From the NCBI RefSeq assembly GCF_001570525.1, contig NZ_BBXC01000008.1, positions 62,001 through 126,000 on the forward strand: 64,000 nucleotides of DNA, given 5' to 3'. Positions 1 through 64,000 of this stretch are shown one piece after another. The translations under genes were made by a program, and so were the position numbers. The DNA is from Herbidospora sakaeratensis (GTDB taxonomy: Bacteria; Actinomycetota; Actinomycetes; Streptosporangiales; Streptosporangiaceae). Below the pieces are notes generated by a model. The model had not been told where the DNA came from. It worked only from the letters and a program-made list of their open reading frames with translations, and did not search any database. Positions within the stretch are counted from its first letter, which is position 1, and each line of letters starts with the position of its first letter.

Positions 1-374
1 GGCAACCCCGCGGCGGCCGCCGCGAGCGGCCCGGCGAACTCGGCCCGTTCGCTCACGACCAGGTCGGGCCGCCAGTCGGCGACGACCCCGCGGGCGCCCG
101 GCAGGACGTCGGCCGCGATGAGGGCGAACGCCCGGCCGTGCGCCCGCCGGCGGCCGGCCGGATCGGGGGTGTCCCGGTCGGCGCCGGCCAGCTCGACGAA
201 CCCGTCGGCGGGGCCGAGCGAGGCGACCGGCAGCCCGGCGGCGGCGACGGCGGCGCAGAACGCCTCCGCCGTCGCCACCAGGACCTCGTGCCCGCAGGCC
301 CGCGCGGCCCAGGCCAGCGGCACCAGGGGATGGAGGTGGCCGCGCAGGGGCGCGGTCGTGAACAGCAGGCGCAT
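1..374 (-). CDS. Glycosyltransferase, N-terminal 124 residues (runs off left edge)
   Basis: The reverse strand from an ATG at 374 stays open to the window edge. It begins MRLLFTTAPLRGHLHPLVPL and continues with AGHEVLVAT-like and DWRPDLVVSE segments. These are the hallmark N-terminal (acceptor-domain) features of GT-B, family-1 antibiotic glycosyltransferases. It starts 16 nt after the stop of the 2,3-dehydratase gene, so it is the last visible gene of a left-going operon. It differs from the eight-gene array further right (PLRGHLHP instead of xPEKxxFxxM), so it is a ninth, more distant transferase. The donor domain is outside the window, so substrate and completeness cannot be judged. Confidence 0.85.
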   Translation of the reverse strand, partial: MRLLFTTAPLRGHLHPLVPLAWAARACGHEVLVATAEAFCAAVAAAGLPVASLGPADGFVELAGADRDTPDPAGRRRAHGRAFALIAADVLPGARGVVADWRPDLVVSERAEFAGPLAAAAAGL

Positions 375-390
375 CAGGGACTCCGGGACG

Positions 391-1761
391 TCAGCACAGG
401 CTGTGCAGGCAGGCGAGCAGGCTACGGGCCTCGATGTTCAGATAATGGCCGTGGTGGAGCAGGTCCAGGAGTTGCCGGACCGTCATCCAGCGGAAGTTCG
501 GCGGAACATCGATGGGGATCTCGTCGCCCACCTCGACGATCTGGTAGCGCGTCAGCGCCCGGTAGAACCGCCCGCCCTCCTCGGAGAGCACCGTGTCGTA
601 GCGGGTCACGCCGGTCTCGGAGAGCAGGATGTCGCGCAGGAACGTGTCCTCCACGTCCTGGGGCTCCACGCCGGGCGGCAGGTGCACCGTCGGCGCCATC
701 TCCACCAGGTCGACCAGCCCGTATTCGGGCCGGGCCTGGACGAGCAGGTGCAGCACGCCGTCGACGGGACGGGCCAGGAAGACCGCGCGGCCCTGCCCGC
801 AGGGGTGCAGCAGCGGCTGTGTCCAGCGGGTCACCTCCCGGGTCCTGGCCGCCACCTCGACCGCGATGATCTCGAAGAGGCGGCCGTCGCGCTCGGACAA
901 CTCGTACTCGCCGCGTTCCCAGCCCTTCACCGAGTCGAGCGGCACCAGCCGGGCCGTCCAGTCGCAGCGGGTCTTGGCCTCGGTGAACCAGCTCAGCGCC
1001 TCGCCCGCCGTGTGGAGCGTGTCCTGCGGCCGCCGGTACGAGCGCAGCAGCGCCTCGCCGAACGCGTCGCGCGGCTCGGGCCGTTCGGGGGTCTCGAACG
1101 GAAGACAGGACAACACCGTCCTGGCGTCCATGTTGACGAGGTTCTCGATCCGGGTCAGCTCGCGGATCTGGGCCAGGGTGAGCCAGGCGAAGTCCTCCAG
1201 CACCGGCAGGTCCCCGGTGACCTCCACGACCATGTTGCGGTTGCGCTTGCGCCAGAACCAGGCGCCCTGCTCCGACTGGAGCACGTCGACCAGGACCTTG
1301 CCGCGCCGCTCCCCCATGAACAGGTCGAGGTAGGGGGGCCGCGCGCCGCGGTGCACCCGCGTGTAATTGCTCCGGGTGGCCTGCACCGTCGGCGAGATCT
1401 GCAGGGTGTTGACGTTGCCCGGCTCCATCTTGGCCTGCATGAGGCAGTGCAGCACGCCGTCGAACCGTTTGACGACGATGCCGAGCACGCCGATCTCGGG
1501 CTGGTTGATGATCGGCTGGGCCCAGGTGTCGGCCCCGCCGTCGCGCACCCGCAGGCCCTCGATGGTGAAGAAGCGGCCGCTCGCGTGGCCGAGGTTGCCG
1601 GTGTCGGGGTGGAACGACCAGTCGTCGAGGGCGGAGAAGGGGATCCTGCGCACGTCGAAGCGGCCGGCGGCGAGCCGTTCGGCCCACCAGCCGTGGAACT
1701 CGGCGGTGGTCATCAGCGCGCCGTCGTCGGTGCCCGCCGCCGATGAGGCGAGTGCGGTCAT
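391..1761 (-). CDS. NDP-4-keto-6-deoxyhexose 2,3-dehydratase
   Basis: The 456-residue protein has the internal duplication typical of the EryBVI/TylX3/Gra-Orf27 family. Two similar halves carry W-x-QPxIxQPEIG / DGVLHCLMQAK and W-TQPLL / DGVLHLLVQAR segments, each followed by an AP/SPTV motif. Family members remove water across C2-C3 of dTDP-4-keto-6-deoxyglucose, the first step to 2-deoxysugars; the unstable product is then reduced or transaminated at C3. The ATG at 1761 lies 2 nt after the stop of the aminotransferase gene, indicating coupled translation. Length is normal for the family (about 450-490). Function is well supported by family; the exact sugar made is inferred. Confidence 0.93.
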   Translation of the reverse strand: MTALASSAAGTDDGALMTTAEFHGWWAERLAAGRFDVRRIPFSALDDWSFHPDTGNLGHASGRFFTIEGLRVRDGGADTWAQPIINQPEIGVLGIVVKRFDGVLHCLMQAKMEPGNVNTLQISPTVQATRSNYTRVHRGARPPYLDLFMGERRGKVLVDVLQSEQGAWFWRKRNRNMVVEVTGDLPVLEDFAWLTLAQIRELTRIENLVNMDARTVLSCLPFETPERPEPRDAFGEALLRSYRRPQDTLHTAGEALSWFTEAKTRCDWTARLVPLDSVKGWERGEYELSERDGRLFEIIAVEVAARTREVTRWTQPLLHPCGQGRAVFLARPVDGVLHLLVQARPEYGLVDLVEMAPTVHLPPGVEPQDVEDTFLRDILLSETGVTRYDTVLSEEGGRFYRALTRYQIVEVGDEIPIDVPPNFRWMTVRQLLDLLHHGHYLNIEARSLLACLHSLC

Positions 1762-1763
1762 GG

Positions 1764-2873
1764 TCAGAGCCCGGCCAGGACGTCGTGCACGGCGGCGATG
1801 ACCCGGTCCTGCTCGGCGTCGCCGAGCGAGGGGTACATCGGCAGCGAGAAGATCTCCTTCGCGGCCGCCTCGGTCACCGGCAGGGAGCCCTCGCGGTAGC
1901 CGAGGTGGGCGAAGCCCGACTGGGTGTGCACCGGCCACGGGTAGCTGATGTTCAGCGAGACGCCGTGGCCCCTGAGCGCCTCCATGACGCGGTCGCGTTC
2001 GGGGTGGCGCACGACGTACACGTAGTAGACGTGGGTGTTGCCCGGGGCCGTCTTCGGGGTGATCAGCCCGGTGCCGGCGAACGCCTCGGCGTAGCGGTCG
2101 GCGATGGCCTGGCGGCGGGCGACGTAGTCGTCCAGCCGGGTGAGCTTGCGGCGCAGGATCTCGGCCTGCACCTCGTCGAGGCGGCTGTTGTAGCCGGGCG
2201 TGGAGACGACGTAGTAGCGCTCCTCCATGCCGTAGTAGCGCAGCCGGCGCAGATTGGCCGCCACGTCGTCGTCGCCGGTGACGGTGGCGCCGCCGTCGCC
2301 GTAGGCCCCCAGCACCTTGGTCGGGTAGAAGGAGAAGGCGGCGGCGCGGCCCATCGAGCCGGCGATCCGGCCGTGGTGGCGGGCGCCGTGGGCCTGCGCG
2401 CAGTCCTCCAGGATCGGCAGGCCGTGCTCCTCGGCGAGCGCCTCCAGCGGGGCCATGTCCACGCACTGGCCGTAGAGGTGGACGGGCAGGATGCAGCGGG
2501 TGCGCGGGGTGATCGCGCCGGCCACCTGGGACACGTCCATCAGGTAGGTCTCGGGGTCGACGTCCACGAACACCGGCACGGCCCCGACCGCGTCGATCGC
2601 GACCACCGTGGGCGCGGCCGTGTTGGAGACCGTGATCACCTCGTCACCGGCCCCGATCCCCAGGGCGCGCAGGCCGAGCACGATGGCGTTGGTCCCGTTG
2701 TCGACGCCGACGCAGTGGGCCACCCCGTTGTAGGCGGCGAACTCCCGCTCGAAGCCCTCCACCGACGGCCCGAGCACGAGACGGCCCGAACGGAACACGG
2801 TGTCGACGGCGTCGATGATGTCGTCGCGCTCTTTCTCGTACTCGGGCAGGTAACCCCAGACGTGGAGGGTCAT
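1764..2873 (-). CDS. dTDP-3-keto-6-deoxyhexose 3-aminotransferase (TylB/DesV type)
   Basis: A 369-residue PLP enzyme of the DegT/DnrJ/EryC1 fold. The N-terminus ([14 protein letters not shown], then [28 protein letters not shown] and [13 protein letters not shown]) follows the TylB/DesV subgroup, which installs an amino group at C3. The PLP-binding lysine is K186 in [15 protein letters not shown]. With the 2,3-dehydratase next door, the simplest product is a 2,3,6-trideoxy-3-aminohexose of the daunosamine/vancosamine type. The neighbouring GNAT gene ends 14 nt upstream in the same operon. Regiochemistry is inferred from motif similarity, not shown. Confidence 0.93.
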
Positions 2874-2887
2874 CGAAGCGCCACCTC

Positions 2888-3418
2888 TCAGACGATGTTC
2901 TTGACAAGGTCCACGCCGTGCTCGTCCCAGCGTTCGCGGTAGACCGCGAACACGTGGACGTCCCAGGTGCGGCCGTGGAAGTACGTGTGCCTGGGCAGGA
3001 CCGCCTCGGCCTCGACCACGGCCGCGTCCGGCCCGGCGAAGCCGAGGGCGGCCGGCGACGGGTCGACGGTGTGGAAGTAGACCTTCTTGATGCGCCACAT
3101 CGCGAACGCGAAGTTGACCGTGAGCGTCGCGACGTCGCGCCTGATCTCGTCGGGCTGCCCGCCCAGGTGGACCTCGGCGGTCACGTGGCCGGCCACCGAC
3201 GGCTCCGACAGCGTGCTGAATCCGGCGACCTCGCCGGTGTCCTTGCGGTGCACCAGGAAACACGCCGACAGGCCCTGGCCGAAGGAGTCGGCGTACCGGT
3301 CCAGCAGCGGCAGGCCGCCGTGCCCCAGGCGGAAGAGGATCTCGTAGACCCGGGCGGCGTCCTTGGCCCCCGCCGGGCGCAACTCGATCTGCCCGGACTC
3401 GGTGTGCGGAAACAGCAT
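2888..3418 (-). CDS. GNAT-fold N-acyltransferase (cluster gene)
   Basis: The 176-residue protein resembles RimJ/RimL-like acetyltransferases: [17 protein letters not shown] at the start, a [10 protein letters not shown] strand, and a C-terminal [19 protein letters not shown] segment. That last segment matches the FRGRYWDLHNFQVERSDW region of the second GNAT in the cluster (7055-7741), so the two are related. It is the first gene of the left-going sugar operon and its ATG at 3418 faces the divergent ACP gene. Likely roles are N-acylation of an amino sugar or transfer of the hydroxycinnamoyl group from the ACP; the sequence does not decide between them. Confidence 0.8.
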
Positions 3419-3612
3419 TTCTGGGTCACCCTCGTTTCACTCGAAATGAATTAGGGATGCACGAATGGCAGGTGTACCACACGGGGCGGGGCCGCAGGAA
3501 TGGCGATGACATTCACCGGACGCGGGCTATTGTCCCCGTTGTGGCCAGCTGACTAGCGTCGTCGGCGTTTCGCCTTTGAACGTCGCCGCGACCGCACGAA
3601 AGGACGAAGTAC
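3419..3612. promoter_or_regulatory. Divergent promoter region between the two sugar/GT operons
   Basis: A 194-bp gap separates the divergent GNAT (left) and ACP (right) genes and must hold both operon promoters. For the right-going operon, TTGTCC (3530-3535) and TAGCGT (3554-3559) are separated by 18 nt, a plausible -35/-10 pair. An AAAGGAC ribosome-binding site precedes the ACP ATG at 3613. No clear operator palindrome was seen. The pair was picked by eye. Confidence 0.4.
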
Positions 3613-3933
3613 ATGCCGGACAATGACCACGCGACCGCCGTCGACCTGACCCTGGTCGACGAGGTGGAGCGCATGGTGCGGGGCACGGCCGAGATGATCT
3701 GCGCCGAGCAGCCGGACGTGCCGCAGCCCGACTCGCTGCGCGATCTCGACTCCTTCTCGATGGTCCAGGTGCTGCTGGAACTGGAGAACACCACGCAGCT
3801 CAAGCTCCTGGAGAAGCTCGAGGGCTTCCAGGGCGAGAGCTTCCGCGACCTGGCGGAGTTCATCGTCCAGACGACCGCCGACGAGGAGGCCGCGCAGGCC
3901 GCGGCGGGCGACGGCGAGCCGACCCGCGTCTAG
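3613..3933 (+). CDS. Free-standing acyl carrier protein
   Basis: A 106-residue acidic protein with the carrier-protein signature D46-S47-F48 in DLDSFSMVQVLLELE; Ser47 is the expected phosphopantetheine site. The following helix and LEGFQGESFRDLAEFI match the ACP/PCP fold. It is the first gene of the right-going operon. No ketosynthase, acyltransferase or NRPS module is in the window. The natural partner is therefore the adenylating ligase at 22368-23492, giving a hydroxycinnamoyl-S-ACP. That partnership is inferred from co-occurrence. The C-terminal tail (EEAAQAAAGDGEP) looks disordered. Confidence 0.88.
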   Translation: MPDNDHATAVDLTLVDEVERMVRGTAEMICAEQPDVPQPDSLRDLDSFSMVQVLLELENTTQLKLLEKLEGFQGESFRDLAEFIVQTTADEEAAQAAAGDGEPTRV

Positions 3934-4043
3934 CGCCGGACCTGCTGCGCTGTCCCGCTGGCGAGACAGCGCAGCGGGCGCCGGCATTGGCCGGGAAATC
4001 ATTTCCAATTGTCTCGCGGAGTTCCGGGACCCAGGGTGACGAC

Positions 4044-4544
4044 ATGTCCGACACATTGCCCGCATTGAAACCGCCGAGCCATCGGGTCGAACGGCGTGCG
4101 ATTCTCTTGTGGACGCTGTACGCGCTGATCTGGGGAATATCGGTCATCGGCGTGCTGGTGGCCCTCTACGTATTCCTGCCGGCGACCCGGCCGTGGATCC
4201 AGCCGTTCCTGTGGATTCTGCCGCCGATTTATCTGCTGTATTTGACGCGGGTGCCGTACTGGCGTTATCGGGTGCACCGCTGGGAGATCACCGACGAGGC
4301 CGTCTACGCCCTGAGCGGCTGGATCGTCCGCGAGTGGCGGATCGTGCCCATCTCGCGCATCCAGTCGATCGACGTCAAGAAGGGGCCGCTGCAGAGCCGG
4401 CTGCGCCTGGCCACGCTGAAGATCTCGACGGCGGCGGCGAGCGAGGGCGGGATCAGCATCATCGGACTCGACGCGGACGTCGCCGAGCGCTGCTCGGACC
4501 GGCTTACCGACCTGACCCAGACGGTGCCCGGGGACGCCACGTGA
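4044..4544 (+). CDS. YdbS-like bacterial PH-domain membrane protein
   Basis: The 166-residue protein has two N-terminal membrane helices (about residues 25-45 and 55-72: TLYALIWGISVIGVLVALYV, then FLWILPPIYLLYLT). A bPH2 domain (PF03703 type) follows with WRIVPISRIQSIDVKKGPLQSRLRLATLKI. The ATG at 4044 is preceded by AGGGTGAC; an upstream ATG at 3987 would add 19 polar residues and lacks a good RBS. It overlaps the next gene by GTGA. The YdbS/YdbT pair of Bacillus subtilis belongs to the SigW envelope-stress regulon and contributes to resistance to antimicrobial peptides, so a self-resistance role here is an inference. Confidence 0.82.
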   Translation: MSDTLPALKPPSHRVERRAILLWTLYALIWGISVIGVLVALYVFLPATRPWIQPFLWILPPIYLLYLTRVPYWRYRVHRWEITDEAVYALSGWIVREWRIVPISRIQSIDVKKGPLQSRLRLATLKISTAAASEGGISIIGLDADVAERCSDRLTDLTQTVPGDAT

Positions 4545-6097
4545 GCGCGGTCGCCCTCGACGACGCCGGATGGCAGCGGCTCAACAGCCGGGTGGCCTGG
4601 GTCGACCTCGGCAAGATGGTGGTCACCTTCATCCCCAGCGTGGTGGCCGCGGTCGTCTTCGACCAGGGCCTCCAGGCGTGGCCGGTCTTCATCGTGACCG
4701 GCCTCGGGGTCGTCTCCAGCGTGCTCGACCTCAAGCGCTGGATGCACACCCGCTACCGGGTCGGCGCCGACCGGATGGAGATCCGCAAGGGCTGGCTGAT
4801 CCGCCGGTACCGGTCGGTGCCGCGCGACCGCATCCGCACCGTGGACACCAGCGCCAAGCTGCGGCACCGCCTCGCGGGGCTGCGGGTGGTGCACATCTCC
4901 TCGGGCGAGGCCCGCACGTCGTTCAAGCTCGACGCGCTGGAGTCGCGGACGGCCGAACGGCTGCGCGCCGACCTGCTGGGCGTCACCCCCGCCGTGGAGA
5001 CCGCCGAGGTCAAGGCGGAGGAGACGGTGCTCGCCCGGCTGCGCTGGTCGTGGTTCGTCTACAACATCGTCAGCGTCTGGGCCTTCCTGGTCTCGGGGCT
5101 GCTGCTGCTGAGCGCCTACCTGACCATGCAGACGTTCGGGGTCGACCTGCGGGAGGTCATCGCGGGCGCGGTCGACTGGAGGTCCCTGGGGCTCGGCTGG
5201 ACGATCGTGGTGGCCACGGCCGGCTGCTTCGTGCTGGGCACCTTCGGCATGGCGCTCAACTACCTGCGGGAGAAGGCCAACTTCCGGCTCGTCCGCACCC
5301 GGACCGACGACGGCACCGCCCTGCTGACCCGCCAGGGCATGTTCCGCATCCGCGAGGTCTACCGCGACGACCGGCGGCTGCGCGGCGTCGCCATCAGCGA
5401 GCCGCTGCTGTCACGGTGGTTGCGGCTGGCCGAGACCGAGGTCGTGTCGACCGGCCTGAGCTGGACGCCGGGCAGCGACGCGGCCGCCGCCATCCTGCCC
5501 CGCACGTCCGTCGCCGAGGCGCGGCGCGTGGCGGCGCTCGTGCTCGGCGACGAGCACCGGCCGCTGGACGCCCCGCTGCGGCGGCACCCCCGGCCGGCGC
5601 TGCGACGGCGGCTGGTGTGGGCGGGTTACGTGCCGGGCGTCCCGGCGGCGCTGCTGGCCTGGCTGGGCGCGACGGGCGCCGTGCCCGGCTGGATCTGGGC
5701 GGTGCCCGCCGGGCTGATCCCGGTGGCCTGCCTGCTCGCCGTGGTGGCCTACCGCTCGCTCGGGCACGCCATGGCCGGGCCCTACCTGGTGATGCGGTCG
5801 GGGCTGATCCGGCGCACGACGGTCGTGCTGCAGAGCCGGGGCGTCATCGGCTGGGGGGTCCGGCAGTCGCTGCTCCAGCGGCGGCTCGGTCTCGCGACGC
5901 TGCGGGTGCAGACCGCGGCGGGCAACCGCGTCTACGAAGTGCCCGACATCGCGGCCGGGGAGGCGGCGGCCTTCGCGCACGCCGCGACCCCCGTGATCCT
6001 GGCTCCGATCCTTGCCGAGGGGGCGGCGGAGGCCGTTTCTGATCCCCAACCTGATGGGCAGGAGGCACACATTGCGCACGACCCAGCTCACGGATGA
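4541..6097 (+). CDS. YdbT-like multi-PH-domain membrane protein
   Basis: A 518-residue protein starting at GTG 4541 inside the stop of the YdbS-like gene. It carries three PH-like repeats: RYRSVPRDRIRTVDTSAKLRHRLAGL, a middle degenerate copy, and VVLQSRGVIGWGVRQSLLQRRLGLATL. Membrane-helix pairs lie between them (for example VSVWAFLVSGLLLLSAYL and AWLGATGAVPGWIWAVPAGL). This three-repeat layout is that of B. subtilis YdbT. It partners the preceding gene, probably in one membrane complex. Its last codons overlap the aldo/keto reductase start by 26 nt, so it is physically locked into the glycosylation operon. Confidence 0.82.
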   Translation: MSAVALDDAGWQRLNSRVAWVDLGKMVVTFIPSVVAAVVFDQGLQAWPVFIVTGLGVVSSVLDLKRWMHTRYRVGADRMEIRKGWLIRRYRSVPRDRIRTVDTSAKLRHRLAGLRVVHISSGEARTSFKLDALESRTAERLRADLLGVTPAVETAEVKAEETVLARLRWSWFVYNIVSVWAFLVSGLLLLSAYLTMQTFGVDLREVIAGAVDWRSLGLGWTIVVATAGCFVLGTFGMALNYLREKANFRLVRTRTDDGTALLTRQGMFRIREVYRDDRRLRGVAISEPLLSRWLRLAETEVVSTGLSWTPGSDAAAAILPRTSVAEARRVAALVLGDEHRPLDAPLRRHPRPALRRRLVWAGYVPGVPAALLAWLGATGAVPGWIWAVPAGLIPVACLLAVVAYRSLGHAMAGPYLVMRSGLIRRTTVVLQSRGVIGWGVRQSLLQRRLGLATLRVQTAAGNRVYEVPDIAAGEAAAFAHAATPVILAPILAEGAAEAVSDPQPDGQEAHIAHDPAHG

Positions 6098-7058
6098 CCT
6101 GTCCGTCAGCGCCATCGGCCTGGGCTGCAGTTCGATGTCCCACGGTTACGGGCCGGCCAACCGCGACGACGAGGAGTCCGTCGCGGTCATCCGGGAGGCC
6201 GTCGAGCTCGGCATCGACCTCTTCGACACCGCCGACGTCTACGGGCCGTACACCAACGAACGGCTGCTCCAGCGGGCGCTGGCCACGCACGGCGGCGAGG
6301 TGACGATCGCCACCAAGTGCGGGCTGATCGCGGGGCCCGACGGCAGGTTCCGCCGCAACGGCCGGCCCGACCACCTGCGGGCCGCGTGCGAGGGATCGCT
6401 GCGCCGGCTCGGTGTGGAGGCCATCGACCTCTACCAGCTGCACCGGGTCGACCCGGCCGTCCCCCTGGCGGAGACGTGGGGCGCGCTCGGCGAGCTGGTG
6501 ACCGAGGGCAAGGTCAGGGCGCTGGGCATCTCCCACGCCACCGTCGAGGAGCTCGACCTGGTGCACACGTTGTTCCCGGTCGCCGCCGTGCAGTACGAAC
6601 TGTCGGTGTGGGCCACGGCCTGCCTCGGCGACGTGCTGCCCTGGACGCGACGGCACGGCGTGGGCTTCCTCGCCTTCGCCCCGCTTGGCCGCGGTTTCCT
6701 GTCGGGCCACGTCGACCACGCCGCTCTGGGCGAGGGCGACTCGCGCAACCGGGACCCCCGGTTCAGCCCCGACGCGATGACCGCGAACCGGTGGATCGTC
6801 CAGGGGCTGCGCGAGATCAGCGAACGGCACGGCGCGACCCCGGCGCAGGTCGCCATCGCCTGGGTGCTGGCCCAGGGCGACAACGTGGCGCCCATCCCCG
6901 GCACCCGCAACCGCCGCTGGCTGCGGGAGAACGCGACCGCCGTCGACCTGGTGCTCACCCCCGACGACCTGCGCGACATCGGCGCGCTGCCGCCTCCGGT
7001 GGGCGAGATGAGCTGGGACCAGATCCGCATCGAGACGACGACGGGACAACGACCGTGA
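6072..7058 (+). CDS. Aldo/keto reductase, probable deoxysugar reductase
   Basis: A 328-residue TIM-barrel oxidoreductase. The catalytic tetrad is visible: Asp and Tyr in FDTADVYGPYTNE, Lys in TIATKCG and His in LYQLHRVD; PIPGTRNRRWLREN is the NADP-phosphate-binding region. The TTG at 6072 is chosen because GGAGG (6061-6065) precedes it by 6 nt; an ATG at 6054 lies inside the preceding gene without an RBS. AKRs in macrolide clusters (EryBII/TylCII) reduce the 2,3-enone or 3-keto group left by the 2,3-dehydratase, which is the likely job here. The GLGCSSMSHGYG start looks closer to the AKR13/YakC branch, so the substrate is uncertain. Confidence 0.85.
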   Translation: MRTTQLTDDLSVSAIGLGCSSMSHGYGPANRDDEESVAVIREAVELGIDLFDTADVYGPYTNERLLQRALATHGGEVTIATKCGLIAGPDGRFRRNGRPDHLRAACEGSLRRLGVEAIDLYQLHRVDPAVPLAETWGALGELVTEGKVRALGISHATVEELDLVHTLFPVAAVQYELSVWATACLGDVLPWTRRHGVGFLAFAPLGRGFLSGHVDHAALGEGDSRNRDPRFSPDAMTANRWIVQGLREISERHGATPAQVAIAWVLAQGDNVAPIPGTRNRRWLRENATAVDLVLTPDDLRDIGALPPPVGEMSWDQIRIETTTGQRP

Positions 7059-7741
7059 CCGACACCCCGGCCCCGGCGGCCAAGCCGCGGGTCACCCGCT
7101 TCGCCCTCTCCCCCGCCCCCGCCACCCCGAAGACGACGATCTTCCCGCACACGGTCTCGCGCCGGCTGGCCCTCCATCCGGCGGGCGGCTCCGACCAGCG
7201 CGACTTCGCCCAGCTGTTCGTCCGCACCGGCGTCGAGACGGTGCGCCCGGCCGTCCGGCCCGGCCAGGGCGGCGCCATGCGCGCGTACGCGGCCTTCCGG
7301 GTGACCCGGCTCGGCACCGGCGAGCAGGTGGGCTTCGGCGGGCTGCACAACCTCGACCCGGCCGGGCACGTGCGGTGCGCGGTCTACATGAACCCCGACA
7401 CGGCCCGGCTGGGCGTCGGCTCGGAGGCGATCCTGCTGGTGGTCAACTACGCCTTCGCCACCCTCGACGTCGAGCGGGTGATCGGCCAGACCACGCAGGC
7501 CAGCTTCAGCTCGTTCGGCATCTCCGACCGCGACGAGCGGACCGGGGCGCTGCCGCAGCACCTCTACTTCCGCGGCCGCTACTGGGACCTGCACAACTTC
7601 CAGGTCGAGCGCTCCGACTGGGAGGCGTACATCGACCGTAGGACCGACTGGGAGGAGTTCATGGGCAAGAGCTCCAACGGCGTCCTCCCGCCGTCGCTCG
7701 ACTGGCGGACCGCGCCGGACCGGCCGTTCGACGTGTCCTGA
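7055..7741 (+). CDS. GNAT-fold N-acyltransferase, second cluster copy
   Basis: A 228-residue protein starting at GTG 7055 within the stop (GTGA) of the reductase gene. The first 40 residues are Pro/Ala-rich. The GNAT core includes VGFGGLHNLDPAGHVRCAVYM, a LGVGSEAILLVVNYAFATLDVER helix and FRGRYWDLHNFQVERSDW, similar to the GNAT at 2888-3418. The extra C-terminal tail (EFMGKSSNGVLPPSLDWRT) is distinctive. Two related GNATs in one glycoside cluster suggest acylation of amino sugars; one could take the hydroxycinnamoyl group from the ACP. Donor and acceptor are unknown. Confidence 0.78.
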   Translation: MTDTPAPAAKPRVTRFALSPAPATPKTTIFPHTVSRRLALHPAGGSDQRDFAQLFVRTGVETVRPAVRPGQGGAMRAYAAFRVTRLGTGEQVGFGGLHNLDPAGHVRCAVYMNPDTARLGVGSEAILLVVNYAFATLDVERVIGQTTQASFSSFGISDRDERTGALPQHLYFRGRYWDLHNFQVERSDWEAYIDRRTDWEEFMGKSSNGVLPPSLDWRTAPDRPFDVS

Positions 7742-7773
7742 CCTTGACCCGCATCGGACGTGAAGGAGATGAC

Positions 7774-8769
7774 GTGGCGACCACAACCGCCCCACCACTG
7801 ATCACCGTTCTCGGCGCCTCCGGGCTGCTCGGCACGGCCATCACCCGTGAGCTGGCCGACCGGCCGGTCCGGTTGCGGCTCGTCGGTCGCCGCCCCACCT
7901 CCGTCCCGCCGGGCCCGCGCGCCGAGGTGGAGGTGCGCGCCCTGGACCTGACGGCGGAGGGCGCGCTCGCCTCCGCCGTCGAGGGCGCCGACGCGGTGAT
8001 CCACCTGGTCGCCCACATGGGCCGGGCGAGCACCTGGCGGGTGGCCGCCGTCGACCCCGTCGCCGAGCAGGTCAACCTCGGCCTGGTGCACCGGCTGCTC
8101 GACGCGGTGCGGGCGAGCCGCCCGGCCCGCCCGCCGGTGCTGCTGTTCGCCGGGTCGGCCTCGCAGGTCGGCCGCTCGTCGTCGGCTCTGGTGGACGGCA
8201 GCGAGCAGGACGAACCGCTGACCGCGTACGACCAGCAGAAACTCGCGGCCGAGCGGATCATCGAGGCGGCCACCGCCGAGGGCCTGGTACGCGGCAGCAC
8301 GCTGCGCCTGGCCACCCTCTACAGCCAGGGCGTCGACCCGACCTCGCTCGACCGGGGGGTGGTGGCGACGATGATGCGCCGCGCCTTCGCCGGCGAGCCG
8401 CTGACGATGTGGCACGACGGCACCGTCAAGCGCGACCTGCTCTGCGTCGACGACACGGCGCGCGCCTTCGTGGCCGCGCTGAACCGGGCCGACGCGGTGG
8501 CGGGCGGGCGCTGGCTCGTCGGCACGGGTCAGGCCACCAGCGTGGCGGAGCTGTTCACGATGATCTCCAAGGTGGTGGCGCGGCGCACCGGCCGGCCGCC
8601 GGTCCCGGTGGCGTCGGTGCCGCCGCCCGAGCACTCGATGCCCACCGACCAGCTCGACTTCGTGCTCGACCCGGCCGCCTTCCAGAAGGTGTCCGGCTGG
8701 TCGGCGCGGGTGCCGCTGATGGAGGGCCTCGAATCGGCGGCCGACGCGATCGCCCGCGAGTCGGCGTGA
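7774..8769 (+). CDS. NDP-hexose 4-ketoreductase (SDR, EryBIV/TylCIV type)
   Basis: A 331-residue extended short-chain dehydrogenase. It has the NAD(P) motif TVLGASGLLGTAIT near the start, the catalytic Ser in FAGSASQVG, and YxxxK in TAYDQQKLAAE. The family sets the C4 stereochemistry in the last reduction of a deoxysugar pathway. The GTG at 7774 is preserved as start because AAGGAG sits about 7 nt upstream; an upstream TTG at 7744 has no RBS. Its stop overlaps the ATG of the first array glycosyltransferase (TGATG), tying sugar completion to transfer. The stereochemical outcome cannot be read from sequence. Confidence 0.9.
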   Translation: MATTTAPPLITVLGASGLLGTAITRELADRPVRLRLVGRRPTSVPPGPRAEVEVRALDLTAEGALASAVEGADAVIHLVAHMGRASTWRVAAVDPVAEQVNLGLVHRLLDAVRASRPARPPVLLFAGSASQVGRSSSALVDGSEQDEPLTAYDQQKLAAERIIEAATAEGLVRGSTLRLATLYSQGVDPTSLDRGVVATMMRRAFAGEPLTMWHDGTVKRDLLCVDDTARAFVAALNRADAVAGGRWLVGTGQATSVAELFTMISKVVARRTGRPPVPVASVPPPEHSMPTDQLDFVLDPAAFQKVSGWSARVPLMEGLESAADAIARESA

Positions 8770-10034
8770 TGCGGGTCCTGTTCGTCGTCAACCCGGAGAA
8801 GTCGATCTTCCAGTACCTGGTCCCGCTCGCCTGGGCGCTGCGCACGGCGGGCCACGAGGTCAGGGTGGCCAGCCAGCCGGCGTTCGCCACGGTGATCACG
8901 CAGGCGGGGCTGACGGCCGTGCCGGTGGGCGAGGACCGCGACCCGTGGCGCATCACCGCGAACCGGCCCGACCTGCGGGAGGCGATGCGGGTCGGCATCA
9001 TGAAGCCGTACGACGCCTTCGACGACTCGGAGAAGGCGACGTGGGAGTACCTGCGGCCGGGGCTGGCCGAGGCGGTCCGGGGCTGGCACCGGGTGGCCAA
9101 CTTCCCGATCATCGCGGAGCTGGTCGGGTTCGCCCGGCACTGGAAGCCCGACCTGGTGCTCTGGGAGCCGCTCACGTTCGCCGGGGGCATCGCCGCCCGG
9201 GCGTGCGGCGCCGCGCACGCGCGGGTGTTGTTCGGCGTCGACGTGTACGGCGGCGTGCGCGCCCTGTTCCGGCGGCTCGACGCGCTGAGGCCGGACGAGG
9301 AGCGGGCCGACCCGATGGCCGAGTGGCTGACCGGCTACGCCCGCAAGTACGGCTTCGACTTCGGCGAGGACCTGGTCACCGGCCACTTCACCGTCGACCA
9401 GCTGCCCCGCAGCCTCCAGGTCGAGGCCGCCGGCCTCGACTACGTGCGCATGCGGCACGTCCCCTACGGCGGGCCCTCGGTCGTGCCCGACTGGTTGCGC
9501 GCCCCGCCGGAACGCCCCCGCGTCGGGTTCACCCTGGGCCTGCACGCGACGGAGATCTACAGCGGTTACAACGTCGACGTCCAGGACATCCTCGACCACC
9601 TGGGCGAGCTCGACGTCGAGGTGGTCGCCACCGTCGCGGCCAGCGAGCGGCCCAAGCTGCGCCGGATCCCGCCCAACGCCCGGGTGGTGCCCTTCGTGCC
9701 GTGGCAGGCCCTCGTGGCGACCTGCGCGGCCGTCGTCCACCACGCCGGGGCCGCCACCCTGGCGACCGCCGCTCTCCGCCCGATCCCGCAGCTCTCGCTG
9801 CACTACCACTTCGACCAGCCGACCCTCGCCCGCAGGCTGGCCGCCCACGGGGCGGGGCTCGAACTGCACACCAGCGAGGCCACCGGGCCCGCCGTCGCCC
9901 ACGCCGTGCACCGGCTGCTCACCGAGCCCGCCTTCGCCCGCCGCGCCCACGACCTGCGCGACGAGGCGCACGCCGCGCCCTCCCCCAACGACCTCGTCCC
10001 GCACCTCGAACAACTCACCGCCAAGCACCGCTAG
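8769..10034 (+). CDS. Glycosyltransferase 1 of the eight-gene array
   Basis: A 421-residue GT-B enzyme of the EryCIII/DesVII-like (DUF1205-containing) family-1 type, opening MRVLFVVNPEKSIFQYLVPL. The acceptor half carries the shared LTAVPVG and WKPDLVLWEPLTFAGGIAARACGAAHAR segments. The nucleotide-binding motif is altered: residues 324-330 read HHAGAAT where most members have HxGxGT, followed by LHYHFDQPTLARRL instead of the usual PWDxDEP. Copy 3 has the same changes, so these two are sister copies. It starts within the stop of the ketoreductase gene. Sugar and acceptor are unknown. Confidence 0.93.
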   Translation: MRVLFVVNPEKSIFQYLVPLAWALRTAGHEVRVASQPAFATVITQAGLTAVPVGEDRDPWRITANRPDLREAMRVGIMKPYDAFDDSEKATWEYLRPGLAEAVRGWHRVANFPIIAELVGFARHWKPDLVLWEPLTFAGGIAARACGAAHARVLFGVDVYGGVRALFRRLDALRPDEERADPMAEWLTGYARKYGFDFGEDLVTGHFTVDQLPRSLQVEAAGLDYVRMRHVPYGGPSVVPDWLRAPPERPRVGFTLGLHATEIYSGYNVDVQDILDHLGELDVEVVATVAASERPKLRRIPPNARVVPFVPWQALVATCAAVVHHAGAATLATAALRPIPQLSLHYHFDQPTLARRLAAHGAGLELHTSEATGPAVAHAVHRLLTEPAFARRAHDLRDEAHAAPSPNDLVPHLEQLTAKHR

Positions 10035-10046
10035 GGAGACGACACG

Positions 10047-11297
10047 ATGCGCGTCCTGCTGGTCACGTACCAGAGCACGACCATCTTCACCGCGATGGTG
10101 CCGCTCGCCTGGGCGCTGCGCACGGCGGGCCACGACGTCCGCGTCGCCAGCCAGCCCTCGTTCACCGGCGTGATCACCCAGGCCGGGCTGACGGCCGTGC
10201 CGGTCGGCCGGAACCACACGACGTGGCGGGTCGGCGAACTGCACCCCGAGCAGGTCGAGGCGGAGCGCAACGGGCTGCCCGCGCCCTACGACACGGTCGC
10301 CGGCGACGCCGAGCCCGACTGGGCGCGCATGCGGGACGGCTACGCCGAGATGCTGAGCCGCTGGCACAAGCTGGACAACTTCCCGATGATCGCCGACCTG
10401 GTCGACTACGCCCGGCACTGGGAGCCCGACCTGGTGATCTGGGAGCCCACCACGTACGCGGGGCCGATCGCGGCGCGGGCCTGCGGCGCGGCGCACGCGC
10501 GGCTGCTCTGGAGCGTGGACGTCTTCGGCGCCGCCCGCGAGCACTACCTGCGCCTCGCGGCCGGGCGGCCCGACGACCCGCTGGGCGAGTGGCTGGGCGG
10601 CTACGCCCGCAAGTACGGCTTCGACTTCGGCGAGGACCTGGTCACCGGCCAGTTCACCATCGACCAGGTGCCCGGCTCGCTGGCCGTGCCGACCGCGCTC
10701 GACCGGGTCCCGATGCGGACCGTGCCCTACGGCGGCCCGGCCGTCGTGCCCGGCTGGCTGCACGCGCCGCCGGAGTTGCCCCGGGTGGCGCTGACGCTGG
10801 GCACCACCGCGACCGAGCGCTACGCCGGGTTCGCCGCCAACGTGCCCGACATCATCGCCGCGCTGGCCGACCTCGACCTCGAACTGGTGGCCACCCTGCC
10901 GGCGAACGTGCAGGGCACGGTCGGCGCCCGCCCGGAACGCACCCGGCTGGAGACCTTCGTCCCGCTGCACGCGCTCGCGCCGACCTGCGCGGTCGTCATC
11001 AACCACGCGGGCCCCGGAACGTTCCTCACCACCGCCCTGTACGGCGTCCCGCAGGTGACGCTGCCGTGGGACTTCGACGAGCCGGAGCTGGCCAGGCGGG
11101 CGGCGGCGCAGGGCGGCACGCTCACGCTGCGCCCCGACCGGGTCACCGGCGAGGAGGTCCGCGACGCCATGTTGCGCCTGATCGACGAGCCGGGCTTCGC
11201 CGACCGGGCCGAGGACCTGCGCCGGGAGATGCTCGCGATGCCGAGCCCGGCCGAGCTGGTGCCCCGCCTCGAAGAGCTGACCGCCAAGCACCGCTGA
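10047..11297 (+). CDS. Glycosyltransferase 2 of the array
   Basis: A 416-residue GT-B enzyme, MRVLLVTYQSTTIFTAMVPL at the start. The donor-site motif is canonical (NHAGPGTFLTT from residue 319), followed by VPQVTLPWDFDEPELARR, where the Asp/Glu pair is expected to contact the donor sugar. Middle segments GYARKYGFDFGEDLVTGQFT and VPYGGPAVVPGWLH are shared with its neighbours. The gene follows copy 1 by 12 nt with a GGGAG ribosome site. It is less like copy 1 than copy 3 is, although it lies between them, which argues for duplication of a larger unit or rearrangement within the array. Confidence 0.93.
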   Translation: MRVLLVTYQSTTIFTAMVPLAWALRTAGHDVRVASQPSFTGVITQAGLTAVPVGRNHTTWRVGELHPEQVEAERNGLPAPYDTVAGDAEPDWARMRDGYAEMLSRWHKLDNFPMIADLVDYARHWEPDLVIWEPTTYAGPIAARACGAAHARLLWSVDVFGAAREHYLRLAAGRPDDPLGEWLGGYARKYGFDFGEDLVTGQFTIDQVPGSLAVPTALDRVPMRTVPYGGPAVVPGWLHAPPELPRVALTLGTTATERYAGFAANVPDIIAALADLDLELVATLPANVQGTVGARPERTRLETFVPLHALAPTCAVVINHAGPGTFLTTALYGVPQVTLPWDFDEPELARRAAAQGGTLTLRPDRVTGEEVRDAMLRLIDEPGFADRAEDLRREMLAMPSPAELVPRLEELTAKHR

Positions 11298-11313
11298 CGC
11301 AGGGAGGACGACC

Positions 11314-12573
11314 ATGCGGGTGATGTTCGCCGCCGTGCCGGCCAAGACGATCTTCCAGTACATGGTGCCGCTGGCCTGGGCGTTCCGCGCGGCGGGGCAC
11401 GAGGTGGTGTTCGCCAGCCAGCCGGGCTTCGCCGGCGTGATCACCTCGGCCGGGCTGACCGCCGTGCCCGTCGGGCGCGACCGGGAGTTGCGGATGGTGC
11501 GCTCGGCCGAGGAGCTGGAGGCGGAGCGGGTGGGCATCCCGCCGCCGTACGACGCCTTCGACGATCCGGAGAAGGCCACCTGGGAGTACCTGAAGCCGGG
11601 CATGGCCCGGGCGGCGAACCTGTGGCACCGCTACGGCAACTTCCCGATCATCGCCGACCTGGTGGACTTCGCCCGGCACTGGAAGCCCGACCTGGTCGTC
11701 TGGGAACCGCTCACCTTCGCCGGTCCGGTCGCCGCGCGGGCCGCCGGGGCCGCGCACGCCCGCCTGCTGTTCAGCGTCGACGTCTACGGCGGGGTGCGCG
11801 CCCTCTACCGGCGGCTCAACGAGCGGCGGCCCCCGGAGCTGCGGTCCGACCCGATGGCCGACTGGCTGGCCGGCTACGCCCGCAAGTACGGCTTCGACTT
11901 CGGCGAGGACCTGCTCACCGGCCAGTTCACCGTCGACCAGCTGCCCCGCAGCCTCCAGGTCGAGGCCGAGGGCCTCTCCTACGCCCGCATGCGGTACGTC
12001 CCCTACGGCGGCCCCGCGGTGGTCCCGGGCTGGTTGCGCGAGCCGCCCGCCCGCCCGCGTGTCGGGTTCACCATGGGGCTCAGCGCGACGGAGACCTACA
12101 CCGGCTACAACGTCGACGTCCAGGACGTCCTCGACCACCTGGGCGAGCTCGACGTCGAGGTGGTCGCCACCATCGCGGCCAGCGAGCAGCCGAAGCTCCG
12201 GCGGATCCCGCCCAACGCCCGGATCGTGTCCTACGTCCCGTGGCACGCCCTGGCCCCCACCTGCGCCGCCGTCATCCACCACGCCGGGGCCGCGACCCTG
12301 GCCACCACGGCGCTGCACCCCGTGCCGCAGCTGTCGCTGCACTACCACTTCGACCAGCCCACCCTGGCCAGGAAGCTGGCCGCGCACGGCGCGGGGCTGG
12401 AGATCCACACCACCCGGGCCACCGGCCCAGCCGTCGCCGAAGCCGTCGACCGGCTGCTCACCGAGCCGTCGTTCGCCCGGCGCGCCCACGACCTCCGCGA
12501 CGAGATGCACGCGCTGCCCAGCGCCGCCGAGCTCGTCCCGCACCTCGAAGAACTCACCGCCAAGCACCGCTGA
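11314..12573 (+). CDS. Glycosyltransferase 3 of the array
   Basis: A 419-residue GT-B enzyme very close to copy 1. Both contain GGVRALxRRL, DFGEDLxTGxFTVDQLPRSLQVEA, YNVDVQD-LDHLGELDVEVVAT and the unusual HHAGAATLAT motif (from residue 322 here) followed by LHYHFDQPTLAR. The Gly-to-Ala change in the diphosphate-binding loop is therefore shared by a recent pair rather than being a single error. An AGGGAGGACGACC ribosome site precedes the ATG. Such pairs may add the same sugar at different positions, or one may be redundant; the sequence cannot say which. Confidence 0.93.
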   Translation: MRVMFAAVPAKTIFQYMVPLAWAFRAAGHEVVFASQPGFAGVITSAGLTAVPVGRDRELRMVRSAEELEAERVGIPPPYDAFDDPEKATWEYLKPGMARAANLWHRYGNFPIIADLVDFARHWKPDLVVWEPLTFAGPVAARAAGAAHARLLFSVDVYGGVRALYRRLNERRPPELRSDPMADWLAGYARKYGFDFGEDLLTGQFTVDQLPRSLQVEAEGLSYARMRYVPYGGPAVVPGWLREPPARPRVGFTMGLSATETYTGYNVDVQDVLDHLGELDVEVVATIAASEQPKLRRIPPNARIVSYVPWHALAPTCAAVIHHAGAATLATTALHPVPQLSLHYHFDQPTLARKLAAHGAGLEIHTTRATGPAVAEAVDRLLTEPSFARRAHDLRDEMHALPSAAELVPHLEELTAKHR

Positions 12574-12590
12574 CCAGGAAAGAGACCCGG

Positions 12591-13871
12591 ATGCGCGTCC
12601 TGATTACGACATATCCAGAGAGGACCCATTTCCTGCTGATGGTGCCGCTCGCGTGGGCGCTGCGCACGGCGGGCCACGAGGTGCGGGTGGCGGTGCAGCC
12701 GAAGTTCGCCGACGTGGTCACCCAGGCCGGGCTGACGGCCGTGCCGGTGGGCGGCGACCGCGACCTGTGGCAGGTCATCGGCCGGGTGCGGAACCTGCCC
12801 CGGCAGGACCGGGCGTTCGCGGGGAACCGGGAGCCCGGCTACCCGTCGCCCTACGACGCCTTCGAGCGCGACCCCGCCGACCTCACCTGGGAGGACCTGC
12901 GCGACGGCTACGAGCGGCAGATCTCCGGCTGGCACAAGGTGAGCAACGTGCCCATGGTCGCCGGGCTGGTCGACTTCGCCCGGCACTGGCGGCCCGACCT
13001 GGTCATCTGGGAGCCGACGACCTTCGCCGGCGCCGTCGCGGCCCGCGCCTGCGGGGCCGCGCACGCCCGGCTGCTCATCGGCGCGGACGTCTACGGCATC
13101 GCCCGGGAGCACTTCCTGCGCCTGAAGGACGGCCGGGCCGACCCCCTCGCCGACTGGCTCGGCTCCTACGCCCGCAAGTACGGCTTCACCCCGGGAGAGG
13201 ACCTCGCCACCGGCGACTTCACCCTCGACGTGCTGCCGCCCCCGCTGCGCGTCCAGGCCCGCGACCTCACCTATGTGCCCGTCCGCTACACCCAGTACGG
13301 CGGCCCCGCGTCGGTGCCCGCCTGGTTGCGCACCCCGCCCGAGCGCCCCCGGGTCGCCCTCACGATGGGCCTGACCATCACCGAGCACGACGTGGGCTAC
13401 CCGGTCGACATGCAGGGACTCCTCGACGAGCTGGCCGACCTGGACATCGAGCTGGTCGCCACCGTCCCCGACGCGGAGAAGGAGAAGCTGGAGCGCATTC
13501 CGGCCAACGCGCGCCTGGTGCCGTACGTGCCGCTGCCCGACCTGGTGCCGACCTGCTCGGCCGTGATCCACCACGGCGGCGTCGGCACCATGGTCACCAC
13601 CGCGCAGTTCGGCGTCCCGCAACTCTCCCTGCCGTGGGACGTCGACCAGCCCGCCCTCTCCACCCTGCTGGCCGCCGCCGGAGCAGGGCTCACCATGCAC
13701 TCCACCACGGCCACCGGCCCGGCCGTCCGCGACGCGGTGCGGCGGCTGCTGACCGAGCCGTCCTTCGCCGAGGGCGCGGCGCGGCTGCGGGCCGAGGCGC
13801 TGTCGGTGCCGGCTCCCAACCAGGTCGTGCCCCGCCTGGAGGAGCTGGCCGCCCGGCACGGCCGGAGGTGA
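12591..13871 (+). CDS. Glycosyltransferase 4 of the array
   Basis: A 426-residue GT-B enzyme starting MRVLITTYPERTHFLLMVPL at ATG 12591 after an AAAGAG ribosome site, 17 nt from copy 3. It pairs best with copy 5: both have TTYPExxHFLxM, GGDRDLWQ, a GEDLATGDFT segment and a MSNVPMV/VSNVPMV stretch. The donor motif HHGGVGTMVTT and LPWDVDQPALS are intact. The acceptor-side loop between LTAVPVG and YDAF is longer than in copies 1-3 (IGRVRNLPRQDRAFAGN), as expected if acceptor specificity differs. Confidence 0.93.
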   Translation: MRVLITTYPERTHFLLMVPLAWALRTAGHEVRVAVQPKFADVVTQAGLTAVPVGGDRDLWQVIGRVRNLPRQDRAFAGNREPGYPSPYDAFERDPADLTWEDLRDGYERQISGWHKVSNVPMVAGLVDFARHWRPDLVIWEPTTFAGAVAARACGAAHARLLIGADVYGIAREHFLRLKDGRADPLADWLGSYARKYGFTPGEDLATGDFTLDVLPPPLRVQARDLTYVPVRYTQYGGPASVPAWLRTPPERPRVALTMGLTITEHDVGYPVDMQGLLDELADLDIELVATVPDAEKEKLERIPANARLVPYVPLPDLVPTCSAVIHHGGVGTMVTTAQFGVPQLSLPWDVDQPALSTLLAAAGAGLTMHSTTATGPAVRDAVRRLLTEPSFAEGAARLRAEALSVPAPNQVVPRLEELAARHGRR

Positions 13872-13879
13872 GGGCCGCC

Positions 13880-15136
13880 ATGCGCGTGTTGTTCACCACC
13901 TATCCGGAGAAGGCGCACTTCCTGGCCATGGCGCCGCTGGCGTGGGCGCTGCGCGCGGCGGGCCACGAGGTGGTGTTCGCCGTGCAGCCCGCGTTCTGCC
14001 CGGTGGTCACCCAAGCCGGGCTCACCGCCGTGCCCATCGGCGGCGACCGGGACCTCTGGCAGCTGATGAACCGCGACCTGAACTGGATCGCGGCCGGCAT
14101 GAACGGCCTGCCGGTGCCCTACGACGCCGCCGAATGGCGGCCCCAGGACGTCACCTGGTCCTACCTGCGCGACGGGTACGCCGCCCAGGTGCCGCGCTGG
14201 CACAAGATGAGCAACGTCCCCATGGTGCCCGCCCTGGTCGACTTCGCCCGGCACTGGAGACCCGACCTGGTGATCTGGGAGCCGACCACCTACGCGGGCG
14301 CCGTCGCGGCCCGGGCCTGCGGCGCGGCCCACGCCCGCCTGCTGTTCAGCGTCGACGGCTTCGGCGTGACCCGGGAGCACTACCTCCGCCTCAAACCCGA
14401 CGGGTCCGGCGACGACCCCCTGGCCGAATGGCTCGACGGCTACGCCCGCGCCTACGGGTTCCCGTACGGCGAGGACCTCGCGACCGGCGACTTCACGATC
14501 ACGCTGATGCCGCCCTCGATGCGCCTGGAGGCCGAGGGCCTGCGCTACGTGCCGCTGCGCTACGTGCCCTACGGGGGCCCGGCCGTCGTCCCCGGCTGGT
14601 TGCGGGCCGCGCCGGAGCGGCCGAGGGTCGCCTTCACCACGGGCATCAGCTTCGCCGAGCACGGCGCGGGCAGCGCGGTGAGCCTCCTCGACGTGCTCGG
14701 CGCCCTGTCCGAACTCGACGTCGAGCTGGTGGCCACGGTGGGCGACGCCGACCGGGAGCGCCTCGGCGGGAAGCTGCCGGGCAACGTGCGGCTGGTGCGG
14801 TTCGTGCCGATGCAGGCGCTGGTGGCGACCTGCTCGGCCGTCATCCACCACGCCGGGTTCGGCACGCTGGCGACCACGGCGCTGCAGGGCGTGCCCCAGC
14901 TGGCGATGCCGTTCGACGGCGACGGCCCGGCGCTCGCCCGGCGGATCGCCGCGCAGGGCGCCGGGCTGGCGCTGCTGGCCGCCCAGGTCAGCGGCCCGAC
15001 CATCCGCGACCGGTTGTCGCGGCTGCTGCGCGAGCCCGCCTTCGGCGTCGCGGCGGGCCGCCTGCGGCAGGAGATGCTCGACATGCCCTCCCCCAACGAA
15101 CTGGCCGGGGACCTGGCCGAGCTGGCCGGGCGGTGA
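13880..15136 (+). CDS. Glycosyltransferase 5 of the array
   Basis: A 418-residue GT-B enzyme, ATG 13880 preceded by GGAGG (around 13864), 8 nt after copy 4. It starts MRVLFTTYPEKAHFLAMAPL and shares most acceptor-side features with copy 4. The donor motif is HHAGFGTLATT. The following segment reads MPFDGDGPALARR rather than PWDFDEP, so the residues that normally contact the sugar (Asp/Glu-Pro) are replaced by Gly-Asp-Gly. This suggests a different donor or altered activity; structural modelling would be needed to tell. Confidence 0.92.
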   Translation: MRVLFTTYPEKAHFLAMAPLAWALRAAGHEVVFAVQPAFCPVVTQAGLTAVPIGGDRDLWQLMNRDLNWIAAGMNGLPVPYDAAEWRPQDVTWSYLRDGYAAQVPRWHKMSNVPMVPALVDFARHWRPDLVIWEPTTYAGAVAARACGAAHARLLFSVDGFGVTREHYLRLKPDGSGDDPLAEWLDGYARAYGFPYGEDLATGDFTITLMPPSMRLEAEGLRYVPLRYVPYGGPAVVPGWLRAAPERPRVAFTTGISFAEHGAGSAVSLLDVLGALSELDVELVATVGDADRERLGGKLPGNVRLVRFVPMQALVATCSAVIHHAGFGTLATTALQGVPQLAMPFDGDGPALARRIAAQGAGLALLAAQVSGPTIRDRLSRLLREPAFGVAAGRLRQEMLDMPSPNELAGDLAELAGR

Positions 15137-15141
15137 CCGGC

Positions 15142-16416
15142 ATGCGCGTGCTGTTCGTCGCCAACCCCGAGAAGGCCCACCTGCTGGCCATGGTGCCGCT
15201 GGCCTGGGCGCTGCGCGCGGCCGGCCACGAGGTGCGGGTCGCCTCGCAGCCCGCCTTCGCCGGCGTGATCACCCAGGCCGGGCTCACCGCCGTGCCGGTC
15301 GGCCGCGACGCCGACCTGTGGCGGCTGCTCGCCCGCGACCCCCGCCTGCCCGGCTGGACGTGGCGGCCCGCCTACGGCCTGCCCGCCCCCTATGACGTGG
15401 CCCAGTTCCCCGAGCGGGGCGCCTGGGAGCACCTGACCGAGGGGTACGCCGAGGTGCTGCGCCACTGGCACCGGCCCGGCTGCCTGCCCATGATCGCCGG
15501 GCTGACCGAGTTCGCCCGCCACTGGCGGCCCGACCTCGTCGTCTGGGAGCCGCTCGCCTTCGCGGGCCCGATCGCCGCCCGCGCCTGCGGGGCCGCGCAC
15601 GCGCGCCTCCTCTGGAGCCTGGACGTCTTCGGCCTGACCCGCGCCCGCTTCCTGGACCTGAAGGAGGGCCGGCCGGCGCACGACCGCGCCGACCCGCTGG
15701 CCGAGTGGCTCGACGGCTACGCCCGCATGCACGGCGGCGCCTTCGCCGAGGACATGGTGACCGGCCAGTTCACCATCGACCAGCTGCCCGCCTCGATCGC
15801 CGTGCGGGCCCCGGGCCTGCGCCACGTCCCGGTCCGGTACGTCCCCTACGGCGGGCCCTCCGTGGTGCCCGGCTGGTTGCGCGAACCGCCCCGGCGTCCC
15901 CGCGTCGCGCTGACGATGGGCGTCAGCCTCACCGACCACGCGGCCGGGTACTCGGTCAGCGTGCGCGACCTCCTGGAGGCGCTGGCCGACCTCGACGTCG
16001 AGGTCGTCGCCACCATTGCCGACGCCGAGCGGCACGGCCTGCCCACGGTGCCGGGCAACGCCCGCGTGGTGCCCTACGTGCCGCTCCAGGCGCTGGCCGC
16101 GACCTGCGCCGCGGTGCTCAGCCACGGCGGCTTCGGCACCATGCTCACCACGGCCGGGCACGGCGTGCCGCAACTCGCGATGCCGTGGGACTTCGACGGC
16201 CCGCTGTTCGCCCGGCGGGTGGCCGCGCAGGGCGCGGCGCTGGCCGTCGACGCCGACCGGGTGACCGGCGAGCACGTCCGCGCCGCCGTGCTGCGGCTGC
16301 TGGAGGAACCCGCCTTCGCCAAGCGGGCCGACGACCTGCGGGCCGAGATGGCCGCCCTGCCGAGCCCCGGCCGGCTGGTCGCCCGGCTCGAGGAACTGAC
16401 CGAGAGGAACCGCTAG
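15142..16416 (+). CDS. Glycosyltransferase 6 of the array
   Basis: A 424-residue GT-B enzyme, MRVLFVANPEKAHLLAMVPL. The ATG at 15142 is 5 nt past the stop of copy 5; a GTG at 15133 overlapping that stop would add three residues (VTG) and cannot be excluded. The donor motif SHGGFGTMLTT replaces the first His by Ser, as in several family members. MPWDFDGPLFARR follows, with Gly in place of Glu, the same change as in copy 5. An acceptor loop RDPRLPGWTWRPAYGL is unique to this copy. Confidence 0.92.
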   Translation: MRVLFVANPEKAHLLAMVPLAWALRAAGHEVRVASQPAFAGVITQAGLTAVPVGRDADLWRLLARDPRLPGWTWRPAYGLPAPYDVAQFPERGAWEHLTEGYAEVLRHWHRPGCLPMIAGLTEFARHWRPDLVVWEPLAFAGPIAARACGAAHARLLWSLDVFGLTRARFLDLKEGRPAHDRADPLAEWLDGYARMHGGAFAEDMVTGQFTIDQLPASIAVRAPGLRHVPVRYVPYGGPSVVPGWLREPPRRPRVALTMGVSLTDHAAGYSVSVRDLLEALADLDVEVVATIADAERHGLPTVPGNARVVPYVPLQALAATCAAVLSHGGFGTMLTTAGHGVPQLAMPWDFDGPLFARRVAAQGAALAVDADRVTGEHVRAAVLRLLEEPAFAKRADDLRAEMAALPSPGRLVARLEELTERNR

Positions 16417-16418
16417 CC

Positions 16419-17684
16419 ATGCGCGTACTGTTCGTGATCAACCCCGAGACCACCACGCTGCTGCCCATGGTGCCGATGGCCTGGGCGCTCCGCACCGCCG
16501 GGCACGACGTCCGGGTCGCCAGCCAGCCCGGCTTCGCCAAGGAGATCAACCAGGCCGGGCTCACCGCCGTGCCCGTCGGCCGCGACATGGACATGTACCG
16601 CCTCGTCGAGGTGGCGATGGACGTCCACGAGGACATCGGGCACGGCCTGCACCGGCCGTTCGACGTCGTCGACGACCCCGCCAAGGCGACCTGGGAGCGC
16701 ATGCTGCCGGGCTACGTGGAGGCGGTCGCGGAGGAGCACCGGCGGGAGAACTTCCCGATCATCGCCGACCTGGTCGACTTCGCCCTGCACTGGGAGCCCG
16801 ATCTGGTGATCTGGGAGCCGTCGACGTACGCGGGCGGCATCGCCGCCAAGGCGTGCGGGGCGGCCTCGGCACGGCAGCTGATCTCCATCGACATGTTCGG
16901 CGTCACCCGCGACCACTTCCTGCGGCTCAAGGCGCAGCGGCCGCCGGAGGACCGGGCCGACCCGCTGGCCGACTGGCTCGGCGGCTACGCCCGCAAGTAC
17001 GGCGGCGAGTACACCGAGGACATGGCCTCCGGCCACTTCACCATCGACCAGCTGCCTCCCTCGCTTCGCCGGGAGGCCGACCTGCACAACGTGCCGCTCC
17101 GCTACGTCCCCTACAACGGCGTGGCCGTCGTGCCCGACTGGTTGTGGCAGGAGCCGCGGCGGCCGCGCGTCGCCCTCACCCTGGGCTGGACGGCCGGGGA
17201 ACGCTTCGCGACGTACACGGTCGACGTGCAGACCGCGCTCGACGCGCTGGCCGACCTCGACGTCGAGGTGGTGGCCACCATCGCCGAGGCCGCCCAGAAG
17301 GAGCTGCGGGTGCCGGACAACGCGCGCATCGTGCCCTTCGTCCCGCTGCACGCGCTGGCCCCCACCTGCAGCGTCGTCATCAACCACGCGGGCGCCGGCA
17401 CGCTGATCACCACCGCCGGATACGGGATCCCGCAGCTCACCCTGCCGTGGGACATCGACGAGCCCGAGTTGTCCCGCCTGCACAGCGCCCAGGGCGCCGG
17501 GCTGACGATCCGCGGCGACCTGGCGTCCGAGGAGGAGATCCGCACCCAGGTGCGGCGGCTGCTCGACGAGCCTTCCTTCGCCCAGCGCGCCCGCGACCTG
17601 CGCGACGAGATCCACGCCATGCCGACGCCCAACCAGCTGGTCCCGCAGCTGGAGGAGCTCACCGCCAAGTACCGGAGCCGCTGA
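16419..17684 (+). CDS. Glycosyltransferase 7 of the array
   Basis: A 421-residue GT-B enzyme, MRVLFVINPETTTLLPMVPM, only 2 nt after copy 6. With copy 8 it forms a pair sharing FDVVDDPAxATWERML, REHFLRLKAQxPP and GRDxDMxRL. The donor motif NHAGAGTLITT and LPWDIDEPELSR are canonical. The conserved VPYGGP is replaced by VPYNGVAVVPDWLW, a local change near the inter-domain linker. The gene overlaps copy 8 by one base (TGATG), implying coupled translation. Confidence 0.93.
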   Translation: MRVLFVINPETTTLLPMVPMAWALRTAGHDVRVASQPGFAKEINQAGLTAVPVGRDMDMYRLVEVAMDVHEDIGHGLHRPFDVVDDPAKATWERMLPGYVEAVAEEHRRENFPIIADLVDFALHWEPDLVIWEPSTYAGGIAAKACGAASARQLISIDMFGVTRDHFLRLKAQRPPEDRADPLADWLGGYARKYGGEYTEDMASGHFTIDQLPPSLRREADLHNVPLRYVPYNGVAVVPDWLWQEPRRPRVALTLGWTAGERFATYTVDVQTALDALADLDVEVVATIAEAAQKELRVPDNARIVPFVPLHALAPTCSVVINHAGAGTLITTAGYGIPQLTLPWDIDEPELSRLHSAQGAGLTIRGDLASEEEIRTQVRRLLDEPSFAQRARDLRDEIHAMPTPNQLVPQLEELTAKYRSR

Positions 17685-18961
17685 TGCGGGTCCTGTTCGC
17701 CATCACGCCCGGCACCAGCACGTTCCTGCCGCTGGTGCCGCTGGCGTGGGCGCTGCGCACGGCGGGCCACGAGGTCAGGGTGGCCAGCCAGCCCGGCTTC
17801 GCCGACGCGATCACCCGGGCCGGGCTGACCGCGGTGCCGGTGGGCCGCGACCTCGACATGGTCCGGCTCCTCCGGGGCTACGGCGTGACCGACGAGCAGC
17901 TGGAGCAGGCGCGGGCCGGGCTGTCGCCGCCGTTCGACGTCGTGGACGACCCCGCGCACGCCACCTGGGAGCGCATGCTCGGCGGCTACGCCGACGCCGT
18001 CGACGGCTACCGGGCCGAGAACCTGCCGATGATCGCCGGCCTGGTCGAGTTCGCCCGGCGCTGGCGTCCCGACCTGGTGATCTGGGAGCCGTTCAGCTAC
18101 GCGGGCGCCATCGCGGCCCGGGCCGTCGGCGCCGCGCACGCCCGCCAGTTGTGGTGCCTGGACGTCTTCGGCCTCGCCCGCGAGCACTTCCTGCGGCTCA
18201 AGGCGCAGCAGCCGCCGCAGGAGCGGGCCGACCCGCTGGCCGACTGGCTCGGCGGCTACGCCCGCAAGTACGGCTTCCCCTACGGCGAGGACCTGGCCAC
18301 CGGGCACTTCACCATCCACCAGCTGCCCGCCTCGCTCAGCGACCAGGCCGACGGGCTGCACTACCTGCGGATGCGGTACGTCCCGCACGTCGGCGTCGCC
18401 ACCGTGCCCCGCTGGTTGCGCACCCCACCGGCGCGCCCGAGGGTCGCGCTGACCCTCGGCTTCGCCGCCGACGGCTTCTCGGGCGGCTTCGCGATCGGCG
18501 TGCAGGAGGCGCTCGACCACCTGGCCGACCTCGACGTCGAGGTGGTCGCCACCATCCCCGACGCGCAGCGGGCCCGGCTGCGCCGGGTGCCGGCCAACGC
18601 CCGGCTGGTGCCGTTCGTGCCGCTGGACGCGCTCGTGCCCACCTGCGCGGCCGTCATCGACCACGGCGGCGACGGCACCGTGCTGACGACCGCCCTGCAC
18701 GGCGTGCCGCAACTGGCCGTCGGCCACCACTTCAACGAGCCGATCATGGCGCGCAAGCTCGCCGCGCAGGGGGGCGCGCTGCAGATGCGTCCCGCCGAGG
18801 CCACCGGGCCGGCGATCCGGGAGGCCGTGCAACGCCTGCTGACCGACCCCGGGCTGCGGGCGGGGGCCGAGCGGCTGCGCGCGGAGATGCACCGGCTGCC
18901 CACGCCCAACGACCTGGTGCCGGAACTGGAGGCGCTCACCGAGAAGCACCGGAGCTCCTAG
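17684..18961 (+). CDS. Glycosyltransferase 8, last of the array
   Basis: A 425-residue GT-B enzyme, MRVLFAITPGTSTFLPLVPL, starting inside the stop of copy 7. It is paired with copy 7 by sequence. The donor motif is DHGGDGTVLTT (first His replaced by Asp). It is followed by LAVGHHFNEPIMARKL, so the usual PWD is lost, resembling the LHYHFDQP variant of copies 1 and 3. VPYGGP is VPHVGVATVPRWL here. It is the final gene of the right-going operon; a strong hairpin lies 6 nt beyond its stop. Confidence 0.93.
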   Translation: MRVLFAITPGTSTFLPLVPLAWALRTAGHEVRVASQPGFADAITRAGLTAVPVGRDLDMVRLLRGYGVTDEQLEQARAGLSPPFDVVDDPAHATWERMLGGYADAVDGYRAENLPMIAGLVEFARRWRPDLVIWEPFSYAGAIAARAVGAAHARQLWCLDVFGLAREHFLRLKAQQPPQERADPLADWLGGYARKYGFPYGEDLATGHFTIHQLPASLSDQADGLHYLRMRYVPHVGVATVPRWLRTPPARPRVALTLGFAADGFSGGFAIGVQEALDHLADLDVEVVATIPDAQRARLRRVPANARLVPFVPLDALVPTCAAVIDHGGDGTVLTTALHGVPQLAVGHHFNEPIMARKLAAQGGALQMRPAEATGPAIREAVQRLLTDPGLRAGAERLRAEMHRLPTPNDLVPELEALTEKHRSS

Positions 18962-18966
18962 ACGAG

Positions 18967-18998
18967 AAGGGGCGGGCCCGCGACCGGGCCCGCCCCTT
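18967..18998. terminator. Bidirectional hairpin between converging operons
   Basis: A perfect 14-bp GC-rich stem (18967-18980 with 18985-18998) and a CGAC loop sit in the 47-bp gap between the stop of glycosyltransferase 8 and the stop of the sugar methyltransferase on the other strand. Each stem ends in A/T bases (AA and TT), so it can act on transcripts from both sides. It marks the meeting point of the two cluster operons. Confidence 0.85.
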
Positions 18999-19008
18999 CC
19001 GCCGTTCG

Positions 19009-19938
19009 TCAGGACGCGGTTCTCGCGTAGAGCGCCTGCCAGTAGAACGTCCACGGGCGGGCCCAGCCGTCCTCCACCAGGGTCCACTCCGGCCCGGGCC
19101 GGTAGACGGCGACGAAACGGGCCGCGTGCTCGCGCACGGCCGAGGCGTCGTGGACGTCGACGATGTCGCGCAGCAGCCCCGACCCGAGCGCCAGCCGGAC
19201 CGCCTCCTCGCCGTCGTACTGCCGGTCGAGGCTGTAGTCGAGGTACTTCCCGACGGGGTTCTTGGTGTAGAAGGCTGTGGCGACCGTGTCGATGACCGTG
19301 AGATAGTTGCGCGCCGTCTCCTCGTTCATCTCGGCGAAGGAGTCGATGTTCAGGCACAGGTCGAAGGCGGGGCCGCCGAGGAGGCCGTCCACCTCGTCGA
19401 TGCCGAGGAAGCGCACCCGGCCGAACCGCTCGGGCGTGAGCACCGCGCGCAGGTAGTCGCGCGAGAGGGTCAGGCAGTTCTCCAGGTCCACGATGACGTA
19501 CTCGGCGACGTCGTGGTTGGACAACACGGCGTGGCAGGAGCGGCCGTAGCCGGCCCCGATCTCCAGCACCCGGGCCCCGTCGAGCTTCACCGAGCGGCTG
19601 ACGAACTCGAGCTCGTGCACCGCCTGAAGGTAGTCGAGGCAGACCCGGTCGCCGTCCACGGTGACCGTGATCGGGGCGCCGACGTCGCGGTTGCGGATGC
19701 GGGCCAGGCGGGCCCGGTTCTCCGGCGACAGGTCGGCGGCCAGGTTGTAGGTCAGGGTCTTGAGGTAGCGGAGGCCGTTCGCCTCCGGGTTCCACAACGA
19801 GATCTTGTAGTTGACCGTGCTCGACTTGAAGGTGGCCAGGTCGAGCGCGTCCAGCGCCAGGCTCGTGCGGTTGATGCGGGCCCACTGCGGGCTCTGGCCG
19901 TACTTGTGGGTCGCCGGGGCGGTCTCGCGGTCACTCAT
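19009..19938 (-). CDS. Putative sugar O-methyltransferase
   Basis: A 309-residue protein. A characteristic N-terminal region (WARINRTSLALDAL, FKSSTVNYKISLWNPEANG) precedes a Rossmann methyltransferase core with SAM motif I VLEIGAGYGRS, then YVIVDLENCL and DLCLNIDSFAEM. This layout matches the family called putative sugar O-methyltransferase. It would methylate a hydroxyl of a free or attached sugar. It is the last gene of the left-going operon; its ATG (19938) overlaps the stop of the upstream methyltransferase by 8 nt. Position and acceptor are unknown. Confidence 0.82.
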   Translation of the reverse strand: MSDRETAPATHKYGQSPQWARINRTSLALDALDLATFKSSTVNYKISLWNPEANGLRYLKTLTYNLAADLSPENRARLARIRNRDVGAPITVTVDGDRVCLDYLQAVHELEFVSRSVKLDGARVLEIGAGYGRSCHAVLSNHDVAEYVIVDLENCLTLSRDYLRAVLTPERFGRVRFLGIDEVDGLLGGPAFDLCLNIDSFAEMNEETARNYLTVIDTVATAFYTKNPVGKYLDYSLDRQYDGEEAVRLALGSGLLRDIVDVHDASAVREHAARFVAVYRPGPEWTLVEDGWARPWTFYWQALYARTAS

Positions 19939-20851
19939 CGCCGTCGGTCTCCGGTTTGCGGGCCACGACGAGCACGACCCCGTCGTGCTCCTCCTCGTCG
20001 TCCTCGTACTCCAGCCAGTCGACGTCGTCGCCGACGCAGAAGATGCCGAGCAGGTCGGCGGGCAGGTCGCCGTGCCGGGCGGCGTACTCGCGGGTGGCCA
20101 CGTACAACCAGCGGAACGACTGCTTGGTGTGCTCGGTGAGGTCGGCGACCTCCTCGACCGCGAAGCCGGCCCGCTCGGCGAGGCCGGGATAGTCCTCCAG
20201 GCGGGCCATGGGCGCCATCCGCCAGGCCGCGGTCGCTTTGAGGAACGCCTCCTCCTCCGCCGGGTCGAGCTCCAGCGGGCCGCGCCGGATGTTGTCGGTG
20301 AGCACCAGGCGGCCGCCGGGGCGCAGCACGCGGGCGCACTCGCGCAGCGCGGCCGTCCGGTCGGGGAAGTGCGGGACCGTCTCGGCCGCCAGCACGGCGT
20401 CGAAGGTCCCCGCCTCGAAGGGCAGGTCGAGCGCGTCGGCGTGCCGGAACGTCACCCGGTCGGTCATCGACTCGGCCTCGGCCCGCGCCGAGGCCAGCTC
20501 GACCTCGACCCGGCTGATCGCGACGCCGGTCACCCGCGCGCCGGTCTCCCGCGCCACCTGGAGCGCGGCGGCCCCCGGCCCGCAGCCGAGGTCCAGGACG
20601 TGGTCGCCGGGCCCGATCCGGAGCGCGGTGGTCATGCGGGACGTCAGCCGGGCGGCGGCCGGCCCGAACGGCGCGGCGTCGTCGGGGCCGGTCCAGTAGC
20701 CCACGTGGATCTGGCCGCCGTAGATCTCCTCCAGCGCGCGGGCGTTGCGGTCGTAGAAGTCGGCGACCTGGTCGGGGGTGGGACCCTGGCGGGTGTCCCG
20801 GGTGCCGGTCGCGAACGAGCGCGCGCTGCGGCGCAACTGCTCCACGCTCAC
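19931..20851 (-). CDS. Class I SAM-dependent methyltransferase
   Basis: A 306-residue protein with the UbiE/COQ5-like core: motif I HVLDLGCGPGAAALQVA, ADALDLPFEAGTFDAVLAAETVPHF and VLRPGGRLVLTDN. An N-terminal ~60-residue cap (VADFYDRNARALEEIYGGQIHVGYW) is typical of natural-product O-/C-/N-methyltransferases. The GTG start (20851) overlaps the lyase stop as GTGA. The acceptor could be the hydroxycinnamate ring, an amino sugar nitrogen or a branched sugar carbon; nothing in the sequence decides. A Glu/Asp-rich stretch (DWLEYEDDEEEHD) near the C-terminus is unusual. Confidence 0.83.
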   Translation of the reverse strand: MSVEQLRRSARSFATGTRDTRQGPTPDQVADFYDRNARALEEIYGGQIHVGYWTGPDDAAPFGPAAARLTSRMTTALRIGPGDHVLDLGCGPGAAALQVARETGARVTGVAISRVEVELASARAEAESMTDRVTFRHADALDLPFEAGTFDAVLAAETVPHFPDRTAALRECARVLRPGGRLVLTDNIRRGPLELDPAEEEAFLKATAAWRMAPMARLEDYPGLAERAGFAVEEVADLTEHTKQSFRWLYVATREYAARHGDLPADLLGIFCVGDDVDWLEYEDDEEEHDGVVLVVARKPETDGDE

Positions 20852-22371
20852 CGGCGGTCCCCCCGCTCTTCGGCCAGCTCGGCGGCGGCCTGGCGGTCGA
20901 GCAGGTCGCGGGCCGCCCGCACCTCGGCCGCCATCGGCCGGTCGGCGTCCAGCGGCGGCGAGATCTCGGCCAGTTCCGCCCACACCCCCGACGGCCGGTC
21001 GCCGACCATGACGGCGAGCTGGGCCACGCCCAGCGCCAGCGAGCCGATGGTCAGCCAGCCGAGGTCGAGGCCGTCGGCCACGGCGTTGGCGCCGTTCAGC
21101 GCCATCGGCACGTGGTCCTGGTTCCAGCCGTTGGTGGGCAGCGTGGTCAGCGACGCCGGCGTGACCGTCTGCCTGATCTTGGACACGAACGAGGTGGCGC
21201 TGATGTGCACGCCGGCCAGCCCGCAGCCGCGCCCGGCCCGGGGGGTGAGCATCATCGGCAGGTCGCCGTTGGTGGCCGGGTTGAGCAGCAGCCCGAGTTG
21301 CCGTTCGGCCAGGTAGGCGGCCATGTGCATGGACAGGCCGATCTGGTCGGACGCCAGGCCCACCGGCATGGCGTGGAAGTTGCCGCCGTGCAGGACCTGG
21401 TCGTCGTAGGTGATCGGGTTGTCCTGGCAGCCGTTCGCCTCGCGGTCGAGCACGTCGCCCGCCATGGTGAGCTGGTCGAGCACCGCGCCGAGCACCTGCG
21501 GCGCGCACCGCAGGCTGTACGGCTCCTGGAGCGGCCGCCGCTCGTCCCTGACCAGGCCGTCCGGCAGCTCCTGCCTGATCCAGCGGGCCACGGTGTGCTG
21601 GCCGAGCTGGCCCCGGGCGACGGCGTGGCCGTCGTCGTAGTGCTCGGGGTTGGCGCGCAGCAGGGCGGCCAGCCGTCCGGCGAGCATCGCGGCGGCGCGC
21701 ACCAGCCGCAGCGCCGACTGGTGGTTGAGGATCGACACCGCCAGGCTCGCGCCGGTGCCGTTGACGAAGGCGAGCGCCTCCCTGACCGGCCACTCGAACG
21801 GCTCGGCGCCGAGCGCGGCCAGCGCTTCGCGGGCGGGCCGGATCGTCCAGCCGCCGCCGTCCCCGCGCACCCACGCCTCGCCCGTGCCGGTGAACGTCAG
21901 CGCGGCGTGCGCGAGCGGCTGGAGGTCGCCGCTGGCGCTGACCGTGCCGTCGCGCGGGATGACCGGCGTGTAGCCCGCGTTCCACAGGTCGGCCAGCACC
22001 TGCCAGAACTCCGGCGTGACGGCGGAGTAGCCGCGCCGCATGCTGTTGAGCCGCAGGAACAGGATCAGCCGGCTGACCTCGGGGCTCAGCGGGCGGCCCT
22101 GCCCGGTGCCCAGGTGGGAGATGAGCGAGCTGCCCTGCTCCATCTCCGACTCGGCCGAGTAGAGCACGAGCGGGCCGAACCCCTGGGTGAGGCCGTAGAT
22201 GGGCCGCTCGGAGGCCAGGTGCTTGGCGATCGTCGCCGCGCTGGCCTCCATCCGGGCGACGGCGGCGTCGTCACACGGCTCGATCCGGCTGTCCCAGGCG
22301 GCGCTCGCGGCGATGTCCGCCAGGTGCGCCGCGCCGGTCGTGGTCCCCGGCGTTTCGGCGATCAGTGTCAC
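20848..22371 (-). CDS. MIO ammonia-lyase, probably tyrosine ammonia-lyase
   Basis: A 507-residue member of the HAL/PAL/TAL family. The self-cyclising triad Ala146-Ser147-Gly148 lies in GTVSASGDLQPLAH and the catalytic Tyr59 in IYGLTQGFGP. The substrate-selectivity pair aligns (by eye) as His86-Leu87 in SLISHLGTG, the pair found in Rhodobacter tyrosine ammonia-lyase. PAL-type enzymes have Phe there, and HAL or SgcC4-like mutases have Ser-His. The predicted reaction is tyrosine to p-coumarate plus ammonia. Translation is coupled at both ends: the GTG start (22371) overlaps the ligase stop and the stop overlaps the methyltransferase start. An aminomutase activity cannot be fully excluded. Confidence 0.88.
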   Translation of the reverse strand: MTLIAETPGTTTGAAHLADIAASAAWDSRIEPCDDAAVARMEASAATIAKHLASERPIYGLTQGFGPLVLYSAESEMEQGSSLISHLGTGQGRPLSPEVSRLILFLRLNSMRRGYSAVTPEFWQVLADLWNAGYTPVIPRDGTVSASGDLQPLAHAALTFTGTGEAWVRGDGGGWTIRPAREALAALGAEPFEWPVREALAFVNGTGASLAVSILNHQSALRLVRAAAMLAGRLAALLRANPEHYDDGHAVARGQLGQHTVARWIRQELPDGLVRDERRPLQEPYSLRCAPQVLGAVLDQLTMAGDVLDREANGCQDNPITYDDQVLHGGNFHAMPVGLASDQIGLSMHMAAYLAERQLGLLLNPATNGDLPMMLTPRAGRGCGLAGVHISATSFVSKIRQTVTPASLTTLPTNGWNQDHVPMALNGANAVADGLDLGWLTIGSLALGVAQLAVMVGDRPSGVWAELAEISPPLDADRPMAAEVRAARDLLDRQAAAELAEERGDRR

Positions 22372-23492
22372 TGTGCTTCCTCTGCTTCGCTCGTGGGTGG
22401 GGTCGAAAGGTGCCGTACCTTGCCGAGTGCGGACCGCTCGATCCGGGGGACCGCGTGCACGCGCCGGGGCCGCACGCCCATGCGCTCGAAGGCCGCGGCC
22501 AGGTCGAGGTCGGCCAGGCCGCCGCCCGGTTTCGGCACGACCAGCAGGTCGACGTGCTCGCCGATCATCCGGTCGGCGACCGGGAGCACGGCCAGGTCGG
22601 CGCAGTCGAGCACGCCGCGCAGGGCGTTCTCGACCTCGTCGAGGTTGATCCGGCGGCCGTTCACCTTGACCAGGCGGGAGCGGCGTCCGGCGAAGTGGAA
22701 CCGCCGCTCGTCGAGGGGGCGCACGCGGTCGTCGGCCTCCCAAACCGAGGGCGCGGGCTCGCCCGGGGCGAAGGCCAGGCGGGGGCTGGAGATGACGAGG
22801 GGCACCTCGTCGTCCTCGTCGGGCTCGCCGAGTTCGGCGAAGGAGACGTCGGGGAAGAGCGTCCACGACGGCGGCTCGCCCTCCCGCCAGCGGCGGGTCG
22901 CGATGCCCCCGGCCTCGGTCGACCCGAGCATCTCGACGATCAGCGCGCGGTCGGGCCCGGCGGCGGCCAGGAACTCCCCGGCCGTCTCGGGGATCATCGC
23001 GCCGCCGTAGAGGACCGTGACGTGCTCCATCTCCCGCACCCACGCGAGGTGCTGGAGCAGCAGCGTGAAGATCCACGGCGTGGCCACCACGACCACCCGG
23101 CGCTGTTCGATCGGCGGCATGGCCCCGTAGAACGTGGGCTTGTGCCAGACCGGCACCCGCAGATGGGCCGGCACCAGCACACTGGCCAGCGCGCCGAACA
23201 GGTGCGCGGGCGGCACGCACGACACGACGGCCTCCGGCTTCTCCGGCGCGACCATGTCGGCGAGCAGGCCCGCCTCCCGCCAGACGTTCTCCCGCAGCCG
23301 GCGCCACAGGCGGCTCTCCCCGGTGCTGCCGGAGGTGCGGAAGTCGATCACCGGGGGCAGCAGGTCCATGACGAGCCGCTCGGGCCCGCCGTCGCCGACG
23401 TCCCATTCCACGTGCCAGGCGCGCTCCGTCACGGCCGGCGCGGCGAATTCGAGTGACAACAATTCACCCGGGCTCAACTCGGCATAATCCAT
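22368..23492 (-). CDS. Short acyl-adenylating ligase for the aromatic acid
   Basis: A 374-residue ANL-superfamily enzyme. The phosphate-binding motif TSGSTGES is at about residues 52-59. Later come YGGAMIPETAGEF, the aromatic-acid-pocket/adenine motif EMLGSTEAGGIA and a C-terminal FAGRRSRLVKVNGRRINLDEVE lysine/hinge region. It lacks the ~120-150 residues that precede this motif in ordinary CoA ligases, and resembles the compact ligases that pair with ammonia-lyases in aryl-polyene clusters. It should adenylate p-coumarate and load the free ACP (3613-3933) or CoA; the acceptor thiol is inferred. A 52-nt gap separates it from rmlA. Confidence 0.82.
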   Translation of the reverse strand: MDYAELSPGELLSLEFAAPAVTERAWHVEWDVGDGGPERLVMDLLPPVIDFRTSGSTGESRLWRRLRENVWREAGLLADMVAPEKPEAVVSCVPPAHLFGALASVLVPAHLRVPVWHKPTFYGAMPPIEQRRVVVVATPWIFTLLLQHLAWVREMEHVTVLYGGAMIPETAGEFLAAAGPDRALIVEMLGSTEAGGIATRRWREGEPPSWTLFPDVSFAELGEPDEDDEVPLVISSPRLAFAPGEPAPSVWEADDRVRPLDERRFHFAGRRSRLVKVNGRRINLDEVENALRGVLDCADLAVLPVADRMIGEHVDLLVVPKPGGGLADLDLAAAFERMGVRPRRVHAVPRIERSALGKVRHLSTPPTSEAEEAQ

Positions 23493-23544
23493 GACGCCCT
23501 CCTCGCGGCTGAATTCCCGTCCCGCCAGCGGGACAGCACCTGGC

Positions 23545-24417
23545 TCAACCGAACGACTCCGCGATTTCCATCAAATAGCGGCCGTATTCCGAGTTCTTCA
23601 TTTCGGCGCCGAGCCGGTGACACGCGTCGGTGTCGATGTATCCCATCCGCAGCGCGATCTCCTCGAGACAGGCGACCCGCACGCCCTGGCGTTTCTCGAT
23701 GGTCTGCACGTACTGACCGGCAGCCAGGATCGAGTCGTGGGTGCCGGCGTCGAGCCAGGTGAACCCACGCCCCAGCCGGACCAGGTGGGCCCGCCCCTGC
23801 TTCAGGTACGCCTTGTTGACGTCGGTGATCTCCAGTTCCCCCCGGTCGGAGGGCACCAGGTCGCGGACGATCTCCAGGACGTCGTTGTCGTAGAGGTAGA
23901 GGCCGGTGATGGCGTCGTTGGAGCGCGGCCGCAGCGGCTTCTCCTCGATGGAGACCAGCACGCCCTCGGCGTCGACCTCGCCGATCCCGTATCTCTCGGG
24001 GTCGGACACGGGGTAGCCGAACATGGTGCAGCCGTTCAGCCTGCTGCGGCTGGCCCGCAGGATGCGCGGGAAACCGGCCCCGTGGAAGAAGTTGTCGCCC
24101 AGGATGAGCGCCACCTCGTCGTCGCCGACGTGATCGGCCCCGATGACGAACGCCTCCGCGATGCCGCGCGGCTCGGGCTGCTCGGCGTAGGTGATCTCCA
24201 GCCCGAGGTGCGACCCGTCGCGCAGCAGCCGGCGCAGCAGCGGCAGGTTGTCGGGCGTGGAGATGACCAGGATCTCGCGCAGCCCGGCCAGCATGAGCAC
24301 CGAAAGCGGGTAATAGACCATCGGCTTGTCATAGATGGCGAGCAGTTGCTTCGACGTCGCCAGTGTCAGGGGATGCATACGCGTGCCGCTGCCGCCGGCG
24401 AGAACAATTCCTTTCAT
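23545..24417 (-). CDS. rmlA: Glucose-1-phosphate thymidylyltransferase
   Basis: A 290-residue nucleotidyltransferase, normal length for RmlA. The start MKGIVLAGGSGTRMHPLT is the nucleotide-binding loop. ILGDNFFHG carries the metal-binding Asp, and SIEEKP and WLDAGTHDS match the family. It makes dTDP-glucose, the entry to all 6-deoxysugars here. It is the promoter-proximal gene of the left-going operon. The next enzyme, dTDP-glucose 4,6-dehydratase (RmlB), is not in the window. A primary-metabolism rml copy elsewhere is likely in an actinomycete, so this one is probably cluster-dedicated. Confidence 0.95.
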   Translation of the reverse strand: MKGIVLAGGSGTRMHPLTLATSKQLLAIYDKPMVYYPLSVLMLAGLREILVISTPDNLPLLRRLLRDGSHLGLEITYAEQPEPRGIAEAFVIGADHVGDDEVALILGDNFFHGAGFPRILRASRSRLNGCTMFGYPVSDPERYGIGEVDAEGVLVSIEEKPLRPRSNDAITGLYLYDNDVLEIVRDLVPSDRGELEITDVNKAYLKQGRAHLVRLGRGFTWLDAGTHDSILAAGQYVQTIEKRQGVRVACLEEIALRMGYIDTDACHRLGAEMKNSEYGRYLMEIAESFG

Positions 24418-24609
24418 CACCCGCCCCTTCTTTTCGATTATCGGGTGGATGCGGCCCAGGGTAATCACGGGCAGGACCGGCGACCAAGAAAGGAGAACCG
24501 GGCTCGACTTCTCCCGTTCGGCCGTGCTATCGCTTTCGCCGATCCATCGCGGGACACATCGCGGCACACGGGTGGACCGGCGGCGGAACGCCCCACCGGT
24601 GTGAGAACG
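24418..24609. promoter_or_regulatory. Divergent intergenic region, right edge of the cluster
   Basis: A 192-bp gap lies between rmlA (left-going) and the RCC1 gene (right-going). It must contain the promoter of the rmlA-ligase-lyase-methyltransferase operon. No clear -35/-10 pair or palindrome was identified by eye. The change from biosynthetic to unrelated genes here makes it the probable right border of the gene cluster. Confidence 0.4.
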
Positions 24610-25998
24610 ATGAGGTTTCTGGCCGCCGTGCTGGCGGTCGTCGCGGCGCTCGCCGCGTTCACGCCCGAGCCGCAGTGGACGGGCGTCAAGTTCTGGGCCT
24701 GGGGGCTCAACTCCAGCGGCCAGTTCGGCGACGGCACCACCACCGGCAGCCCGGTCCCGACGCTGGTGGGCCGGTTGCCGGGCCGCCCGTACGGGTCGAT
24801 GCGCATCCGCCAGGTGGCGACCGGCGGCACGTTCAGCGCCGGGATCAACGACCGCGGGGTGGTGTTCCTGTGGGGCGACGTGCCCGGCGTGGTCTCCTCG
24901 GCGACCCCCCGGGAGGTGACCGGCCTGCCGTTCGTCAGCTCGCTCTCGGTGGGCGACCGGCACGTCCTGGCCGTCGACTCCGAGGGGACCGTCTGGGCGT
25001 GGGGCGACAACACCTACCGGCAACTCGGCGACGGCACGACCGTCAGCCGGCCCAGCCCGATCAGGGTCCCCGGCCTGACCGGCGTACGCAGCGTGTCGGC
25101 CGGACACCGGCACAGCCTGGCCGTCACGACCGACGGGGCCGTCTGGGCCTGGGGCCACAACGGGTTCGCCGAACTCGGCGACGGCACCACCGTCAACCGG
25201 CCCACCCCGGTCCGGCTCACCGGGATCTCCGGCGTGCTGACCGCGCACGCCTCGCGCAGCGGCGTGCACTCGGCCGCCCTGAAGTCCGACGGCACGGTGT
25301 GGACGTGGGGCTCCAACGCCTCCGGCCAGCTCGGCATCGGCGCGGCCCCGAGGTCGTACGTGCCGATCCGGGTGCCCGGCATCACGAACGCCCAGATGGT
25401 GCTCCCCGGCGAACGCTCGACCTTCGCCGTCGCGGGAGGCCGCCTGTACGCCTGGGGCGACAACACCGCCGGCCGCCTCGGCGACGGCACCACCCTGCCC
25501 CGGCGCACTCCGGTCGTCACCCCGATCACCGGCCTGACCTGGGCCGACCCCGGCACCGGCGGCACCTCGGCCGGCGTCACCGCCGACGGGAGGGTGCTGA
25601 CCTGGGGCGACAACACCAACGGCGCCCTCGGCACGGGCTCGGCGGCCCCCTACGAGACGACCGCACACCAGGTCGCCGTCCTCACCTCCCGGGTGAGCAC
25701 GATCTCGGTCGGCCGCTCGACGACGCTGGCCCTCGTCGGCAACCAGCCCGACCCGACCCCGACGAGCCCGCCGTCGACGGTGGCCGTGCCCGACGTGACC
25801 GGCCTGTTCGAGGACACCGCGACCACCCGGATCACCGAGCGCGGCCTGACCCTCGGCTCCGTGACCCACTGGGTCGACCGCCTGTGCAACGAGCTCGACC
25901 AGGTCACCGCCCAGGACCCGGCCCCCGGCGTCGTCGTGCCCCTCGGCCACGAGGTGAACATCACCGTCGCCGTCGCCCCCGACGGACCGTGCCCGTGA
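24610..25998 (+). CDS. Secreted RCC1-repeat propeller with C-terminal PASTA domain
   Basis: The 462-residue protein starts with a signal peptide (MRFLAAVLAVVAALAAFTPE). About seven RCC1 repeats follow, recognisable by WGxN/D...LGDGT cores (WGLNSSGQFGDGTT, WGDNTYRQLGDGTT, WGHNGFAELGDGTT, WGSNASGQLGIG and others); the second is degenerate. A Pro/Thr-rich linker (PDPTPTSPPST) leads to one PASTA-like domain (VPDVTGLFEDTATTRITERG to VNITVAV) with two Cys. PASTA domains bind muropeptides or beta-lactams in other proteins, so cell-wall association is plausible. A GTG at 24601 in frame is an alternative start. No link to the cluster is evident. Confidence 0.85.
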   Translation: MRFLAAVLAVVAALAAFTPEPQWTGVKFWAWGLNSSGQFGDGTTTGSPVPTLVGRLPGRPYGSMRIRQVATGGTFSAGINDRGVVFLWGDVPGVVSSATPREVTGLPFVSSLSVGDRHVLAVDSEGTVWAWGDNTYRQLGDGTTVSRPSPIRVPGLTGVRSVSAGHRHSLAVTTDGAVWAWGHNGFAELGDGTTVNRPTPVRLTGISGVLTAHASRSGVHSAALKSDGTVWTWGSNASGQLGIGAAPRSYVPIRVPGITNAQMVLPGERSTFAVAGGRLYAWGDNTAGRLGDGTTLPRRTPVVTPITGLTWADPGTGGTSAGVTADGRVLTWGDNTNGALGTGSAAPYETTAHQVAVLTSRVSTISVGRSTTLALVGNQPDPTPTSPPSTVAVPDVTGLFEDTATTRITERGLTLGSVTHWVDRLCNELDQVTAQDPAPGVVVPLGHEVNITVAVAPDGPCP

Positions 25999-26093
25999 CC
26001 GCCCGCACGGCCCCGCCACCCCGAAACGACCAGCGCCGCCCGAAGCCGCCGCCGAAGCCGAAGAACGTCGGCGGCGCCCGTTAGGTTGGGGCG

Positions 26094-26645
26094 GTGACGT
26101 TACCCCGCACCGTCGAAGAAGCGGTCCAGGCCGAGGCGTCCGGCCGGCCGCCGCGTTACCTGTTCTTCTGGGGCCACCGCCCACCTCGCGACGGCGGGGT
26201 GGGCGCGGGCTGCCTGAGCCAGTGGTGGGAGGCCGACTTCACCGAAGACGGCCACCTCTTCCACTCGGCCGAGCACTACATGATGGCCCACAAGGCGTGG
26301 TTGTTCGGCGACGCCGAGACGGCCGCCGAGATCCTCGCGGCCCCCCACCCGGGCGAGGCCAAGAGACTCGGCCGCCAGGTCCGCGACTTCGACGACGCCG
26401 TCTGGACCGAGCACCGCTACGCCATCGTGGCCAGGGGCAGCACCGCCAAGTTCGCCGCCCACCCCGACCTGCGCGACTACCTGCTCGGCACCCGCGACCG
26501 GGTGCTGGTCGAGGCCAGCCCCCACGACCGCGTCTGGGGCATCGGCCTGACGGCGAGCGACGAACGCGCCGCCTCGCCCACGACGTGGCGCGGCCTCAAC
26601 CTGCTCGGCTTCGCCCTGATGGAGGCCCGCGACATCCTCGCCTGA
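26094..26645 (+). CDS. NADAR-family protein (YbiA-like)
   Basis: A 183-residue protein with the NADAR signature: FFWGH near the start, LSQWWEADF, FHSAEHYMMAHKAWLFGD, and VWGIGL, then WRGLNLLGFALMEARD. Characterised relatives (E. coli YbiA) are N-glycosidases acting on toxic intermediates of riboflavin synthesis; others remove ADP-ribose from guanine in DNA or RNA. The GTG at 26094 is used. It stands alone between the RCC1 gene and the converging Mrr-like gene (7-nt gap), so context adds nothing about its partner. Confidence 0.85.
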   Translation: MTLPRTVEEAVQAEASGRPPRYLFFWGHRPPRDGGVGAGCLSQWWEADFTEDGHLFHSAEHYMMAHKAWLFGDAETAAEILAAPHPGEAKRLGRQVRDFDDAVWTEHRYAIVARGSTAKFAAHPDLRDYLLGTRDRVLVEASPHDRVWGIGLTASDERAASPTTWRGLNLLGFALMEARDILA

Positions 26646-26652
26646 GTCCCGG

Positions 26653-28269
26653 TCATATGGCGGGGCCGGGGCGGCCTCTGTGCTGGTTGTCCGACGCCCG
26701 GGGACGGCGCGGCGGGGTCGTTCCCGGTATGACGTCCTGGTTGAGATGTTCTTTGATCAGGTGTTTCAGCTCCGCGCCGTTGATCAGCTTGATGCGATGC
26801 CGGTGCGCGAACTGTTCGCTGGTCCGGCTGAACCACGAGGTCGTCACGAGCACGCCCGTCGTCGCGTTGTGGTCGGCCATCACTCCGGTCAGCGCGTGCA
26901 CCGCTTCGAGCCCGACCAGGCCGGACCACCGCTTGGCCTGGATGAGGCAGACGCCGCCGAAGAACATGTCCTTGCTGGTGGCGACCGCGTCAATGCCTCC
27001 GTCCTTGGACGGGATGGTGGTCCAGGCCTCCGCTCCCATGGCGACGAACAGTTGCCGGATGAGTTGTTCGAACTCTGTCGGCGACAACGTGAGGAGGTTA
27101 CGACGGGAGTCGAGACCCGAGACGACGTCCATGTCCTCGGAGAACCGGAACCGGCTGAGATCGATGGTGAGGAAGGGTTCGATCGCCTCCACGTCGTACG
27201 GATTCGGCGACACCAGTGCGTTGAGCTTCTTGAGACATTCGACTGGGTCGACTTCCGCCAGGTTGAGCTTGTCGAACGTCACGCGCTCGCAGGAGGCGTT
27301 CAGAAGGTGCACCCGAACCTGATGGCCGGTGGCGCGATCGGTCGTCGTGAGCCTGCCGCTGAAGACGACGGCGTCCACGACCTCGGGCGGCAACGCCCTG
27401 AACATCTCGTGGAAGGTCCGCAACGCCACACAGGCGATCAATTTGTTGAACCGCTGTTTGATCTCAGTCAGCGGCCGGGGCACCGGATCGGTCGCATCGC
27501 GGACCCGAATGTACTTGTATCCGCGCACAGTCGGAATGACGCGTTGCGGCGGTAATTCAAGTTCTACGAGGACATCGCGGGTTTCCGGCCGGTAGGCGAC
27601 CTGAATGGAGCGTGGGAAGTCCGCCGGATAGGGCGATCGTTTGAGAACCTCACCGGCGAACCACTCCACCCCTTCCGGTCGGCCGTTTCGCACCTCCAGC
27701 CGGATTCGGGCCAGCCGGGTGTTCTCCGTGTCCACTCGCTGCCGGTCGGCTTCGACTTCGCGCTCAAACTGACGGCGCATTCGCCCCAGTTCGGCGATGC
27801 GCTTACGTTCACTGTCCACATGCAGCGCGTGGGCGGCGTCGAAGTCTCTTCTGACCTTGGCGAGCAGTCGCTCGTGCCGCGCCTGCCCACCGAAGACGCG
27901 GGCCAGCCCCGAAGGTGCCGGAGGCGCCGTCCAGACGGGAGCGGGCCGGGCCACGCCGAGTTCGCCGGGGTTGAAGGTCCGGTCAGGGACGGTCGACTTC
28001 AATCGATCGAAGGTGAGCGGAGGGAGGTCGAGAATGCTTACCAGAAGACGGTCGAGTCGCTCGATTTGATCGGCTACCTCCTTCGTCCGGCGCTCCGCGA
28101 TCGACAGCTGCGTTTCCTGATGGCGGAGCTTCCGCGCCTTTTCTTGCTCTTTCGCGCGTCGCGCCGATTCCCGTTCTTTTCGCTCCGCCTCGCGGCGCTG
28201 CCTGGCCTGTTGACGCTCCCATTCGCTGCCATTCCGGGTCACGTCCAGAGCGTAGGCATATCCCGCCAC
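26653..28269 (-). CDS. Coiled-coil protein with C-terminal Mrr-type nuclease domain
   Basis: The 538-residue protein has a highly charged N-terminal coiled coil (about residues 10-75, rich in Arg/Glu). A central region of about 300 residues that I do not recognise follows, then an Mrr_cat domain. The nuclease core is visible as FEQLIRQLFVAMG, DGGIDAVA (catalytic Asp) and CLIQAKRW (QxK), spaced as in PD-(D/E)xK Mrr enzymes. Such enzymes cleave modified DNA or act in defence. Base composition is visibly less GC-rich than its neighbours, suggesting transfer. No methyltransferase or partner gene is adjacent. The GTG start (28269) has no strong RBS, so the N-terminus is uncertain. Confidence 0.8.
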   Translation of the reverse strand: MAGYAYALDVTRNGSEWERQQARQRREAERKERESARRAKEQEKARKLRHQETQLSIAERRTKEVADQIERLDRLLVSILDLPPLTFDRLKSTVPDRTFNPGELGVARPAPVWTAPPAPSGLARVFGGQARHERLLAKVRRDFDAAHALHVDSERKRIAELGRMRRQFEREVEADRQRVDTENTRLARIRLEVRNGRPEGVEWFAGEVLKRSPYPADFPRSIQVAYRPETRDVLVELELPPQRVIPTVRGYKYIRVRDATDPVPRPLTEIKQRFNKLIACVALRTFHEMFRALPPEVVDAVVFSGRLTTTDRATGHQVRVHLLNASCERVTFDKLNLAEVDPVECLKKLNALVSPNPYDVEAIEPFLTIDLSRFRFSEDMDVVSGLDSRRNLLTLSPTEFEQLIRQLFVAMGAEAWTTIPSKDGGIDAVATSKDMFFGGVCLIQAKRWSGLVGLEAVHALTGVMADHNATTGVLVTTSWFSRTSEQFAHRHRIKLINGAELKHLIKEHLNQDVIPGTTPPRRPRASDNQHRGRPGPAI

Positions 28270-28312
28270 AGTGAGATGACCACTCGGTCGTGACTCGATT
28301 GCCAGGAAAACA

Positions 28313-30823
28313 TCACCGTCCAGAGGCTATGGGCAACGTCACCGTCATGGTCAGCCCGCCGCCCGGCGTCTCGTCCGGGGTGAGTGCGCCGCCCATCGCC
28401 TCGGCCAGGCCGCGCGACAGCGCGAGCCCCAGCCCGACCCCCGAGTGGGTGTCGCGGTCGCCGAGGCGCTGGAAGGGCTGGAAGACCTGGTCGTGGGCCT
28501 CCGGCGGGATGCCGGGGCCGCGGTCGACCACGCGGATCTCCACCTTGTTGTCGTGGGAGCTGGCCGTCACCAGCACGTAGTCGGGGCTGTAGCGCAGCGC
28601 GTTCGACACCAGGTTGGCCAGCACGCGTTCCAGCAGCGCCGGGTCGGCCGTCACCTCGGGCAGGTCGTCGGGCACGTCGACGCGCACCCGCAGGTCCTCG
28701 ACCGCCCTGGGCAGCACCTCGGCCAGGGCGACCGGCTGGAGGGCCACGCCGAGCACCCCGGCCTGGAGCCGGCTCATGTCGAGGAGGTTCTCCACCAGCC
28801 GGGTCAGCTTCACCAGCGACTCGTCGGCGGTGGCGAGCAGTTCGGCCTGGTCGGCGGGCGACCACGTCACGTCGGTGCTGCGTAGGCCCTCGACCGCCGC
28901 CTTCGCCGAGGCGAGGGGGGTGCGCAGGTCGTGGCTGACGGCGGCGAGCAGGGCGGTGCGCATACGGTCGGCCTCGGCCAGCGGTTTGGCCTGTTCGGCC
29001 TCCTCCTCCAGGCGGCGCTGGCGCAGCGCGACGGCCGTCTCGGCGGCGAACGCCTCCAGGACCCGGCGGTCGGAGGCGCCCAGCAGGCGGCCGCGCACCG
29101 CCAGCACCAGGTTCTCGTCGATCACCACGTCGGTGTCGGCGGCCCCCGGGCTCGTGCACGGCACCCCTCCGGAGGTGGCGACGATGCGCCACGCCTCGGG
29201 GTCGGCGCGGTCGTCGAGGGCGGGGGCGGCGGCGCGTTCGAGCAGGGTGACCGAGGTGAGGCCGTAGGTCTCGCGGAGGCGGGCCAGCAGGGAGGGCAGC
29301 GCCGCCTCGCCGCGCAGCACGTGGCCCGCCAGGGTCGACAGGACCTCGGCGTCGGCGCCCGCCATGGCGGCCTCGCGGGTGCGGCGGGCCGCCAGGTCGA
29401 CCACCAGGCTCACCATGACGGCGACCAGGACGTACACGAAGAGGGCGAGGAGGTTCTGCGGGTCGGCGACGGTGATCTTGTCGACCGGCGGGGTGAAGAA
29501 GTAGTTCAGCAGCAGGAAGCCGACGACGGCGGCCGTGATCGCCGGTGACATGCCGCCGACCAGGGCGACCATCACGACCAGCAGCAGGAACAGCAGGATC
29601 TCGCTGGGCAGCGCGAGCATGTCGCGCAGCGGGTAGACGACGGCGGTCAGCGCGGGCATGCCGGCCAGCGCCGTCGCCCATCCGGCGAGGCGGCGTCTGC
29701 GGGTCAGCGCGGCCCGGGAGCCGGGCCGGGGCAGGCCCCGGCGGGCCTGCTGATGGGTGATCATGTGGACGTCGATCGAGCCCGACCGCGCGATCGTCTC
29801 GGCCCCGACCCCCCGGAAGAGGATCTGCGCCAGCCGCCCCCGCCGCGACGCGCCGAGCACGAGCTGGGTGGCGTTCACCCCGCGCGCGAAGTCGAGCAGC
29901 GCCCGGGGCACGTCGTCGCCGACGACCTGGTGGTAGGTCCCGCCGAGCGCCTCGACCAGGGCGCGCTGCCGGGCCAGGTGGACGGGGTCGCCCCCGACGA
30001 GGCCGTCGCCCTGGGTGACGTGCACGGCCAGCAGGTCGGCGCCCTTGGTGCGGGTGGTGACGCGGGCCGCGCGCCGGATCAGGGTGTCGCCCTCGGGGCC
30101 GCCGGTCAGCGCCACGACGACACGTTCGCGGGCCTCCCACGTGGTGGCGATGCCGTGTTCGGCGCGGTAGCGGTCGAGCTGGTCGTCGACCCGCCCGGCC
30201 ACCCAGAGCAGCGCCAGTTCGCGCAGCGCGGTCAGGTTGCCGACCCGGAAGTAGTTGGACAGCGCCGCGTCGACCTTCTCGGGGGCGTAGACGTTGCCGT
30301 GGGCCATGCGGCGGCGCAGCGCCTCGGGCGACATGTCGACCAGCTCGATCTGGTCGGCCCGGCGCACCACCTCGTCGGGCACCGTCTCCCGCTGCGGGAC
30401 GCCGGTGATCTCCTCGACGACGTCGTTGAGCGACTCCAGGTGCTGCACGTTCACCGTCGTGACGACGTCGATCCCGGCGTCTAGCAGCTCCTCGACGTCC
30501 TGCCAGCGTTTGGCGTTGCGCGAGCCCGGCACGTTGGTGTGCGCGAGCTCGTCGACCAGGGCGACCTTCGGGCGGCGGGCGAGCACGGCGTCGACGTCCA
30601 TCTCGGTGAAGAGGGCGCCCCGGTAGGGCAGCTCCCGGCGCGGCACCGCCTCCAGGCCGGCGAGCAGCGCGGCCGTCTTGGGGCGGCCGTGCGTCTCGAC
30701 CAGGCCGACCACGACGTCACGGCCGCGTTCGGCCGCGCGGCGGCCCTCGCCGAGCATGGCGAAGGTCTTGCCGACCCCCGGGGCCGCGCCCAGGTAGACG
30801 CGCAGGCGGCCCCGGACCGTCAT
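28313..30823 (-). CDS. kdpD: Osmosensitive K+ sensor histidine kinase KdpD
   Basis: The 836-residue protein has the full KdpD layout. An N-terminal KdpD domain carries Walker A GAAPGVGKT and VDELAHTN, then a Usp-like domain (RVVVALTGGPEG, LVLGASRRGRL). Four membrane helices (about residues 380-480) are followed by a GAF-like region, HisKA with the phospho-His in AVSHDLRTPLAS, and an ATPase domain (NLVSNALRYS, DRGPGIPPE, GVGLGLALSR). It senses K+ limitation and normally phosphorylates KdpE. The ATG overlaps the kdpC stop (ATGA). No kdpE follows; the next gene is the Mrr-like nuclease. Confidence 0.95.
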   Translation of the reverse strand: MTVRGRLRVYLGAAPGVGKTFAMLGEGRRAAERGRDVVVGLVETHGRPKTAALLAGLEAVPRRELPYRGALFTEMDVDAVLARRPKVALVDELAHTNVPGSRNAKRWQDVEELLDAGIDVVTTVNVQHLESLNDVVEEITGVPQRETVPDEVVRRADQIELVDMSPEALRRRMAHGNVYAPEKVDAALSNYFRVGNLTALRELALLWVAGRVDDQLDRYRAEHGIATTWEARERVVVALTGGPEGDTLIRRAARVTTRTKGADLLAVHVTQGDGLVGGDPVHLARQRALVEALGGTYHQVVGDDVPRALLDFARGVNATQLVLGASRRGRLAQILFRGVGAETIARSGSIDVHMITHQQARRGLPRPGSRAALTRRRRLAGWATALAGMPALTAVVYPLRDMLALPSEILLFLLLVVMVALVGGMSPAITAAVVGFLLLNYFFTPPVDKITVADPQNLLALFVYVLVAVMVSLVVDLAARRTREAAMAGADAEVLSTLAGHVLRGEAALPSLLARLRETYGLTSVTLLERAAAPALDDRADPEAWRIVATSGGVPCTSPGAADTDVVIDENLVLAVRGRLLGASDRRVLEAFAAETAVALRQRRLEEEAEQAKPLAEADRMRTALLAAVSHDLRTPLASAKAAVEGLRSTDVTWSPADQAELLATADESLVKLTRLVENLLDMSRLQAGVLGVALQPVALAEVLPRAVEDLRVRVDVPDDLPEVTADPALLERVLANLVSNALRYSPDYVLVTASSHDNKVEIRVVDRGPGIPPEAHDQVFQPFQRLGDRDTHSGVGLGLALSRGLAEAMGGALTPDETPGGGLTMTVTLPIASGR

Positions 30824-31578
30824 CGGTCGAGGTCCAGGTTGAGCGCCAGGACGTTGACGCCGGGCTCACCCATGAAGCCGATGGCGGGGACGTCGGTATG
30901 GCGGCGGACAAGGGCGCGGACCTCTTCGACCGGGCGGCCGCGTTCCCTCGCGACGCGGGCGGCCTGGAGGTCGGCGTACCTGACCGAGATGTGCGGATCG
31001 AGGCCCGACCCGCTCGCCGTCACCGCGTCCGGCGGGACGGTCCACCGGGCGCCGCCCCTGATGGGCACGGTCCGGCCGGCCGCATAGCTCTGTCCCTTTT
31101 GGGCGCATTCGACGTTCACTCCCTGATATTCGGTCATGAAGGGCACCGCCGGGCACGGTTCGTTCACGCTGACCACCCGGCCCGGGAACACCTTGAGCAC
31201 CGCGCCGACCCCCGAGCCGGTGCAGAACGGCCGGGCGCCGCTCACCCCCTCCCGCTCCCCGACCCGCTTGGATCGGGCGCAGACCTGGGTGAGCAGGCTC
31301 GGTCTCCCCGGCACGTCGACCACGCTCTCCGGCCCGAGGTTGCTCGCCCCGGTGCGCAGCACGTCGTAGCCGGTGGCCGAGGGGCGGCTCTGGAAGTAGC
31401 GGGGGTGCCCGGCGAAGTCCTGCGCGATCAGCCGGCTGCCCTTGGCGAGCGGCGAACCGTCGGCCTGGTGCCGGAAGAACAGCTGCGCGACGCCCAGGAC
31501 GACGAGCGGGTAGAGGCCGCCGGCGACCACGGTCAGCACCATGAGCGCGCGGATCGCCACGCCGAGACGGCGGATCAC
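30820..31578 (-). CDS. kdpC: K+-transporting ATPase subunit KdpC
   Basis: A 252-residue protein with one N-terminal membrane helix ([22 protein letters not shown]). It has the KdpC hallmarks [17 protein letters not shown], the SNLGPES motif and a C-terminal [11 protein letters not shown]...[13 protein letters not shown]. It stabilises the KdpB catalytic subunit. A central insertion (about residues 95-160) makes it longer than the ~190-residue enterobacterial form, as is common in actinobacteria. The GTG start at 31578 overlaps the kdpB stop (GTGA). Confidence 0.93.
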
Positions 31579-33539
31579 GACAACCCCGGCAGGTGGTGGA
31601 TGACGAGATCGATGATCTTGATTCCGGCGAACGGGGCCAGCACCCCGCCCAGCCCGTAGACGAGCAGGTTGCGGCCGAGCAGCGCCGAGGCGTTCGCCGG
31701 ACGGTAGGCGACGCCGCGCAGCGCGAGCGGGATCAGCGCCACGATGACCAGGGCGTTGAAGACCACCGCCGACAAGATCGCCGACTGCGGGGTGGCCAGG
31801 CGCATCACGTTCAGTGCGTCGAGGCCCGGATAGACGGCGGCGAAGACGGCCGGGATGATCGCGAAGTACTTCGCGATGTCGTTGGCGATGGAGAACGTCG
31901 TGAGCGCGCCCCGGGTGATGAGCAGCTGCTTGCCGATCTCCACGATCTCGATGAGCTTGGTCGGGTTGGAGTCGAGGTCGACCATGTTCCCGGCCTCCTT
32001 GGCGGCGCTGGTGCCGGTGTTCATGGCCACGCCGACGTCGGCCTGGGCCAGGGCGGGGGCGTCGTTGGTGCCGTCGCCGGTCATCGCGACGAGCCGGCCG
32101 CCGAGCTGCTCGCGCCTGATGAGGGCGAGCTTGTCCTCGGGGGTGGCCTCGGCGAGGAAGTCGTCCACGCCCGCCTCGTCGGCGATGGCCTTGGCGGTGA
32201 GGGGGTTGTCGCCGGTGATCATGACGGTCCTGATGCCCATGCGGCGCATCTCGTCGAAGCGCTCGCGCATGCCCTGCTTGACGACGTCCTTGAGGTGGAT
32301 CACGCCGAGCACCCGGCCGCGTTCGGCCACCACGAGCGGGGTGCCGCCGCTGGCGGCGATGCCGTCGACCAGCGGGCCGATCTCGGCGGTGGGGCGGCCG
32401 CCGGCCTCGCGCACCCATTGCACGACGGCGGTGGCGGCGCCCTTGCGGATCTGCCGGTCGCCGACGTCGACCCCGCTCATCCGGGTCCGCGCCGAGAACG
32501 GCACCCAGTGCGCCCCGGCGACCGGGCGTTCGCGCAGGCCGAAGTGCTCCTTGGCGTAGACGACGATGGAGCGGCCCTCGGGGGTGTCGTCGGCCAGGCT
32601 GGAGAGCTGGGCGGCCTCGGCGAGGTCGCGCAGGTCGACGCCCTCGGCGGCCTGGAAGGCGGCGGCCTGCCGGTTGCCGAGCGTGATGGTGCCGGTCTTG
32701 TCGAGCAGCAGGGTGGTGACGTCGCCGGCCGCCTCGACCGCCCGGCCGCTCATGGCCAGCACGTTGCGCCGCACCAGCCGGTCCAGCCCGGCGATGCCGA
32801 TCGCCGACAGCAGCGCCCCGATGGTGGTCGGGATCAGGCAGACCAGCAGCGCGACGAGCGTCACCCCGGTGACCCCGTCGGCGGTCAGCGCGGCCGAGTC
32901 GGGCACGCCGGGGTTGACGGCCTTGGAGTAGATCGCCATCGGCTGCATGGTGGCCGTGGCGACCAGGAAGACGACGGTCAGCGCGGCGAGCAGGATGTTC
33001 AGCGCGATCTCGTATGCCGTCTTCTGCTTGAAAAAAAAATCGACCAGGGCGATCATCCGGTCGACGAAGCTCTCCCCCGGTTTCTGGGTGATCCGCACCA
33101 CGATCCGGTCCGACAGCACCTTGGTGCCGCCGGTGACGGCGCTCCGGTCGCCGCCCGACTCCCGGATGACCGGGGCCGACTCGCCGGTGATGGCCGACTC
33201 GTCGACGCTGGCGATGCCCTCGATCACGTCGCCGTCGCCCGGGATGACCTGCCCCGCCTCGACCACGACGACGTCGCCCGTCCGGGGCGCGACGGCGGGC
33301 CGGGCCGCGCGCAGGCTCGCGGCCTGCGCCTTGCCCCGGTCCTCGGCGACCGACTCGGCCAGGTTGGCGAACACCACGGTCAGCCAGAGCCACACCACGA
33401 CCGCCCAGGCGAAGAAGCCGGGCGTCACGACGGCCAGGACGGTGGCCGCGACCGCGCCCGTCTCGACGACGAACATCACCGGGTTGCGCCACATCGTCAG
33501 GGGGCTGAGCTTGGCCAGCGCGCCGAGCAGGGCGGTCAT
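31575..33539 (-). CDS. kdpB: K+-transporting P-type ATPase subunit KdpB (contains an assembly artefact)
   Basis: A 654-residue P-type ATPase. The TGES loop reads ITGESAPV, the phosphorylated Asp280 is in [13 protein letters not shown], and the hinge is [21 protein letters not shown]. It drives K+ uptake with KdpA. Residues 167-178 read [12 protein letters not shown] where the family has an EGAxRQKTPNEI-like segment. The underlying bases are an Illumina adapter plus poly-A (33007-33039), so this piece of the protein is not real; the frame survives because the replacement is of equal length. The ATG at 33539 overlaps the kdpA stop. Confidence 0.93.
33007..33039. other. Illumina P7 adapter sequence plus poly-A embedded in kdpB (assembly artefact)
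   Basis: Bases 33007-33030 are identical to the 24-nt flow-cell end of the Illumina P7 adapter (beginning ATCTCGTATGCCGTCTTCTG). Nine A residues (33031-33039) follow directly, the usual pattern of reads running through a short insert. On the coding strand this gives the well-known false peptide [11 protein letters not shown]. The genuine kdpB codons for a QKTPNEI motif resemble the adapter, which probably let contaminated reads win the consensus here. Confidence 0.95.
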
Positions 33540-35176
33540 CCGCCGACCCCCTCGGCCAGCGGGCCGAGGGCCAGCGCGGGCAGGAAGGTCAGCGCCACCA
33601 CGACGACGGTCACGCCGATCACCAGGCCGACGAACTGCGGCCGGTGGGTGGGCAGGGTGCCGGCCGACGAGGGCACGGGCGTCTGCCGGGCCAGCGACCC
33701 GGCCAGGGCCAGCACGAACACGATCGGCACGAACCGGCCTGCCAGCATGGCGACGCCGAGGGCGACGTCCCACCACGGGGTGTTCGTGGTCAGCCCGGCG
33801 AACGCCGAGCCGTTGTTGTTCGCGGCGCTGGCGAACGCGTAGAGGACCTCGGAGAGGCCGTGGGGGCCGGTGTTCAGCATCCCGGCCAGGCCCGCCCGGT
33901 TGGCCAGGGCCAGCGCGGCGCCGGTCAGCACCAGGACCGGGGTGACCAGGAAGTAGAGCGAGGCGAGCTTGATCTCCCGGGCGGTGATCTTCTTGCCCAG
34001 GTATTCGGGCGTGCGGCCGACCATCAGCCCCGCCACGAAGACCGTGATCACGGCGAGGATCAGCAGGCCGTAGAGGCCCGAGCCGACCCCGCCCGGGGCG
34101 ACCTCGCCGAGCATCATGTTGACCATGGTCATCAGGCCGCCGAGCGGGGTGAAGGAGTCGTGCGCCGCGTTGACCGCCCCGGTCGAGGTCAGGGTCGTGG
34201 ACGCGGCGAAGGTGGCGCTCTCGGACAGGCCGAACCTGACCTCCTTGCCCTCCATCGCCATGCCGACGGCCTGCGGGACGGTGGCGGCGGCGCGCAGCTC
34301 GAAGACGTTGGTCAGCACGATGGAGGCGATGGCGATGACCGCGACGACGGCGGCCAGGGCGTACCCCTGGCGGTGCTGGCCGACCATGCGGCCGAAAGTG
34401 CGCGGCAGCGCGACCGGGATCAGCAGCATCAGCAGGTTCGCCAGCCAGTTGGTCCAGCCGTTCGGGTTCTCCCACGGGTGCGCGGAGTTGGCGGCGTAGA
34501 ACCCGCCGCCGTTGGTGCCGAGCTGCTTGACCGCCTCCTGGCCGGCGACCGGCCCGCCGGTCAGCGTGGTCGTGCCGCCGAGGGCCGCGGGCACCTCGTG
34601 CGGCCCGGCGAGGTTCTGCACCACGCCGCCCGCGACCAGCAGGATCGCGCCCGCGAAGGCGAGCGGGAGCAGGATTCGGTACGTCCCCCTGACCAGGTCG
34701 GCCCAGAAGTTGCCGATCGTGGCGCTGCCGCTGCGGGCGAACCCGCGCACCAGGGCCATCGCGACCGCGAGGCCGACGGCGGCCGAGGCGAAGTTCTGCA
34801 CCGCCAGGCCGCTCATCTGGACGAGGTGCCCCATGGTGTTCTCACCGGCGTAGGACTGCCAGTTCGTGTTGGTCACGAAGCTGACGGCGGTGTTCCAGGC
34901 CACGTGGTCGGTGACCGGCGGGAAGCCCAGGGACAGGAAGAGGTGGTTCTGGACGCGCTGGAAGACGTACAGGAAGAGGATCGAGACCAGCGAGAAGGCC
35001 AGCACCGACCGCGCGTAGCCCGGCCACCGCTGCTCCCGGCGCGGCGCGACCCCCAGCAGCCGGTAGGTCAGCCGTTCGGCCCGGGTGTCGCGGACGCCCG
35101 TGTAGACCCGGTGCATGTGGTCGCCCAGCGGCCGGTAGAGCAGCGCGAGCACGACGACCAGGGTGAGCGCGGTCAT
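33536..35176 (-). CDS. kdpA: K+-transporting ATPase subunit KdpA
   Basis: A 546-residue polytopic channel-like subunit that forms the K+ pathway of the KdpFABC pump. Selectivity-filter-like repeats are present: [50 protein letters not shown] and [13 protein letters not shown]. Length and helices are normal for KdpA. The start used (ATG 35176) overlaps the kdpF stop (ATGA). The N-terminus looks slightly shorter than enterobacterial KdpA but begins within the first helix region. Confidence 0.95.
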
Positions 35177-35265
35177 CAGAACCGCTCCGGGAACAGCAGC
35201 GCCACGACGACGAAGACCGTCAGCGCGACCGCGCCGACGAGCCCGATGAGGTTGACGACGCTCAC
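35176..35265 (-). CDS. kdpF: Small membrane subunit KdpF
   Basis: A 29-residue single-helix peptide read on the reverse strand from GTG 35265: it begins [17 protein letters not shown] and ends LLFPERF, matching the consensus of KdpF (ending PExF). KdpF stabilises the KdpABC complex. Start and stop overlap both neighbours (GTGA upstream, ATGA downstream), as in other actinobacterial kdp operons. Confidence 0.88.
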
Positions 35266-35348
35266 AACCGCTCGACCGCCTTCACCAGCGCGGCGGTCAG
35301 CACGAAGAACACGATCGTCAGCACGACGAGGATCAGGTCACCCCACAT
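35262..35348 (-). CDS. 28-residue single-helix membrane protein upstream of kdpF
   Basis: From ATG 35348 the reverse strand encodes [20 protein letters not shown] followed by LVKAVERL. This is one hydrophobic helix with a basic end. Its stop overlaps the kdpF GTG by 4 nt and its start overlaps the permease stop by 11 nt, so it is held in the kdp transcript. Similar tiny proteins lie before kdpF in other actinobacteria from memory; their role is unknown to me. It may be a further accessory subunit of the Kdp pump. Confidence 0.7.
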
Positions 35349-37224
35349 GGACGTGCGGCCTCCTCAGCGGATCGGGCTCGGCGAGCCGCAGCACCTCACG
35401 GGTCAGCGGCGGCACGTCGCCGCCGCCGAAGATCAGATAGCGGAGCATCGCGTTGATCGGGTTGCCCTCGGTCCAGTGGAAGTAGATGTTGGGCACCCGG
35501 CCGGTCCGGTCGCGCAGGTAGAGCAGCAGCGCGGCCAGCGCGTTGGCCACCGTCGAGCTCTCCACGTTCAGCACCTTGTGGCCGAACCGCTCCTCGCCCC
35601 GCACGTACAGCTCGGTCTCGAACTCCGAGGCGTCGTTGACGGTGACCTCGACGAACATCGCCTGCTCCGAGGTGCGCAGCCGGTGCATGAACCAGTTCTC
35701 CCGCAGCTTGTCGTTGTACTCGGCCTGGTCGCGGCGCTGCGGTTCGTTGGCGATGAGGTGCAGCTCGCCGGCGCAGCACTCGTTGACGAACTCCTCGGCC
35801 AGCGGGTCGAGCCGCACCCGCGTCACCCGCAGCTCGGTCGACCGGGTCGCCCGCGAGATCAGCGAGGTGACCACGATGGCCACGATGAAGAACGCGGCGA
35901 TCTTGACGCCGTCGGGCCGCTCGATCACGTTGTCGACCAGCGTGTACGTCAGCACCGCGCTGATGATCCCGAAGGCCCACGCCGCCTTCCGCCGCCCCTT
36001 CGCCCGGGTCGACAGGCAGCTCGCGACGGCCGCCGACAACATCAGCACCAGCACGCCGGTGGCGTAGGCGCCGGCCTGCTGGTCGACGTCGGCGTCGAAG
36101 ATGAAGGTGATCACGAAGGCGATGACGGTGAGGATCAGCACCAGCGGCCGGACCGCCGAGGTCCATTCGGGGGCCATGCCGTAGCGCGGCAGGAACCGGG
36201 GCACCAGGTTGATCAGCCCGGCCATCGCCGAGGCCCCGGCGAACCAGAGGATGGCGATGGTGCTGACGTCGTACAGGGTGCCGAACCACTCGCCCAGGTA
36301 ACGGTGGGCCAGGAAGGCCAGCGCCCGGCCGTTCGCGGCGCCGCCGGGCCGGAACTCGTGCGCCGGGATCAGCAGGGTCGTCACGAAGCTGCTCAGGAGC
36401 AGGAACACGCTCATGATCAGGGCGGCCGCGGTGAGCATCTTGCGGGCCGACCTGATGCGTTGCGGGATGTCGCCCCTGATCACCGGCATCACCGCGACGC
36501 CGGTCTCGAAGCCCGACAGGCCCAGCGCCAGCCGGGGCATGACCAGCAGCGCCAGCCCGATCATGGCCAGCGGGGAGGCGTGCCGGGCCTCCAGCAGCCG
36601 GTCCCACTGGCCGAACACGGCCGGGTTGGCCGCGACGTGTTCGATGGCCACCGCCACGACCACGGCGTTCAGCGCCAGGTAGAGGGCCACGAGCGCGGTC
36701 GCCACCCCGACGGCCTCGGTGAAGCCGGCCAGGAAGATCGCCCCGAGGGCGGCCAGCAGCACGAGCGTGACCGGGATCCGCTGACCTTCGAGCCAGTGCG
36801 GCGCGAACGGGTTCTCCAGGATGTGGGCGGTCGCGTCGGCCGCCGACAGGGTCATGGTGATGACGAAGTCGGTGGCGGCGAAGCCGAGCAGGCAGAGCAC
36901 GAAGAGCTTGCCCTGCCAGGCCGGGACCAGCCGCTCCAGCATCGCGATCGAGCCCGCGCCGTGGGGGCTCTCCCCGGCGACGTACCGGTAGACGGGCAGC
37001 GCGCCGAGCAGGGTCAGCGCCACCAGGAACAGGGTCGCGACGGGCGACAGCGCGCCCGCCGCGAGGGCGGCGATGCCCGGCTGGTAGCCCAGGGTGGAGA
37101 AGTAGTCGACGCCGGTCAGGCACATGACCCGCCACCAGGCGTGCTTCTCCTCCGGCCCCTGCTCCAGGTGGCTCCGGTCGGCCGTGAGCCCGTTCAGGAG
37201 CCACTCCCGCAGGGCCACGGCCAC
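35338..37224 (-). CDS. APC-superfamily permease upstream of kdp
   Basis: A 628-residue protein with about 12 membrane helices in the first 440 residues (for example [20 protein letters not shown] at the first helix, then [19 protein letters not shown]). A soluble C-terminal ~180-residue domain follows ([39 protein letters not shown]). The helix-1 region resembles amino-acid/polyamine/KUP-type carriers. It is in the same orientation as, and overlaps, the kdp operon, so K+ transport or K+-linked homeostasis is a reasonable inference. The substrate is not shown. Only 30 bp separate it from the upstream 101-residue gene. Confidence 0.8.
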
Positions 37225-37254
37225 CCCCTCCTCAGCTGCGGAGGGGGAGATTTC

Positions 37255-37560
37255 TCATGATCGCAGGTGGCCGTCGAAGAACCCGACGGGGGTGGCCTGT
37301 TCACGGTGCGGGACGCCGTCGAGGCGCTGCCCGAGGGTCTGGGTGAACGCGAGGAACGCCTCGAAGCGCATCAGGATCTGCAGGTCCTCGGTCGTGACGA
37401 CGTGGACGAAGGTCAGCCCGTCGTCGAGCCGGTAGGACTGGTAGGTGATCCCGTCGGGCCGCTCCCGGGCCAGTTCGGCGAAGACGGCCTCCAGGAGGCG
37501 CACGTTCTCCTCGGCCTTCTCCTGGTCGGCGACGCGGTAGCGGATGATCTGGGTCGGCAT
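37255..37560 (-). CDS. Small conserved hypothetical protein (ABM-like fold possible)
   Basis: The 101-residue soluble protein starts MPTQIIRYRVADQEKAEENV and includes GITYQSYRLDDGLTFVHVVTTED. Its size and the alternating strand pattern around FVHVV resemble dimeric alpha-beta barrel (antibiotic-biosynthesis-monooxygenase-like) proteins, but no catalytic residue is evident. It precedes the permease by 30 nt on the same strand and may be co-transcribed with it and kdp. Function unknown. Confidence 0.65.
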   Translation of the reverse strand: MPTQIIRYRVADQEKAEENVRLLEAVFAELARERPDGITYQSYRLDDGLTFVHVVTTEDLQILMRFEAFLAFTQTLGQRLDGVPHREQATPVGFFDGHLRS

Positions 37561-37707
37561 GAGCGGACCCTATCGAGCGGAGTCACGAACGCCCCATTTC
37601 GCCGGAAACACTCCTCTTTCCAGGGGGCTTACCGAGCGATCTTGGAAAAACTGTCGGCAGGACGTGACAGAGTGTCGTCACCCGAAAACCTGTTCGAAGG
37701 AGCTCGC

Positions 37708-38469
37708 ATGCTCACGACCGACTACCTGCCGGGCGCCCCCTGCTGGATCGACCTCGGCTCGCCCGACACCGACGCCTCGACCACGTTCTACGCCTCCGTG
37801 CTCGACTGGGACTTCCAGTCGGCCGGCCCCGACGCGGGCGGCTACGGCTTCTTCCTTCACGACCGCAAGATCGTCGCCGCGGTCGGGCCGCTGACCGAGG
37901 AGAGCACCGGCTCGGCCTGGACCATCTACTTCGCCACCCCCGACGCCGACGAGGCGGTGGCCCGCGCCGAGAAGGCGGGCGGCACGATCCGGGTCGCCCC
38001 CTACGACGTGTTCGACCAGGGCCGCACCGCCGCCCTGACCGACCCGGCCGGGGCCGACTTCGCGATCTGGCAGGGCCGGGGCCGCAAGGGCCTCGACACC
38101 GTGACCGAGCCCGGCAGCCTGGGCTGGACCGAGCTCTACGTCGCCAGCCCGCCCGCCGTCGCCCCCTTCTACGAGGCGACCCTCGACCACCAGTCGATCG
38201 AAGCCACCGTCGCCGGGGTCGGCTACACCACGATCCGGCTGCCGGGCGGCGACCGCCCGACGATCGGCGGCGTGATCACCCTCAACCCGGGCACCAAGCC
38301 GTTCTGGTTGCCCTACTTCGAGGTCAGAGACGTCGACGCGGCCGTCGAGGCGACCGTCTCCGAGGGCGGCACCATCCTCGACCCGCCCGTCTCGGTCGAG
38401 AGCGTGGGCCGGTTCGCCGTCCTGGCCGACCAGTTCGGCGCCCGCTTCGCCGTGATCACCAGCAGCTGA
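37708..38469 (+). CDS. VOC-family protein (two glyoxalase-like domains)
   Basis: A 253-residue protein with two tandem vicinal-oxygen-chelate modules. The first is about residues 8-122 (APCWIDLGSPDTDASTTFYASVLDW ending LTDPAGADFAIWQ). The second is about 130-250 (GWTELYVASPPAVAPFYEAT ending VLADQFGARFAVI). These proteins include dioxygenases, glyoxalases and bleomycin-binding resistance proteins. The ATG at 37708 has GAAGGAGCTCGC before it. It is monocistronic, with its own upstream region of 147 bp shared with the divergent 101-residue gene. The substrate cannot be predicted. Confidence 0.85.
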   Translation: MLTTDYLPGAPCWIDLGSPDTDASTTFYASVLDWDFQSAGPDAGGYGFFLHDRKIVAAVGPLTEESTGSAWTIYFATPDADEAVARAEKAGGTIRVAPYDVFDQGRTAALTDPAGADFAIWQGRGRKGLDTVTEPGSLGWTELYVASPPAVAPFYEATLDHQSIEATVAGVGYTTIRLPGGDRPTIGGVITLNPGTKPFWLPYFEVRDVDAAVEATVSEGGTILDPPVSVESVGRFAVLADQFGARFAVITSS

Positions 38470-38497
38470 ACCGGACGATTTAACACAGCGACCTCCC

Positions 38498-38515
38498 GTT
38501 TCACATCGTGGTTAC
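38498..38515. promoter_or_regulatory. Possible GlnR-like box upstream of glutamine synthetase
   Basis: Reading the reverse strand, GTAAC (38515-38511) and GAAAC (38502-38498) face the glutamine synthetase gene about 90 bp upstream of its start. They resemble the two halves of an actinobacterial GlnR site, but are 8 nt apart rather than the usual 6. This is a weak, eye-based match. Confidence 0.25.
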
Positions 38516-38602
38516 AAACGGGCAATGGACTCGAAATGGCTTCTTGGCAATCTCGGCGTGGCGGCCAATCGACGTGGTCCGCCTCCGAGGAAGGGAAAGA
38601 CG

Positions 38603-39622
38603 TTGGCGTTCAAGGCCGAGTACATCTGGATTGACGGCACTGAGCCGACCCCGAAGCTCCGGTCCAAGACCAAGGTGCTGGCGGACGGCGCCGAGCTCCC
38701 CACCTGGGGCTTCGACGGTTCGAGCACGAACCAGGCCGAGGGCCACGCCTCTGACTGCGTGCTCAAGCCGGTCTTCTCGTGTCCCGACCCCATCCGGGGC
38801 GGCGACAACGTGCTCGTGCTCTGCGAGGTCTACAACGTCGACGGCTCGATCCACCCGACCAACACCCGGGCGCTGCTGACCCCCGTCGCGGAGCGGTTCG
38901 CCGACCAGGAGTCGTGGTTCGGCATCGAGCAGGAGTACACCTTCTTCAAGGACGGCCGCCCCTACGGCTTCCCGGTCGGCGGCTTCCCCGGCCCGCAGGG
39001 CCCCTACTACTGCGGCATCGGCGCCGACGAGGTCGTCGGCCGTGACATCGTCGAGGCCCACATGGACGCCTGCATCGAGGCGGGCCTGGCGCTCTCCGGC
39101 ATCAACGCCGAGGTCATGCCCGGCCAGTGGGAGTTCCAGATCGGCCCGGCCGGCCCCCTCGAGGTCTCCGACCACATGTGGATGGCCCGCTACCTGCTCT
39201 ACCGGATCGCCGAAGACTACGGCGTCTCCGCCACCCTCGACGCCAAGCCCGCCAAGGGCGACTGGAACGGCGCCGGCGCCCACACCAACTTCTCCACCAA
39301 GGCCATGCGCGAGGGCTACGACGCGATCATCGCGGCCTGCGAGGCGCTCGGCGGCGAGGGCAAGGTCGAGGAGCACATCGCCGGCTACGGCTTCGGCATC
39401 GAGCAGCGCCTCACCGGCCACCACGAGACCGCGCCCTACAACGTCTACAGCTACGGCGTGTCCAACCGCGGCGCCTCGGTCCGCATCCCGTGGCAGGTCG
39501 AGGTCGACAAGAAGGGCTACATCGAAGACCGTCGCCCCAACGCCAACGCCGACCCCTACGTCGTCACCCGCCTGCTGGTGAACACCTGCTGCTCGGTCCT
39601 CGAGACCAAGGGCCTCGTGTAA
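38603..39622 (+). CDS. glnII: Glutamine synthetase, type II
   Basis: A 339-residue GSII enzyme (eukaryote-like class), distinct from the ~470-residue GSI. Motifs: FDGSST, WFGIEQEYTFF (metal-binding Glu), GINAEVMPGQWEFQIG, GDWNGAGAHTNFSTK (ATP/ammonia site) and the closing VNRGASVRIP-like SNRGASVRIP. It makes glutamine from glutamate and ammonia. The TTG at 38603 after GAGGAAGGGA gives the family's standard AFKAEYIWIDG start; an ATG at 38525 would add 26 atypical basic residues. Actinobacteria often carry GSII besides GSI under GlnR control. A hairpin follows the stop. Confidence 0.93.
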   Translation: MAFKAEYIWIDGTEPTPKLRSKTKVLADGAELPTWGFDGSSTNQAEGHASDCVLKPVFSCPDPIRGGDNVLVLCEVYNVDGSIHPTNTRALLTPVAERFADQESWFGIEQEYTFFKDGRPYGFPVGGFPGPQGPYYCGIGADEVVGRDIVEAHMDACIEAGLALSGINAEVMPGQWEFQIGPAGPLEVSDHMWMARYLLYRIAEDYGVSATLDAKPAKGDWNGAGAHTNFSTKAMREGYDAIIAACEALGGEGKVEEHIAGYGFGIEQRLTGHHETAPYNVYSYGVSNRGASVRIPWQVEVDKKGYIEDRRPNANADPYVVTRLLVNTCCSVLETKGLV

Positions 39623-39638
39623 CCCACAGCCGCGACCC

Positions 39639-39672
39639 CGGCCCCTTCGCGCCCCTCGGCGCGGAGGGGCCG
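39639..39672 (+). terminator. Rho-independent-like terminator after glnII
   Basis: An 8-bp stem (39639-39646 with 39665-39672, CGGCCCCT/AGGGGCCG) encloses a second 6-bp stem (CGCGCC/GGCGCG) with a CCTC loop. It starts 17 nt after the glutamine synthetase stop. The T-tract is poor (CGTCCGTTTCGG), as is common in high-GC actinomycetes. Confidence 0.65.
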
Positions 39673-39878
39673 CGTCCGTTTCGGCGGTCCGAAACCCCGT
39701 AAACGGACGACCACCCTCCCCCGGTGCGCACCGGCCCCGACGGCGGCACGCAAGAATCACCCAGATGCCCTACACGATTTGCATGACTATGCGTGGAATG
39801 CGGCGGTGATGCACGTTAATGCCGGGCATCGTTTTCGCCGTCGCTGTAAAGTCGCTGTGAGATACCAGGCAAGTGATC

Positions 39879-42662
39879 ATGGTGCCGCCGATGAATGATC
39901 ATTCTGCCCCCCTGGTCGGCCGGCGGGACGTGCTGAATGATCTTCGGGGGTCGCTGGACGCGATCGTGAGCGGAGAGTTCCGGCTGCTCGCGCTCGTCGG
40001 CGAGCCCGGAGCCGGGAAGACCCGGCTGCTGGCCGAGCTCGAGAGACTCGCCACCGAACGCGGCTGCCGCACCCTCTGGGGCCGGGCCGCCGAGTTCGAA
40101 CAGGTCATGCCGTTCTCGGCGCTGGTCGACGCCCTCGACGGCCACCTCGAGGAAACCCGCCACGAGCACCCCGGCCCCGACGCGCCCGGTCACGACGCCC
40201 AGTTGCTCGCCTCCGTCTTCCCCGCCTTAGGGGCGACCGCCGAGCCCTCCGACGACGTGTCGGCGCTGGCCCGCTACCGCCTCTACCGCGCCGTCGCGCA
40301 GCTGCTCGCCCGGATCGCCCGGCCCGGCGGGCTGGTGCTGGTGCTCGACGACGTCCACTGGGCCGACGACGCCACCGTCGAGTTCCTCGACCACGTCAGC
40401 CGTCACTCGCCCAAGGCGCCGCTGCTGGTCGTGGTGGCCTACCGGCCGAAACAGGCGCCGCCCCGGCTCGCGCTCGGCGGCGCGCGCGTGACGATCGGGC
40501 CCCTCTCCGAGGACGAGGCCGGCGAGCTGCTCGGCCCCAACGTGACCAGGAGCCGCAAGAAGGCCCTCTACGACGCCAGCGAGGGCTACCCCTTCTACTT
40601 ACAGGCCCTGGCCCGCATCGAGGCCGGCGACCTGCCCGGCTCCAAGACCGACGCGCTCGCCCTGGAGCTGCGCGACCTGTCCGGCCACGCGCTGATCGTC
40701 GCACAGGGCGCTGCGGTGGCCGCCGACGAGTTCGAGGCGGGCCTGGCCGCCGTGGCCGCCAAGGTGCCGCTGGCCACCGCCCTCGACGCGCTCGACGAAC
40801 TGGTCGACCGCGACCTAGTGCGGCCCGGCGCGGGCGGGCGGTTCCGGTTCCGCCATCCGCTGGTGCGGCAGGCGGCGTACGAGTCGGCCAAGGCCGGGTG
40901 GCGGTTGTCGGCCCATCGGCGGATCGCCGAACGGCTGGCCGAGGTCGACGCCCCGGCCCCGCTGCGCGCGGTGCACGTGGAACGTTCGGCGGCCTTCGGC
41001 GACCGCGACGCGGTCGACGTGCTCGTCACCGCCGCCCGGCAGGTCGCCACCACCGCCCCGGCCACCTCGGCCCACTGGCTGCAGGCCGCGCTCGGGCTGC
41101 TGCCCGACACCACCGACCGGCTCGACCTGCTGCTGGAGCTGGCCCGCAACCAGACCGTCAGCGGACGCCTCACCGAGGCCAGGAACACCGCATACGAGGT
41201 GCTGCGGCTGCTCCCCCGCGACGACTACGCCCGCCGGGCCCAGGCCGCCCGGTTCTGCGCCCTCGTCGAGCGGCTGCTCGACCGGCCCGGCGAAGGAAGA
41301 GCCGTGCTGGTGTCGGAGCTGCGGGAGATCCCCGAGCCGCGGCTCCCGGCGGCGCTGCCGATGCGGCTCCGCCTGGTCGCCGAGAGCCTGATGCGCGGCG
41401 ACCACCGCGCCGGGCAGGCGGTGCTCGACTTCATGCCCGATGACAGCGACGACCCCGGCCTGCGGCTGGCCATCGCGATGTTGCGCCCGATGACCGCCTA
41501 CGCCGGCCACCGCGTGGAGGAGGCGCTCGGCCACATCGCCGCCGCGCAGGAGCTCGCCGAGGCCACCCCCGAGATCCACCAGCTCGCCTGGATGGACACC
41601 GTCGCCTGGATGTGCTGGTCGGAGATCTGGCTCGGGCGGCACCGGCCGGCCCTGGCCCGGTTCGAGCGGGCCATCGCGGCGGTCAAGGCGACCGGCCAGA
41701 CCTTCATCCTGACCAACATGCTGGCCGGGCTGGCCCGCCTCAACGGCGTGCTCGGACGCATCCCCGAGGGCCAGATCGCCGCCGAGGAGTCGGCCGAGAT
41801 CGCCCTGCTGCTCAACTCCGGCTACGCCCGGGTGGTCGCCATGGCCCAGCAGAGCCTCCTGGCCGGCGCGGCCGGCGACGACGAGGACGCCATCCGCCTG
41901 GGCCACGAGGCCGCCACCTCGGGCGTCAGCGTCAGCGAGTGGCCGGGCGCGCAGGCCCGCTTCGCCTACGCCACCGCCCTGGCCAACTCGGGCCGCATCG
42001 ACGAGGAGGCCGTCGCGGCCGTCGAGGAGGACTTCGCGGGCGACCGGCTGGAGGAGTTCAGCATGCTCGCCTTCTGCGAGACCATGGCCTGCGCCCACGC
42101 CGCCAGGAACGAGCCGAAGGAGTCGGTCGCCTGGGCCGAGCGGGCGGCCGCGATGGTCCGCCCGGAGCTGGAGCTCACCGACGGGCTGGCCCGCCTGGCC
42201 CGCGCCCACGCGACGGTCGGCGCCGAGGCCGAGGAACTGGCGCTGACCGCCGCCGAGATCCTCACCAGGGCCGGCCACCGGCTCGACGCCGGCCGCGCGC
42301 TGCTGCGGGCGGGCGTGGCGTGCGTCGACGGGGGCCGCAAACGGGCCGCGCTGCCGCATCTGGAGGCGGCCCACGAGATCTTCACCGCGTGCGGGGCCCG
42401 GGGCATGGCCGCCGCCGCGGTGCGGGAACAGCGCCGCGCCGGCAAGCGGGTGGCGGCGGCGCGGGCCACGGGGGCCCACGGGTTGACGGGGCGCGAGCTG
42501 GAGATCGCCCGGCTGGTCGCCGAGGGGTGCAGCAACCAGCAGATCGCGACCCGCCTGCACATCTCGGTGCGCACGGTGGAGACCCACCTGACCAGGGCGT
42601 TCGAGAAGCTCGGGGTGACCTCTCGCGGCGGCATGACGGCCGCGCTCGGCCAGCTCGGCTGA
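39879..42662 (+). CDS. Large ATP-binding LuxR-family (LAL) regulator
   Basis: The 927-residue protein has an N-terminal AAA/NTPase domain: Walker A G41-T48 (GEPGAGKT) and Walker B LVLVLDDVHWADD. A long helical-repeat middle follows, then a C-terminal LuxR helix-turn-helix (LTGRELEIARLVAEGCSNQQ to HISVRTVETHLTRAFEKLGV). LAL proteins are ATP-dependent activators. It sits 71 bp before, and on the same strand as, an alpha/beta hydrolase and a GMC oxidoreductase that it may control. Codons 117 (40227-40229) and 241 (40599-40601) are TTA, very rare here and a possible bldA-type control. Starts at GTG 39873 or ATG 39891 are alternatives. Confidence 0.88.
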   Translation: MVPPMNDHSAPLVGRRDVLNDLRGSLDAIVSGEFRLLALVGEPGAGKTRLLAELERLATERGCRTLWGRAAEFEQVMPFSALVDALDGHLEETRHEHPGPDAPGHDAQLLASVFPALGATAEPSDDVSALARYRLYRAVAQLLARIARPGGLVLVLDDVHWADDATVEFLDHVSRHSPKAPLLVVVAYRPKQAPPRLALGGARVTIGPLSEDEAGELLGPNVTRSRKKALYDASEGYPFYLQALARIEAGDLPGSKTDALALELRDLSGHALIVAQGAAVAADEFEAGLAAVAAKVPLATALDALDELVDRDLVRPGAGGRFRFRHPLVRQAAYESAKAGWRLSAHRRIAERLAEVDAPAPLRAVHVERSAAFGDRDAVDVLVTAARQVATTAPATSAHWLQAALGLLPDTTDRLDLLLELARNQTVSGRLTEARNTAYEVLRLLPRDDYARRAQAARFCALVERLLDRPGEGRAVLVSELREIPEPRLPAALPMRLRLVAESLMRGDHRAGQAVLDFMPDDSDDPGLRLAIAMLRPMTAYAGHRVEEALGHIAAAQELAEATPEIHQLAWMDTVAWMCWSEIWLGRHRPALARFERAIAAVKATGQTFILTNMLAGLARLNGVLGRIPEGQIAAEESAEIALLLNSGYARVVAMAQQSLLAGAAGDDEDAIRLGHEAATSGVSVSEWPGAQARFAYATALANSGRIDEEAVAAVEEDFAGDRLEEFSMLAFCETMACAHAARNEPKESVAWAERAAAMVRPELELTDGLARLARAHATVGAEAEELALTAAEILTRAGHRLDAGRALLRAGVACVDGGRKRAALPHLEAAHEIFTACGARGMAAAAVREQRRAGKRVAAARATGAHGLTGRELEIARLVAEGCSNQQIATRLHISVRTVETHLTRAFEKLGVTSRGGMTAALGQLG

Positions 42663-42733
42663 ATGTACGAGTTTTCCACGATGTAGGGGTGTGCCCCGCC
42701 TTGGCATTGTGGGACCCGAGAGGAGGCGGACTC

Positions 42734-43825
42734 ATGCGCATCGCCCGGTTCACCAACGACGGCGTCAGCGACGCCGAGATCACCATGTTCCCGTTCCCGA
42801 CCGACGACGGCCTGGGCCTCGAACTGACCCGGTTCTTCCGGGCCGATTCCGACGACGTCGTGCTGCTGCTGCACGGTCTGCCCGCCTCCACCGACATGTT
42901 CATCATGCCGGAGCACGTCAACCTGGTGACCTACCTGCTCAACAACGGGCTGACCGACGTCTGGTCCCTGGACTTCCGGATGAGCTGCCGCCACCCGTAC
43001 GACACCGAGACGCACCGCTACACCCTCGACGACATCGCGCTGTTCGACCACCCGGCCGGGCTGGCCGAGCTGCGCCGCCACATCGGGCCGCACAAGCGCA
43101 TCCACGTGATCGCGCAGTGCCTCGGTTCGGTGTCGTTCATGATGAGCCTGGCCGCCGGCCTGGTCGACGGGATCGCCAGCGTCACCTCCAACAGCGTCGC
43201 CCTGGTCACCCACGTGCCGGCCTGGTCGAAGCTCAAGCTGGCGTTCGGGCCGGGCTTCTTCGACTACGTCGCCGGGGTGCCGTTCCTCGACCCGAGGTTC
43301 GGCGACGCCCCCGTCATGACGCGCGGCTGGATGATCTCGCGGATGGTGTCGCTGTTCCACCGCGAGTGCGACGTGCGGTCGTGCCACATGATCAGCTTCA
43401 TGTGGGGGGCCGGGAACCCCGGCCTGTGGAGCCACCAGAACCTGGCCGAGGAGACCCACCGGCGGGTGGCCGACCTGTTCGGCGCCAACGGCGTGCACTA
43501 CTACCGGCACATGCGGAAGATGGTCCGGGCCGGCCACGCCGTACGCCACGACGACCGGTTCCGCGACCTGCCCGCCGACTACCTGGCGGCGGCCGCCGAC
43601 ATCGACGTGCCGGTGCTGTTCCTCACCGGCGACCGCAACCACGTGTTCCGCGACTCCAACATCGTCTGCCACGAAGTCATGTCGAGGAACAACCCGGGCC
43701 TGCACGAACTCCGGGTGCTCCCCGGCTACGGCCACGTCGACCCGATCATCGGCAAGAACGCCCACCTCGACGTCTTCCCGCACATCCTCGACTTCATCAA
43801 GAGGAGCGGCAGTGGAGCACGTTGA
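42734..43825 (+). CDS. Alpha/beta hydrolase with a Cys nucleophile elbow
   Basis: A 363-residue hydrolase, ATG 42734 with a GAGGAGGCGG ribosome site. The oxyanion region is VVLLLHGLPASTDMF. The nucleophile elbow reads VIAQCLGSVSF, placing Cys129 where Ser is normal. The likely acid is in FLTGDRNHVF and the catalytic His in GYGHVDPIIG. Homologous hydrolases commonly sit beside cholesterol-oxidase-like GMC enzymes, as here: the stop of this gene overlaps the GMC start by 14 nt. The substrate may be a steroid or other lipid ester, by context only. Confidence 0.82.
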   Translation: MRIARFTNDGVSDAEITMFPFPTDDGLGLELTRFFRADSDDVVLLLHGLPASTDMFIMPEHVNLVTYLLNNGLTDVWSLDFRMSCRHPYDTETHRYTLDDIALFDHPAGLAELRRHIGPHKRIHVIAQCLGSVSFMMSLAAGLVDGIASVTSNSVALVTHVPAWSKLKLAFGPGFFDYVAGVPFLDPRFGDAPVMTRGWMISRMVSLFHRECDVRSCHMISFMWGAGNPGLWSHQNLAEETHRRVADLFGANGVHYYRHMRKMVRAGHAVRHDDRFRDLPADYLAAAADIDVPVLFLTGDRNHVFRDSNIVCHEVMSRNNPGLHELRVLPGYGHVDPIIGKNAHLDVFPHILDFIKRSGSGAR

Positions 43826-45992
43826 CGCGGTGGTCGTCGGCTCCGGCTTCGGCGGGGCGGTGGCGGCCTACCGGCTGGCCGAGGCCGGCCTGTCGGTCGT
43901 GGTGCTCGAACGCGGCCGTCCCTACCCGCCCGGCAGCTTCCCGCGCAGCCCCGCCCAGATGGGCCGCGCGTTCTGGGACCCGTCCGAGGGCCTCCACGGC
44001 ATGTACGACGTGTGGAGCTTCGGCTCGTGCGACTCGATCGTCTCCAGCGGCCTGGGCGGCGGCTCGCTCATCTACGCCAACGTGCTGCTGCGCAAGGACG
44101 AGGAGGCGTTCGTCACCGAGTCGCCGCTCCCGGGCGGCGGCTACGAGAACTGGCCGGTCGGCCGGGCCGACCTCGACCCCCACTACGACGAGGTCGAGCG
44201 CATGCTCGGCGCCACCACCTACCCGATCGACCGCCCGGCCTACCGCGACACGCTGAAGACGCGGGTCATCCAGGACGCCGCGGCCGAACTGGGCCTCGAC
44301 TTCTCGCTGCCGCCGCTGGCCGTCGCCTTCGCCCCCAAGCCGGGCGCCGAGCCGGGCCTGGGTCTGCCGATCATCGAGCCCGAATACGGCAGCCTGCATC
44401 CCACCGGCCGCCGGACCTGCCGGCTCTGCGGCGAGTGCAACATCGGCTGCAACGAGGGCGCCAAGAACAGCCTCGACCACAACTACCTGGCCGCCGCCCG
44501 CCACCTGGGCGCCGACATCCGGACCCTGCACGAGGTGAAGACGATCACCCCGCGCACCGGCGGCGGCTACGACATCGGCTATCTCCAGCACGACCCCCTG
44601 ACCGGCCCTCACTCGATCAGCTGCGACGCGCTGGTGCTGGCCGCGGGGACGTACGGCACGGTGAAGCTGCTGTTGTCGAACCGGCACGCGCTGCCCGGCA
44701 TGAGCCACATGCTGGGCACCCGGTTCTCCGGCAACGGCGATCTGATCGCGTTCCTGCTGCGGTCCAAGGACCGGCCCGTGGCGGCGTCGAAGGGACCGGT
44801 CATCACGAGTGTGGTCAGGTTGCCGGGGTCGGCGTACATCCAGGAGGGCGGGTTCCCCGCCTTCGTCGACTGGATAGCGGAGGCCGCCGACGTCGGCGAC
44901 GAGTTCAAGCGGGCGGTCAGGTTCGCGCTGGAGCGCGTACGGGGCCTGGTCACCCGCGACCACAACCTGTCGGCCGAGTTCGCCCGCCTCATGGGGAGAG
45001 GCGAGCTCTCGGACCGGTCGCTGCCGATGCTGGCCATGGGCCGTGACGTGCCCGACGGCATCCTGCGTCTGTCGGGCGACCGGCTGGTTCTCGACTGGAC
45101 GGCCGAGACCAGCGACGCATATTTCGACCGGGTGCGCGGCACGATCCGCCGGATCGGCGACGTGCTGGGCGCCGACTACTCCGACGCGCCGCTGAAGCGG
45201 GTGGTCACCGTCCACCCGCTCGGCGGCGCGCCGATGGGCCGCCACGTCGGCGAGGGCGTCATCGACGCCGACGGCCAGGTCTTCGGGCACGAGGGCCTGT
45301 ACGTCGCCGACGGCGCGGCCATGCCCGGCCCCGTGGGGGCCAATCCGGCCCTGACCATCGCGGCCATGGCCGACCGGCTGGCCACCCGGCTGGCCGACCG
45401 AATGACCACGACGAAGAAGGCACGTCTGATGGGAATCCGCACGGTCACCGGGCTCTCCTTCACCGAGGAGATGCGCGGTTCGCTCGACGGCAGCGATCCG
45501 GTCAGCTTCCGGATCACCATCACGGCCGACGACGTCGACCGCTTCCTCGCCGAGCCCGAGCACACGGCACGGGCGGAGGGATGGATAGACGCCGCTGTCT
45601 GCGGGGGCCGGCGTCCCATCGAGCGGGGCTGGTTCAACCTCTTCGCACCCGGAGAGGCGCCCGATCGCCGGGAGATGCGCTACCTGCTGCACTTCCGCGA
45701 CGGCGAGGGCCGGCCCCGCACTCTGGCGGGGACCAAGCACGTCGAGCACGGGCCGCCCACGCGGCTCTGGCTCGACACGTCGACGTTGCACACGCGGCTG
45801 CTCGAAGGCCACGTACAGGAGGACGACCCGGCGAAGCCGCTCGGTTCGGGGACCATGCACATCTCGCCGTCCGACCTGGCGCGCATGCTGACGACGTTCA
45901 AGACGACGGGGCCGAACGGGCTGGCGGCGCTGGCCCGGTTCGGCACCTTCTTCCTGGGCGAGCTCTGGGACGTCTACGGACCGGGGCGGTAG
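43812..45992 (+). CDS. GMC oxidoreductase (cholesterol-oxidase-like) with C-terminal extension
   Basis: A 726-residue flavoenzyme. The FAD dinucleotide loop is VVVGSGFGGAVAAYRLAEAG at the N-terminus. Family motifs SSGLGGGSLIYANVLL and VHPLGGAPMG, and the C-terminal ADGAAMPGPVGANPALTIAA, are present. A Cys cluster CRLCGECNIGCNEGAKNSLD (about residue 200) is typical of the ChoD-like branch. About 190 extra residues follow residue 540 (MGIRTVTGLSFTEEM to the end), a domain fused in other ChoD-like proteins. GTG 43812 has GAGGAG upstream. The stop overlaps, tail to tail, the LigD-like gene by 19 nt. Confidence 0.87.
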   Translation: MEHVDAVVVGSGFGGAVAAYRLAEAGLSVVVLERGRPYPPGSFPRSPAQMGRAFWDPSEGLHGMYDVWSFGSCDSIVSSGLGGGSLIYANVLLRKDEEAFVTESPLPGGGYENWPVGRADLDPHYDEVERMLGATTYPIDRPAYRDTLKTRVIQDAAAELGLDFSLPPLAVAFAPKPGAEPGLGLPIIEPEYGSLHPTGRRTCRLCGECNIGCNEGAKNSLDHNYLAAARHLGADIRTLHEVKTITPRTGGGYDIGYLQHDPLTGPHSISCDALVLAAGTYGTVKLLLSNRHALPGMSHMLGTRFSGNGDLIAFLLRSKDRPVAASKGPVITSVVRLPGSAYIQEGGFPAFVDWIAEAADVGDEFKRAVRFALERVRGLVTRDHNLSAEFARLMGRGELSDRSLPMLAMGRDVPDGILRLSGDRLVLDWTAETSDAYFDRVRGTIRRIGDVLGADYSDAPLKRVVTVHPLGGAPMGRHVGEGVIDADGQVFGHEGLYVADGAAMPGPVGANPALTIAAMADRLATRLADRMTTTKKARLMGIRTVTGLSFTEEMRGSLDGSDPVSFRITITADDVDRFLAEPEHTARAEGWIDAAVCGGRRPIERGWFNLFAPGEAPDRREMRYLLHFRDGEGRPRTLAGTKHVEHGPPTRLWLDTSTLHTRLLEGHVQEDDPAKPLGSGTMHISPSDLARMLTTFKTTGPNGLAALARFGTFFLGELWDVYGPGR

Positions 45993-47155
45993 GCGGCCCA
46001 CGGGTCGAAGTCGACTTCGAGGGGCTCCTGCGGGGGCCTCTCGTCCTCCGGCACGTGCTGGAGGTTGACCCGGATGCGGGTCCAGGTCGACGAGCGGCCG
46101 CGCATCGAGTCGACGAGGACGTCGGCGGGTTCGAGCCGCGCGGCCGCTTCGGGGTGCCGCCGTCTCCAGTTCTCCAGCGCCCGGAGCGCCGGTTCCTTCT
46201 TCTCGGACCGGGCGATCTCGATGACCGGATACTTCTGCGGGTTCTTCGGCCGGGGCCCCTGCGCCTTGGCCAGCGCGAGCAGCGAGTCGAGCGAGCCCTC
46301 CACGCCGTCCATCGCGGCCCACGGGTCGCCGCGTTCCTCGAAGCGGGCGGTGACCGCCTCCATCGTGAACTCGGTCGGGTCGCAGGTGGGCACTTCGTCC
46401 CAGGTCAGCGGGGTCGACACCCAGCCGGTCGGGCGGACGGAGTAGGCGCTGACGGTGGTGCGGTCGCGGGCGTTCTGGTTGAAGTCGACGAAGACGCCCT
46501 GCCGCTCCTCCTTCCACCAGTGGGAGGTGGCGAGCTCGGGGGCGCGCCGCTCGACCTCGCGGGCCACCGCCTCGGCGGCCTTGCGCACCTGGGGATAGGT
46601 CCAGCCGGGCGCGATCGGCGCGTAGACGTGGAAGCCGCGCGAGCCCGACGTCTTCGGGAACGGCGTCAGGCCGTGCTCCGCCAGGACGTCGCGGGCGGTC
46701 AGCGCGACCGCGATGATGTCGGGCCACGGCACGCCCGGCACCGGGTCGAGGTCGACGCGCAGTTCGTCGGGGTGGTCGATGTCGGGGAAGCGCACGGAAT
46801 GCGGGTTGAGGTCGACGCAGCCCAGGTTGACGCACCACGCGACGGTCGCCAGGTCGCGCCCGACGACCTCTTCGGCGCTGCGCCCGCTCGGGTAGCGGAA
46901 CTCGGCGACGTCGATCCAGTCGGGCCGCTTGGCGGGCGCCCGCTTCTGGAAGAACGGCTCCTCGTCGACGCCGTGGACGAAACGTTTGAGCACGGTCGGC
47001 CGGTCGGCGACCCCCCGCAGGGCTCCCCCGCCGACCGACAGGTAGTAACGGACCAGGTCGAGCTTGGTGTGGCCGGTGCGCGGGAAGACCACCCGATCGG
47101 GATTGGTGATCGTGACCTCGCGCCCGCCGGCTTCCACGATCTCCGCGCCGGGCAT
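45974..47155 (-). CDS. LigD-type DNA polymerase/primase domain protein
   Basis: A stand-alone 393-residue PolDom of the bacterial NHEJ system. It starts with REVTITNPDRVVFP; the catalytic Asp pair is in ELRVDLDPVPG. SGSRGFHVYAPI, WWKEERQGVFVDFNQNARDRT and SVRPTGWVSTPLTWDEV are family signatures. Such enzymes fill gaps and add ribonucleotides at breaks, usually with Ku and a ligase. Neither is within the window. ATG 47155 is preceded by AAGGTGAG; a GTG at 47164 is an alternative. Actinomycetes often carry several unlinked PolDom genes. Confidence 0.9.
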   Translation of the reverse strand: MPGAEIVEAGGREVTITNPDRVVFPRTGHTKLDLVRYYLSVGGGALRGVADRPTVLKRFVHGVDEEPFFQKRAPAKRPDWIDVAEFRYPSGRSAEEVVGRDLATVAWCVNLGCVDLNPHSVRFPDIDHPDELRVDLDPVPGVPWPDIIAVALTARDVLAEHGLTPFPKTSGSRGFHVYAPIAPGWTYPQVRKAAEAVAREVERRAPELATSHWWKEERQGVFVDFNQNARDRTTVSAYSVRPTGWVSTPLTWDEVPTCDPTEFTMEAVTARFEERGDPWAAMDGVEGSLDSLLALAKAQGPRPKNPQKYPVIEIARSEKKEPALRALENWRRRHPEAAARLEPADVLVDSMRGRSSTWTRIRVNLQHVPEDERPPQEPLEVDFDPWAAYRPGP

Positions 47156-47185
47156 GTCTCTCACCTTAATTCTTCGGGCAGATTC

Positions 47186-48133
47186 CTAGCGCGAGCCACG
47201 ACCGGCCTCCGGCCGTCCGCGTCTCGCTTCGGCGTCGATCTCCGCTCTGGTGGGCATCGAGGTCGACGCGCCGGGCCGCCGCACCGAGAGCGCGGCGGCC
47301 GCGGTGGCGAACTCCAGCGCCTCCTTGGCGGTACGGCCCTCCGTCCGCGCGACCGTGAACGCCCCCGCGAAGGTGTCGCCGGCGGCGGTCGTGTCGATCG
47401 CGTCGACCGGGCGGCCGGGCACCCGGAGGCGTGAGCCGTCCCGTGAGCCGTAGATCGCCCCGTCGGCACCAAGAGTGACCACAACCTCGGGAACCAGCGC
47501 CAGAAGGGCTTCCAGCGCCTCCTCCGGCGCTGTGAGACCGGTGATGGCGGCAGCTTCGTGCTCATTGGGCAGGAGAAGCCTCACGGCGTCCAGAAGCTCC
47601 CGGGGCAGCGGCACGACCGGCGCGGGCGTCAGCACCACCAGCCCGGAGAAGGCCCGGGCCGCGGCGACGACGGCGGGCATGGGCAGTTCCAGCTGGAGCA
47701 GGAGGGCGTCCGTCGGGCGGCCCGCGGCGCCCGGCTCGGCGGAGCCTCCGCGCGGAGTGGTCCCGGAGATGGTCCGGGCGTCCGCCGCGGACACTTCTCC
47801 GTTGGCGCCCGGGACGACGATGATCGAGTTGGCCCCGCCGTCCTCGACGACGATGTGCGCGATGCCCGACGGCCCCGGCACGGTCCGGAGCCCGGCGGTG
47901 TCGACACCTGCCCGGCCGAGCGCCTCCCGGAGCTCGGCGCCGAACCCGTCGGAGCCCACCGCGCCGACGAACCGGACGTCTCCGCCCGCAAGTGCCGATG
48001 CAATTGCTTGGTTGGCTCCCTTCCCGCCGCAGATCGTCCGGAACTCCCGGCCCGAAACGGTCTGCCCCAGCTCAGGGGCCCTTTCCACGTACGCGACGAG
48101 GTCCATATTGGCGCTGCCGAACACAGTGATCAT
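47186..48133 (-). CDS. rbsK: Ribokinase (PfkB family)
   Basis: A 315-residue sugar kinase. The N-terminal substrate motif SANMDLVAYVERAPELGQTV and GGKGANQAIASA match ribokinase. The C-terminal catalytic motif is DTTAAGDTFAGAF with the base Asp in AGD, and VTLGADGAIY precedes it. It phosphorylates ribose at C5, or another sugar. The basic C-terminal tail (RRGRPEAGRGSR) is extra. It is monocistronic and divergent from the CbiX-like gene across 79 bp. No ribose transporter is adjacent. Confidence 0.88.
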   Translation of the reverse strand: MITVFGSANMDLVAYVERAPELGQTVSGREFRTICGGKGANQAIASALAGGDVRFVGAVGSDGFGAELREALGRAGVDTAGLRTVPGPSGIAHIVVEDGGANSIIVVPGANGEVSAADARTISGTTPRGGSAEPGAAGRPTDALLLQLELPMPAVVAAARAFSGLVVLTPAPVVPLPRELLDAVRLLLPNEHEAAAITGLTAPEEALEALLALVPEVVVTLGADGAIYGSRDGSRLRVPGRPVDAIDTTAAGDTFAGAFTVARTEGRTAKEALEFATAAAALSVRRPGASTSMPTRAEIDAEARRGRPEAGRGSR

Positions 48134-48212
48134 GGATTCAATAGTCCTCTCTGCGAACGACTCGGCCCGTCGACTCCACTAATTCGGCTGATTCGCCCTA
48201 GAATCCGCCGGT

Positions 48213-49082
48213 GTGAACGAAGGTCATGACGTTCCGGCGAAGCTCCCCACCCGGGAGCGCTCGTCACGCCCGGGTGGAGGCGGCCGCCACCGGCGCCCGC
48301 TGCCCGTCACGCTGCCCGCCGACGCGCCCGTCTTGGTGCTCGCGGTCCCGGGCGCGGTCGACGACGTCGTGACCGAACTGGCGACCACGATCAGGGTCGA
48401 CAACCCGACCCTGGACCTGCGCCTGATCTCGCTCAGCGACGGCGGGGCCGACCTCGCCAAGGAGTTCGCCGCCATCGGCAACGCCCGCACCTCCGACGGC
48501 CACGCCGCCATCACGGTACCCCTCGTCACCGGCCCCCACCCGCGCGTCATGCGTTCGGTCCGCGAGGCCGCCCGCGAGAGCGAGGCCGACGTGGTCGTCA
48601 CCGACCCGCTCGGCCCCCACCCGCTGCTGGCCGAGGCCCTGCACGTCCGCCTCGCCGAGCGCGGCCTGGCCCGCGCCGACCGCATCCGGCTGTTCAACGT
48701 CACCTCGCCGGTCGACGGCATCATCGTGGCCACGGTCGGCGGCGACGAGTCGGCCCGCGGCGCCGACGCCACGGCGGTCCTGCTGGCCGCCCGGCTGGCC
48801 CTGCCGGTCGTCCCGGCCGCCTTCGACGGCCGCCCGACGGTGGCCGACGCGGCCGAGCGGCTGCGCAACATCGGCGCCTCCCGTATCGCCCTGGCCCCGT
48901 TCATCATCGGGCCGGAAGCCGACGCCGACCGGGTGAGCGCTCTCACGGAGAACTACAACTGCGCCGCGCCCCTGGGCGCCCACGAGGCGGTCGGCCGCCT
49001 GGTGACCCTGCGCTACGGCACCGTCTGGGGCAGCCTCGACCCCGACTACGACGAGGAGTTCGTCGAAGACGACCCCCACTAG
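48213..49082 (+). CDS. CbiX/sirohydrochlorin-chelatase-like protein lacking the N-terminal metal His
   Basis: The 289-residue protein begins (GTG 48213) with a basic, Gly-rich tail of about 35 residues. Two CbiX-like halves follow. The second has the recognisable VVPAAFDGRPTVADAAERLRN and SRIALAPFIIGPEAD. The first half opens VLVLAVPGAVDDVV, where chelatases have a conserved HGS with the metal-binding His, so classic ferrochelation is doubtful. A member of a diverged actinobacterial subfamily; function unknown. It precedes the small secreted protein by 41 bp. Confidence 0.65.
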   Translation: MNEGHDVPAKLPTRERSSRPGGGGRHRRPLPVTLPADAPVLVLAVPGAVDDVVTELATTIRVDNPTLDLRLISLSDGGADLAKEFAAIGNARTSDGHAAITVPLVTGPHPRVMRSVREAARESEADVVVTDPLGPHPLLAEALHVRLAERGLARADRIRLFNVTSPVDGIIVATVGGDESARGADATAVLLAARLALPVVPAAFDGRPTVADAAERLRNIGASRIALAPFIIGPEADADRVSALTENYNCAAPLGAHEAVGRLVTLRYGTVWGSLDPDYDEEFVEDDPH

Positions 49083-49123
49083 CCCGCAAGCCGATCACAA
49101 GTCGGCCCGGCTGCAATGGGAGC

Positions 49124-49528
49124 GTGAAACGACGCATTCTCACGGCCGTCGCGGCCGCCGCCCTGACCTTGACCGCCACCCCGGCCCACGCCGCCCCCAC
49201 CACGTGGAAGTGGGGCGGCATCCACTCCACCGACGGCTGGGCGACCGCCTGGGGCAAGATCACCGTCGGCCAGTCGGGCCACCGCATCTCCGGCAACCTC
49301 GACGACTCCCACGGCCGGACCTGCTCCTGGCTGCTGGTCAAGTACATGAGCGCCACCAACGGCAGATGGCGGACGCACGGCGTCTACAACTGCGTCACCG
49401 GCACCGGCACGTTCACCAAGAACCTGGGCGGCGTGCTCCAGGTCCGCGCCCAGGTCTGCCGGGGCACCGCCAAGAAGCCCGTCAACAAGTGCTCGAAGTG
49501 GAAGACCATCTGGACGCAGGGAGGCTAG
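49124..49528 (+). CDS. Small secreted protein with paired cysteines
   Basis: A 134-residue protein starting at GTG 49124 with a clear Sec signal peptide (basic KRR, then a hydrophobic ILTAVAAAALTLTATPAHA, cleavage after AHA). The mature ~110 residues are basic, Trp/Gly-rich and have four Cys (RTCSW, YNCVT, QVCRG, NKCSKW), probably two disulfides. I do not recognise a family; the size suits a surface or spore-coat type secreted protein. TGGGAG upstream serves as RBS. Confidence 0.75.
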   Translation: MKRRILTAVAAAALTLTATPAHAAPTTWKWGGIHSTDGWATAWGKITVGQSGHRISGNLDDSHGRTCSWLLVKYMSATNGRWRTHGVYNCVTGTGTFTKNLGGVLQVRAQVCRGTAKKPVNKCSKWKTIWTQGG

Positions 49529-49534
49529 GGCGAC

Positions 49535-49900
49535 CTAGGGCAACCGGCGGCGGCCGGCGAAGCCGAGCGAGGTCAGGTGGTACCACGACAACGACGACTC
49601 GCCCTCCAGCCAGCACAACCGGACCGACTCGCCGTCGAGCACCGACGGGAAGTCGATGAGGAACGGCGCGAGCCCCTTCACCTCGATGCCGGTCTCGGTG
49701 AACCAGCCGATCGTCTCGGCCAGCCGCGCCTCGAACGCCTTCGACTCGGCCAGCCCGCCCAGCCGGGAGTGACCGGAGGCGCGCAGGTCGAGGGTGAGCT
49801 CGGCCAGGTCGGCCCGCAGGTCGACGAGGACGATGGCGCGGGCCAGCACCTCGGGCATGAGCGCGTCGGCCTCGTCGAGGTCGAAGGTTCGGTCCATCAT
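49535..49900 (-). CDS. DUF2203-family protein
   Basis: A 121-residue acidic helical protein. FDLDEADALMPEVL at the start, ADLAELTLDLR in the middle and GIEVKGLAPFLIDFPSVLDG then VRLCWLEGESSLSWYH match the DUF2203 family, whose role is unknown. Two adjacent ATG codons (49900 and 49897) both fit GGAAGG upstream. It converges on the secreted-protein gene with 6 nt between the stops and is divergent from tnpB across 129 bp, where the left end of that element must lie. Confidence 0.8.
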   Translation of the reverse strand: MMDRTFDLDEADALMPEVLARAIVLVDLRADLAELTLDLRASGHSRLGGLAESKAFEARLAETIGWFTETGIEVKGLAPFLIDFPSVLDGESVRLCWLEGESSLSWYHLTSLGFAGRRRLP

Positions 49901-50029
49901 GACCTTCCGAGAGAACCGGCGGCTTCGGCCGCCGGGGGGATCGGGAGCGGGAGGGCCGCCAAGGCCGGACCCGCGCACCAGATCTCCGTTCGTACCACAT
50001 CTGACGTGTGGCGTAGTCATAATGATCGC

Positions 50030-51250
50030 GTGACTCGGCAGGTGCAGGCCACCCCCGGTGTGACCCTGCGTAGGTCGTTCAAATTTCTCTTGCGCCCCAC
50101 CGCCCGGCAGGCCGCCGCGCTGGCCGCGTGCCTGGAAGACCACCGCACGCTATACAACGCCGCTCTTGAGCACCGCCGTACCGCCTACGCCAAGGCGGGT
50201 GTGAGCGTCCGTTACGGCGACCAGTCCGCCGACCTGAAACACATCCGCGCCGACGACCCGTACGGGCAGGCCCGATGGTCCTTCTCGTCTCAGCAGGCCA
50301 CCCTGCGACGCCTGGACAGAGCGTTCACCGCGTTCTTCACGCGGATCCGACAAGGCCGTCGGCCCGGTTATCCCCGGTTCAAGGGGCGGGGCCGATTCGA
50401 CACCGTGGAGTGGCCCAAAGACGGTGACGGCTGCCGGTGGGACTCCCAGCCCGGGCATCCGACCGTGACGTTTCTGCGCTTGCAGGGTGTCGGCCACGTG
50501 CGCGTCCACCGGCACCGCCGTGTGGCCGGCACGGTCAAGACGATCAGCGTCACTCGGGAAGGCACCCGCTGGTACGTCGTGCTTTCGTGCGATGAGGTGC
50601 CCGGCCACGCGTTGCCCGCGACGGGCGCGGTCGTGGGTATCGACATGGGCGTGGCGTCGCTGCTGACCACCAGCGACGGTGAGCACCTGGTCAACCCAGG
50701 CCACCTCGCTGCGTCGGCCGACCGGCTCGCCGCCGCCCAGCGGAACCTGGCGCGCAAACAGCGCCGCTCCCAACGCCGCCGTAAAGCCGTCGCCCGCGTG
50801 GCCGCGCTGCACGCCCACGTGCGGCGGCAACGCCTCGACGGGGCGCACAAGACCGCGCTCGCCCTGATCCGCGGCTACGACGTGATCGTGCACGAGGACC
50901 TGAGGATCGCGAACCTGACCCGGTCGGCGTCCGGCACGGTCGAGCGGCCGGGCCGCAAGGTCGCCCAGAAAACCGGACTCAACCGTTCGATCCTCGACGC
51001 GGGCTGGGGGGTGTTCCTGACGATCCTGTCGCACAAGGCTGAGAGCGCCGGTCGAGAGCTGATCGCGGTGAACCCCGCCGGCACCTCCCGGACGTGTGCC
51101 CGCTGCCGGCATTGCGCTGCGGACAACCGTGTCACCCAAGCCGAGTTCCGGTGTACGGCCTGCGGGCATGCCGCGCACGCCGACGTCAATGCGGCCGAGA
51201 ACATCCTCAGGGCAGGGCTTGCCCTTCGCCGGGCCACGGAAGCGGCTTAG
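50030..51250 (+). CDS. tnpB: TnpB, RNA-guided nuclease of an IS200/IS605-type (IS1341-like) element
   Basis: A 406-residue TnpB with a complete RuvC site: Asp205 in VGIDMGV, Glu289 in VHEDLRI and Asp385 in HADVNAAENI. The zinc knuckle C356-x2-C359 ... C375-x2-C378 lies between the last two. The N-terminal OrfB_IS605 helix-turn-helix domain starts RRSFKFLLRPTARQAAALAA. No tnpA transposase is adjacent, so the element would move only in trans. The GTG at 50030 is the first in-frame start. A conserved hairpin and right end follow immediately. All catalytic residues are intact, so the nuclease may be active. Confidence 0.93.
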   Translation: MTRQVQATPGVTLRRSFKFLLRPTARQAAALAACLEDHRTLYNAALEHRRTAYAKAGVSVRYGDQSADLKHIRADDPYGQARWSFSSQQATLRRLDRAFTAFFTRIRQGRRPGYPRFKGRGRFDTVEWPKDGDGCRWDSQPGHPTVTFLRLQGVGHVRVHRHRRVAGTVKTISVTREGTRWYVVLSCDEVPGHALPATGAVVGIDMGVASLLTTSDGEHLVNPGHLAASADRLAAAQRNLARKQRRSQRRRKAVARVAALHAHVRRQRLDGAHKTALALIRGYDVIVHEDLRIANLTRSASGTVERPGRKVAQKTGLNRSILDAGWGVFLTILSHKAESAGRELIAVNPAGTSRTCARCRHCAADNRVTQAEFRCTACGHAAHADVNAAENILRAGLALRRATEAA

Positions 51251-51285
51251 CGAGAAGCCGCTCCCGCAAGGAGCGGAGGAGTCAC
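51251..51285 (+). ncRNA. Right end and omega-RNA 3' scaffold of the tnpB element
   Basis: Directly after the tnpB stop, a 7-bp stem CCGCTCC/GGAGCGG (51258-51264 with 51270-51276, loop CGCAA) is followed by AGGAGTCAC. The second tnpB element in this window has the same layout with compensating base changes, and the two sequences agree up to GAGTCAC and then diverge. This defines the element end at 51285. By analogy with characterised TnpB systems the guide would be the next ~16-20 nt (from 51286). Confidence 0.7.
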
Positions 51286-51286
51286 G

Positions 51287-52120
51287 TCAGAGATCATTCA
51301 CGGTGTCGCAAAGGATCGTCCAGCCGAACGCGTCGTCGTCGCCGTCTCCGTGCGGCAGCGTGAACCTCGTCGCCTCGACGGCGACGTCGTTAAGCCGCCA
51401 GCGCAGCCGGTAGAGGTCGAGCAGCCACGGGAGCGTGCCCTCGGTCTCGCCCAGCAGCCACAGGTCGCGCTCGGGATGGCTGATCAGGGCGGTGTCCCAG
51501 TCGATGAGCCGCCAGCCGTCGCGGGTGCGCATCGTGTTCCCCGGATGGGGCTCGCCGTGGGTGAGCACCATCCGGTCACGCAGCTTCAGGGCGTCGTGGA
51601 CGAGAGAGTCGTACCGCCCGAAGTGGCTTTCAAGCACCTCGGCGCGGCCGGCGAGCAGGTCGGCGGCGCGGGCCCCGAACGGGCCCTCCCCCGGGGTGAA
51701 GGCCGACACCGCGTCGCGACCGGGGATGTGGAACGTGTCAAAGCGGGCCTGACAGAACGGCGATCGGTGCACTTCGCGGACCATGCGGAGAGTCGCGGCG
51801 CGGTGCTCGGGCGAGCTGAACTCCCCCCATTCGAAGCTCTCTCCGGTGATGTACGGGTAGAGCTGGAGCGTCCACCGCCCGACGGTCACCAGAGGAGCGG
51901 CGGGCGCGACCCCGACGGAGGGCGGAACCGCGCCGAGGGCCGCCGCCAGCGCGTCGCGGGGCTTGTCGTCGGCGGTCACGAACCACTCGTCGCCGATCTT
52001 CCAGTGGTGGCTGCCGAAGCCCAGGGGCAGGTATTCGAGCTCGAGAATGTGCAGGTTCCATGACTCCCGGATCACAGTCCGGAGAAGATCGGCTGGGAGT
52101 TCCCGGGGAGGCGTGAGCAT
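51287..52120 (-). CDS. Aminoglycoside-phosphotransferase-family protein
   Basis: A 277-residue protein kinase-like fold enzyme. The catalytic loop reads VLTHGEPHPGNTM (HGExHxxN, with Glu where Asp is usual, as in a known subgroup) and the metal-binding Asp is in WRLIDWDTAL. The N-terminal ATP-lobe is short (WNLHILELEYLPLGFGSHHW). Relatives phosphorylate spectinomycin/streptomycin-like compounds or metabolites; resistance is possible but unproven. The stop codon lies 2 nt from the right end of the tnpB element, so the last residues (ILCDTVNDL) may have been replaced by the insertion. Confidence 0.83.
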   Translation of the reverse strand: MLTPPRELPADLLRTVIRESWNLHILELEYLPLGFGSHHWKIGDEWFVTADDKPRDALAAALGAVPPSVGVAPAAPLVTVGRWTLQLYPYITGESFEWGEFSSPEHRAATLRMVREVHRSPFCQARFDTFHIPGRDAVSAFTPGEGPFGARAADLLAGRAEVLESHFGRYDSLVHDALKLRDRMVLTHGEPHPGNTMRTRDGWRLIDWDTALISHPERDLWLLGETEGTLPWLLDLYRLRWRLNDVAVEATRFTLPHGDGDDDAFGWTILCDTVNDL

Positions 52121-52182
52121 GACACGAGTACTAACAGAGTGACGGTTGATCCACCAAACGCGCTTATATAACGTGACATTTT

Positions 52183-54282
52183 ATGAAACGCCCCCTCAGG
52201 CTGCTGGTCGCGGCAGCGCTGCTCGCACCCCTCGCCTTAGCGAACGCCACCCAAGCGTTCGCCGCAGAACCCCTCCCCGACACGGAGACCCCGTGGCGGT
52301 ACGACCACTGGCCCCAGACCCAGCCGTGGCAGCAGGACGAGCCCGCCGCCGCGCTGCGCACGCTCGGCGGCCACTCGGACATGCCGAAGCCGATCGACCC
52401 GCAGAACTGGGAGAACCCCGACCACATGACGTGGTCGGACTACAAGAAGCCGCCGGGCACGTCGTGGAACGACCCGGACGTCAAGGGCAGCGACCGCACC
52501 TTCAAGGGCGCCCTGGTCCTGCTCGACTACCCGAACCAGCCGTTCGTCGTGACGCAGCCGCAGGGCTCGACGGTGTTCAAGAACCCGTCGGCGCAGGCCC
52601 ACGACATCCCGCGTGACCAGGTCGCCAAGTTCTACCAGGACTTCCTGAACACCCCGAACGACCTGAACAAGGGCCACACCATCCACGAGTACTGGATGGA
52701 GGACTCGGGCGGCCGCATCGGCGTCGAGCTCACCGGCTTCGGCCCCTACGAGATGCCGGGCAAGGACCACGAGTACGCGCTGGAGTACCAGCGCAACGCG
52801 TGCCCGGCCGGCGACACCTGCAACAAGAACCTGCGCACCGACGGCAACACGGCGTGGCTCAACAGCGTCGGCCAGGAGGTCGCCGACCAGTTCGACTTCG
52901 TCTTCTACCTGAGCGCCGGTCAGGACGAGTCGTCGACCTGGCAGGAGTTCGGGATGATGAAGTTCCCGACCAAGGAGGACGTGACCGACGAGTTCGGTCC
53001 CGACGACCCCGCCCTGCCCAACTGGTCGGCCACCCGCTACGTCGACTGGACCTCCTGGCAGGCCGGCTCGACCTTCTGGCCGAACGCCCGCTTCGGCGTC
53101 GACTCGGTCCAGGCCGAGAGCTCGGGCATGGGCGTCTACGCCCACGAGCTGTCGCACATCTTCGGCATCGCCGACAACTACAACAACCCCTATGGGGTGC
53201 CGGTACGCCGGGCGTACACCGGCATCTGGGAGATGCTCAGCCGGGGCAGCTTCAACGGCCCGGGCGGCCCGCACAGCCGCTGGCTGATCCCGCCGACCGG
53301 CGGCGGCTCGATGGGCGCCCAGCACATGCTGCGCAACAAGATCAAGCTGAACATGGTCGACGAGCAGAACGTGCTGCGCCTCAACCGCGACCAGCTCGAC
53401 GAGTCGGGCCTCGTCGTCGCCGACGTGACCGCGCGCGCCGTCCAGCCCGGCGCCAAGGGCCTGTCGGGCGTCAACGTCGCCTTCCAGAGCGGCGACAAGT
53501 CGCCCGCCTGCCAGTGGCAGACCGACCCGCTGTGCGACGGCGGCAACTACAACAACTACACGGTCGAGGTCGTCGACCGTATGGGCGCCGACTCGTTCAC
53601 GCCCGACTCGGGCGTCCTGATCGCCAAGACCAAGGACCAGGACTCCGCGCCGTTCGAGTGGGTCGTCGACGCCAACCCGCAGGACATCGGCATGACCGAC
53701 TACGTCCTGCCCGACGGCACCGCCGTCCCGATCACGATCGGCGACTACCGCCAGCTGTCGGACGCCCTGTTCAAGGCCGGCGCCGACTCGGGCTCGGAGT
53801 ACGAGTTCAAGGACGAGGCCAACAGGCTGCACTTCTACGTCCTGGACCTCAAGCGCGCCAAGGACGGCACGCTGTCGTACAAGGTGGCCGTGCGCTCCCT
53901 CGACGGCTCGGGCCCGCAGAAGCGCGGCGTGCGCGTGCTGCCCGCCGCCGGCATCACCCTGGGCGACGGCATGGCGACCTGCAAGTTCCCGCTGACCAAC
54001 ACCGGCAAGTCCGCGACCTCCACCGCGGCCCACCCGGAGGACGTGTCGGCGTACGCGAAGAGCGACGTGTACCGCCTGTCGACGACGGTGAACGGCAAGG
54101 GCTGGTCGGTCAACGTGCCGAACTTCCTGACCTCGGCCGAGTTCGGCAAGACGGTGACGGTGCCGGTCCACGCGATCAGGGCCAAGGGCGGCAGCCTGCT
54201 GGCGACGATCAAGCTGACGGCGACGTCGGAGAGCGACCCGACGAAGAAGGCCACGGCCACCTGCCTGGCCATCGGCCGGTAA
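52183..54282 (+). CDS. Secreted M6-family (immune inhibitor A-like) metalloprotease
   Basis: A 699-residue secreted zinc protease. The signal peptide is residues 1-28 (basic KRPLR, hydrophobic core, cleavage after AFA). The zinc site is H321-E322-L-S-H325 in YAHELSHIFGIADN. The C-terminal ~150 residues form a beta-rich domain (VYRLSTTVNGKGWSVNVPNF). There is no Shine-Dalgarno. A TATAAC -10 element (52167-52172) ends 10 nt before the ATG with TTGATC further upstream, so the mRNA is probably leaderless or nearly so. Codon 19 is TTA (52237-52239). A strong terminator follows. Confidence 0.88.
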   Translation: MKRPLRLLVAAALLAPLALANATQAFAAEPLPDTETPWRYDHWPQTQPWQQDEPAAALRTLGGHSDMPKPIDPQNWENPDHMTWSDYKKPPGTSWNDPDVKGSDRTFKGALVLLDYPNQPFVVTQPQGSTVFKNPSAQAHDIPRDQVAKFYQDFLNTPNDLNKGHTIHEYWMEDSGGRIGVELTGFGPYEMPGKDHEYALEYQRNACPAGDTCNKNLRTDGNTAWLNSVGQEVADQFDFVFYLSAGQDESSTWQEFGMMKFPTKEDVTDEFGPDDPALPNWSATRYVDWTSWQAGSTFWPNARFGVDSVQAESSGMGVYAHELSHIFGIADNYNNPYGVPVRRAYTGIWEMLSRGSFNGPGGPHSRWLIPPTGGGSMGAQHMLRNKIKLNMVDEQNVLRLNRDQLDESGLVVADVTARAVQPGAKGLSGVNVAFQSGDKSPACQWQTDPLCDGGNYNNYTVEVVDRMGADSFTPDSGVLIAKTKDQDSAPFEWVVDANPQDIGMTDYVLPDGTAVPITIGDYRQLSDALFKAGADSGSEYEFKDEANRLHFYVLDLKRAKDGTLSYKVAVRSLDGSGPQKRGVRVLPAAGITLGDGMATCKFPLTNTGKSATSTAAHPEDVSAYAKSDVYRLSTTVNGKGWSVNVPNFLTSAEFGKTVTVPVHAIRAKGGSLLATIKLTATSESDPTKKATATCLAIGR

Positions 54283-54304
54283 TGACCAGCTGAACCCGAG
54301 AACC

Positions 54305-54341
54305 GGGCGGCCCCTCTCCCCAGGGGCCGCCCTTTCGTTTT
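54305..54341 (+). terminator. Strong intrinsic terminator after the M6 protease
   Basis: An 11-bp perfect stem (54305-54315 with 54322-54332, GGGCGGCCCCT/AGGGGCCGCCC) with loop CTCCCC is followed by TTTCGTTTT. It is a textbook rho-independent terminator 22 nt beyond the stop codon. Confidence 0.93.
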
Positions 54342-54452
54342 GCCCGACGCGCGCACGGCCCGGCCCGGTGAATCATTACGAACGCGCAGCGAGGGTCGCA
54401 CTCCGAACGAGCAGAGGGAGAAGATGGCGCTACGGCCAAGGGGAGGTGAACC

Positions 54453-54731
54453 GTGCGGGTGAGCGGCGTTGTTCTGGCTCTGTTCTTCGGGATCTTTCTG
54501 GCCCTGCATTGGTCCGGTTCCGAATTCGAGCACGCCGATGTCACCGCCGCACCGGCATCGACCGTTCTCCCCACAGTGACACTGACCGTCATGGCGACCC
54601 CGCTGCCCGCGACCGCCATTCGCGAAAGCCCGGAAATGCCACCGACGGACGCCGCAACGTTGATGATCTGTTCCGCGGCGGCGACGCTGGCCTGCGTCAC
54701 GGGGTTGCTGATGCGCCGGCGGGCCGCGTGA
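54453..54731 (+). CDS. Small two-helix membrane protein, first gene of an unrecognised operon
   Basis: A 92-residue protein from GTG 54453 with GGGAGGTGAACC upstream. An N-terminal helix (VSGVVLALFFGIFLALHW) and a C-terminal one (LMICSAAATLACVTGLLM ending RRRAA) flank a Thr/Pro-rich stretch of about 45 residues, presumably outside the membrane. No family is recognised. It overlaps the next gene as GTGA, so the products are likely made together. Confidence 0.65.
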   Translation: MRVSGVVLALFFGIFLALHWSGSEFEHADVTAAPASTVLPTVTLTVMATPLPATAIRESPEMPPTDAATLMICSAAATLACVTGLLMRRRAA

Positions 54732-55771
54732 TCAGCCTCGTCGTGGCCATAACGTGTCTGGTCGTGTCGGTCGTCGCGGTGCTTCTCGCGCGTCGCTTCC
54801 AGCACCACATCGACCAAATCGACCGGCGGCACACGGCCGTCCACGATCGGATCGACGACGTCGACGCCCGCCTGGAAAACGCCATCAGGTTCGCCGACGA
54901 ACGGGCGGAACGCCAGGAAAGAGCGGCCGGGCAACGGTCCGAATTGATTCAGGAGAAACTGCGGAGCCACGCGCGTGCGCTGGAGAAAGACCTGAAAGAG
55001 ATGGTCGCCGTGGAACTGGAGAAAGAGCTGGCAAGGGTGAACCAGCAGTCGACGCTTGCTGCGATCAAGGGAGAGCCCGCACCGCCCGTCCCGCTGACGG
55101 TGACCGCCGAGGTCCACAGCCCCCAGAACCTCGACGAGGGAAGGAACCGGGAACACCGGGAATCCACGCTGCGGCAGATTCTCGCGGGCGTCATGGCGAT
55201 CGGCGCCGACAAGGTTATTCCCATCGGCGAGTCCTCTGGATCCTGGCACGTCCACTACCTGGTCGAGTTTCCGCTCGGCGTGACGTTCGAGAGAGTGCGC
55301 AGCGACCTCACTCAGGCGGTCTCGGGCGCCAGCGCGGATATGGCGGTCGAGAATCCCGAGAGCCAATGGACCGAACTGTTCAAGCAAGCCGCCCTCTCTC
55401 AGGCGACCTTCGCCCTCGGCCCTCTCATCGCGGCGGCCGACGAATCGGTCAGAGTCGCCGTCGCGACTGCCGATGAGTTCGCCGACCTCAGCCGCTCCGG
55501 CGCATCCGGTAGCGCTGACAGACTCAGGTCATGGCTGGACGACATCGAGGAGTCGAGAATCATCGACCTGGACTTCGGATTGTTCGACGTTCCGATCACC
55601 CGGGATCCCGTGGATCTCGACCCAAGAACCCTTTTCGACATCATCGATCGACCTTACCCAGACATCACCCGCGAGCCTGGAACACCCCCCGAACCCGAAA
55701 TCATCCGCAGGCCCGAAATCGATGACCCTTGGGACAGAGGCCCAGACGGAAGAGGCCCGTTCGATTTCTGA
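54728..55771 (+). CDS. Membrane-anchored coiled-coil protein, second gene of the unrecognised operon
   Basis: A 347-residue protein from GTG 54728. One N-terminal helix (VISLVVAITCLVVSVVAVLLA) anchors a long charged coiled coil (about residues 25-110: HHIDQIDRRH..., ERAERQERAAGQRSELIQEK). A folded region with GVMAIGADKVIPIGESSGSWHVHY comes next. The tail is acidic, Pro-rich and probably disordered (about 290-347, DLDPRTLFDIIDRPYPDI...). No family is recognised. Composition is less GC-biased than the flanking genes. Confidence 0.65.
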   Translation: MISLVVAITCLVVSVVAVLLARRFQHHIDQIDRRHTAVHDRIDDVDARLENAIRFADERAERQERAAGQRSELIQEKLRSHARALEKDLKEMVAVELEKELARVNQQSTLAAIKGEPAPPVPLTVTAEVHSPQNLDEGRNREHRESTLRQILAGVMAIGADKVIPIGESSGSWHVHYLVEFPLGVTFERVRSDLTQAVSGASADMAVENPESQWTELFKQAALSQATFALGPLIAAADESVRVAVATADEFADLSRSGASGSADRLRSWLDDIEESRIIDLDFGLFDVPITRDPVDLDPRTLFDIIDRPYPDITREPGTPPEPEIIRRPEIDDPWDRGPDGRGPFDF

Positions 55772-55807
55772 CGCCGGGAACTCTGCCGGCACGAATGGAG
55801 AAGACAG

Positions 55808-56329
55808 GTGTTGGCGCAGATCGGCACCATGGTCGCGTCGATTGTGGCCGCGATCGCCGCAATGAGCGTGGCCTATCTGTCCCGGCGGCAGATCCGCGTC
55901 GAAGCCGAACTCGCCCACGAGCGGAACAGGCAACTACAAGACAGCCAGGACGAGAAGGAACGGCGCCGGGAACTGCATGCCGCACGAATGCTCGCCTACA
56001 CGAAGCTCCTCGCCGACATCCGCGCCGCGTCCGACTCGTTGAATCGTCACCTCGATGAGGATTCCGCCGATTCCTGGCGCGATTTCCACGGTCACCTCAA
56101 CCGCCTGTCCCTGAGCCGCGAGGAGATGTTCCTCGTCGCCGGCCGAGATTCGGCCGAGGCGGCCACGTCCATCGTCGAGATCATCGTCGCGGCGGCGCTG
56201 CGCTCGGCCGAGAAGGCGGAGTGGCAGGCGCGGCTCAACGAAACGCTGGAGAAGCTGCTGACGTTGATGCGCACGGATCTGCATGTCAACTCTCACGAGA
56301 TCGTGCTGGTGGATCCGAAAAGCCGTTAG
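55808..56329 (+). CDS. Membrane-anchored coiled-coil protein, third gene of the unrecognised operon
   Basis: A 173-residue protein from GTG 55808. An N-terminal helix (MVASIVAAIAAMSVAYL) is followed by a coiled coil (RRQIRVEAELAHERNRQL...KERRRELHAARM) and a helical C-terminal half. This one-helix-plus-coil topology resembles the second gene, which ends 36 nt upstream. Its stop overlaps, tail to tail, that of the XRE regulator. Function unknown; small phage-defence or stress operons can look like this, but nothing in the sequence proves it. Confidence 0.65.
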   Translation: MLAQIGTMVASIVAAIAAMSVAYLSRRQIRVEAELAHERNRQLQDSQDEKERRRELHAARMLAYTKLLADIRAASDSLNRHLDEDSADSWRDFHGHLNRLSLSREEMFLVAGRDSAEAATSIVEIIVAAALRSAEKAEWQARLNETLEKLLTLMRTDLHVNSHEIVLVDPKSR

Positions 56330-57165
56330 TGGTCGTGGTCGAGGCCCGGTTTGTGTTCGACCAGCCATTCCAGGTTCGTCCGGCTCTCCGGGTCGGCCGG
56401 CGTGTAGACCACGATCCGTGACTCCGCCGGCGCTCCCAGGGCCAGGCTGGTGCTGATCAGGTTCAGCGTGCCCACGGCCGGGTGTTTCATGATCTTCGTT
56501 CGGGTCCATGAGCGGGCCACGTCGTGGGCCGCCCACATCTGGGCGAACTCGGCGCTCTCCAGGGTCAGCCGGTCGATGAAGGTCGTCCACGCCGGTTCGC
56601 CCAGGTGCCGTCCATACGCCGCGCGGAAGGTGGCCACCATCTGCGGCAGTTCCTCCTCGCGGTTCATGATCACCGCGCAGCAGCCGGGGCCGTTCAGCAT
56701 CTGCCACAACGCGTTGCGCTCGCACCGTGGCACCGTGACCAGGCGGCAGAACAGCGCCGCGTAGGCGTCGTTCCAGGCCAGCAGGTCGTACCGGGCGTTG
56801 TAGACGGAGGCCGGGAGCGGGGCGAGGCCGTCGAGGATGTCGCGGACGGCGGGGTCGAGGTCGGCTCCGTCGGGGTCGCCGGCGGCTCCTCCGGGGACGT
56901 CGGCCAGGCGGTAGAGGTGTTCGCGTTCGGTCGCGTCGAGGTGGAGGGTGCGGGCCACCGCGTCGAGGACCTGGCCCGAGACGTTGATGGGGCGGCCCTG
57001 TTCGAGCCACGTGTACCAGGTCACGCCCACTCCGGCCAGCTGGGCGACCTCTTCGCGGCGCAGGCCGGGGGTGCGGCGGCGGGTGCCGGGCGGGAGGCCG
57101 GCGTCGGCGGGGGAGATGCGGGCGCGGCGGTTCTTCAGGAAGGCGGCGAGTTCGTGGCGGACCAT
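56326..57165 (-). CDS. XRE-family regulator with MmyB-like ligand-binding domain
   Basis: A 279-residue regulator. The N-terminal helix-turn-helix (LAAFLKNRRARISP to GLRREEVAQLAGVGVTWYTW LEQGR) is followed by an MmyB-like domain (LPASVYNARYDLLAWNDAYAALF to the end). ATG 57165 gives the family's usual MVRHELAAFLK start; longer upstream readings are not needed. It is divergent from an MFS exporter with 71 bp between starts. That arrangement usually means the regulator represses the pump until it binds a ligand, likely a fatty acid-like or drug molecule. Confidence 0.88.
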   Translation of the reverse strand: MVRHELAAFLKNRRARISPADAGLPPGTRRRTPGLRREEVAQLAGVGVTWYTWLEQGRPINVSGQVLDAVARTLHLDATEREHLYRLADVPGGAAGDPDGADLDPAVRDILDGLAPLPASVYNARYDLLAWNDAYAALFCRLVTVPRCERNALWQMLNGPGCCAVIMNREEELPQMVATFRAAYGRHLGEPAWTTFIDRLTLESAEFAQMWAAHDVARSWTRTKIMKHPAVGTLNLISTSLALGAPAESRIVVYTPADPESRTNLEWLVEHKPGLDHDH

Positions 57166-57184
57166 AGGTGGTAGCCCCAATACC

Positions 57185-57216
57185 AGGATAAGCAGGCTCT
57201 TAGTAACTGGATAAGC
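57185..57216. promoter_or_regulatory. Direct repeat between the XRE regulator and the MFS exporter
   Basis: GGATAAGC occurs twice in the 71-bp divergent gap (within 57185-57193 and 57208-57216), 23 bp apart centre to centre, or about two helical turns. It is a candidate operator for the XRE regulator, seen by eye only. On the other strand the two TTATCC copies are 17 nt apart, so a promoter overlap is possible. Confidence 0.4.
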
Positions 57217-57236
57217 GCAACGCCACCATACAGGGC

Positions 57237-58556
57237 ATGTCCCTCCTCGAAACCCGGCCACGGCCCCTGCTCGGGCTCATCCTGACCGGTCAGTTCATGG
57301 CGATCCTCGACGTGTCGATCGTCAACGTCGCCGCCCCCACCATCCAGTCGGACCTCGCCGCCTCCGGAGCGGAGCTCCAGCTGATCGTGGCGGGGTACAC
57401 GATCAGCTACGCGATGCTGCTGATCACCGGGGCCCGGCTCGGCGGGCGGTCCGGATATCGCCGGTGGTTCCTCGCCGGGCTCGCCGTGTTCACCGTGGCG
57501 TCGTTGCTGTGCGGGCTCGCGCCCGGGGCTGCCGCGCTCGTCGTCTTCCGGCTGCTTCAGGGCGCGGGAGCCGCCCTGATGGTGCCGCAGGTGCTCAGTC
57601 TCATCCAGGTCGGCGTTCCGCAGGCGGGCCGGGCGCGGGCGCTGGGGATCTACGCCGCCGTCATCTCGCTCGCGGCGGTCGCCGGGCAGATCCTCGGCGG
57701 GCTGCTCGTCACGCTCGACCTGTTCGGCAGCTCGTGGCGGCCGATCTTCCTGGTCAACGTGCCCATCGGGCTGGTGCTGCTCTGGCTCGGCGCCCGGAAC
57801 CTGCCCGCCGACGAACCCCAGCCGGGCCGGGGGCTCGACGTGCCGGGGCTGCTCGCCCTGTCACTGGCGACGAGCCTGGTCGTGGTGCCGCTCGTGCTGG
57901 AGCGCAGCTGGGCGGTCATGATCGCGGGGGCGGTCGTCTTCGCCGGGTTCGTGGTGATCCAGCGCAGGGCCGCGCATCCGCTCATCCCGAGTCGCCTGCT
58001 CAGGGTGCCCGGGCTCGTGGCGGCGGGGGTCGCGATCTTCGGGGCGATGGCCGTGTACGGCGGCTTCCTGTTCGCCAACGCCCTGCACCTGCAGAACGAC
58101 CTGCACGACTCGCCGCTGCGGGCGGGGCTGACCTTCGTGCCGATGGCGGTGGCGTTCGCGGTGGTGAGCCTCAACTGGAAGCGGATCCCGGCCGGGCTGC
58201 GCCGGCGGCTGATCGTCTCGGCCTTCGTGGTGGTGGCGCTCGGGCTGGTCGCGCTGGCCGGGGTGTTCTCCGGGGGCGGGCACGGGCTGCCGTACCTGCT
58301 GATCGTGCTGGCGGTGATCGGGGCCGGGATGGCGGGGGCGTTCAGCCCGCTCATGACGGTCGCGCTGGCCCGGGTGGCGCCCGCCGACGCGCCGGACGCG
58401 AGCGGGCTGCTCGCGATGATGTTGCAGCTGGGGCAGGTCGTGGGGGTCGCCGCGTTCGGGACGTTGTTCCTGAGCGGCGGGTCGATCTCGGTCACGATGA
58501 CGTGCCTGGCCGCGACCGCGCTCGCGTCCGCCGTCGCGGCCAGGTGGCTTCGGTAG
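57237..58556 (+). CDS. MFS exporter, DHA2-like
   Basis: A 439-residue polytopic transporter with about 13-14 helices. Motif in helix 1 is LTGQFMAILDVSIVNVAAPT, the DHA2 signature; motif A-like GARLGGRSGYRR lies between helices 2 and 3, and RLLQGAGAALMVPQVLSLI is motif C-like. Such pumps export antibiotics or dyes using the proton gradient. It is shorter than the usual ~470-500 residues because of a shortened C-terminus. It is probably controlled by the divergent XRE regulator. Substrate unknown. Confidence 0.88.
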   Translation: MSLLETRPRPLLGLILTGQFMAILDVSIVNVAAPTIQSDLAASGAELQLIVAGYTISYAMLLITGARLGGRSGYRRWFLAGLAVFTVASLLCGLAPGAAALVVFRLLQGAGAALMVPQVLSLIQVGVPQAGRARALGIYAAVISLAAVAGQILGGLLVTLDLFGSSWRPIFLVNVPIGLVLLWLGARNLPADEPQPGRGLDVPGLLALSLATSLVVVPLVLERSWAVMIAGAVVFAGFVVIQRRAAHPLIPSRLLRVPGLVAAGVAIFGAMAVYGGFLFANALHLQNDLHDSPLRAGLTFVPMAVAFAVVSLNWKRIPAGLRRRLIVSAFVVVALGLVALAGVFSGGGHGLPYLLIVLAVIGAGMAGAFSPLMTVALARVAPADAPDASGLLAMMLQLGQVVGVAAFGTLFLSGGSISVTMTCLAATALASAVAARWLR

Positions 58557-58559
58557 CCG

Positions 58560-59126
58560 CTAATAGGCGCACTGCACCACGAGGTCGTCGAGGTCCGACG
58601 TCGCGACCGACCCCGAGCCCGCCGGGTTGACGATGGAGAACCGCACCACGACGTCGGTGCGCCGGGCGGTCCAGCCCGCCGACACCTGCCGGTAGTTGCG
58701 TGTCCCGTCGGGGGTGAGCGCGGCGAACGCGATGTACGTCCACGTGTCCGGGTCGATCACCTCCACGTTCAGCGCGGTGTTCCGGCCGGTCACCGTCGCC
58801 CAGACGCCCAGGCCGCAGCGTGCGCCCGGGTGGGCGGTCACCGGCGTGAGCTGGATCGTCCGCGCGATCCAGCACCACTCGCCCGGATCCAGCGCGGCGA
58901 TGCTGGCGAGTCCGCTTCCGGTACGCGGATTCAACGCCCAGCCGCCCCAGCTGGGGACGCCGCAGACGTTCGGGTCGCTGTTCGTCCACCTCAGGCGGGG
59001 GGCCGGCGGGGACTCGAAGCCCTCCGTGAGCTGCCAGATCCCGGCGGACGCGGGCGCGGCCGGGATCAGCGCGGTCGCGACGGCCGCCGCCACGAGCACG
59101 CGTAACGCTGAGCGCATCGATCTCAT
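58560..59126 (-). CDS. Secreted protein, probable beta-sandwich domain
   Basis: A 188-residue protein with a Sec signal peptide (RSALRVLVAAAVATALIPAAPASA). The mature part starts IWQLTEGFESPPAPRLRW and alternates short strands rich in Trp and Thr, with Cys at VCGVPS, EWCWI, RCGLG and VQCAY. The start and the closing SDLDDLVV resemble jelly-roll carbohydrate-binding-like modules, but no catalytic residue is seen. It converges on the MFS gene with a 3-nt gap. Function unknown. Confidence 0.7.
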   Translation of the reverse strand: MRSMRSALRVLVAAAVATALIPAAPASAGIWQLTEGFESPPAPRLRWTNSDPNVCGVPSWGGWALNPRTGSGLASIAALDPGEWCWIARTIQLTPVTAHPGARCGLGVWATVTGRNTALNVEVIDPDTWTYIAFAALTPDGTRNYRQVSAGWTARRTDVVVRFSIVNPAGSGSVATSDLDDLVVQCAY

Positions 59127-59192
59127 GCCCGCATTGTCGCCACCGCGCCCCGTGCTGTTGACCCTGGACTTTCCGCCCTCCGGCCCCAGGGT

Positions 59193-60086
59193 CTAGAGGC
59201 GGGCCCGCCAGATGTCGAGGGCCATGTAGGGCCGCATGCCCATCGAGGTGTACAGGCCCAGGGCGGGCGTCACGTTGTTGGTGTCGACGTCGAGGATGGT
59301 GCCGACCCGGCCGCGCCGGTAGTCGGCGGCGAAGGCCCGGCTGAGCAGCAGCTTCCCGAGGCCGCGGCCGCGGTGCCCGGGGAGCACCGCCAGGCGCTGG
59401 ACGTAGCCGCAGTTCTCGTCCGGGACGAAGTTGTCGGTCCCCATGAGGGCGGCGGCCGGGCGGCCGTGCACCCGGGCCAGCAGCAGCTGACCCCAGTCGT
59501 TGCTGCTGGACGCCTCGCGCGACTCGTACCACTCGTCGTAGGTGCGCTCGTAGGCGCCGAAGTGCTCGGCGAAGCCGAGTTCCAGCACGCGGTGGACGTC
59601 GCGGAGCACGGGCTCCTTGTCGAAGGCGGCGGCCTCCACGGTCACACCGGGCAGGAACAGCACCTCCGGCTGCTCGGCGTGGTCGACGCGCATGCGGTGG
59701 AAGGTCGTCGCGTAGGTGAAGCCGCGTGACTCGACGGCCCGCCGCTGGGCGGCGTCCTGGGCGTACACCCCGATTTCGGCGGTGACGCCGGTGAAGCGGC
59801 CCAGCACCCGCTCCCACAACGCCTCGGCCGCGCCGGGGGTGCGGGCGCGGACGTCGAGCATGACCTCGTCGGTGCGGCCCTTGCGCATCGCCTGGCCGAA
59901 GCCCGTGAGGCGGCCGTCCTCGAAACAGAGCCAGCCGTCGGTCGCCGGGTCGAAGTCGGGGTCGACGAGCAGGTCGGCGACGTCGTCGAGGGTGGAGTCG
60001 GGACGGCCGACCACGATCGTGTCGAGTTCGGCGATCAGGGCGTGGATCGCCTGGGCGTCCGCCGGTTTGGGCCGCGTGAGTTCCAT
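59193..60086 (-). CDS. Tandem-GNAT acetyltransferase
   Basis: A 297-residue protein with two GNAT modules: an N-terminal degenerate one (about residues 1-130) and a C-terminal one with the acetyl-CoA loop VQRLAVLPGHRGRGLGKLLL. LDVDTNNVTPALGLYTSMGM follows, a common ending of double GNATs such as mycothiol synthase. The substrate is unknown; it does not look like MshD itself. It is divergent from the LacI regulator with 56 bp between starts, and may share regulation. Confidence 0.82.
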   Translation of the reverse strand: MELTRPKPADAQAIHALIAELDTIVVGRPDSTLDDVADLLVDPDFDPATDGWLCFEDGRLTGFGQAMRKGRTDEVMLDVRARTPGAAEALWERVLGRFTGVTAEIGVYAQDAAQRRAVESRGFTYATTFHRMRVDHAEQPEVLFLPGVTVEAAAFDKEPVLRDVHRVLELGFAEHFGAYERTYDEWYESREASSSNDWGQLLLARVHGRPAAALMGTDNFVPDENCGYVQRLAVLPGHRGRGLGKLLLSRAFAADYRRGRVGTILDVDTNNVTPALGLYTSMGMRPYMALDIWRARL

Positions 60087-60142
60087 GGCTCTTTTATAGG
60101 ATTGCCCGCTTGTCAGGGGCTTGTGAATTCATTGGAGACGGA

Positions 60143-61171
60143 ATGGCCAGAGACCGGGCGACGGTCCGGGACGTCGCGGCGGCGACCGGGTTGTCCATCG
60201 CCACCGTCTCGCGGGTGCTCAACGGGCAGGCCAACGTCGCGCCGCACACGCGTGAGCTGGTGCTCGCCGCCGTCGGCCGCCTCGGCGACCAGGCGCCCCG
60301 GCCGCGGGCCGAGCAGGCCGCCGGGGCGGTGTTCGTGCGCTGCCCCTACCTGCTGACCGACTACTTCGGGCTCATCGTGTCGTCGGTCGCCGAGACCATC
60401 GACCTGCACGGCCGCCAGATGATCCTCAACGCGGGCGAGGCCGCGCAGCCGGCCGGGACGCTCGGCGACCTGCCGGGCCGCCCGGGCGTCGCGGGCGCGA
60501 TCCTGATCCTGCCTCCGGAAGAGCCTCCTGCTCTGGTACGGCTCCGCGACCGGGGCTTCCCCTTCGTGGTCGTCGACCCCCGCACCCCGCCCGCCAAGGA
60601 CATGGCCGCCGTGTCGGCCGCCCACTTCGCCGGGGGCCGGGCCGTGATGGCCCACCTGGTGGGCCTGGGCCACCGCCGGGTCGGCATCATCGGCGGCCCG
60701 GTCGAGTGGCTGGCCGCCGAGGCGCGGCTGGCCGGGTACACCGCCGCGCTGGCGGGGGCGGGCGTGCTGCCCGCCCCGGAGCTGACCCGGGCGGTGGTCG
60801 AGCCCAACACGCGCAACGGGCACCGGGCCGCGGCCGAACTGCTCGACCTGCCCGAGCGGCCGACGGCGCTGGTGGCGTTCAACGACAAGATGGCCGTCGG
60901 CGCGATGTGGGCCGCCGCCGAGCGCGGCCTGTCGATCCCGGGCGACCTGTCGATCGCCGGTTTCGACGACATCGACGTGAGCCGCGCGACCAGCCCGGCC
61001 CTGACCACGGTGCGTCAACCCCTGCAGGAGATGGGCCGCACGGCGGTCACCCTGCTCATGCGGATCCTCGGCCGGCAGGCCGTCGAGGCGCTGCACGTGT
61101 CGCTGGGGGCCGAGCTCGTGGTCCGGGGATCCACTGGACCGGTCCCGCCTGTTCCAGCTGTTTCACACTGA
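60143..61171 (+). CDS. LacI-family transcriptional regulator
   Basis: The 342-residue protein has the DNA-binding head VRDVAAATGLSIATVSRVLNG (helix-turn-helix plus hinge start) and a periplasmic-binding-like sugar domain (MAHLVGLGHRRVGIIGG, FNDKMAVGAMWAAAERG, SIAGFDDIDVSRATSPALTTV). ATG 60143 is preceded by GGAGACG. A further in-frame start at 60110 would add 11 atypical residues. It precedes a secreted GH30 glycosidase by 115 bp on the same strand, so glycoside-responsive repression of that gene is likely. Confidence 0.92.
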   Translation: MARDRATVRDVAAATGLSIATVSRVLNGQANVAPHTRELVLAAVGRLGDQAPRPRAEQAAGAVFVRCPYLLTDYFGLIVSSVAETIDLHGRQMILNAGEAAQPAGTLGDLPGRPGVAGAILILPPEEPPALVRLRDRGFPFVVVDPRTPPAKDMAAVSAAHFAGGRAVMAHLVGLGHRRVGIIGGPVEWLAAEARLAGYTAALAGAGVLPAPELTRAVVEPNTRNGHRAAAELLDLPERPTALVAFNDKMAVGAMWAAAERGLSIPGDLSIAGFDDIDVSRATSPALTTVRQPLQEMGRTAVTLLMRILGRQAVEALHVSLGAELVVRGSTGPVPPVPAVSH

Positions 61172-61286
61172 GCTTGACAGGATTTGTCGAGCGTGTTGTG
61201 CTGTGGCGCACAGCAAGGTTTCTTTCCTGTTTCATTTGTTACATGGTCCGCCAGCCGGCGTCCCGCGGACCGCGAAAGGAATCACG
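61172..61286 (+). promoter_or_regulatory. Regulatory gap upstream of the GH30 gene
   Basis: The 115-bp gap between the LacI gene and the glycosidase holds TTGACA (61174-61179), a consensus -35; the matching -10 at 61197-61202 is poor. A short inverted repeat TGTGC-N6-GCACA (61197-61212) overlaps it and is a candidate LacI-type operator. AAAGGA serves as RBS for GTG 61287. All picked by eye. Confidence 0.35.
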
Positions 61287-63158
61287 GTGTTACCTCCCCT
61301 TCGCCGGGCCGTCGCGATCAGCGCCGCCCTCGCCACCACCGCCGCCCTGCTGACGGCCCCCGCGTACGCCGCCAACGAGACCGTCAACGTCTGGCTCACC
61401 ACCACCTCCGACGGGGGCGGCCGGAACGTCACCCGCGGCCTCCAGCAGCAGTCGCCCGTCACCTTCAGCACCACCGCCGGTGGGGCCACCCACACCATCA
61501 CGGTGAACGAGAACACGACCTACCAGACCTTCGAGGGCGGCGGCGCGTCGATCACCGACACCACCGCCCACCTGTTCCGCGGCGGCGCGATCAGCGCGGC
61601 CACCCGTGACGCGGTGATGCGCCGCCTGTTCCACCCCGTCGACGGCATCGGCCTGTCGTTCGTGCGCAACCCGATCGGGGCCTCCGACCTGTCCCGGCCG
61701 GGCCACGTGTCGCTCGACGACACCTGCTGCAACCTCAACGACTTCGGCGCCAACGGCTACGACACCAACGTGCGGCTGCTCACCCAGCAGGCCAAGCAGC
61801 TCAACCCGCAACTGCGGGTGAAGGGCGTGCCGTGGAGCGCCCCCGGCTGGATGAAGGACAACGGCCGGATGGACCAGATGGGCTGGCTCCAGTCGCAGTA
61901 CTACTCGACGTACGCCCAGTACTTCGTGAAGTACATCCAGAGCTACCAGGCGATCGGCGTGCCGGTCGATTACATCTCGGTGCAGAACGAGCCCAACTGC
62001 TGCCAGGCGGGCAACCCGACCGCGATGAACTACCCCGGCATGAGCTGGAACTCCTCGGGCCTGGTCGAGCTCACCAAGAACCACATCTACCCGGCGTTCC
62101 GGGCGGCCGGCATCACCACCAAGGTGATGGTGCACGACTGGAACTACGGCGACTACAACCAGATCGGCGCCGGCCTGCTGGCCGACCCGGCGGTGCGCAA
62201 CGACCCGCTGTTCGCCGGCATCGCCTGGCACGGCTACTTCGGCGACCCGGCCGTCGGCACGCAGGTGCACAACCAGTACCCGAACGTGAACCAGTTCTCG
62301 ACGGAGCACTCGGGCGGCACCTGGATCGGCAACCAGCACAACGAAGACATGTCCGACATCGTGAATTACACCCGCAACTGGTCGAAGAGCATCGTCAAGT
62401 GGTCGCTCGCGCTGAACCAGTCGATGGGCCCGCACAACGGCGGTTGCGACGTCTGCACCGGCCTGGTCACCGTCCAGGAGGGCGGCTCGCGCGCCGGGCA
62501 GGTGGACAACACGATCGAGTACTACACGACCGGCCACCTGACCAAGTTCGTGAAGCCGGGCGCGGCCCGCGTCGACTCGACCGCCAACGGCACCGTCCAG
62601 AACGTGGCCTGGAAGAACACCGACGGCACCAAGGCCCTGATCGCCCACAACGGCACCACCTCGGCGCAGTCGGTGCGGGTCAACTGGGGCAACCAGGCCT
62701 TCACCTACACCCTCCCGGCCCGGACCACCGCGACCTTCACGTGGACCGGCACCCAGAGCGGCGGCGGAGGCGGCGGCGGCACGACCGGCCAGATCACCGG
62801 CATCGGCGGCAAGTGCGTCGACGTCGCCGGGGCCAGCACGGCCAACGGCGCGGCGGTGCAGCTCTACACCTGCAACGGCACCGCCGCCCAGCAGTGGACG
62901 CGTCCGGGCGACGGCACCATCCGCGCCTTCGGCAAGTGCCTCGACGTGACCGGGCAGAGCACCGCCAACGGCGCGCAACTCCAGTTGTGGACGTGCGGCG
63001 GCACCGCCAACCAGCAGTGGACCTACACCTCGGGCCGGGACCTGGTGAACCCGGTGTCCGGCAAGTGCGCCGACGCCACGGGCAACTCCAGCGCCGACGG
63101 GACCAGGCTCCAGATCTGGACCTGCACCGGATCGGCCAACCAGAAGTGGAACGCCTAG
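61287..63158 (+). CDS. Secreted GH30 glycoside hydrolase with ricin-type (CBM13) lectin domain
   Basis: A 623-residue secreted enzyme. After a signal peptide (cleavage after APAYA) comes a GH30 barrel with acid/base Glu235 in ISVQNEPN and nucleophile Glu340 in FSTEHSGGTW, then its beta-sandwich. A poly-Gly linker leads to a ricin B-type lectin with three QxW-type repeats (AQQWTR, NQQWTY, NQKWNA). GH30 members act on beta-1,6-glucan, glucosylceramide, xylan or related glycans. The GTG at 61287 follows AAAGGA. The stop lies 8 nt from the right end of the second tnpB element. Confidence 0.92.
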   Translation: MLPPLRRAVAISAALATTAALLTAPAYAANETVNVWLTTTSDGGGRNVTRGLQQQSPVTFSTTAGGATHTITVNENTTYQTFEGGGASITDTTAHLFRGGAISAATRDAVMRRLFHPVDGIGLSFVRNPIGASDLSRPGHVSLDDTCCNLNDFGANGYDTNVRLLTQQAKQLNPQLRVKGVPWSAPGWMKDNGRMDQMGWLQSQYYSTYAQYFVKYIQSYQAIGVPVDYISVQNEPNCCQAGNPTAMNYPGMSWNSSGLVELTKNHIYPAFRAAGITTKVMVHDWNYGDYNQIGAGLLADPAVRNDPLFAGIAWHGYFGDPAVGTQVHNQYPNVNQFSTEHSGGTWIGNQHNEDMSDIVNYTRNWSKSIVKWSLALNQSMGPHNGGCDVCTGLVTVQEGGSRAGQVDNTIEYYTTGHLTKFVKPGAARVDSTANGTVQNVAWKNTDGTKALIAHNGTTSAQSVRVNWGNQAFTYTLPARTTATFTWTGTQSGGGGGGGTTGQITGIGGKCVDVAGASTANGAAVQLYTCNGTAAQQWTRPGDGTIRAFGKCLDVTGQSTANGAQLQLWTCGGTANQQWTYTSGRDLVNPVSGKCADATGNSSADGTRLQIWTCTGSANQKWNA

Positions 63159-63166
63159 CCACCTGA

Positions 63167-63202
63167 GTGACTCCTCCACCCCATGAAGGGAGTGGCTTCT
63201 CG
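63167..63202 (-). ncRNA. Right end and omega-RNA 3' scaffold of the second tnpB element
   Basis: On the reverse strand the tnpB stop is followed by GAGAAGCC, a 7-bp stem CCACTCC/GGGGTGG (63195-63189 with 63182-63176, 6-nt loop) and GAGGAGTCAC. The stem differs from that of the first element by paired changes that keep base pairing, good evidence for a structured RNA. Identity between the two elements stops after GAGTCAC, so the element ends at 63167 and the guide would read leftwards from 63166 into the end of the GH30 gene. Confidence 0.7.
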
Positions 63203-64000
63203 CTAAGCCGCTGAGGCGGCCTCACGAAGGGCAAGCCCTGCCCTCAAGATGTTGATCGCCGCGTTCACGTCGGCGTGTGCGGTGTGCCCGCACGCCCCGC
63301 ACGCGAATTCGGCCTGGGTGACGCGGTTCTCTTTCGCCGTGTGCCCACATCGATTGCACATACGGGAGGTGGTCGCGGGGTTCACCGCGACCACCTCCCG
63401 ACCGGCGCTTTCAGCCTTGTCCACGAGGATGCGTAGGAACACCCCCCAACCCGCGTCAAGGATGCTCTTGTTCAGGCCGGTCTTGGCGGCAGCGTGGTTG
63501 GGCAGATAGCTCCCGTTCCCGTCGGGCTTGGGTGAAGCGCGCTTGGTCATGTTCACGATCTGCAGTGCCTCGTGGACGATGAGGTCGTAGCTGCGGACCA
63601 GGCGGTTGGCGATCTTGTGCGCGTAGTCGAGGCGTCGCCGACGAACCTTGCCGTGGAGCGCCGCCACACGGGCCGCGGCGTCACGATGGCGCTTGGATCC
63701 GCGACTCCTTCGCGCAAGATCTCGAGTTGCGGCACTCAGGAGTTTGACGCCGGCAGACAGGAATCGCGGATTGGCGAAGTGCTCGCCGTCACTAGTGGTG
63801 AGCAGCGAACAGACACCCAGGTCGATCCCCACAGCGGATCCGGTCGCGGGGAGCGGCTCGACCGGAACGTCGTCGCAGGACAGGAGGACGTACCAGCGAG
63901 CCCCCTCCCGCTTAACGCTGATCGTCTTGACGATGCCGAGGACGTCGCGGTGTTGATGGACCTTCACGTGGCCGACACCCTGTATGCGTACGAACGCGGT
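63203..64000 (-). CDS. tnpB: TnpB, RNA-guided nuclease (5' part beyond right edge)
   Basis: The C-terminal ~265 residues of a second TnpB; the frame is open to the window end. All three RuvC acids are present (VGIDLGV, VHEALQI, HADVNAAINI), as are the zinc-knuckle cysteines (MCNRCGHT, ACGACGHT). It is clearly related to, but not identical with, the TnpB at 50030-51250; many stretches such as SILDAGWGVFL are shared. Its N-terminal domain and left end lie outside the window, so completeness cannot be judged. Confidence 0.9.
   Translation of the reverse strand, partial: TAFVRIQGVGHVKVHQHRDVLGIVKTISVKREGARWYVLLSCDDVPVEPLPATGSAVGIDLGVCSLLTTSDGEHFANPRFLSAGVKLLSAATRDLARRSRGSKRHRDAAARVAALHGKVRRRRLDYAHKIANRLVRSYDLIVHEALQIVNMTKRASPKPDGNGSYLPNHAAAKTGLNKSILDAGWGVFLRILVDKAESAGREVVAVNPATTSRMCNRCGHTAKENRVTQAEFACGACGHTAHADVNAAINILRAGLALREAASAA

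Follow-up and report, generated by a model that had tools for sequence, protein, structure and literature searches.

The closest described system is the saccharomicin (sam) cluster of Saccharothrix espanaensis, in which sam11-sam20 form a presumed operon of ten glycosyltransferase (GT) genes; according to the 2012 genome paper, so large a number of GTs was then known from no other cluster (PMC3469384). Saccharomicin is an N-dihydroxycinnamoyl taurine heptadecaglycoside. The published donors of its GTs, as reviewed in PMC8234114, are Fuc for Sam20 and Sam17, Sac for Sam19 and Sam18, Rha for Sam16, Dig for Sam15 and Sam11, and Eva for Sam14 and Sam12; Sam13 was deduced here to be an Eva transferase by residue count, not from the review. 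A literature search found no paper on such arrays beyond S. espanaensis. In the contig read as the S. espanaensis chromosome, the run of ten GTs that adjoins the Sam5, Sam7 and Sam8 homologues was taken as sam11-sam20. The sam numbering increases with coordinate, the Sam5, Sam7 and Sam8 homologues lying before the GTs and the Sam29- and Sam36-type genes after them; its direction is fixed by the positions of the Sam29-like decarboxylase (6584244) and the Sam36-like amidase (6591400).

The eight-gene run and its genomic neighborhood

The window analyzed here, a 64,000-nucleotide stretch of Herbidospora sakaeratensis DNA, contains eight intact GT open reading frames of 416-426 residues, which occupy 8769-18961 and are separated by -1 to 17 nt; the counts, sizes and spacing given in the initial annotation are exact. 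In the reading of the window's open reading frames, all eight lie on the + strand and start with ATG, and the intergenic gaps from the epimerase/GT1 junction through GT7/GT8 are -1, 12, 16, 17, 8, 5, 2 and -1 nt. The run comprises the EryCIII-like GT1 (8769-10034, 421 aa), GT2 (10047-11297, 416 aa), GT3 (11314-12573, 419 aa), GT4 (12591-13871, 426 aa), GT5 (13880-15136, 418 aa), GT6 (15142-16416, 424 aa), GT7 (16419-17684, 421 aa) and GT8 (17684-18961, 425 aa). An overlapping GTG at 15133 is a possible alternative start of GT6. The domains EryCIII-like_N (PF21036) and EryCIII-like_C (PF06722) score above cut-off in all eight proteins. Five of them were scored individually against TIGR04516 (cut-off 440 bits): GT1 reaches 470.6 bits, and GT3, GT4, GT6 and GT8 likewise exceed 440. 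With GT2 as the query, a genome-wide search returns exactly the eight GTs at 56-100% identity, everything else lying at or below 38%. All-against-all protein identity among the eight is 52-61%, with the exception of GT1-GT3 at 78%. Comparison with Herbidospora yilanensis gives dN/dS values of 0.06-0.26 across all eight GTs (0.06 for GT7), indicating purifying selection; together with 94-98% identity to the same-position H. yilanensis genes, this shows that the array is not due to chance. The description of the genes as paralogous natural-product GTs in a single operon is supported.

At the left edge of the window lies the N-terminal part of a ninth, divergent EryCIII-like GT (3-374, - strand; whole gene L002:17271-18374, 367 aa), which has relatives at 50-92% in six related clusters, followed on the same strand by an NDP-hexose 2,3-dehydratase (391-1761, PF03559) and a DegT/EryC1 sugar aminotransferase (1764-2873, PF01041). 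The + strand then encodes a small acyl-carrier-like protein with a DLDSFS motif (3613-3933), which had no match in a Pfam search and is present in 18 related clusters, and a bPH_2 membrane protein pair (4107-6097, as 4107-4544 and 4541-6097), which is kept in clusters of this type and has a possible role in self-protection. Next come an aldo/keto reductase (6135-7058, PF00248) that is probably a sugar ketoreductase, a GNAT acetyltransferase (7055-7741) and an NAD-dependent epimerase/4-ketoreductase (7774-8769), the end of which overlaps the start of GT1. Beyond GT8, the - strand carries a sugar O-methyltransferase (19009-19938, TIGR04371), a class I methyltransferase (19931-20851), an aromatic amino acid ammonia-lyase (20848-22371), a short coumarate-CoA-ligase-like, Sam7-like adenylating enzyme (22368-23432) and the RmlA glucose-1-phosphate thymidylyltransferase (23545-24468).

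Further genes were found to the left of the window: RmlC-like and Gfo/Idh genes, a PMT-type membrane protein, an HpaB-type hydroxylase, SbnA and SbnB (each over its equivalog cut-off) and a protein whose sequence suggests that it is MbtH-like. The same region encodes an OTC-like and a NodU-type carbamoyltransferase, RmlB, a sulfotransferase, a sugar C-methyltransferase and a Trp_halogenase-family flavoenzyme. It also has two NRPS genes with six adenylation domains and a thioesterase, the NRPS starting with an adenylation domain. As SbnA, SbnB, the MbtH-like protein and the NRPS genes are also found among the cluster genes of Streptomyces and Prauserella homologues, they are probably cluster members here. 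The caffeate genes are all present, with the ammonia-lyase at 77%, the coumarate 3-hydroxylase at 81% and the CoA ligase at 65% to their sam homologues (Sam8 in the case of the lyase). So are deoxysugar genes with an amino-sugar branch (RmlA, RmlB, 2,3-dehydratase, aminotransferase, C-methyltransferase, RmlC-like protein and ketoreductases). Homologues of the Sam29 decarboxylase and the Sam36 amidase are absent from the cluster, the genome's only copies being on contigs C10 and C15; the absence of the taurine genes counts against saccharomicin as the product.

Distribution and phylogeny of the array

With the ammonia-lyase as the query, 21 loci were recovered in 20 genomes, from genera that include Amycolatopsis, Kibdelosporangium, Saccharothrix, Prauserella, Salinispora, Streptomyces, Actinoplanes, Nonomuraea and Herbidospora. 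Same-strand GT runs reach 15 genes in A. suaedae, 14 and 9 in the two clusters of K. banguiense, 12 in S. tamanrassetensis, 11 in A. sandaracinus, 10 in S. espanaensis, 9 in genome G023, 8 in H. yilanensis and 6-7 in three Streptomyces, and are shorter or interrupted in the other clusters. The initial annotation had called an uninterrupted run unusual, a statement that is incorrect for clusters of this type: sam11-20 numbers ten (PMC3469384) and other runs 11-15. A row of GTs is what is expected for a cluster of this kind, although the GT family of the eight is rare in the class, with 28 of 395 genomes over the cut-off in a survey that considered up to four scored candidates per genome and gives no array lengths.

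In a maximum-likelihood tree of 40 GTs, with EryCIII and other single GTs as outside sequences, the array GTs jointly form one clade set apart from the latter (100/100). The AU test rejects monophyly of the eight (p 1.6e-119), and the starred branches force at least six label changes. GT1 and GT3 are paired at 100/100 and adjoin Sam20 and Sam17 (93/84) within a 100/98 clade, GT2 forms a clade with Sam18 and Sam19 (91/95), GT4 groups with Sam16 and Sabi_a7.7 (98/92, and 99 in the C-domain tree), GT5 groups with Sam15 (99/85), and GT6 belongs to the Sam14 clade (100/96). Support is weak for the positions of GT2, GT7 and GT8, the last two having no firm place in the tree; the C-terminal half of GT7 adjoins the saccharosamine-type clade. 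Read in order, the relatives of GT1 to GT6 are Sam20/17, 18/19, 20/17, 16, 15 and 14, as in the sam operon read from 5' to 3'. Since six GTs group with Sam GTs in matching gene order, the array is an ordered set that predates the genus.

This pattern bears on the proposal that the array grew by repeated duplication, which was to be abandoned if the eight copies each grouped with different external families instead of with each other. Most copies do group outside, but their outside kin are the GTs of other saccharomicin-type arrays. Recent tandem duplications within the lineage, leaving near-redundant copies, would agree with a single operon of a single subfamily and with the 78% identity of GT1 and GT3. 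As a reading of the whole array this is refuted and scarcely credible, as the eight do not form one clade, the nearer kin of most copies occur in other genera, and all eight stand in matching order in H. yilanensis; it survives for GT1/GT3 alone. The suggested pairings fared unevenly: GT1/GT3 holds, whereas GT4/GT5 is a deep pair only and GT7/GT8 are alike mainly in their N-terminal half. GT4/GT5 was rejected as a young duplicate, each having its separate partner in the sam operon (Sam16 and Sam15), as was GT7/GT8 as a full-length duplicate, with 68% identity in the N-terminal half versus 54% in the C-terminal half.

Active-site histidine, sequence exchange and donor specificity

His33 of EryCIII has been aligned with His19 of OleD (PMC3391682). 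Its equivalent is absent from 98 of 138 array GTs and kept in all seven single-GT outgroups that allowed a comparison, EryCIII included; the ‘canonical’ set of 35 was chosen for having His33, so that it is no independent control. From GT1 to GT8, the aligned residues are I, I, I, H, H, H, T and T, and no conserved alternative acid/base in place of His33 was found among the array GTs. The lack of the residue in five of the eight would fit a product with fewer sugars than GTs, several copies being inactive or structural. Yet Sam20, 19, 18, 17, 13, 12 and 11 are likewise without His and all ten Sam GTs have roles (PMC8234114), and dN/dS is low in all eight Herbidospora genes, which makes inactive copies very improbable. 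Given His-less Sam enzymes with assigned roles and purifying selection on all eight GTs, loss of the histidine is probably compatible with activity.

The copies are mosaic. GT4 and GT5 share 67% identity in the N-terminal half and 54% in the C-terminal half, and GT7 is sister to GT8 in the N-terminal-domain tree (89), the two being distant in the C-terminal-domain tree. In the quartet GT1/GT3/Sam20/Sam17, residues 1-120 hold 8 informative sites that join GT1 to Sam20 and GT3 to Sam17 versus 2 that join GT1 to GT3, and residues 121-421 hold 1 versus 39 (Fisher p 7e-7, to be read in light of a boundary at residue 120 picked after inspection of the data). GT1 is thus nearest to Sam20, and GT3 to Sam17, over the first 120 residues. 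The simplest reading would be two fucosyltransferases in the ancestral array, homogenized separately in each lineage past residue ∼120; the identical pattern would arise from a duplication after which the first 120 residues were replaced. A stronger form of the same mosaic is seen in GT2/GT5 of Streptomyces abikoensis and Streptomyces sp. NRRL F-4489 (68-71% N-terminal, 91-93% C-terminal). The search for gene-conversion tracts, by a GENECONV-like run test, yielded a small number of short tracts that were significant (GT1-GT2 aa 189-206, GT7-GT8 aa 166-195 and GT3-GT5 aa 148-157); they are located in conserved motifs and may reflect constraint. Exchange exactly at the domain boundary is unsupported, the best breakpoints being scattered (residues 79-342 in GT1, many near 105-121 and 185). 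Overall, the half-by-half comparisons suggest that the array has been reshaped by sequence exchange between copies since it was inherited.

Among the Sam GTs, the order in which the enzymes are first used correlates with their position in the operon (Spearman 0.915), based on published roles (PMC8234114). Across ten Sam enzymes with six same-donor pairs, the donor of Sam13 being the one deduced by counting residues, C-domain identity is higher for same-donor pairs (permutation p 0.008), and the relation of N-domain identity to donor is not significant (permutation p 0.08). Tracking of the acceptor by the N-terminal domain is not significant either (p 0.22), and the acceptor follows neither domain. 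Gene order differs in the Streptomyces homologues (Sabi, Srhi), so that collinearity is not general. As a tentative and rather doubtful generalization, saccharomicin-type arrays might be roughly ordered records of the sugar chain, in which each step keeps its position and its N-terminal ∼120 residues, and the remainder, the donor-binding domain included, undergoes exchange or homogenization among same-donor copies. Gene order and half-domain phylogeny would then predict undescribed oligosaccharides.

Proposed assembly module and comparison with known systems

Cluster content, together with its homologues in about 20 other clusters, leads us to propose that the eight GTs constitute the module for oligosaccharide assembly in a saccharomicin-type cluster, adding dTDP-deoxysugars stepwise in roughly operon order, with a probability of about 0.72. 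The homology, synteny, subfamily placement, purifying selection and mosaicism described above are observed; the substrates, order of action and product would be as follows. Tyrosine would be deaminated to coumarate, hydroxylated to caffeate and then activated, by homology to Sam8, Sam5 and Sam7. The caffeoyl group would probably be joined to an NRPS-made peptide with diaminopropionate in place of taurine; because the genes for the taurine side of saccharomicin are missing from the cluster, a caffeoyl peptide is the probable aglycone, with the peptide in the place of the taurine half. The GTs would then attach dTDP-deoxysugars in succession, first to the caffeoyl phenol, where GT1 is predicted to start the chain as a D-fucosyltransferase. 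GT2 is predicted to add an amino sugar (saccharosamine-type), GT3 D-fucose, GT4 rhamnose or a rhamnose-like sugar, GT5 a digitoxose-like sugar and GT6 an epivancosamine-like sugar, and GT7 and GT8, with uncertain donors, may add two more. Iterative use of GTs is possible.

The same genes could instead place short or branched sugars on several sites of the NRPS peptide rather than build one long chain, given the linkage of the array to Dap genes, tailoring enzymes and an NRPS that has six adenylation domains. We regard this as unlikely: six of the GTs group with enzymes of the linear saccharomicin chain with their order preserved, and the same core subfamilies are present in S. espanaensis, which has taurine genes instead. 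The locus represents an already known type of cluster, here in a form that has an NRPS and lacks taurine genes. This type now extends to about 20 genomes from some ten genera; up to 15 GTs stand in tandem, an NRPS replaces the taurine genes in several cases, and the arrays mark a probably undescribed set of polyglycoside antibiotics. Ordered and mosaic, they offer a test bed for GT specificity: with the ten role-assigned Sam enzymes as anchors, the origin of donor and acceptor specificity in GT-B enzymes becomes directly testable.

A close relative of the locus is the H. yilanensis cluster, compared over 60 kb with the left arm as far as the NRPS, in which all eight GTs occur in identical order and the NRPS is 90% identical. 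Beyond the genus, EryCIII (TIGR04516, PDB 2yjn) belongs to the same two-domain GT-B family (E 1e-121). Unlike EryCIII, the array GTs form a clade of their own and most array members are without His33. The family name ‘activator-dependent’ may mislead for these GTs, as no P450-type activator (TIGR04515) exceeds its cut-off in the genome (best score 194.6 versus 343 bits); none was found beside any array. Like the sam cluster, the Herbidospora cluster combines an uninterrupted run of EryCIII-type GTs with an ammonia-lyase, a coumarate 3-hydroxylase and a ligase, and with the small carrier-like protein, the bPH_2 pair, the aldo/keto reductase and the epimerase genes, and its GT1-GT6 correspond in order to Sam20-Sam14. 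Unlike sam, it encodes eight rather than ten GTs, is without the Sam29 decarboxylase and the Sam36 amidase, and is linked to NRPS, SbnA/B, halogenase-like, carbamoyltransferase and sulfotransferase genes.

Carrier-like protein and membrane pair

The 106-residue acyl-carrier-like protein encoded at 3613-3933 carries a DLDSFS motif and matched no Pfam family, and its relatives are present in 18 related clusters. It possibly holds the caffeoyl group tethered while assembly proceeds. Two paired bPH_2 membrane proteins (4107-6097) are kept in most related clusters, including that of Saccharothrix espanaensis; self-protection from a membrane-active product is a candidate role for this pair.

Genes left of the window and right of the cluster

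Left of the window, positions 543-7170 of stretch L001 hold genes that recur in the clusters of Salinispora pacifica and Actinoplanes sandaracinus. The match is close for the Trp_halogenase-family enzyme (82%) and for the sulfotransferase (73-74%); for the NodU-type carbamoyltransferase it is 46-49%. Right of the cluster, two ORFs of low coding score (50042-51250 and 63203-64465) contain RRSFKFLLRPT / RRSMKFLLRPT and are putative IS605 OrfB-type transposase genes.

Glycosyltransferase arrays

In each of the Actinosynnema (L089) and K. persicum (L087) arrays, two glycosyltransferases are shortened (314-377 residues); they occupy the same two places in both arrays and may be copies in decay. From GT1 to GT8 of the window array (8769-18961), the position of EryCIII His33 / OleD His19 is occupied by I, I, I, H, H, H, T and T. 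Across this array and those of the related loci L058-L113, most glycosyltransferases have an aliphatic residue or Thr there, whereas all seven single-glycosyltransferase outgroups compared retain His.

Follow-up and report, generated by a model that had tools for sequence, protein, structure and literature searches.

Saccharomicin and the Herbidospora locus

Saccharomicin, a heptadecaglycoside antibiotic of Saccharothrix espanaensis DSM 44229 (genome described in PMC3469384), is the product of the closest described system, the sam cluster. In the available parts of the saccharomicin literature, the aglycone is caffeoyl-taurine with the first fucose on its p-phenol, Sam8 is a tyrosine ammonia-lyase (TAL) and Sam5 is a hydroxylase. 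The origin of the caffeoyl-taurine amide anchor has so far been speculation: the accessible text of Strobel et al. proposes that it forms from caffeoyl-CoA by way of a penicillin amidase (Sam36).

The DNA analysed here, hereafter the window, is a stretch of 64,000 nucleotides from Herbidospora sakaeratensis. The sam cluster used for comparison was read in genome G383, where its identity rests on ten glycosyltransferases and the gene content, among others. Twenty-six genes match between the two clusters, largely in the same order, and the ten sam glycosyltransferases are among them. Common to both are the HpaB-type hydroxylase (81% identical), RmlA, ligase, TAL, methyltransferase, glycosyltransferase block, epimerase, aldo/keto reductase, bPH_2 protein, carrier, two GNATs, aminotransferase (82%), 2,3-dehydratase, 3,5-epimerase, GFO and C-methyltransferase, with HpaB, GNATb and the C-methyltransferase placed differently. 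Herbidospora has in addition a six-module NRPS and OCD/PALP, OTC-like, halogenase and carbamoyltransferase genes. The sam cluster instead has PALP and aspartate-decarboxylase-type genes among its two GNATs and aminotransferase, which are probably its taurine genes; the decarboxylase (Sam29-type) lies at L268:6163-6885. Herbidospora lacks both genes at that place, and a scan of its proteins from the window and the left flank gave no aspartate decarboxylase. The locus is very likely a sam-type cassette joined to an NRPS.

Sugar genes fill much of the window. At its left end lie a glycosyltransferase that runs off the edge (GT0, 3-374, minus strand), an NDP-hexose 2,3-dehydratase (391-1728, minus) and a DegT/DnrJ-type NDP-sugar aminotransferase (1764-2870, minus). 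The bPH_2 (PH-domain) membrane protein (4541-6097, plus) is followed by a sugar aldo/keto reductase (6012-7058, plus), an NAD-dependent sugar epimerase/reductase (7744-8769, plus) and eight EryCIII-type glycosyltransferases, GT1-GT8 (8754-18961, plus), which keep the order of the sam block at 58-69% identity. Herbidospora has these eight and GT0, sam has ten glycosyltransferases and S. tamanrassetensis has twelve. A NanM-like sugar O-methyltransferase (19009-19938, minus), a SAM methyltransferase (19931-20851, minus) with a homolog beside the TAL in sam (44%), and an RmlA glucose-1-phosphate thymidylyltransferase (23545-24432, minus) complete the set. Searches of the window for Rfam families and tRNAs gave no match.

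Between the last two genes lie a tyrosine ammonia-lyase (20848-22371, minus; Sam8 ortholog, 75% identical) and a compact 374-aa hydroxycinnamate-activating ligase (22368-23492, minus; Sam7 ortholog, 65% identical), which overlap by 4 bp. The lyase has 507 aa from a GTG start at 22371, matches Pfam Lyase_aromatic at 3.7e-113, and carries the MIO Ala-Ser-Gly at 146 as well as the His86-Leu87 pair that the preliminary description had given when it called the lyase tyrosine-type and the ligase compact. The ligase matches AMP-binding in Pfam (5.7e-08) and has a PPAHxxG stretch, which we take to be that of acyl ligases. Its best NCBIfam match is the p-coumaryl ligase of the PYP system, which is also compact (TIGR02372, 4-coumarate--CoA ligase), yet it scores far under that family's cut-off (68 vs 334.7 bits). 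The pair probably makes a carrier-bound hydroxycinnamate.

The left-flank NRPS and the ketosynthase question

The six-module NRPS has five condensation domains and is encoded 8-26 kb to the left of the window, in a flank that also holds the OCD/PALP (diaminopropionate-type) genes. Its domain order is A-T-C-A-T-C-A-T-C-A-T and C-A-T-C-A-T-TE, and the A domain of module 1 presumably selects Gly, its code having been read by eye. Domain mapping shows module 1 to be A-T with no starter condensation domain before it. Four Pfam Condensation stretches in the 3687-aa NRPS had raised the idea of a starter domain, but the mapping gave A-T first and three C domains. The orthologous NRPSs of Amycolatopsis anabasis and of G125 still have, ahead of module 1, a C domain whose HHxxxDG motif is ruined (HQSAGGG, HQSAGDE), and this domain is absent from the NRPSs of Herbidospora, G312 and H. 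galbida. It had been tacitly assumed that no condensation enzyme lies nearby, and a ketosynthase or condensation gene in the left flank had been named as counting against the reading. The assumption holds within the window but not in the left flank, where the NRPS is literally such a gene, though without a starter C domain.

The absence of a ketosynthase from the cluster, also part of the preliminary description, stands. Scanned in all six frames with purpose-built models, the complete window gave no match to ketosynthase (KS), KAS III, C domain or LanKC. A KS-bearing gene does occur outside the window, about 76 kb to the left of the ligase (C8:6995-7831). We do not count it as part of the cluster because 120 kb read around the ligase of the relative G312 and 94.8 kb of H. 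galbida sequence gave no KS match. A classical second ACP stands beside the ligase in all six KS-bearing loci and in none of the 16 loci where neither KS nor NRPS was found, a pattern that resembles ApeE/ApeF of the aryl polyenes. A second carrier of this kind is disfavoured as the sole aryl carrier because it tracks the KS.

Proposed route and its alternatives

On the preferred reading, one half of a saccharomicin-type cluster, that for the glycan and its anchor, lies in the window, and the NRPS to the left is the other half. The TAL would supply p-coumarate, which the HpaB-type hydroxylase (Sam5 ortholog) would probably convert to the 3,4-dihydroxy form. The ligase would adenylate the acid and load it on the discrete carrier orf106, and a GNAT, GNATb being favoured and GNATa second, would transfer the acyl group to a small amine, forming an amide. 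That amine is taurine in saccharomicin. Here it would most likely be the N-terminal glycine (Gly1) of the NRPS peptide, since module 1 lacks a preceding condensation domain. Assembly of the oligosaccharide by the glycosyltransferases would follow, starting from the phenol as it does in saccharomicin, and the hydroxycinnamoyl unit would therefore bridge peptide and glycan. We give this explanation as a whole an even chance; taken separately, transfer by a GNAT could go either way, and the same balance applies to the peptide N-terminus as acceptor.

GNATb (7055-7741, plus) matches Acetyltransf_3 (3.7e-07), and GNATa (2888-3418, minus), which lies between the carrier and aminotransferase genes, is modelled at pLDDT 94 with GNAT/SpeG-type matches down to 7e-10. 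GNATb has the canonical acyl-CoA pyrophosphate loop (GxGxE) and GNATa has lost it, by a crude pattern that mislabelled a few rows (e.g. G135_5391, G119_10846) and was used for these two proteins only. They form separate clades, each kept from Herbidospora to the saccharomicin cluster (GNATa 50% and GNATb 45% identical to the sam proteins), consistent with their earlier nomination as the transfer candidates. The two sam GNAT genes are at L268:3622-4185 and L268:5541-6074. The idea that GNATa alone matters, H. galbida having no GNATb, was ruled out, as the second GNAT of H. galbida lies on another contig and falls in the GNATb clade. The carrier is at most 700 bases from a family GNAT in 21 of 27 genomes. 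It is not beside one in G040, G088, G116 and G123. No family GNAT was found in the G225 genome at E 1e-20, although the cassette is present, or in the cassette stretches of G379, Kibdelosporangium (L127) and Actinosynnema (L135). Because a GNAT is not universal among the cassettes, we only infer the transfer step.

The preliminary description had the GNATs move the acyl group to an amino sugar. The GNATs remain candidates, but the peptide N-terminus is the more plausible acceptor. An N-hydroxycinnamoyl aminosugar made from the carrier by GNATa, which may otherwise be an amino-sugar N-acyltransferase, appears unlikely. GNATa does adjoin the aminotransferase in the Herbidospora clusters, G312, G125 and A. 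anabasis, genes for an aminotransferase and a 2,3-dehydratase are often no more than 5 kb from carrier and GNAT, and amino-sugar genes go with most cassettes whatever the backbone. In Nocardioides zeae, moreover, the stretches read gave no NRPS, LanKC or KS. However, both GNATs and the amino sugars are also present in the orthologous system of saccharomicin, yet its caffeoyl amide is to taurine in the literature available, and in A. anabasis the order GNATb-carrier-MbtH-NRPS puts the GNATb ortholog and the carrier directly before the NRPS. Both points favour the peptide N-terminus.

The carrier orf106 (3613-3933, plus) is 72% identical over 86 aa to the sam carrier, which is encoded at L268:2926-3270. 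The D-S motif expected where helix 2 of a four-helix-bundle carrier begins is present; D46, S47 (at the start of helix 47-61) and F48 are invariant in 18 aligned rows. The family profile matches AcpM (1e-4) and DltC (5e-4), while Pfam alone finds nothing in orf106 and gives PP-binding at only 0.019 for one relative, and fold matches are weak (best E 0.077). Of 345 genomes in the host's order, exactly the same 27 have the carrier family and the ligase and the remaining 318 have neither, a co-occurrence far beyond chance; 9 of the 27 had contributed no row to the carrier profile. Outside the order, the carrier is present in all 12 genomes with a ligase identity of 49% or more, in 2 of 9 at 40-47% and in none of 11 at 38% or less. 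In N. zeae, GNAT (9423-9989), ligase (9986-11110) and carrier (11107-11403) form an operon with overlapping ends. From its sequence context, orf106 is likely the hydroxycinnamoyl carrier.

These data bear on a scheme in line with the published Sam7/Sam36 proposal, in which the ligase would make a CoA ester, a hydrolase-type amidase or other acyltransferase would form the amide, and orf106 would carry something else. A penicillin amidase gene is indeed found at the sam edge (L268:13358-15649), but the presence of the carrier in all 27 ligase genomes and the N. zeae ligase-carrier operon speak against this scheme, and no amidase family appears among the Herbidospora cluster proteins scanned; we consider it quite unlikely.

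An NRPS C domain, for example the unusual C6, might use the hydroxycinnamoyl-S-carrier directly, or the amine acylated might sit on a side chain, as in diaminopropionate. The five C domains, the adjacent OCD/PALP genes and the variant motif FHAILDG of C6 would fit, but the missing domain before module 1, the apparently ruined relics of the relatives, and ligase-carrier pairs without NRPS in the S. espanaensis and N. zeae stretches read make this very unlikely. Most improbable is a tyrosine aminomutase building a beta-tyrosyl unit on the carrier with ligase, halogenase and HpaB: the halogenase, HpaB and free carrier presumably resemble the C-1027 set, the His-Leu pair alone cannot tell lyase from aminomutase and the tyrosine 2,3-aminomutase model gives the lyase 243 bits, but this is under its cut-off, the PPAHxxG stretch of the ligase speaks against it, and the closely related Sam8 is a TAL in the reports available.

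Significance and comparison with other acylation systems

For saccharomicin, the carrier and GNATs suggest a different and directly testable route to the caffeoyl-taurine amide. For Herbidospora, the preferred reading, a GNAT amide on Gly1, points to an unexplored group of clusters whose products would be peptides bearing a saccharomicin-like glycan. If a GNAT does take the place of a starter C domain, this would be a novel mode of initiation for N-acylated non-ribosomal peptides. More tentatively, and as a joint proposal that we hold to be doubtful, ligase, DltC-like carrier and GNAT could be a portable cassette that caps unrelated scaffolds with hydroxycinnamate, to which the glycan is then attached. 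The scaffold would be taurine for saccharomicin, a non-ribosomal peptide in Herbidospora and possibly a class III lanthipeptide in relatives from Nocardiopsis and Nonomuraea. Along the NRPS lineage, the GNAT would have replaced the starter C domain, still a relic in A. anabasis and G125 and gone in Herbidospora. LanKC-type relatives of the cassette do exist; the literature on glycosylated lanthipeptides with coumaroyl, and on Herbidospora clusters, gave nothing of use.

The GNAT of goadvionin biosynthesis draws its acyl group from an ACP. GNATs of the lipolanthine/goadvionin type acylate class III lanthipeptides, also at the N-terminus, in the parts of that literature available, a likeness to the route proposed here; the Herbidospora system differs in its aromatic acyl group and its non-ribosomal peptide. 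The loading of aryl polyene starters (ApeH, ApeE, ApeF) is alike in that a ligase puts an aryl acid on a dedicated carrier, and ApeH, in the text available, does so without a CoA ester. The Herbidospora cluster differs in having no ketosynthase, whereas the KS-bearing relatives of the cassette carry the second ACP.

The lyase, the ligase and a discrete carrier protein

Two minus-strand genes overlapping by 4 bases encode the TAL-type MIO lyase (20848-22371, MIO triad at 146) and the compact hydroxycinnamate-activating ligase (22368-23492, 374 aa). The His86-Leu87 pair of the lyase is present, given a start at GTG 22371, and no ketosynthase (KS) was found within the window; both were anticipated in the preliminary description. 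The best-scoring model for the ligase is a compact 4-coumarate--CoA ligase, at a score far under the model cut-off. The region to the right of the cluster (24610-37224) is ordinary chromosome, including an RCC1-repeat protein with a PASTA domain, a NADAR protein and a kdp potassium-transport operon.

The discrete carrier protein orf106 (3613-3933) has an Asp-Ser-Phe motif that is invariant in an alignment of 18 rows, and in the predicted model Ser47 starts helix 2. A fold search with orf106 gave weak matches, the top one being a carrier protein, and the family profile matches AcpM and DltC among solved structures. Ligase and carrier are each found in 27 of 345 genomes of the order, and the genome sets are identical; the carrier profile was built without rows from nine of these 27. 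Outside the order, among 32 further genomes that we chose out of 80 ligase loci, the carrier is present in 12/12 at ligase identities of at least 49%, 2/9 at 40-47% and 0/11 at 38% or less. This co-occurrence fits loading or mere shared cluster membership alike, and the better argument is the Nocardioides zeae operon, where GNAT, ligase and carrier genes lie in that order, each end overlapping the next start. A 60KD_IMP (YidC/OxaA-type) gene sits right behind that carrier gene (L156:11400-12173). The carrier lies at most 700 bases from a family GNAT in 21 of the 27 genomes, the exceptions being G040, G088, G116, G123, G225 and G118.

The left flank and its NRPS

The window corresponds to C8:62001-126000 of an 8.6 Mb genome, which has Herbidospora yilanensis (G043) and H. 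galbida (G040) as genus-mates. The left flank of the window contains two NRPS genes and an MbtH gene, together with genes for PMT_2, a GFO oxidoreductase, a 3,5-epimerase, an epimerase, an O-carbamoyltransferase, a C-methyltransferase, a second methyltransferase, an HpaB hydroxylase, a halogenase, a flavin reductase, a sulfotransferase and a two-component pair. The preliminary description named a ketosynthase or condensation gene in this flank as evidence against its reading. Both NRPS genes carry condensation (C) domains and so count against it, yet no part of the NRPS begins with an acyl group. Some 55 kb further left than the window's edge, and not part of the conserved cluster, is a KS-bearing gene (C8:6995-7831) that H. 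yilanensis also has (G043 C14:452607-453434).

The domain order is A-T-C-A-T-C-A-T-C-A-T, then C-A-T-C-A-T-TE. Read by eye, the A-domain codes are DILQLGLVW, DLTKVGSVA, DAWQFATID, DLEFQGSIV, DFWNVGMVH and DVLQLGNVF, of which we take the first to be glycine-like and the fifth threonine-like. OCD and PALP genes and an OTC-family carbamoyltransferase adjoin the NRPS (L011:11258-13146, L012:10939-11847), which suggests that the peptide includes diaminopropionate and a ureido derivative; viomycin-type pathways offer a parallel for this gene set. The A. anabasis NRPS parallels that of Herbidospora module by module (A1 63%, A2 58%, A3 58%, A4 62%, A5 66%), with an extra C domain ahead of A1 that reads HQSAGGG where HHxxxDG is expected. 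A degenerate first C domain precedes the glycine-type module in two orthologs, this one (L257:18479-19624) and that of G125 (L245, HQSAGDE); the G312, H. galbida and Herbidospora NRPSs have no C domain before module 1.

Fate of the activated hydroxycinnamate

Once activated, the hydroxycinnamate would be held on orf106 and then probably transferred from it to a small amine as an amide. Because of the homology with the saccharomicin (sam) cluster and the A. anabasis operon, the likeliest acceptor would be the N-terminal glycine of the peptide, and the likeliest catalyst GNATb (7055-7741, plus strand). In a tree of 65 GNAT rows, GNATb and its counterparts form one clade (100/97), including the A. 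anabasis GNAT, whose gene is followed by those for carrier, MbtH and NRPS. A counterpoint to transfer by GNATb is that some cassettes have no family GNAT.

The preliminary description named the two GNATs as the best candidates for moving the hydroxycinnamate onto an amino sugar. A GNAT is retained, with GNATb favored, but the same evidence makes the peptide glycine the likelier acceptor. In favor of an amino-sugar acceptor, the less likely alternative, the gene for GNATa (2888-3418, minus strand) adjoins an aminotransferase gene. GNATa has lost the pyrophosphate loop, and its clade (100/99) also holds the sam, S. tamanrassetensis, A. anabasis, G312, G125 and H. galbida counterparts.

Related cassettes and saccharomicin

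All six KS-bearing ligase loci also have a classical ACP, which was found in 0/16 loci where neither KS nor NRPS was found (flanks of 12 to 80 kb, the short-stretch absences being weak). This agrees with aryl polyenes, which are described as using separate starter and extender carriers, ApeE and ApeF. At other loci the ligase is accompanied by genes of LanKC or pyrrolyl type, or by NRPSs. Relatives in Nocardiopsis, Streptomonospora and Nonomuraea (L058:17033-19552, L046, L052, L060 and others) have the TAL-ligase-carrier-GT cassette beside class III LanKC-type and pyrrolyl-type genes; the products are possibly heavily glycosylated lanthipeptides.

Saccharothrix espanaensis has two ligase loci. 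One contains HpaB, RmlA, ligase, TAL, ten GTs, epimerase, AKR, bPH_2, carrier, two GNATs, aminotransferase, 2,3-dehydratase, 3,5-epimerase, GFO and C-methyltransferase genes, and is assigned to sam because the ten GTs, TAL, hydroxylase and ligase fit the description in PMC3469384. Two bPH_2-type membrane proteins of the window (4041-6097) have counterparts in sam and possibly serve self-protection. The saccharomicin aglycone is described as N-(3,4-dihydroxycinnamoyl)taurine, whose p-phenol takes the first fucose (PMC8234114). For the taurine amide, caffeoyl-CoA and a penicillin amidase were proposed (PMC3469384); in the main text of that paper the term acetyltransferase does not occur, and acyl carrier protein is mentioned solely among the abbreviations. 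Our searches of an open-access library turned up no publication that assigns a carrier or GNAT to the saccharomicin pathway. The sam genes run from the carrier through the GNATb ortholog, the PALP enzyme (L268:4201-5493), the GNATa ortholog and an aspartate-decarboxylase-type gene (L268:6163-6885, beyond both GNATs) to the aminotransferase. The PALP and decarboxylase-type enzymes could provide taurine via cysteate, a matter that the saccharomicin paper leaves open. Between sam and the Herbidospora cluster 26 genes match at 44-82% identity, with order largely kept and HpaB, GNATb and the C-methyltransferase differing in position. Where sam has the PALP and decarboxylase genes, Herbidospora instead has carrier, GNATa and aminotransferase contiguous, with its NRPS elsewhere.
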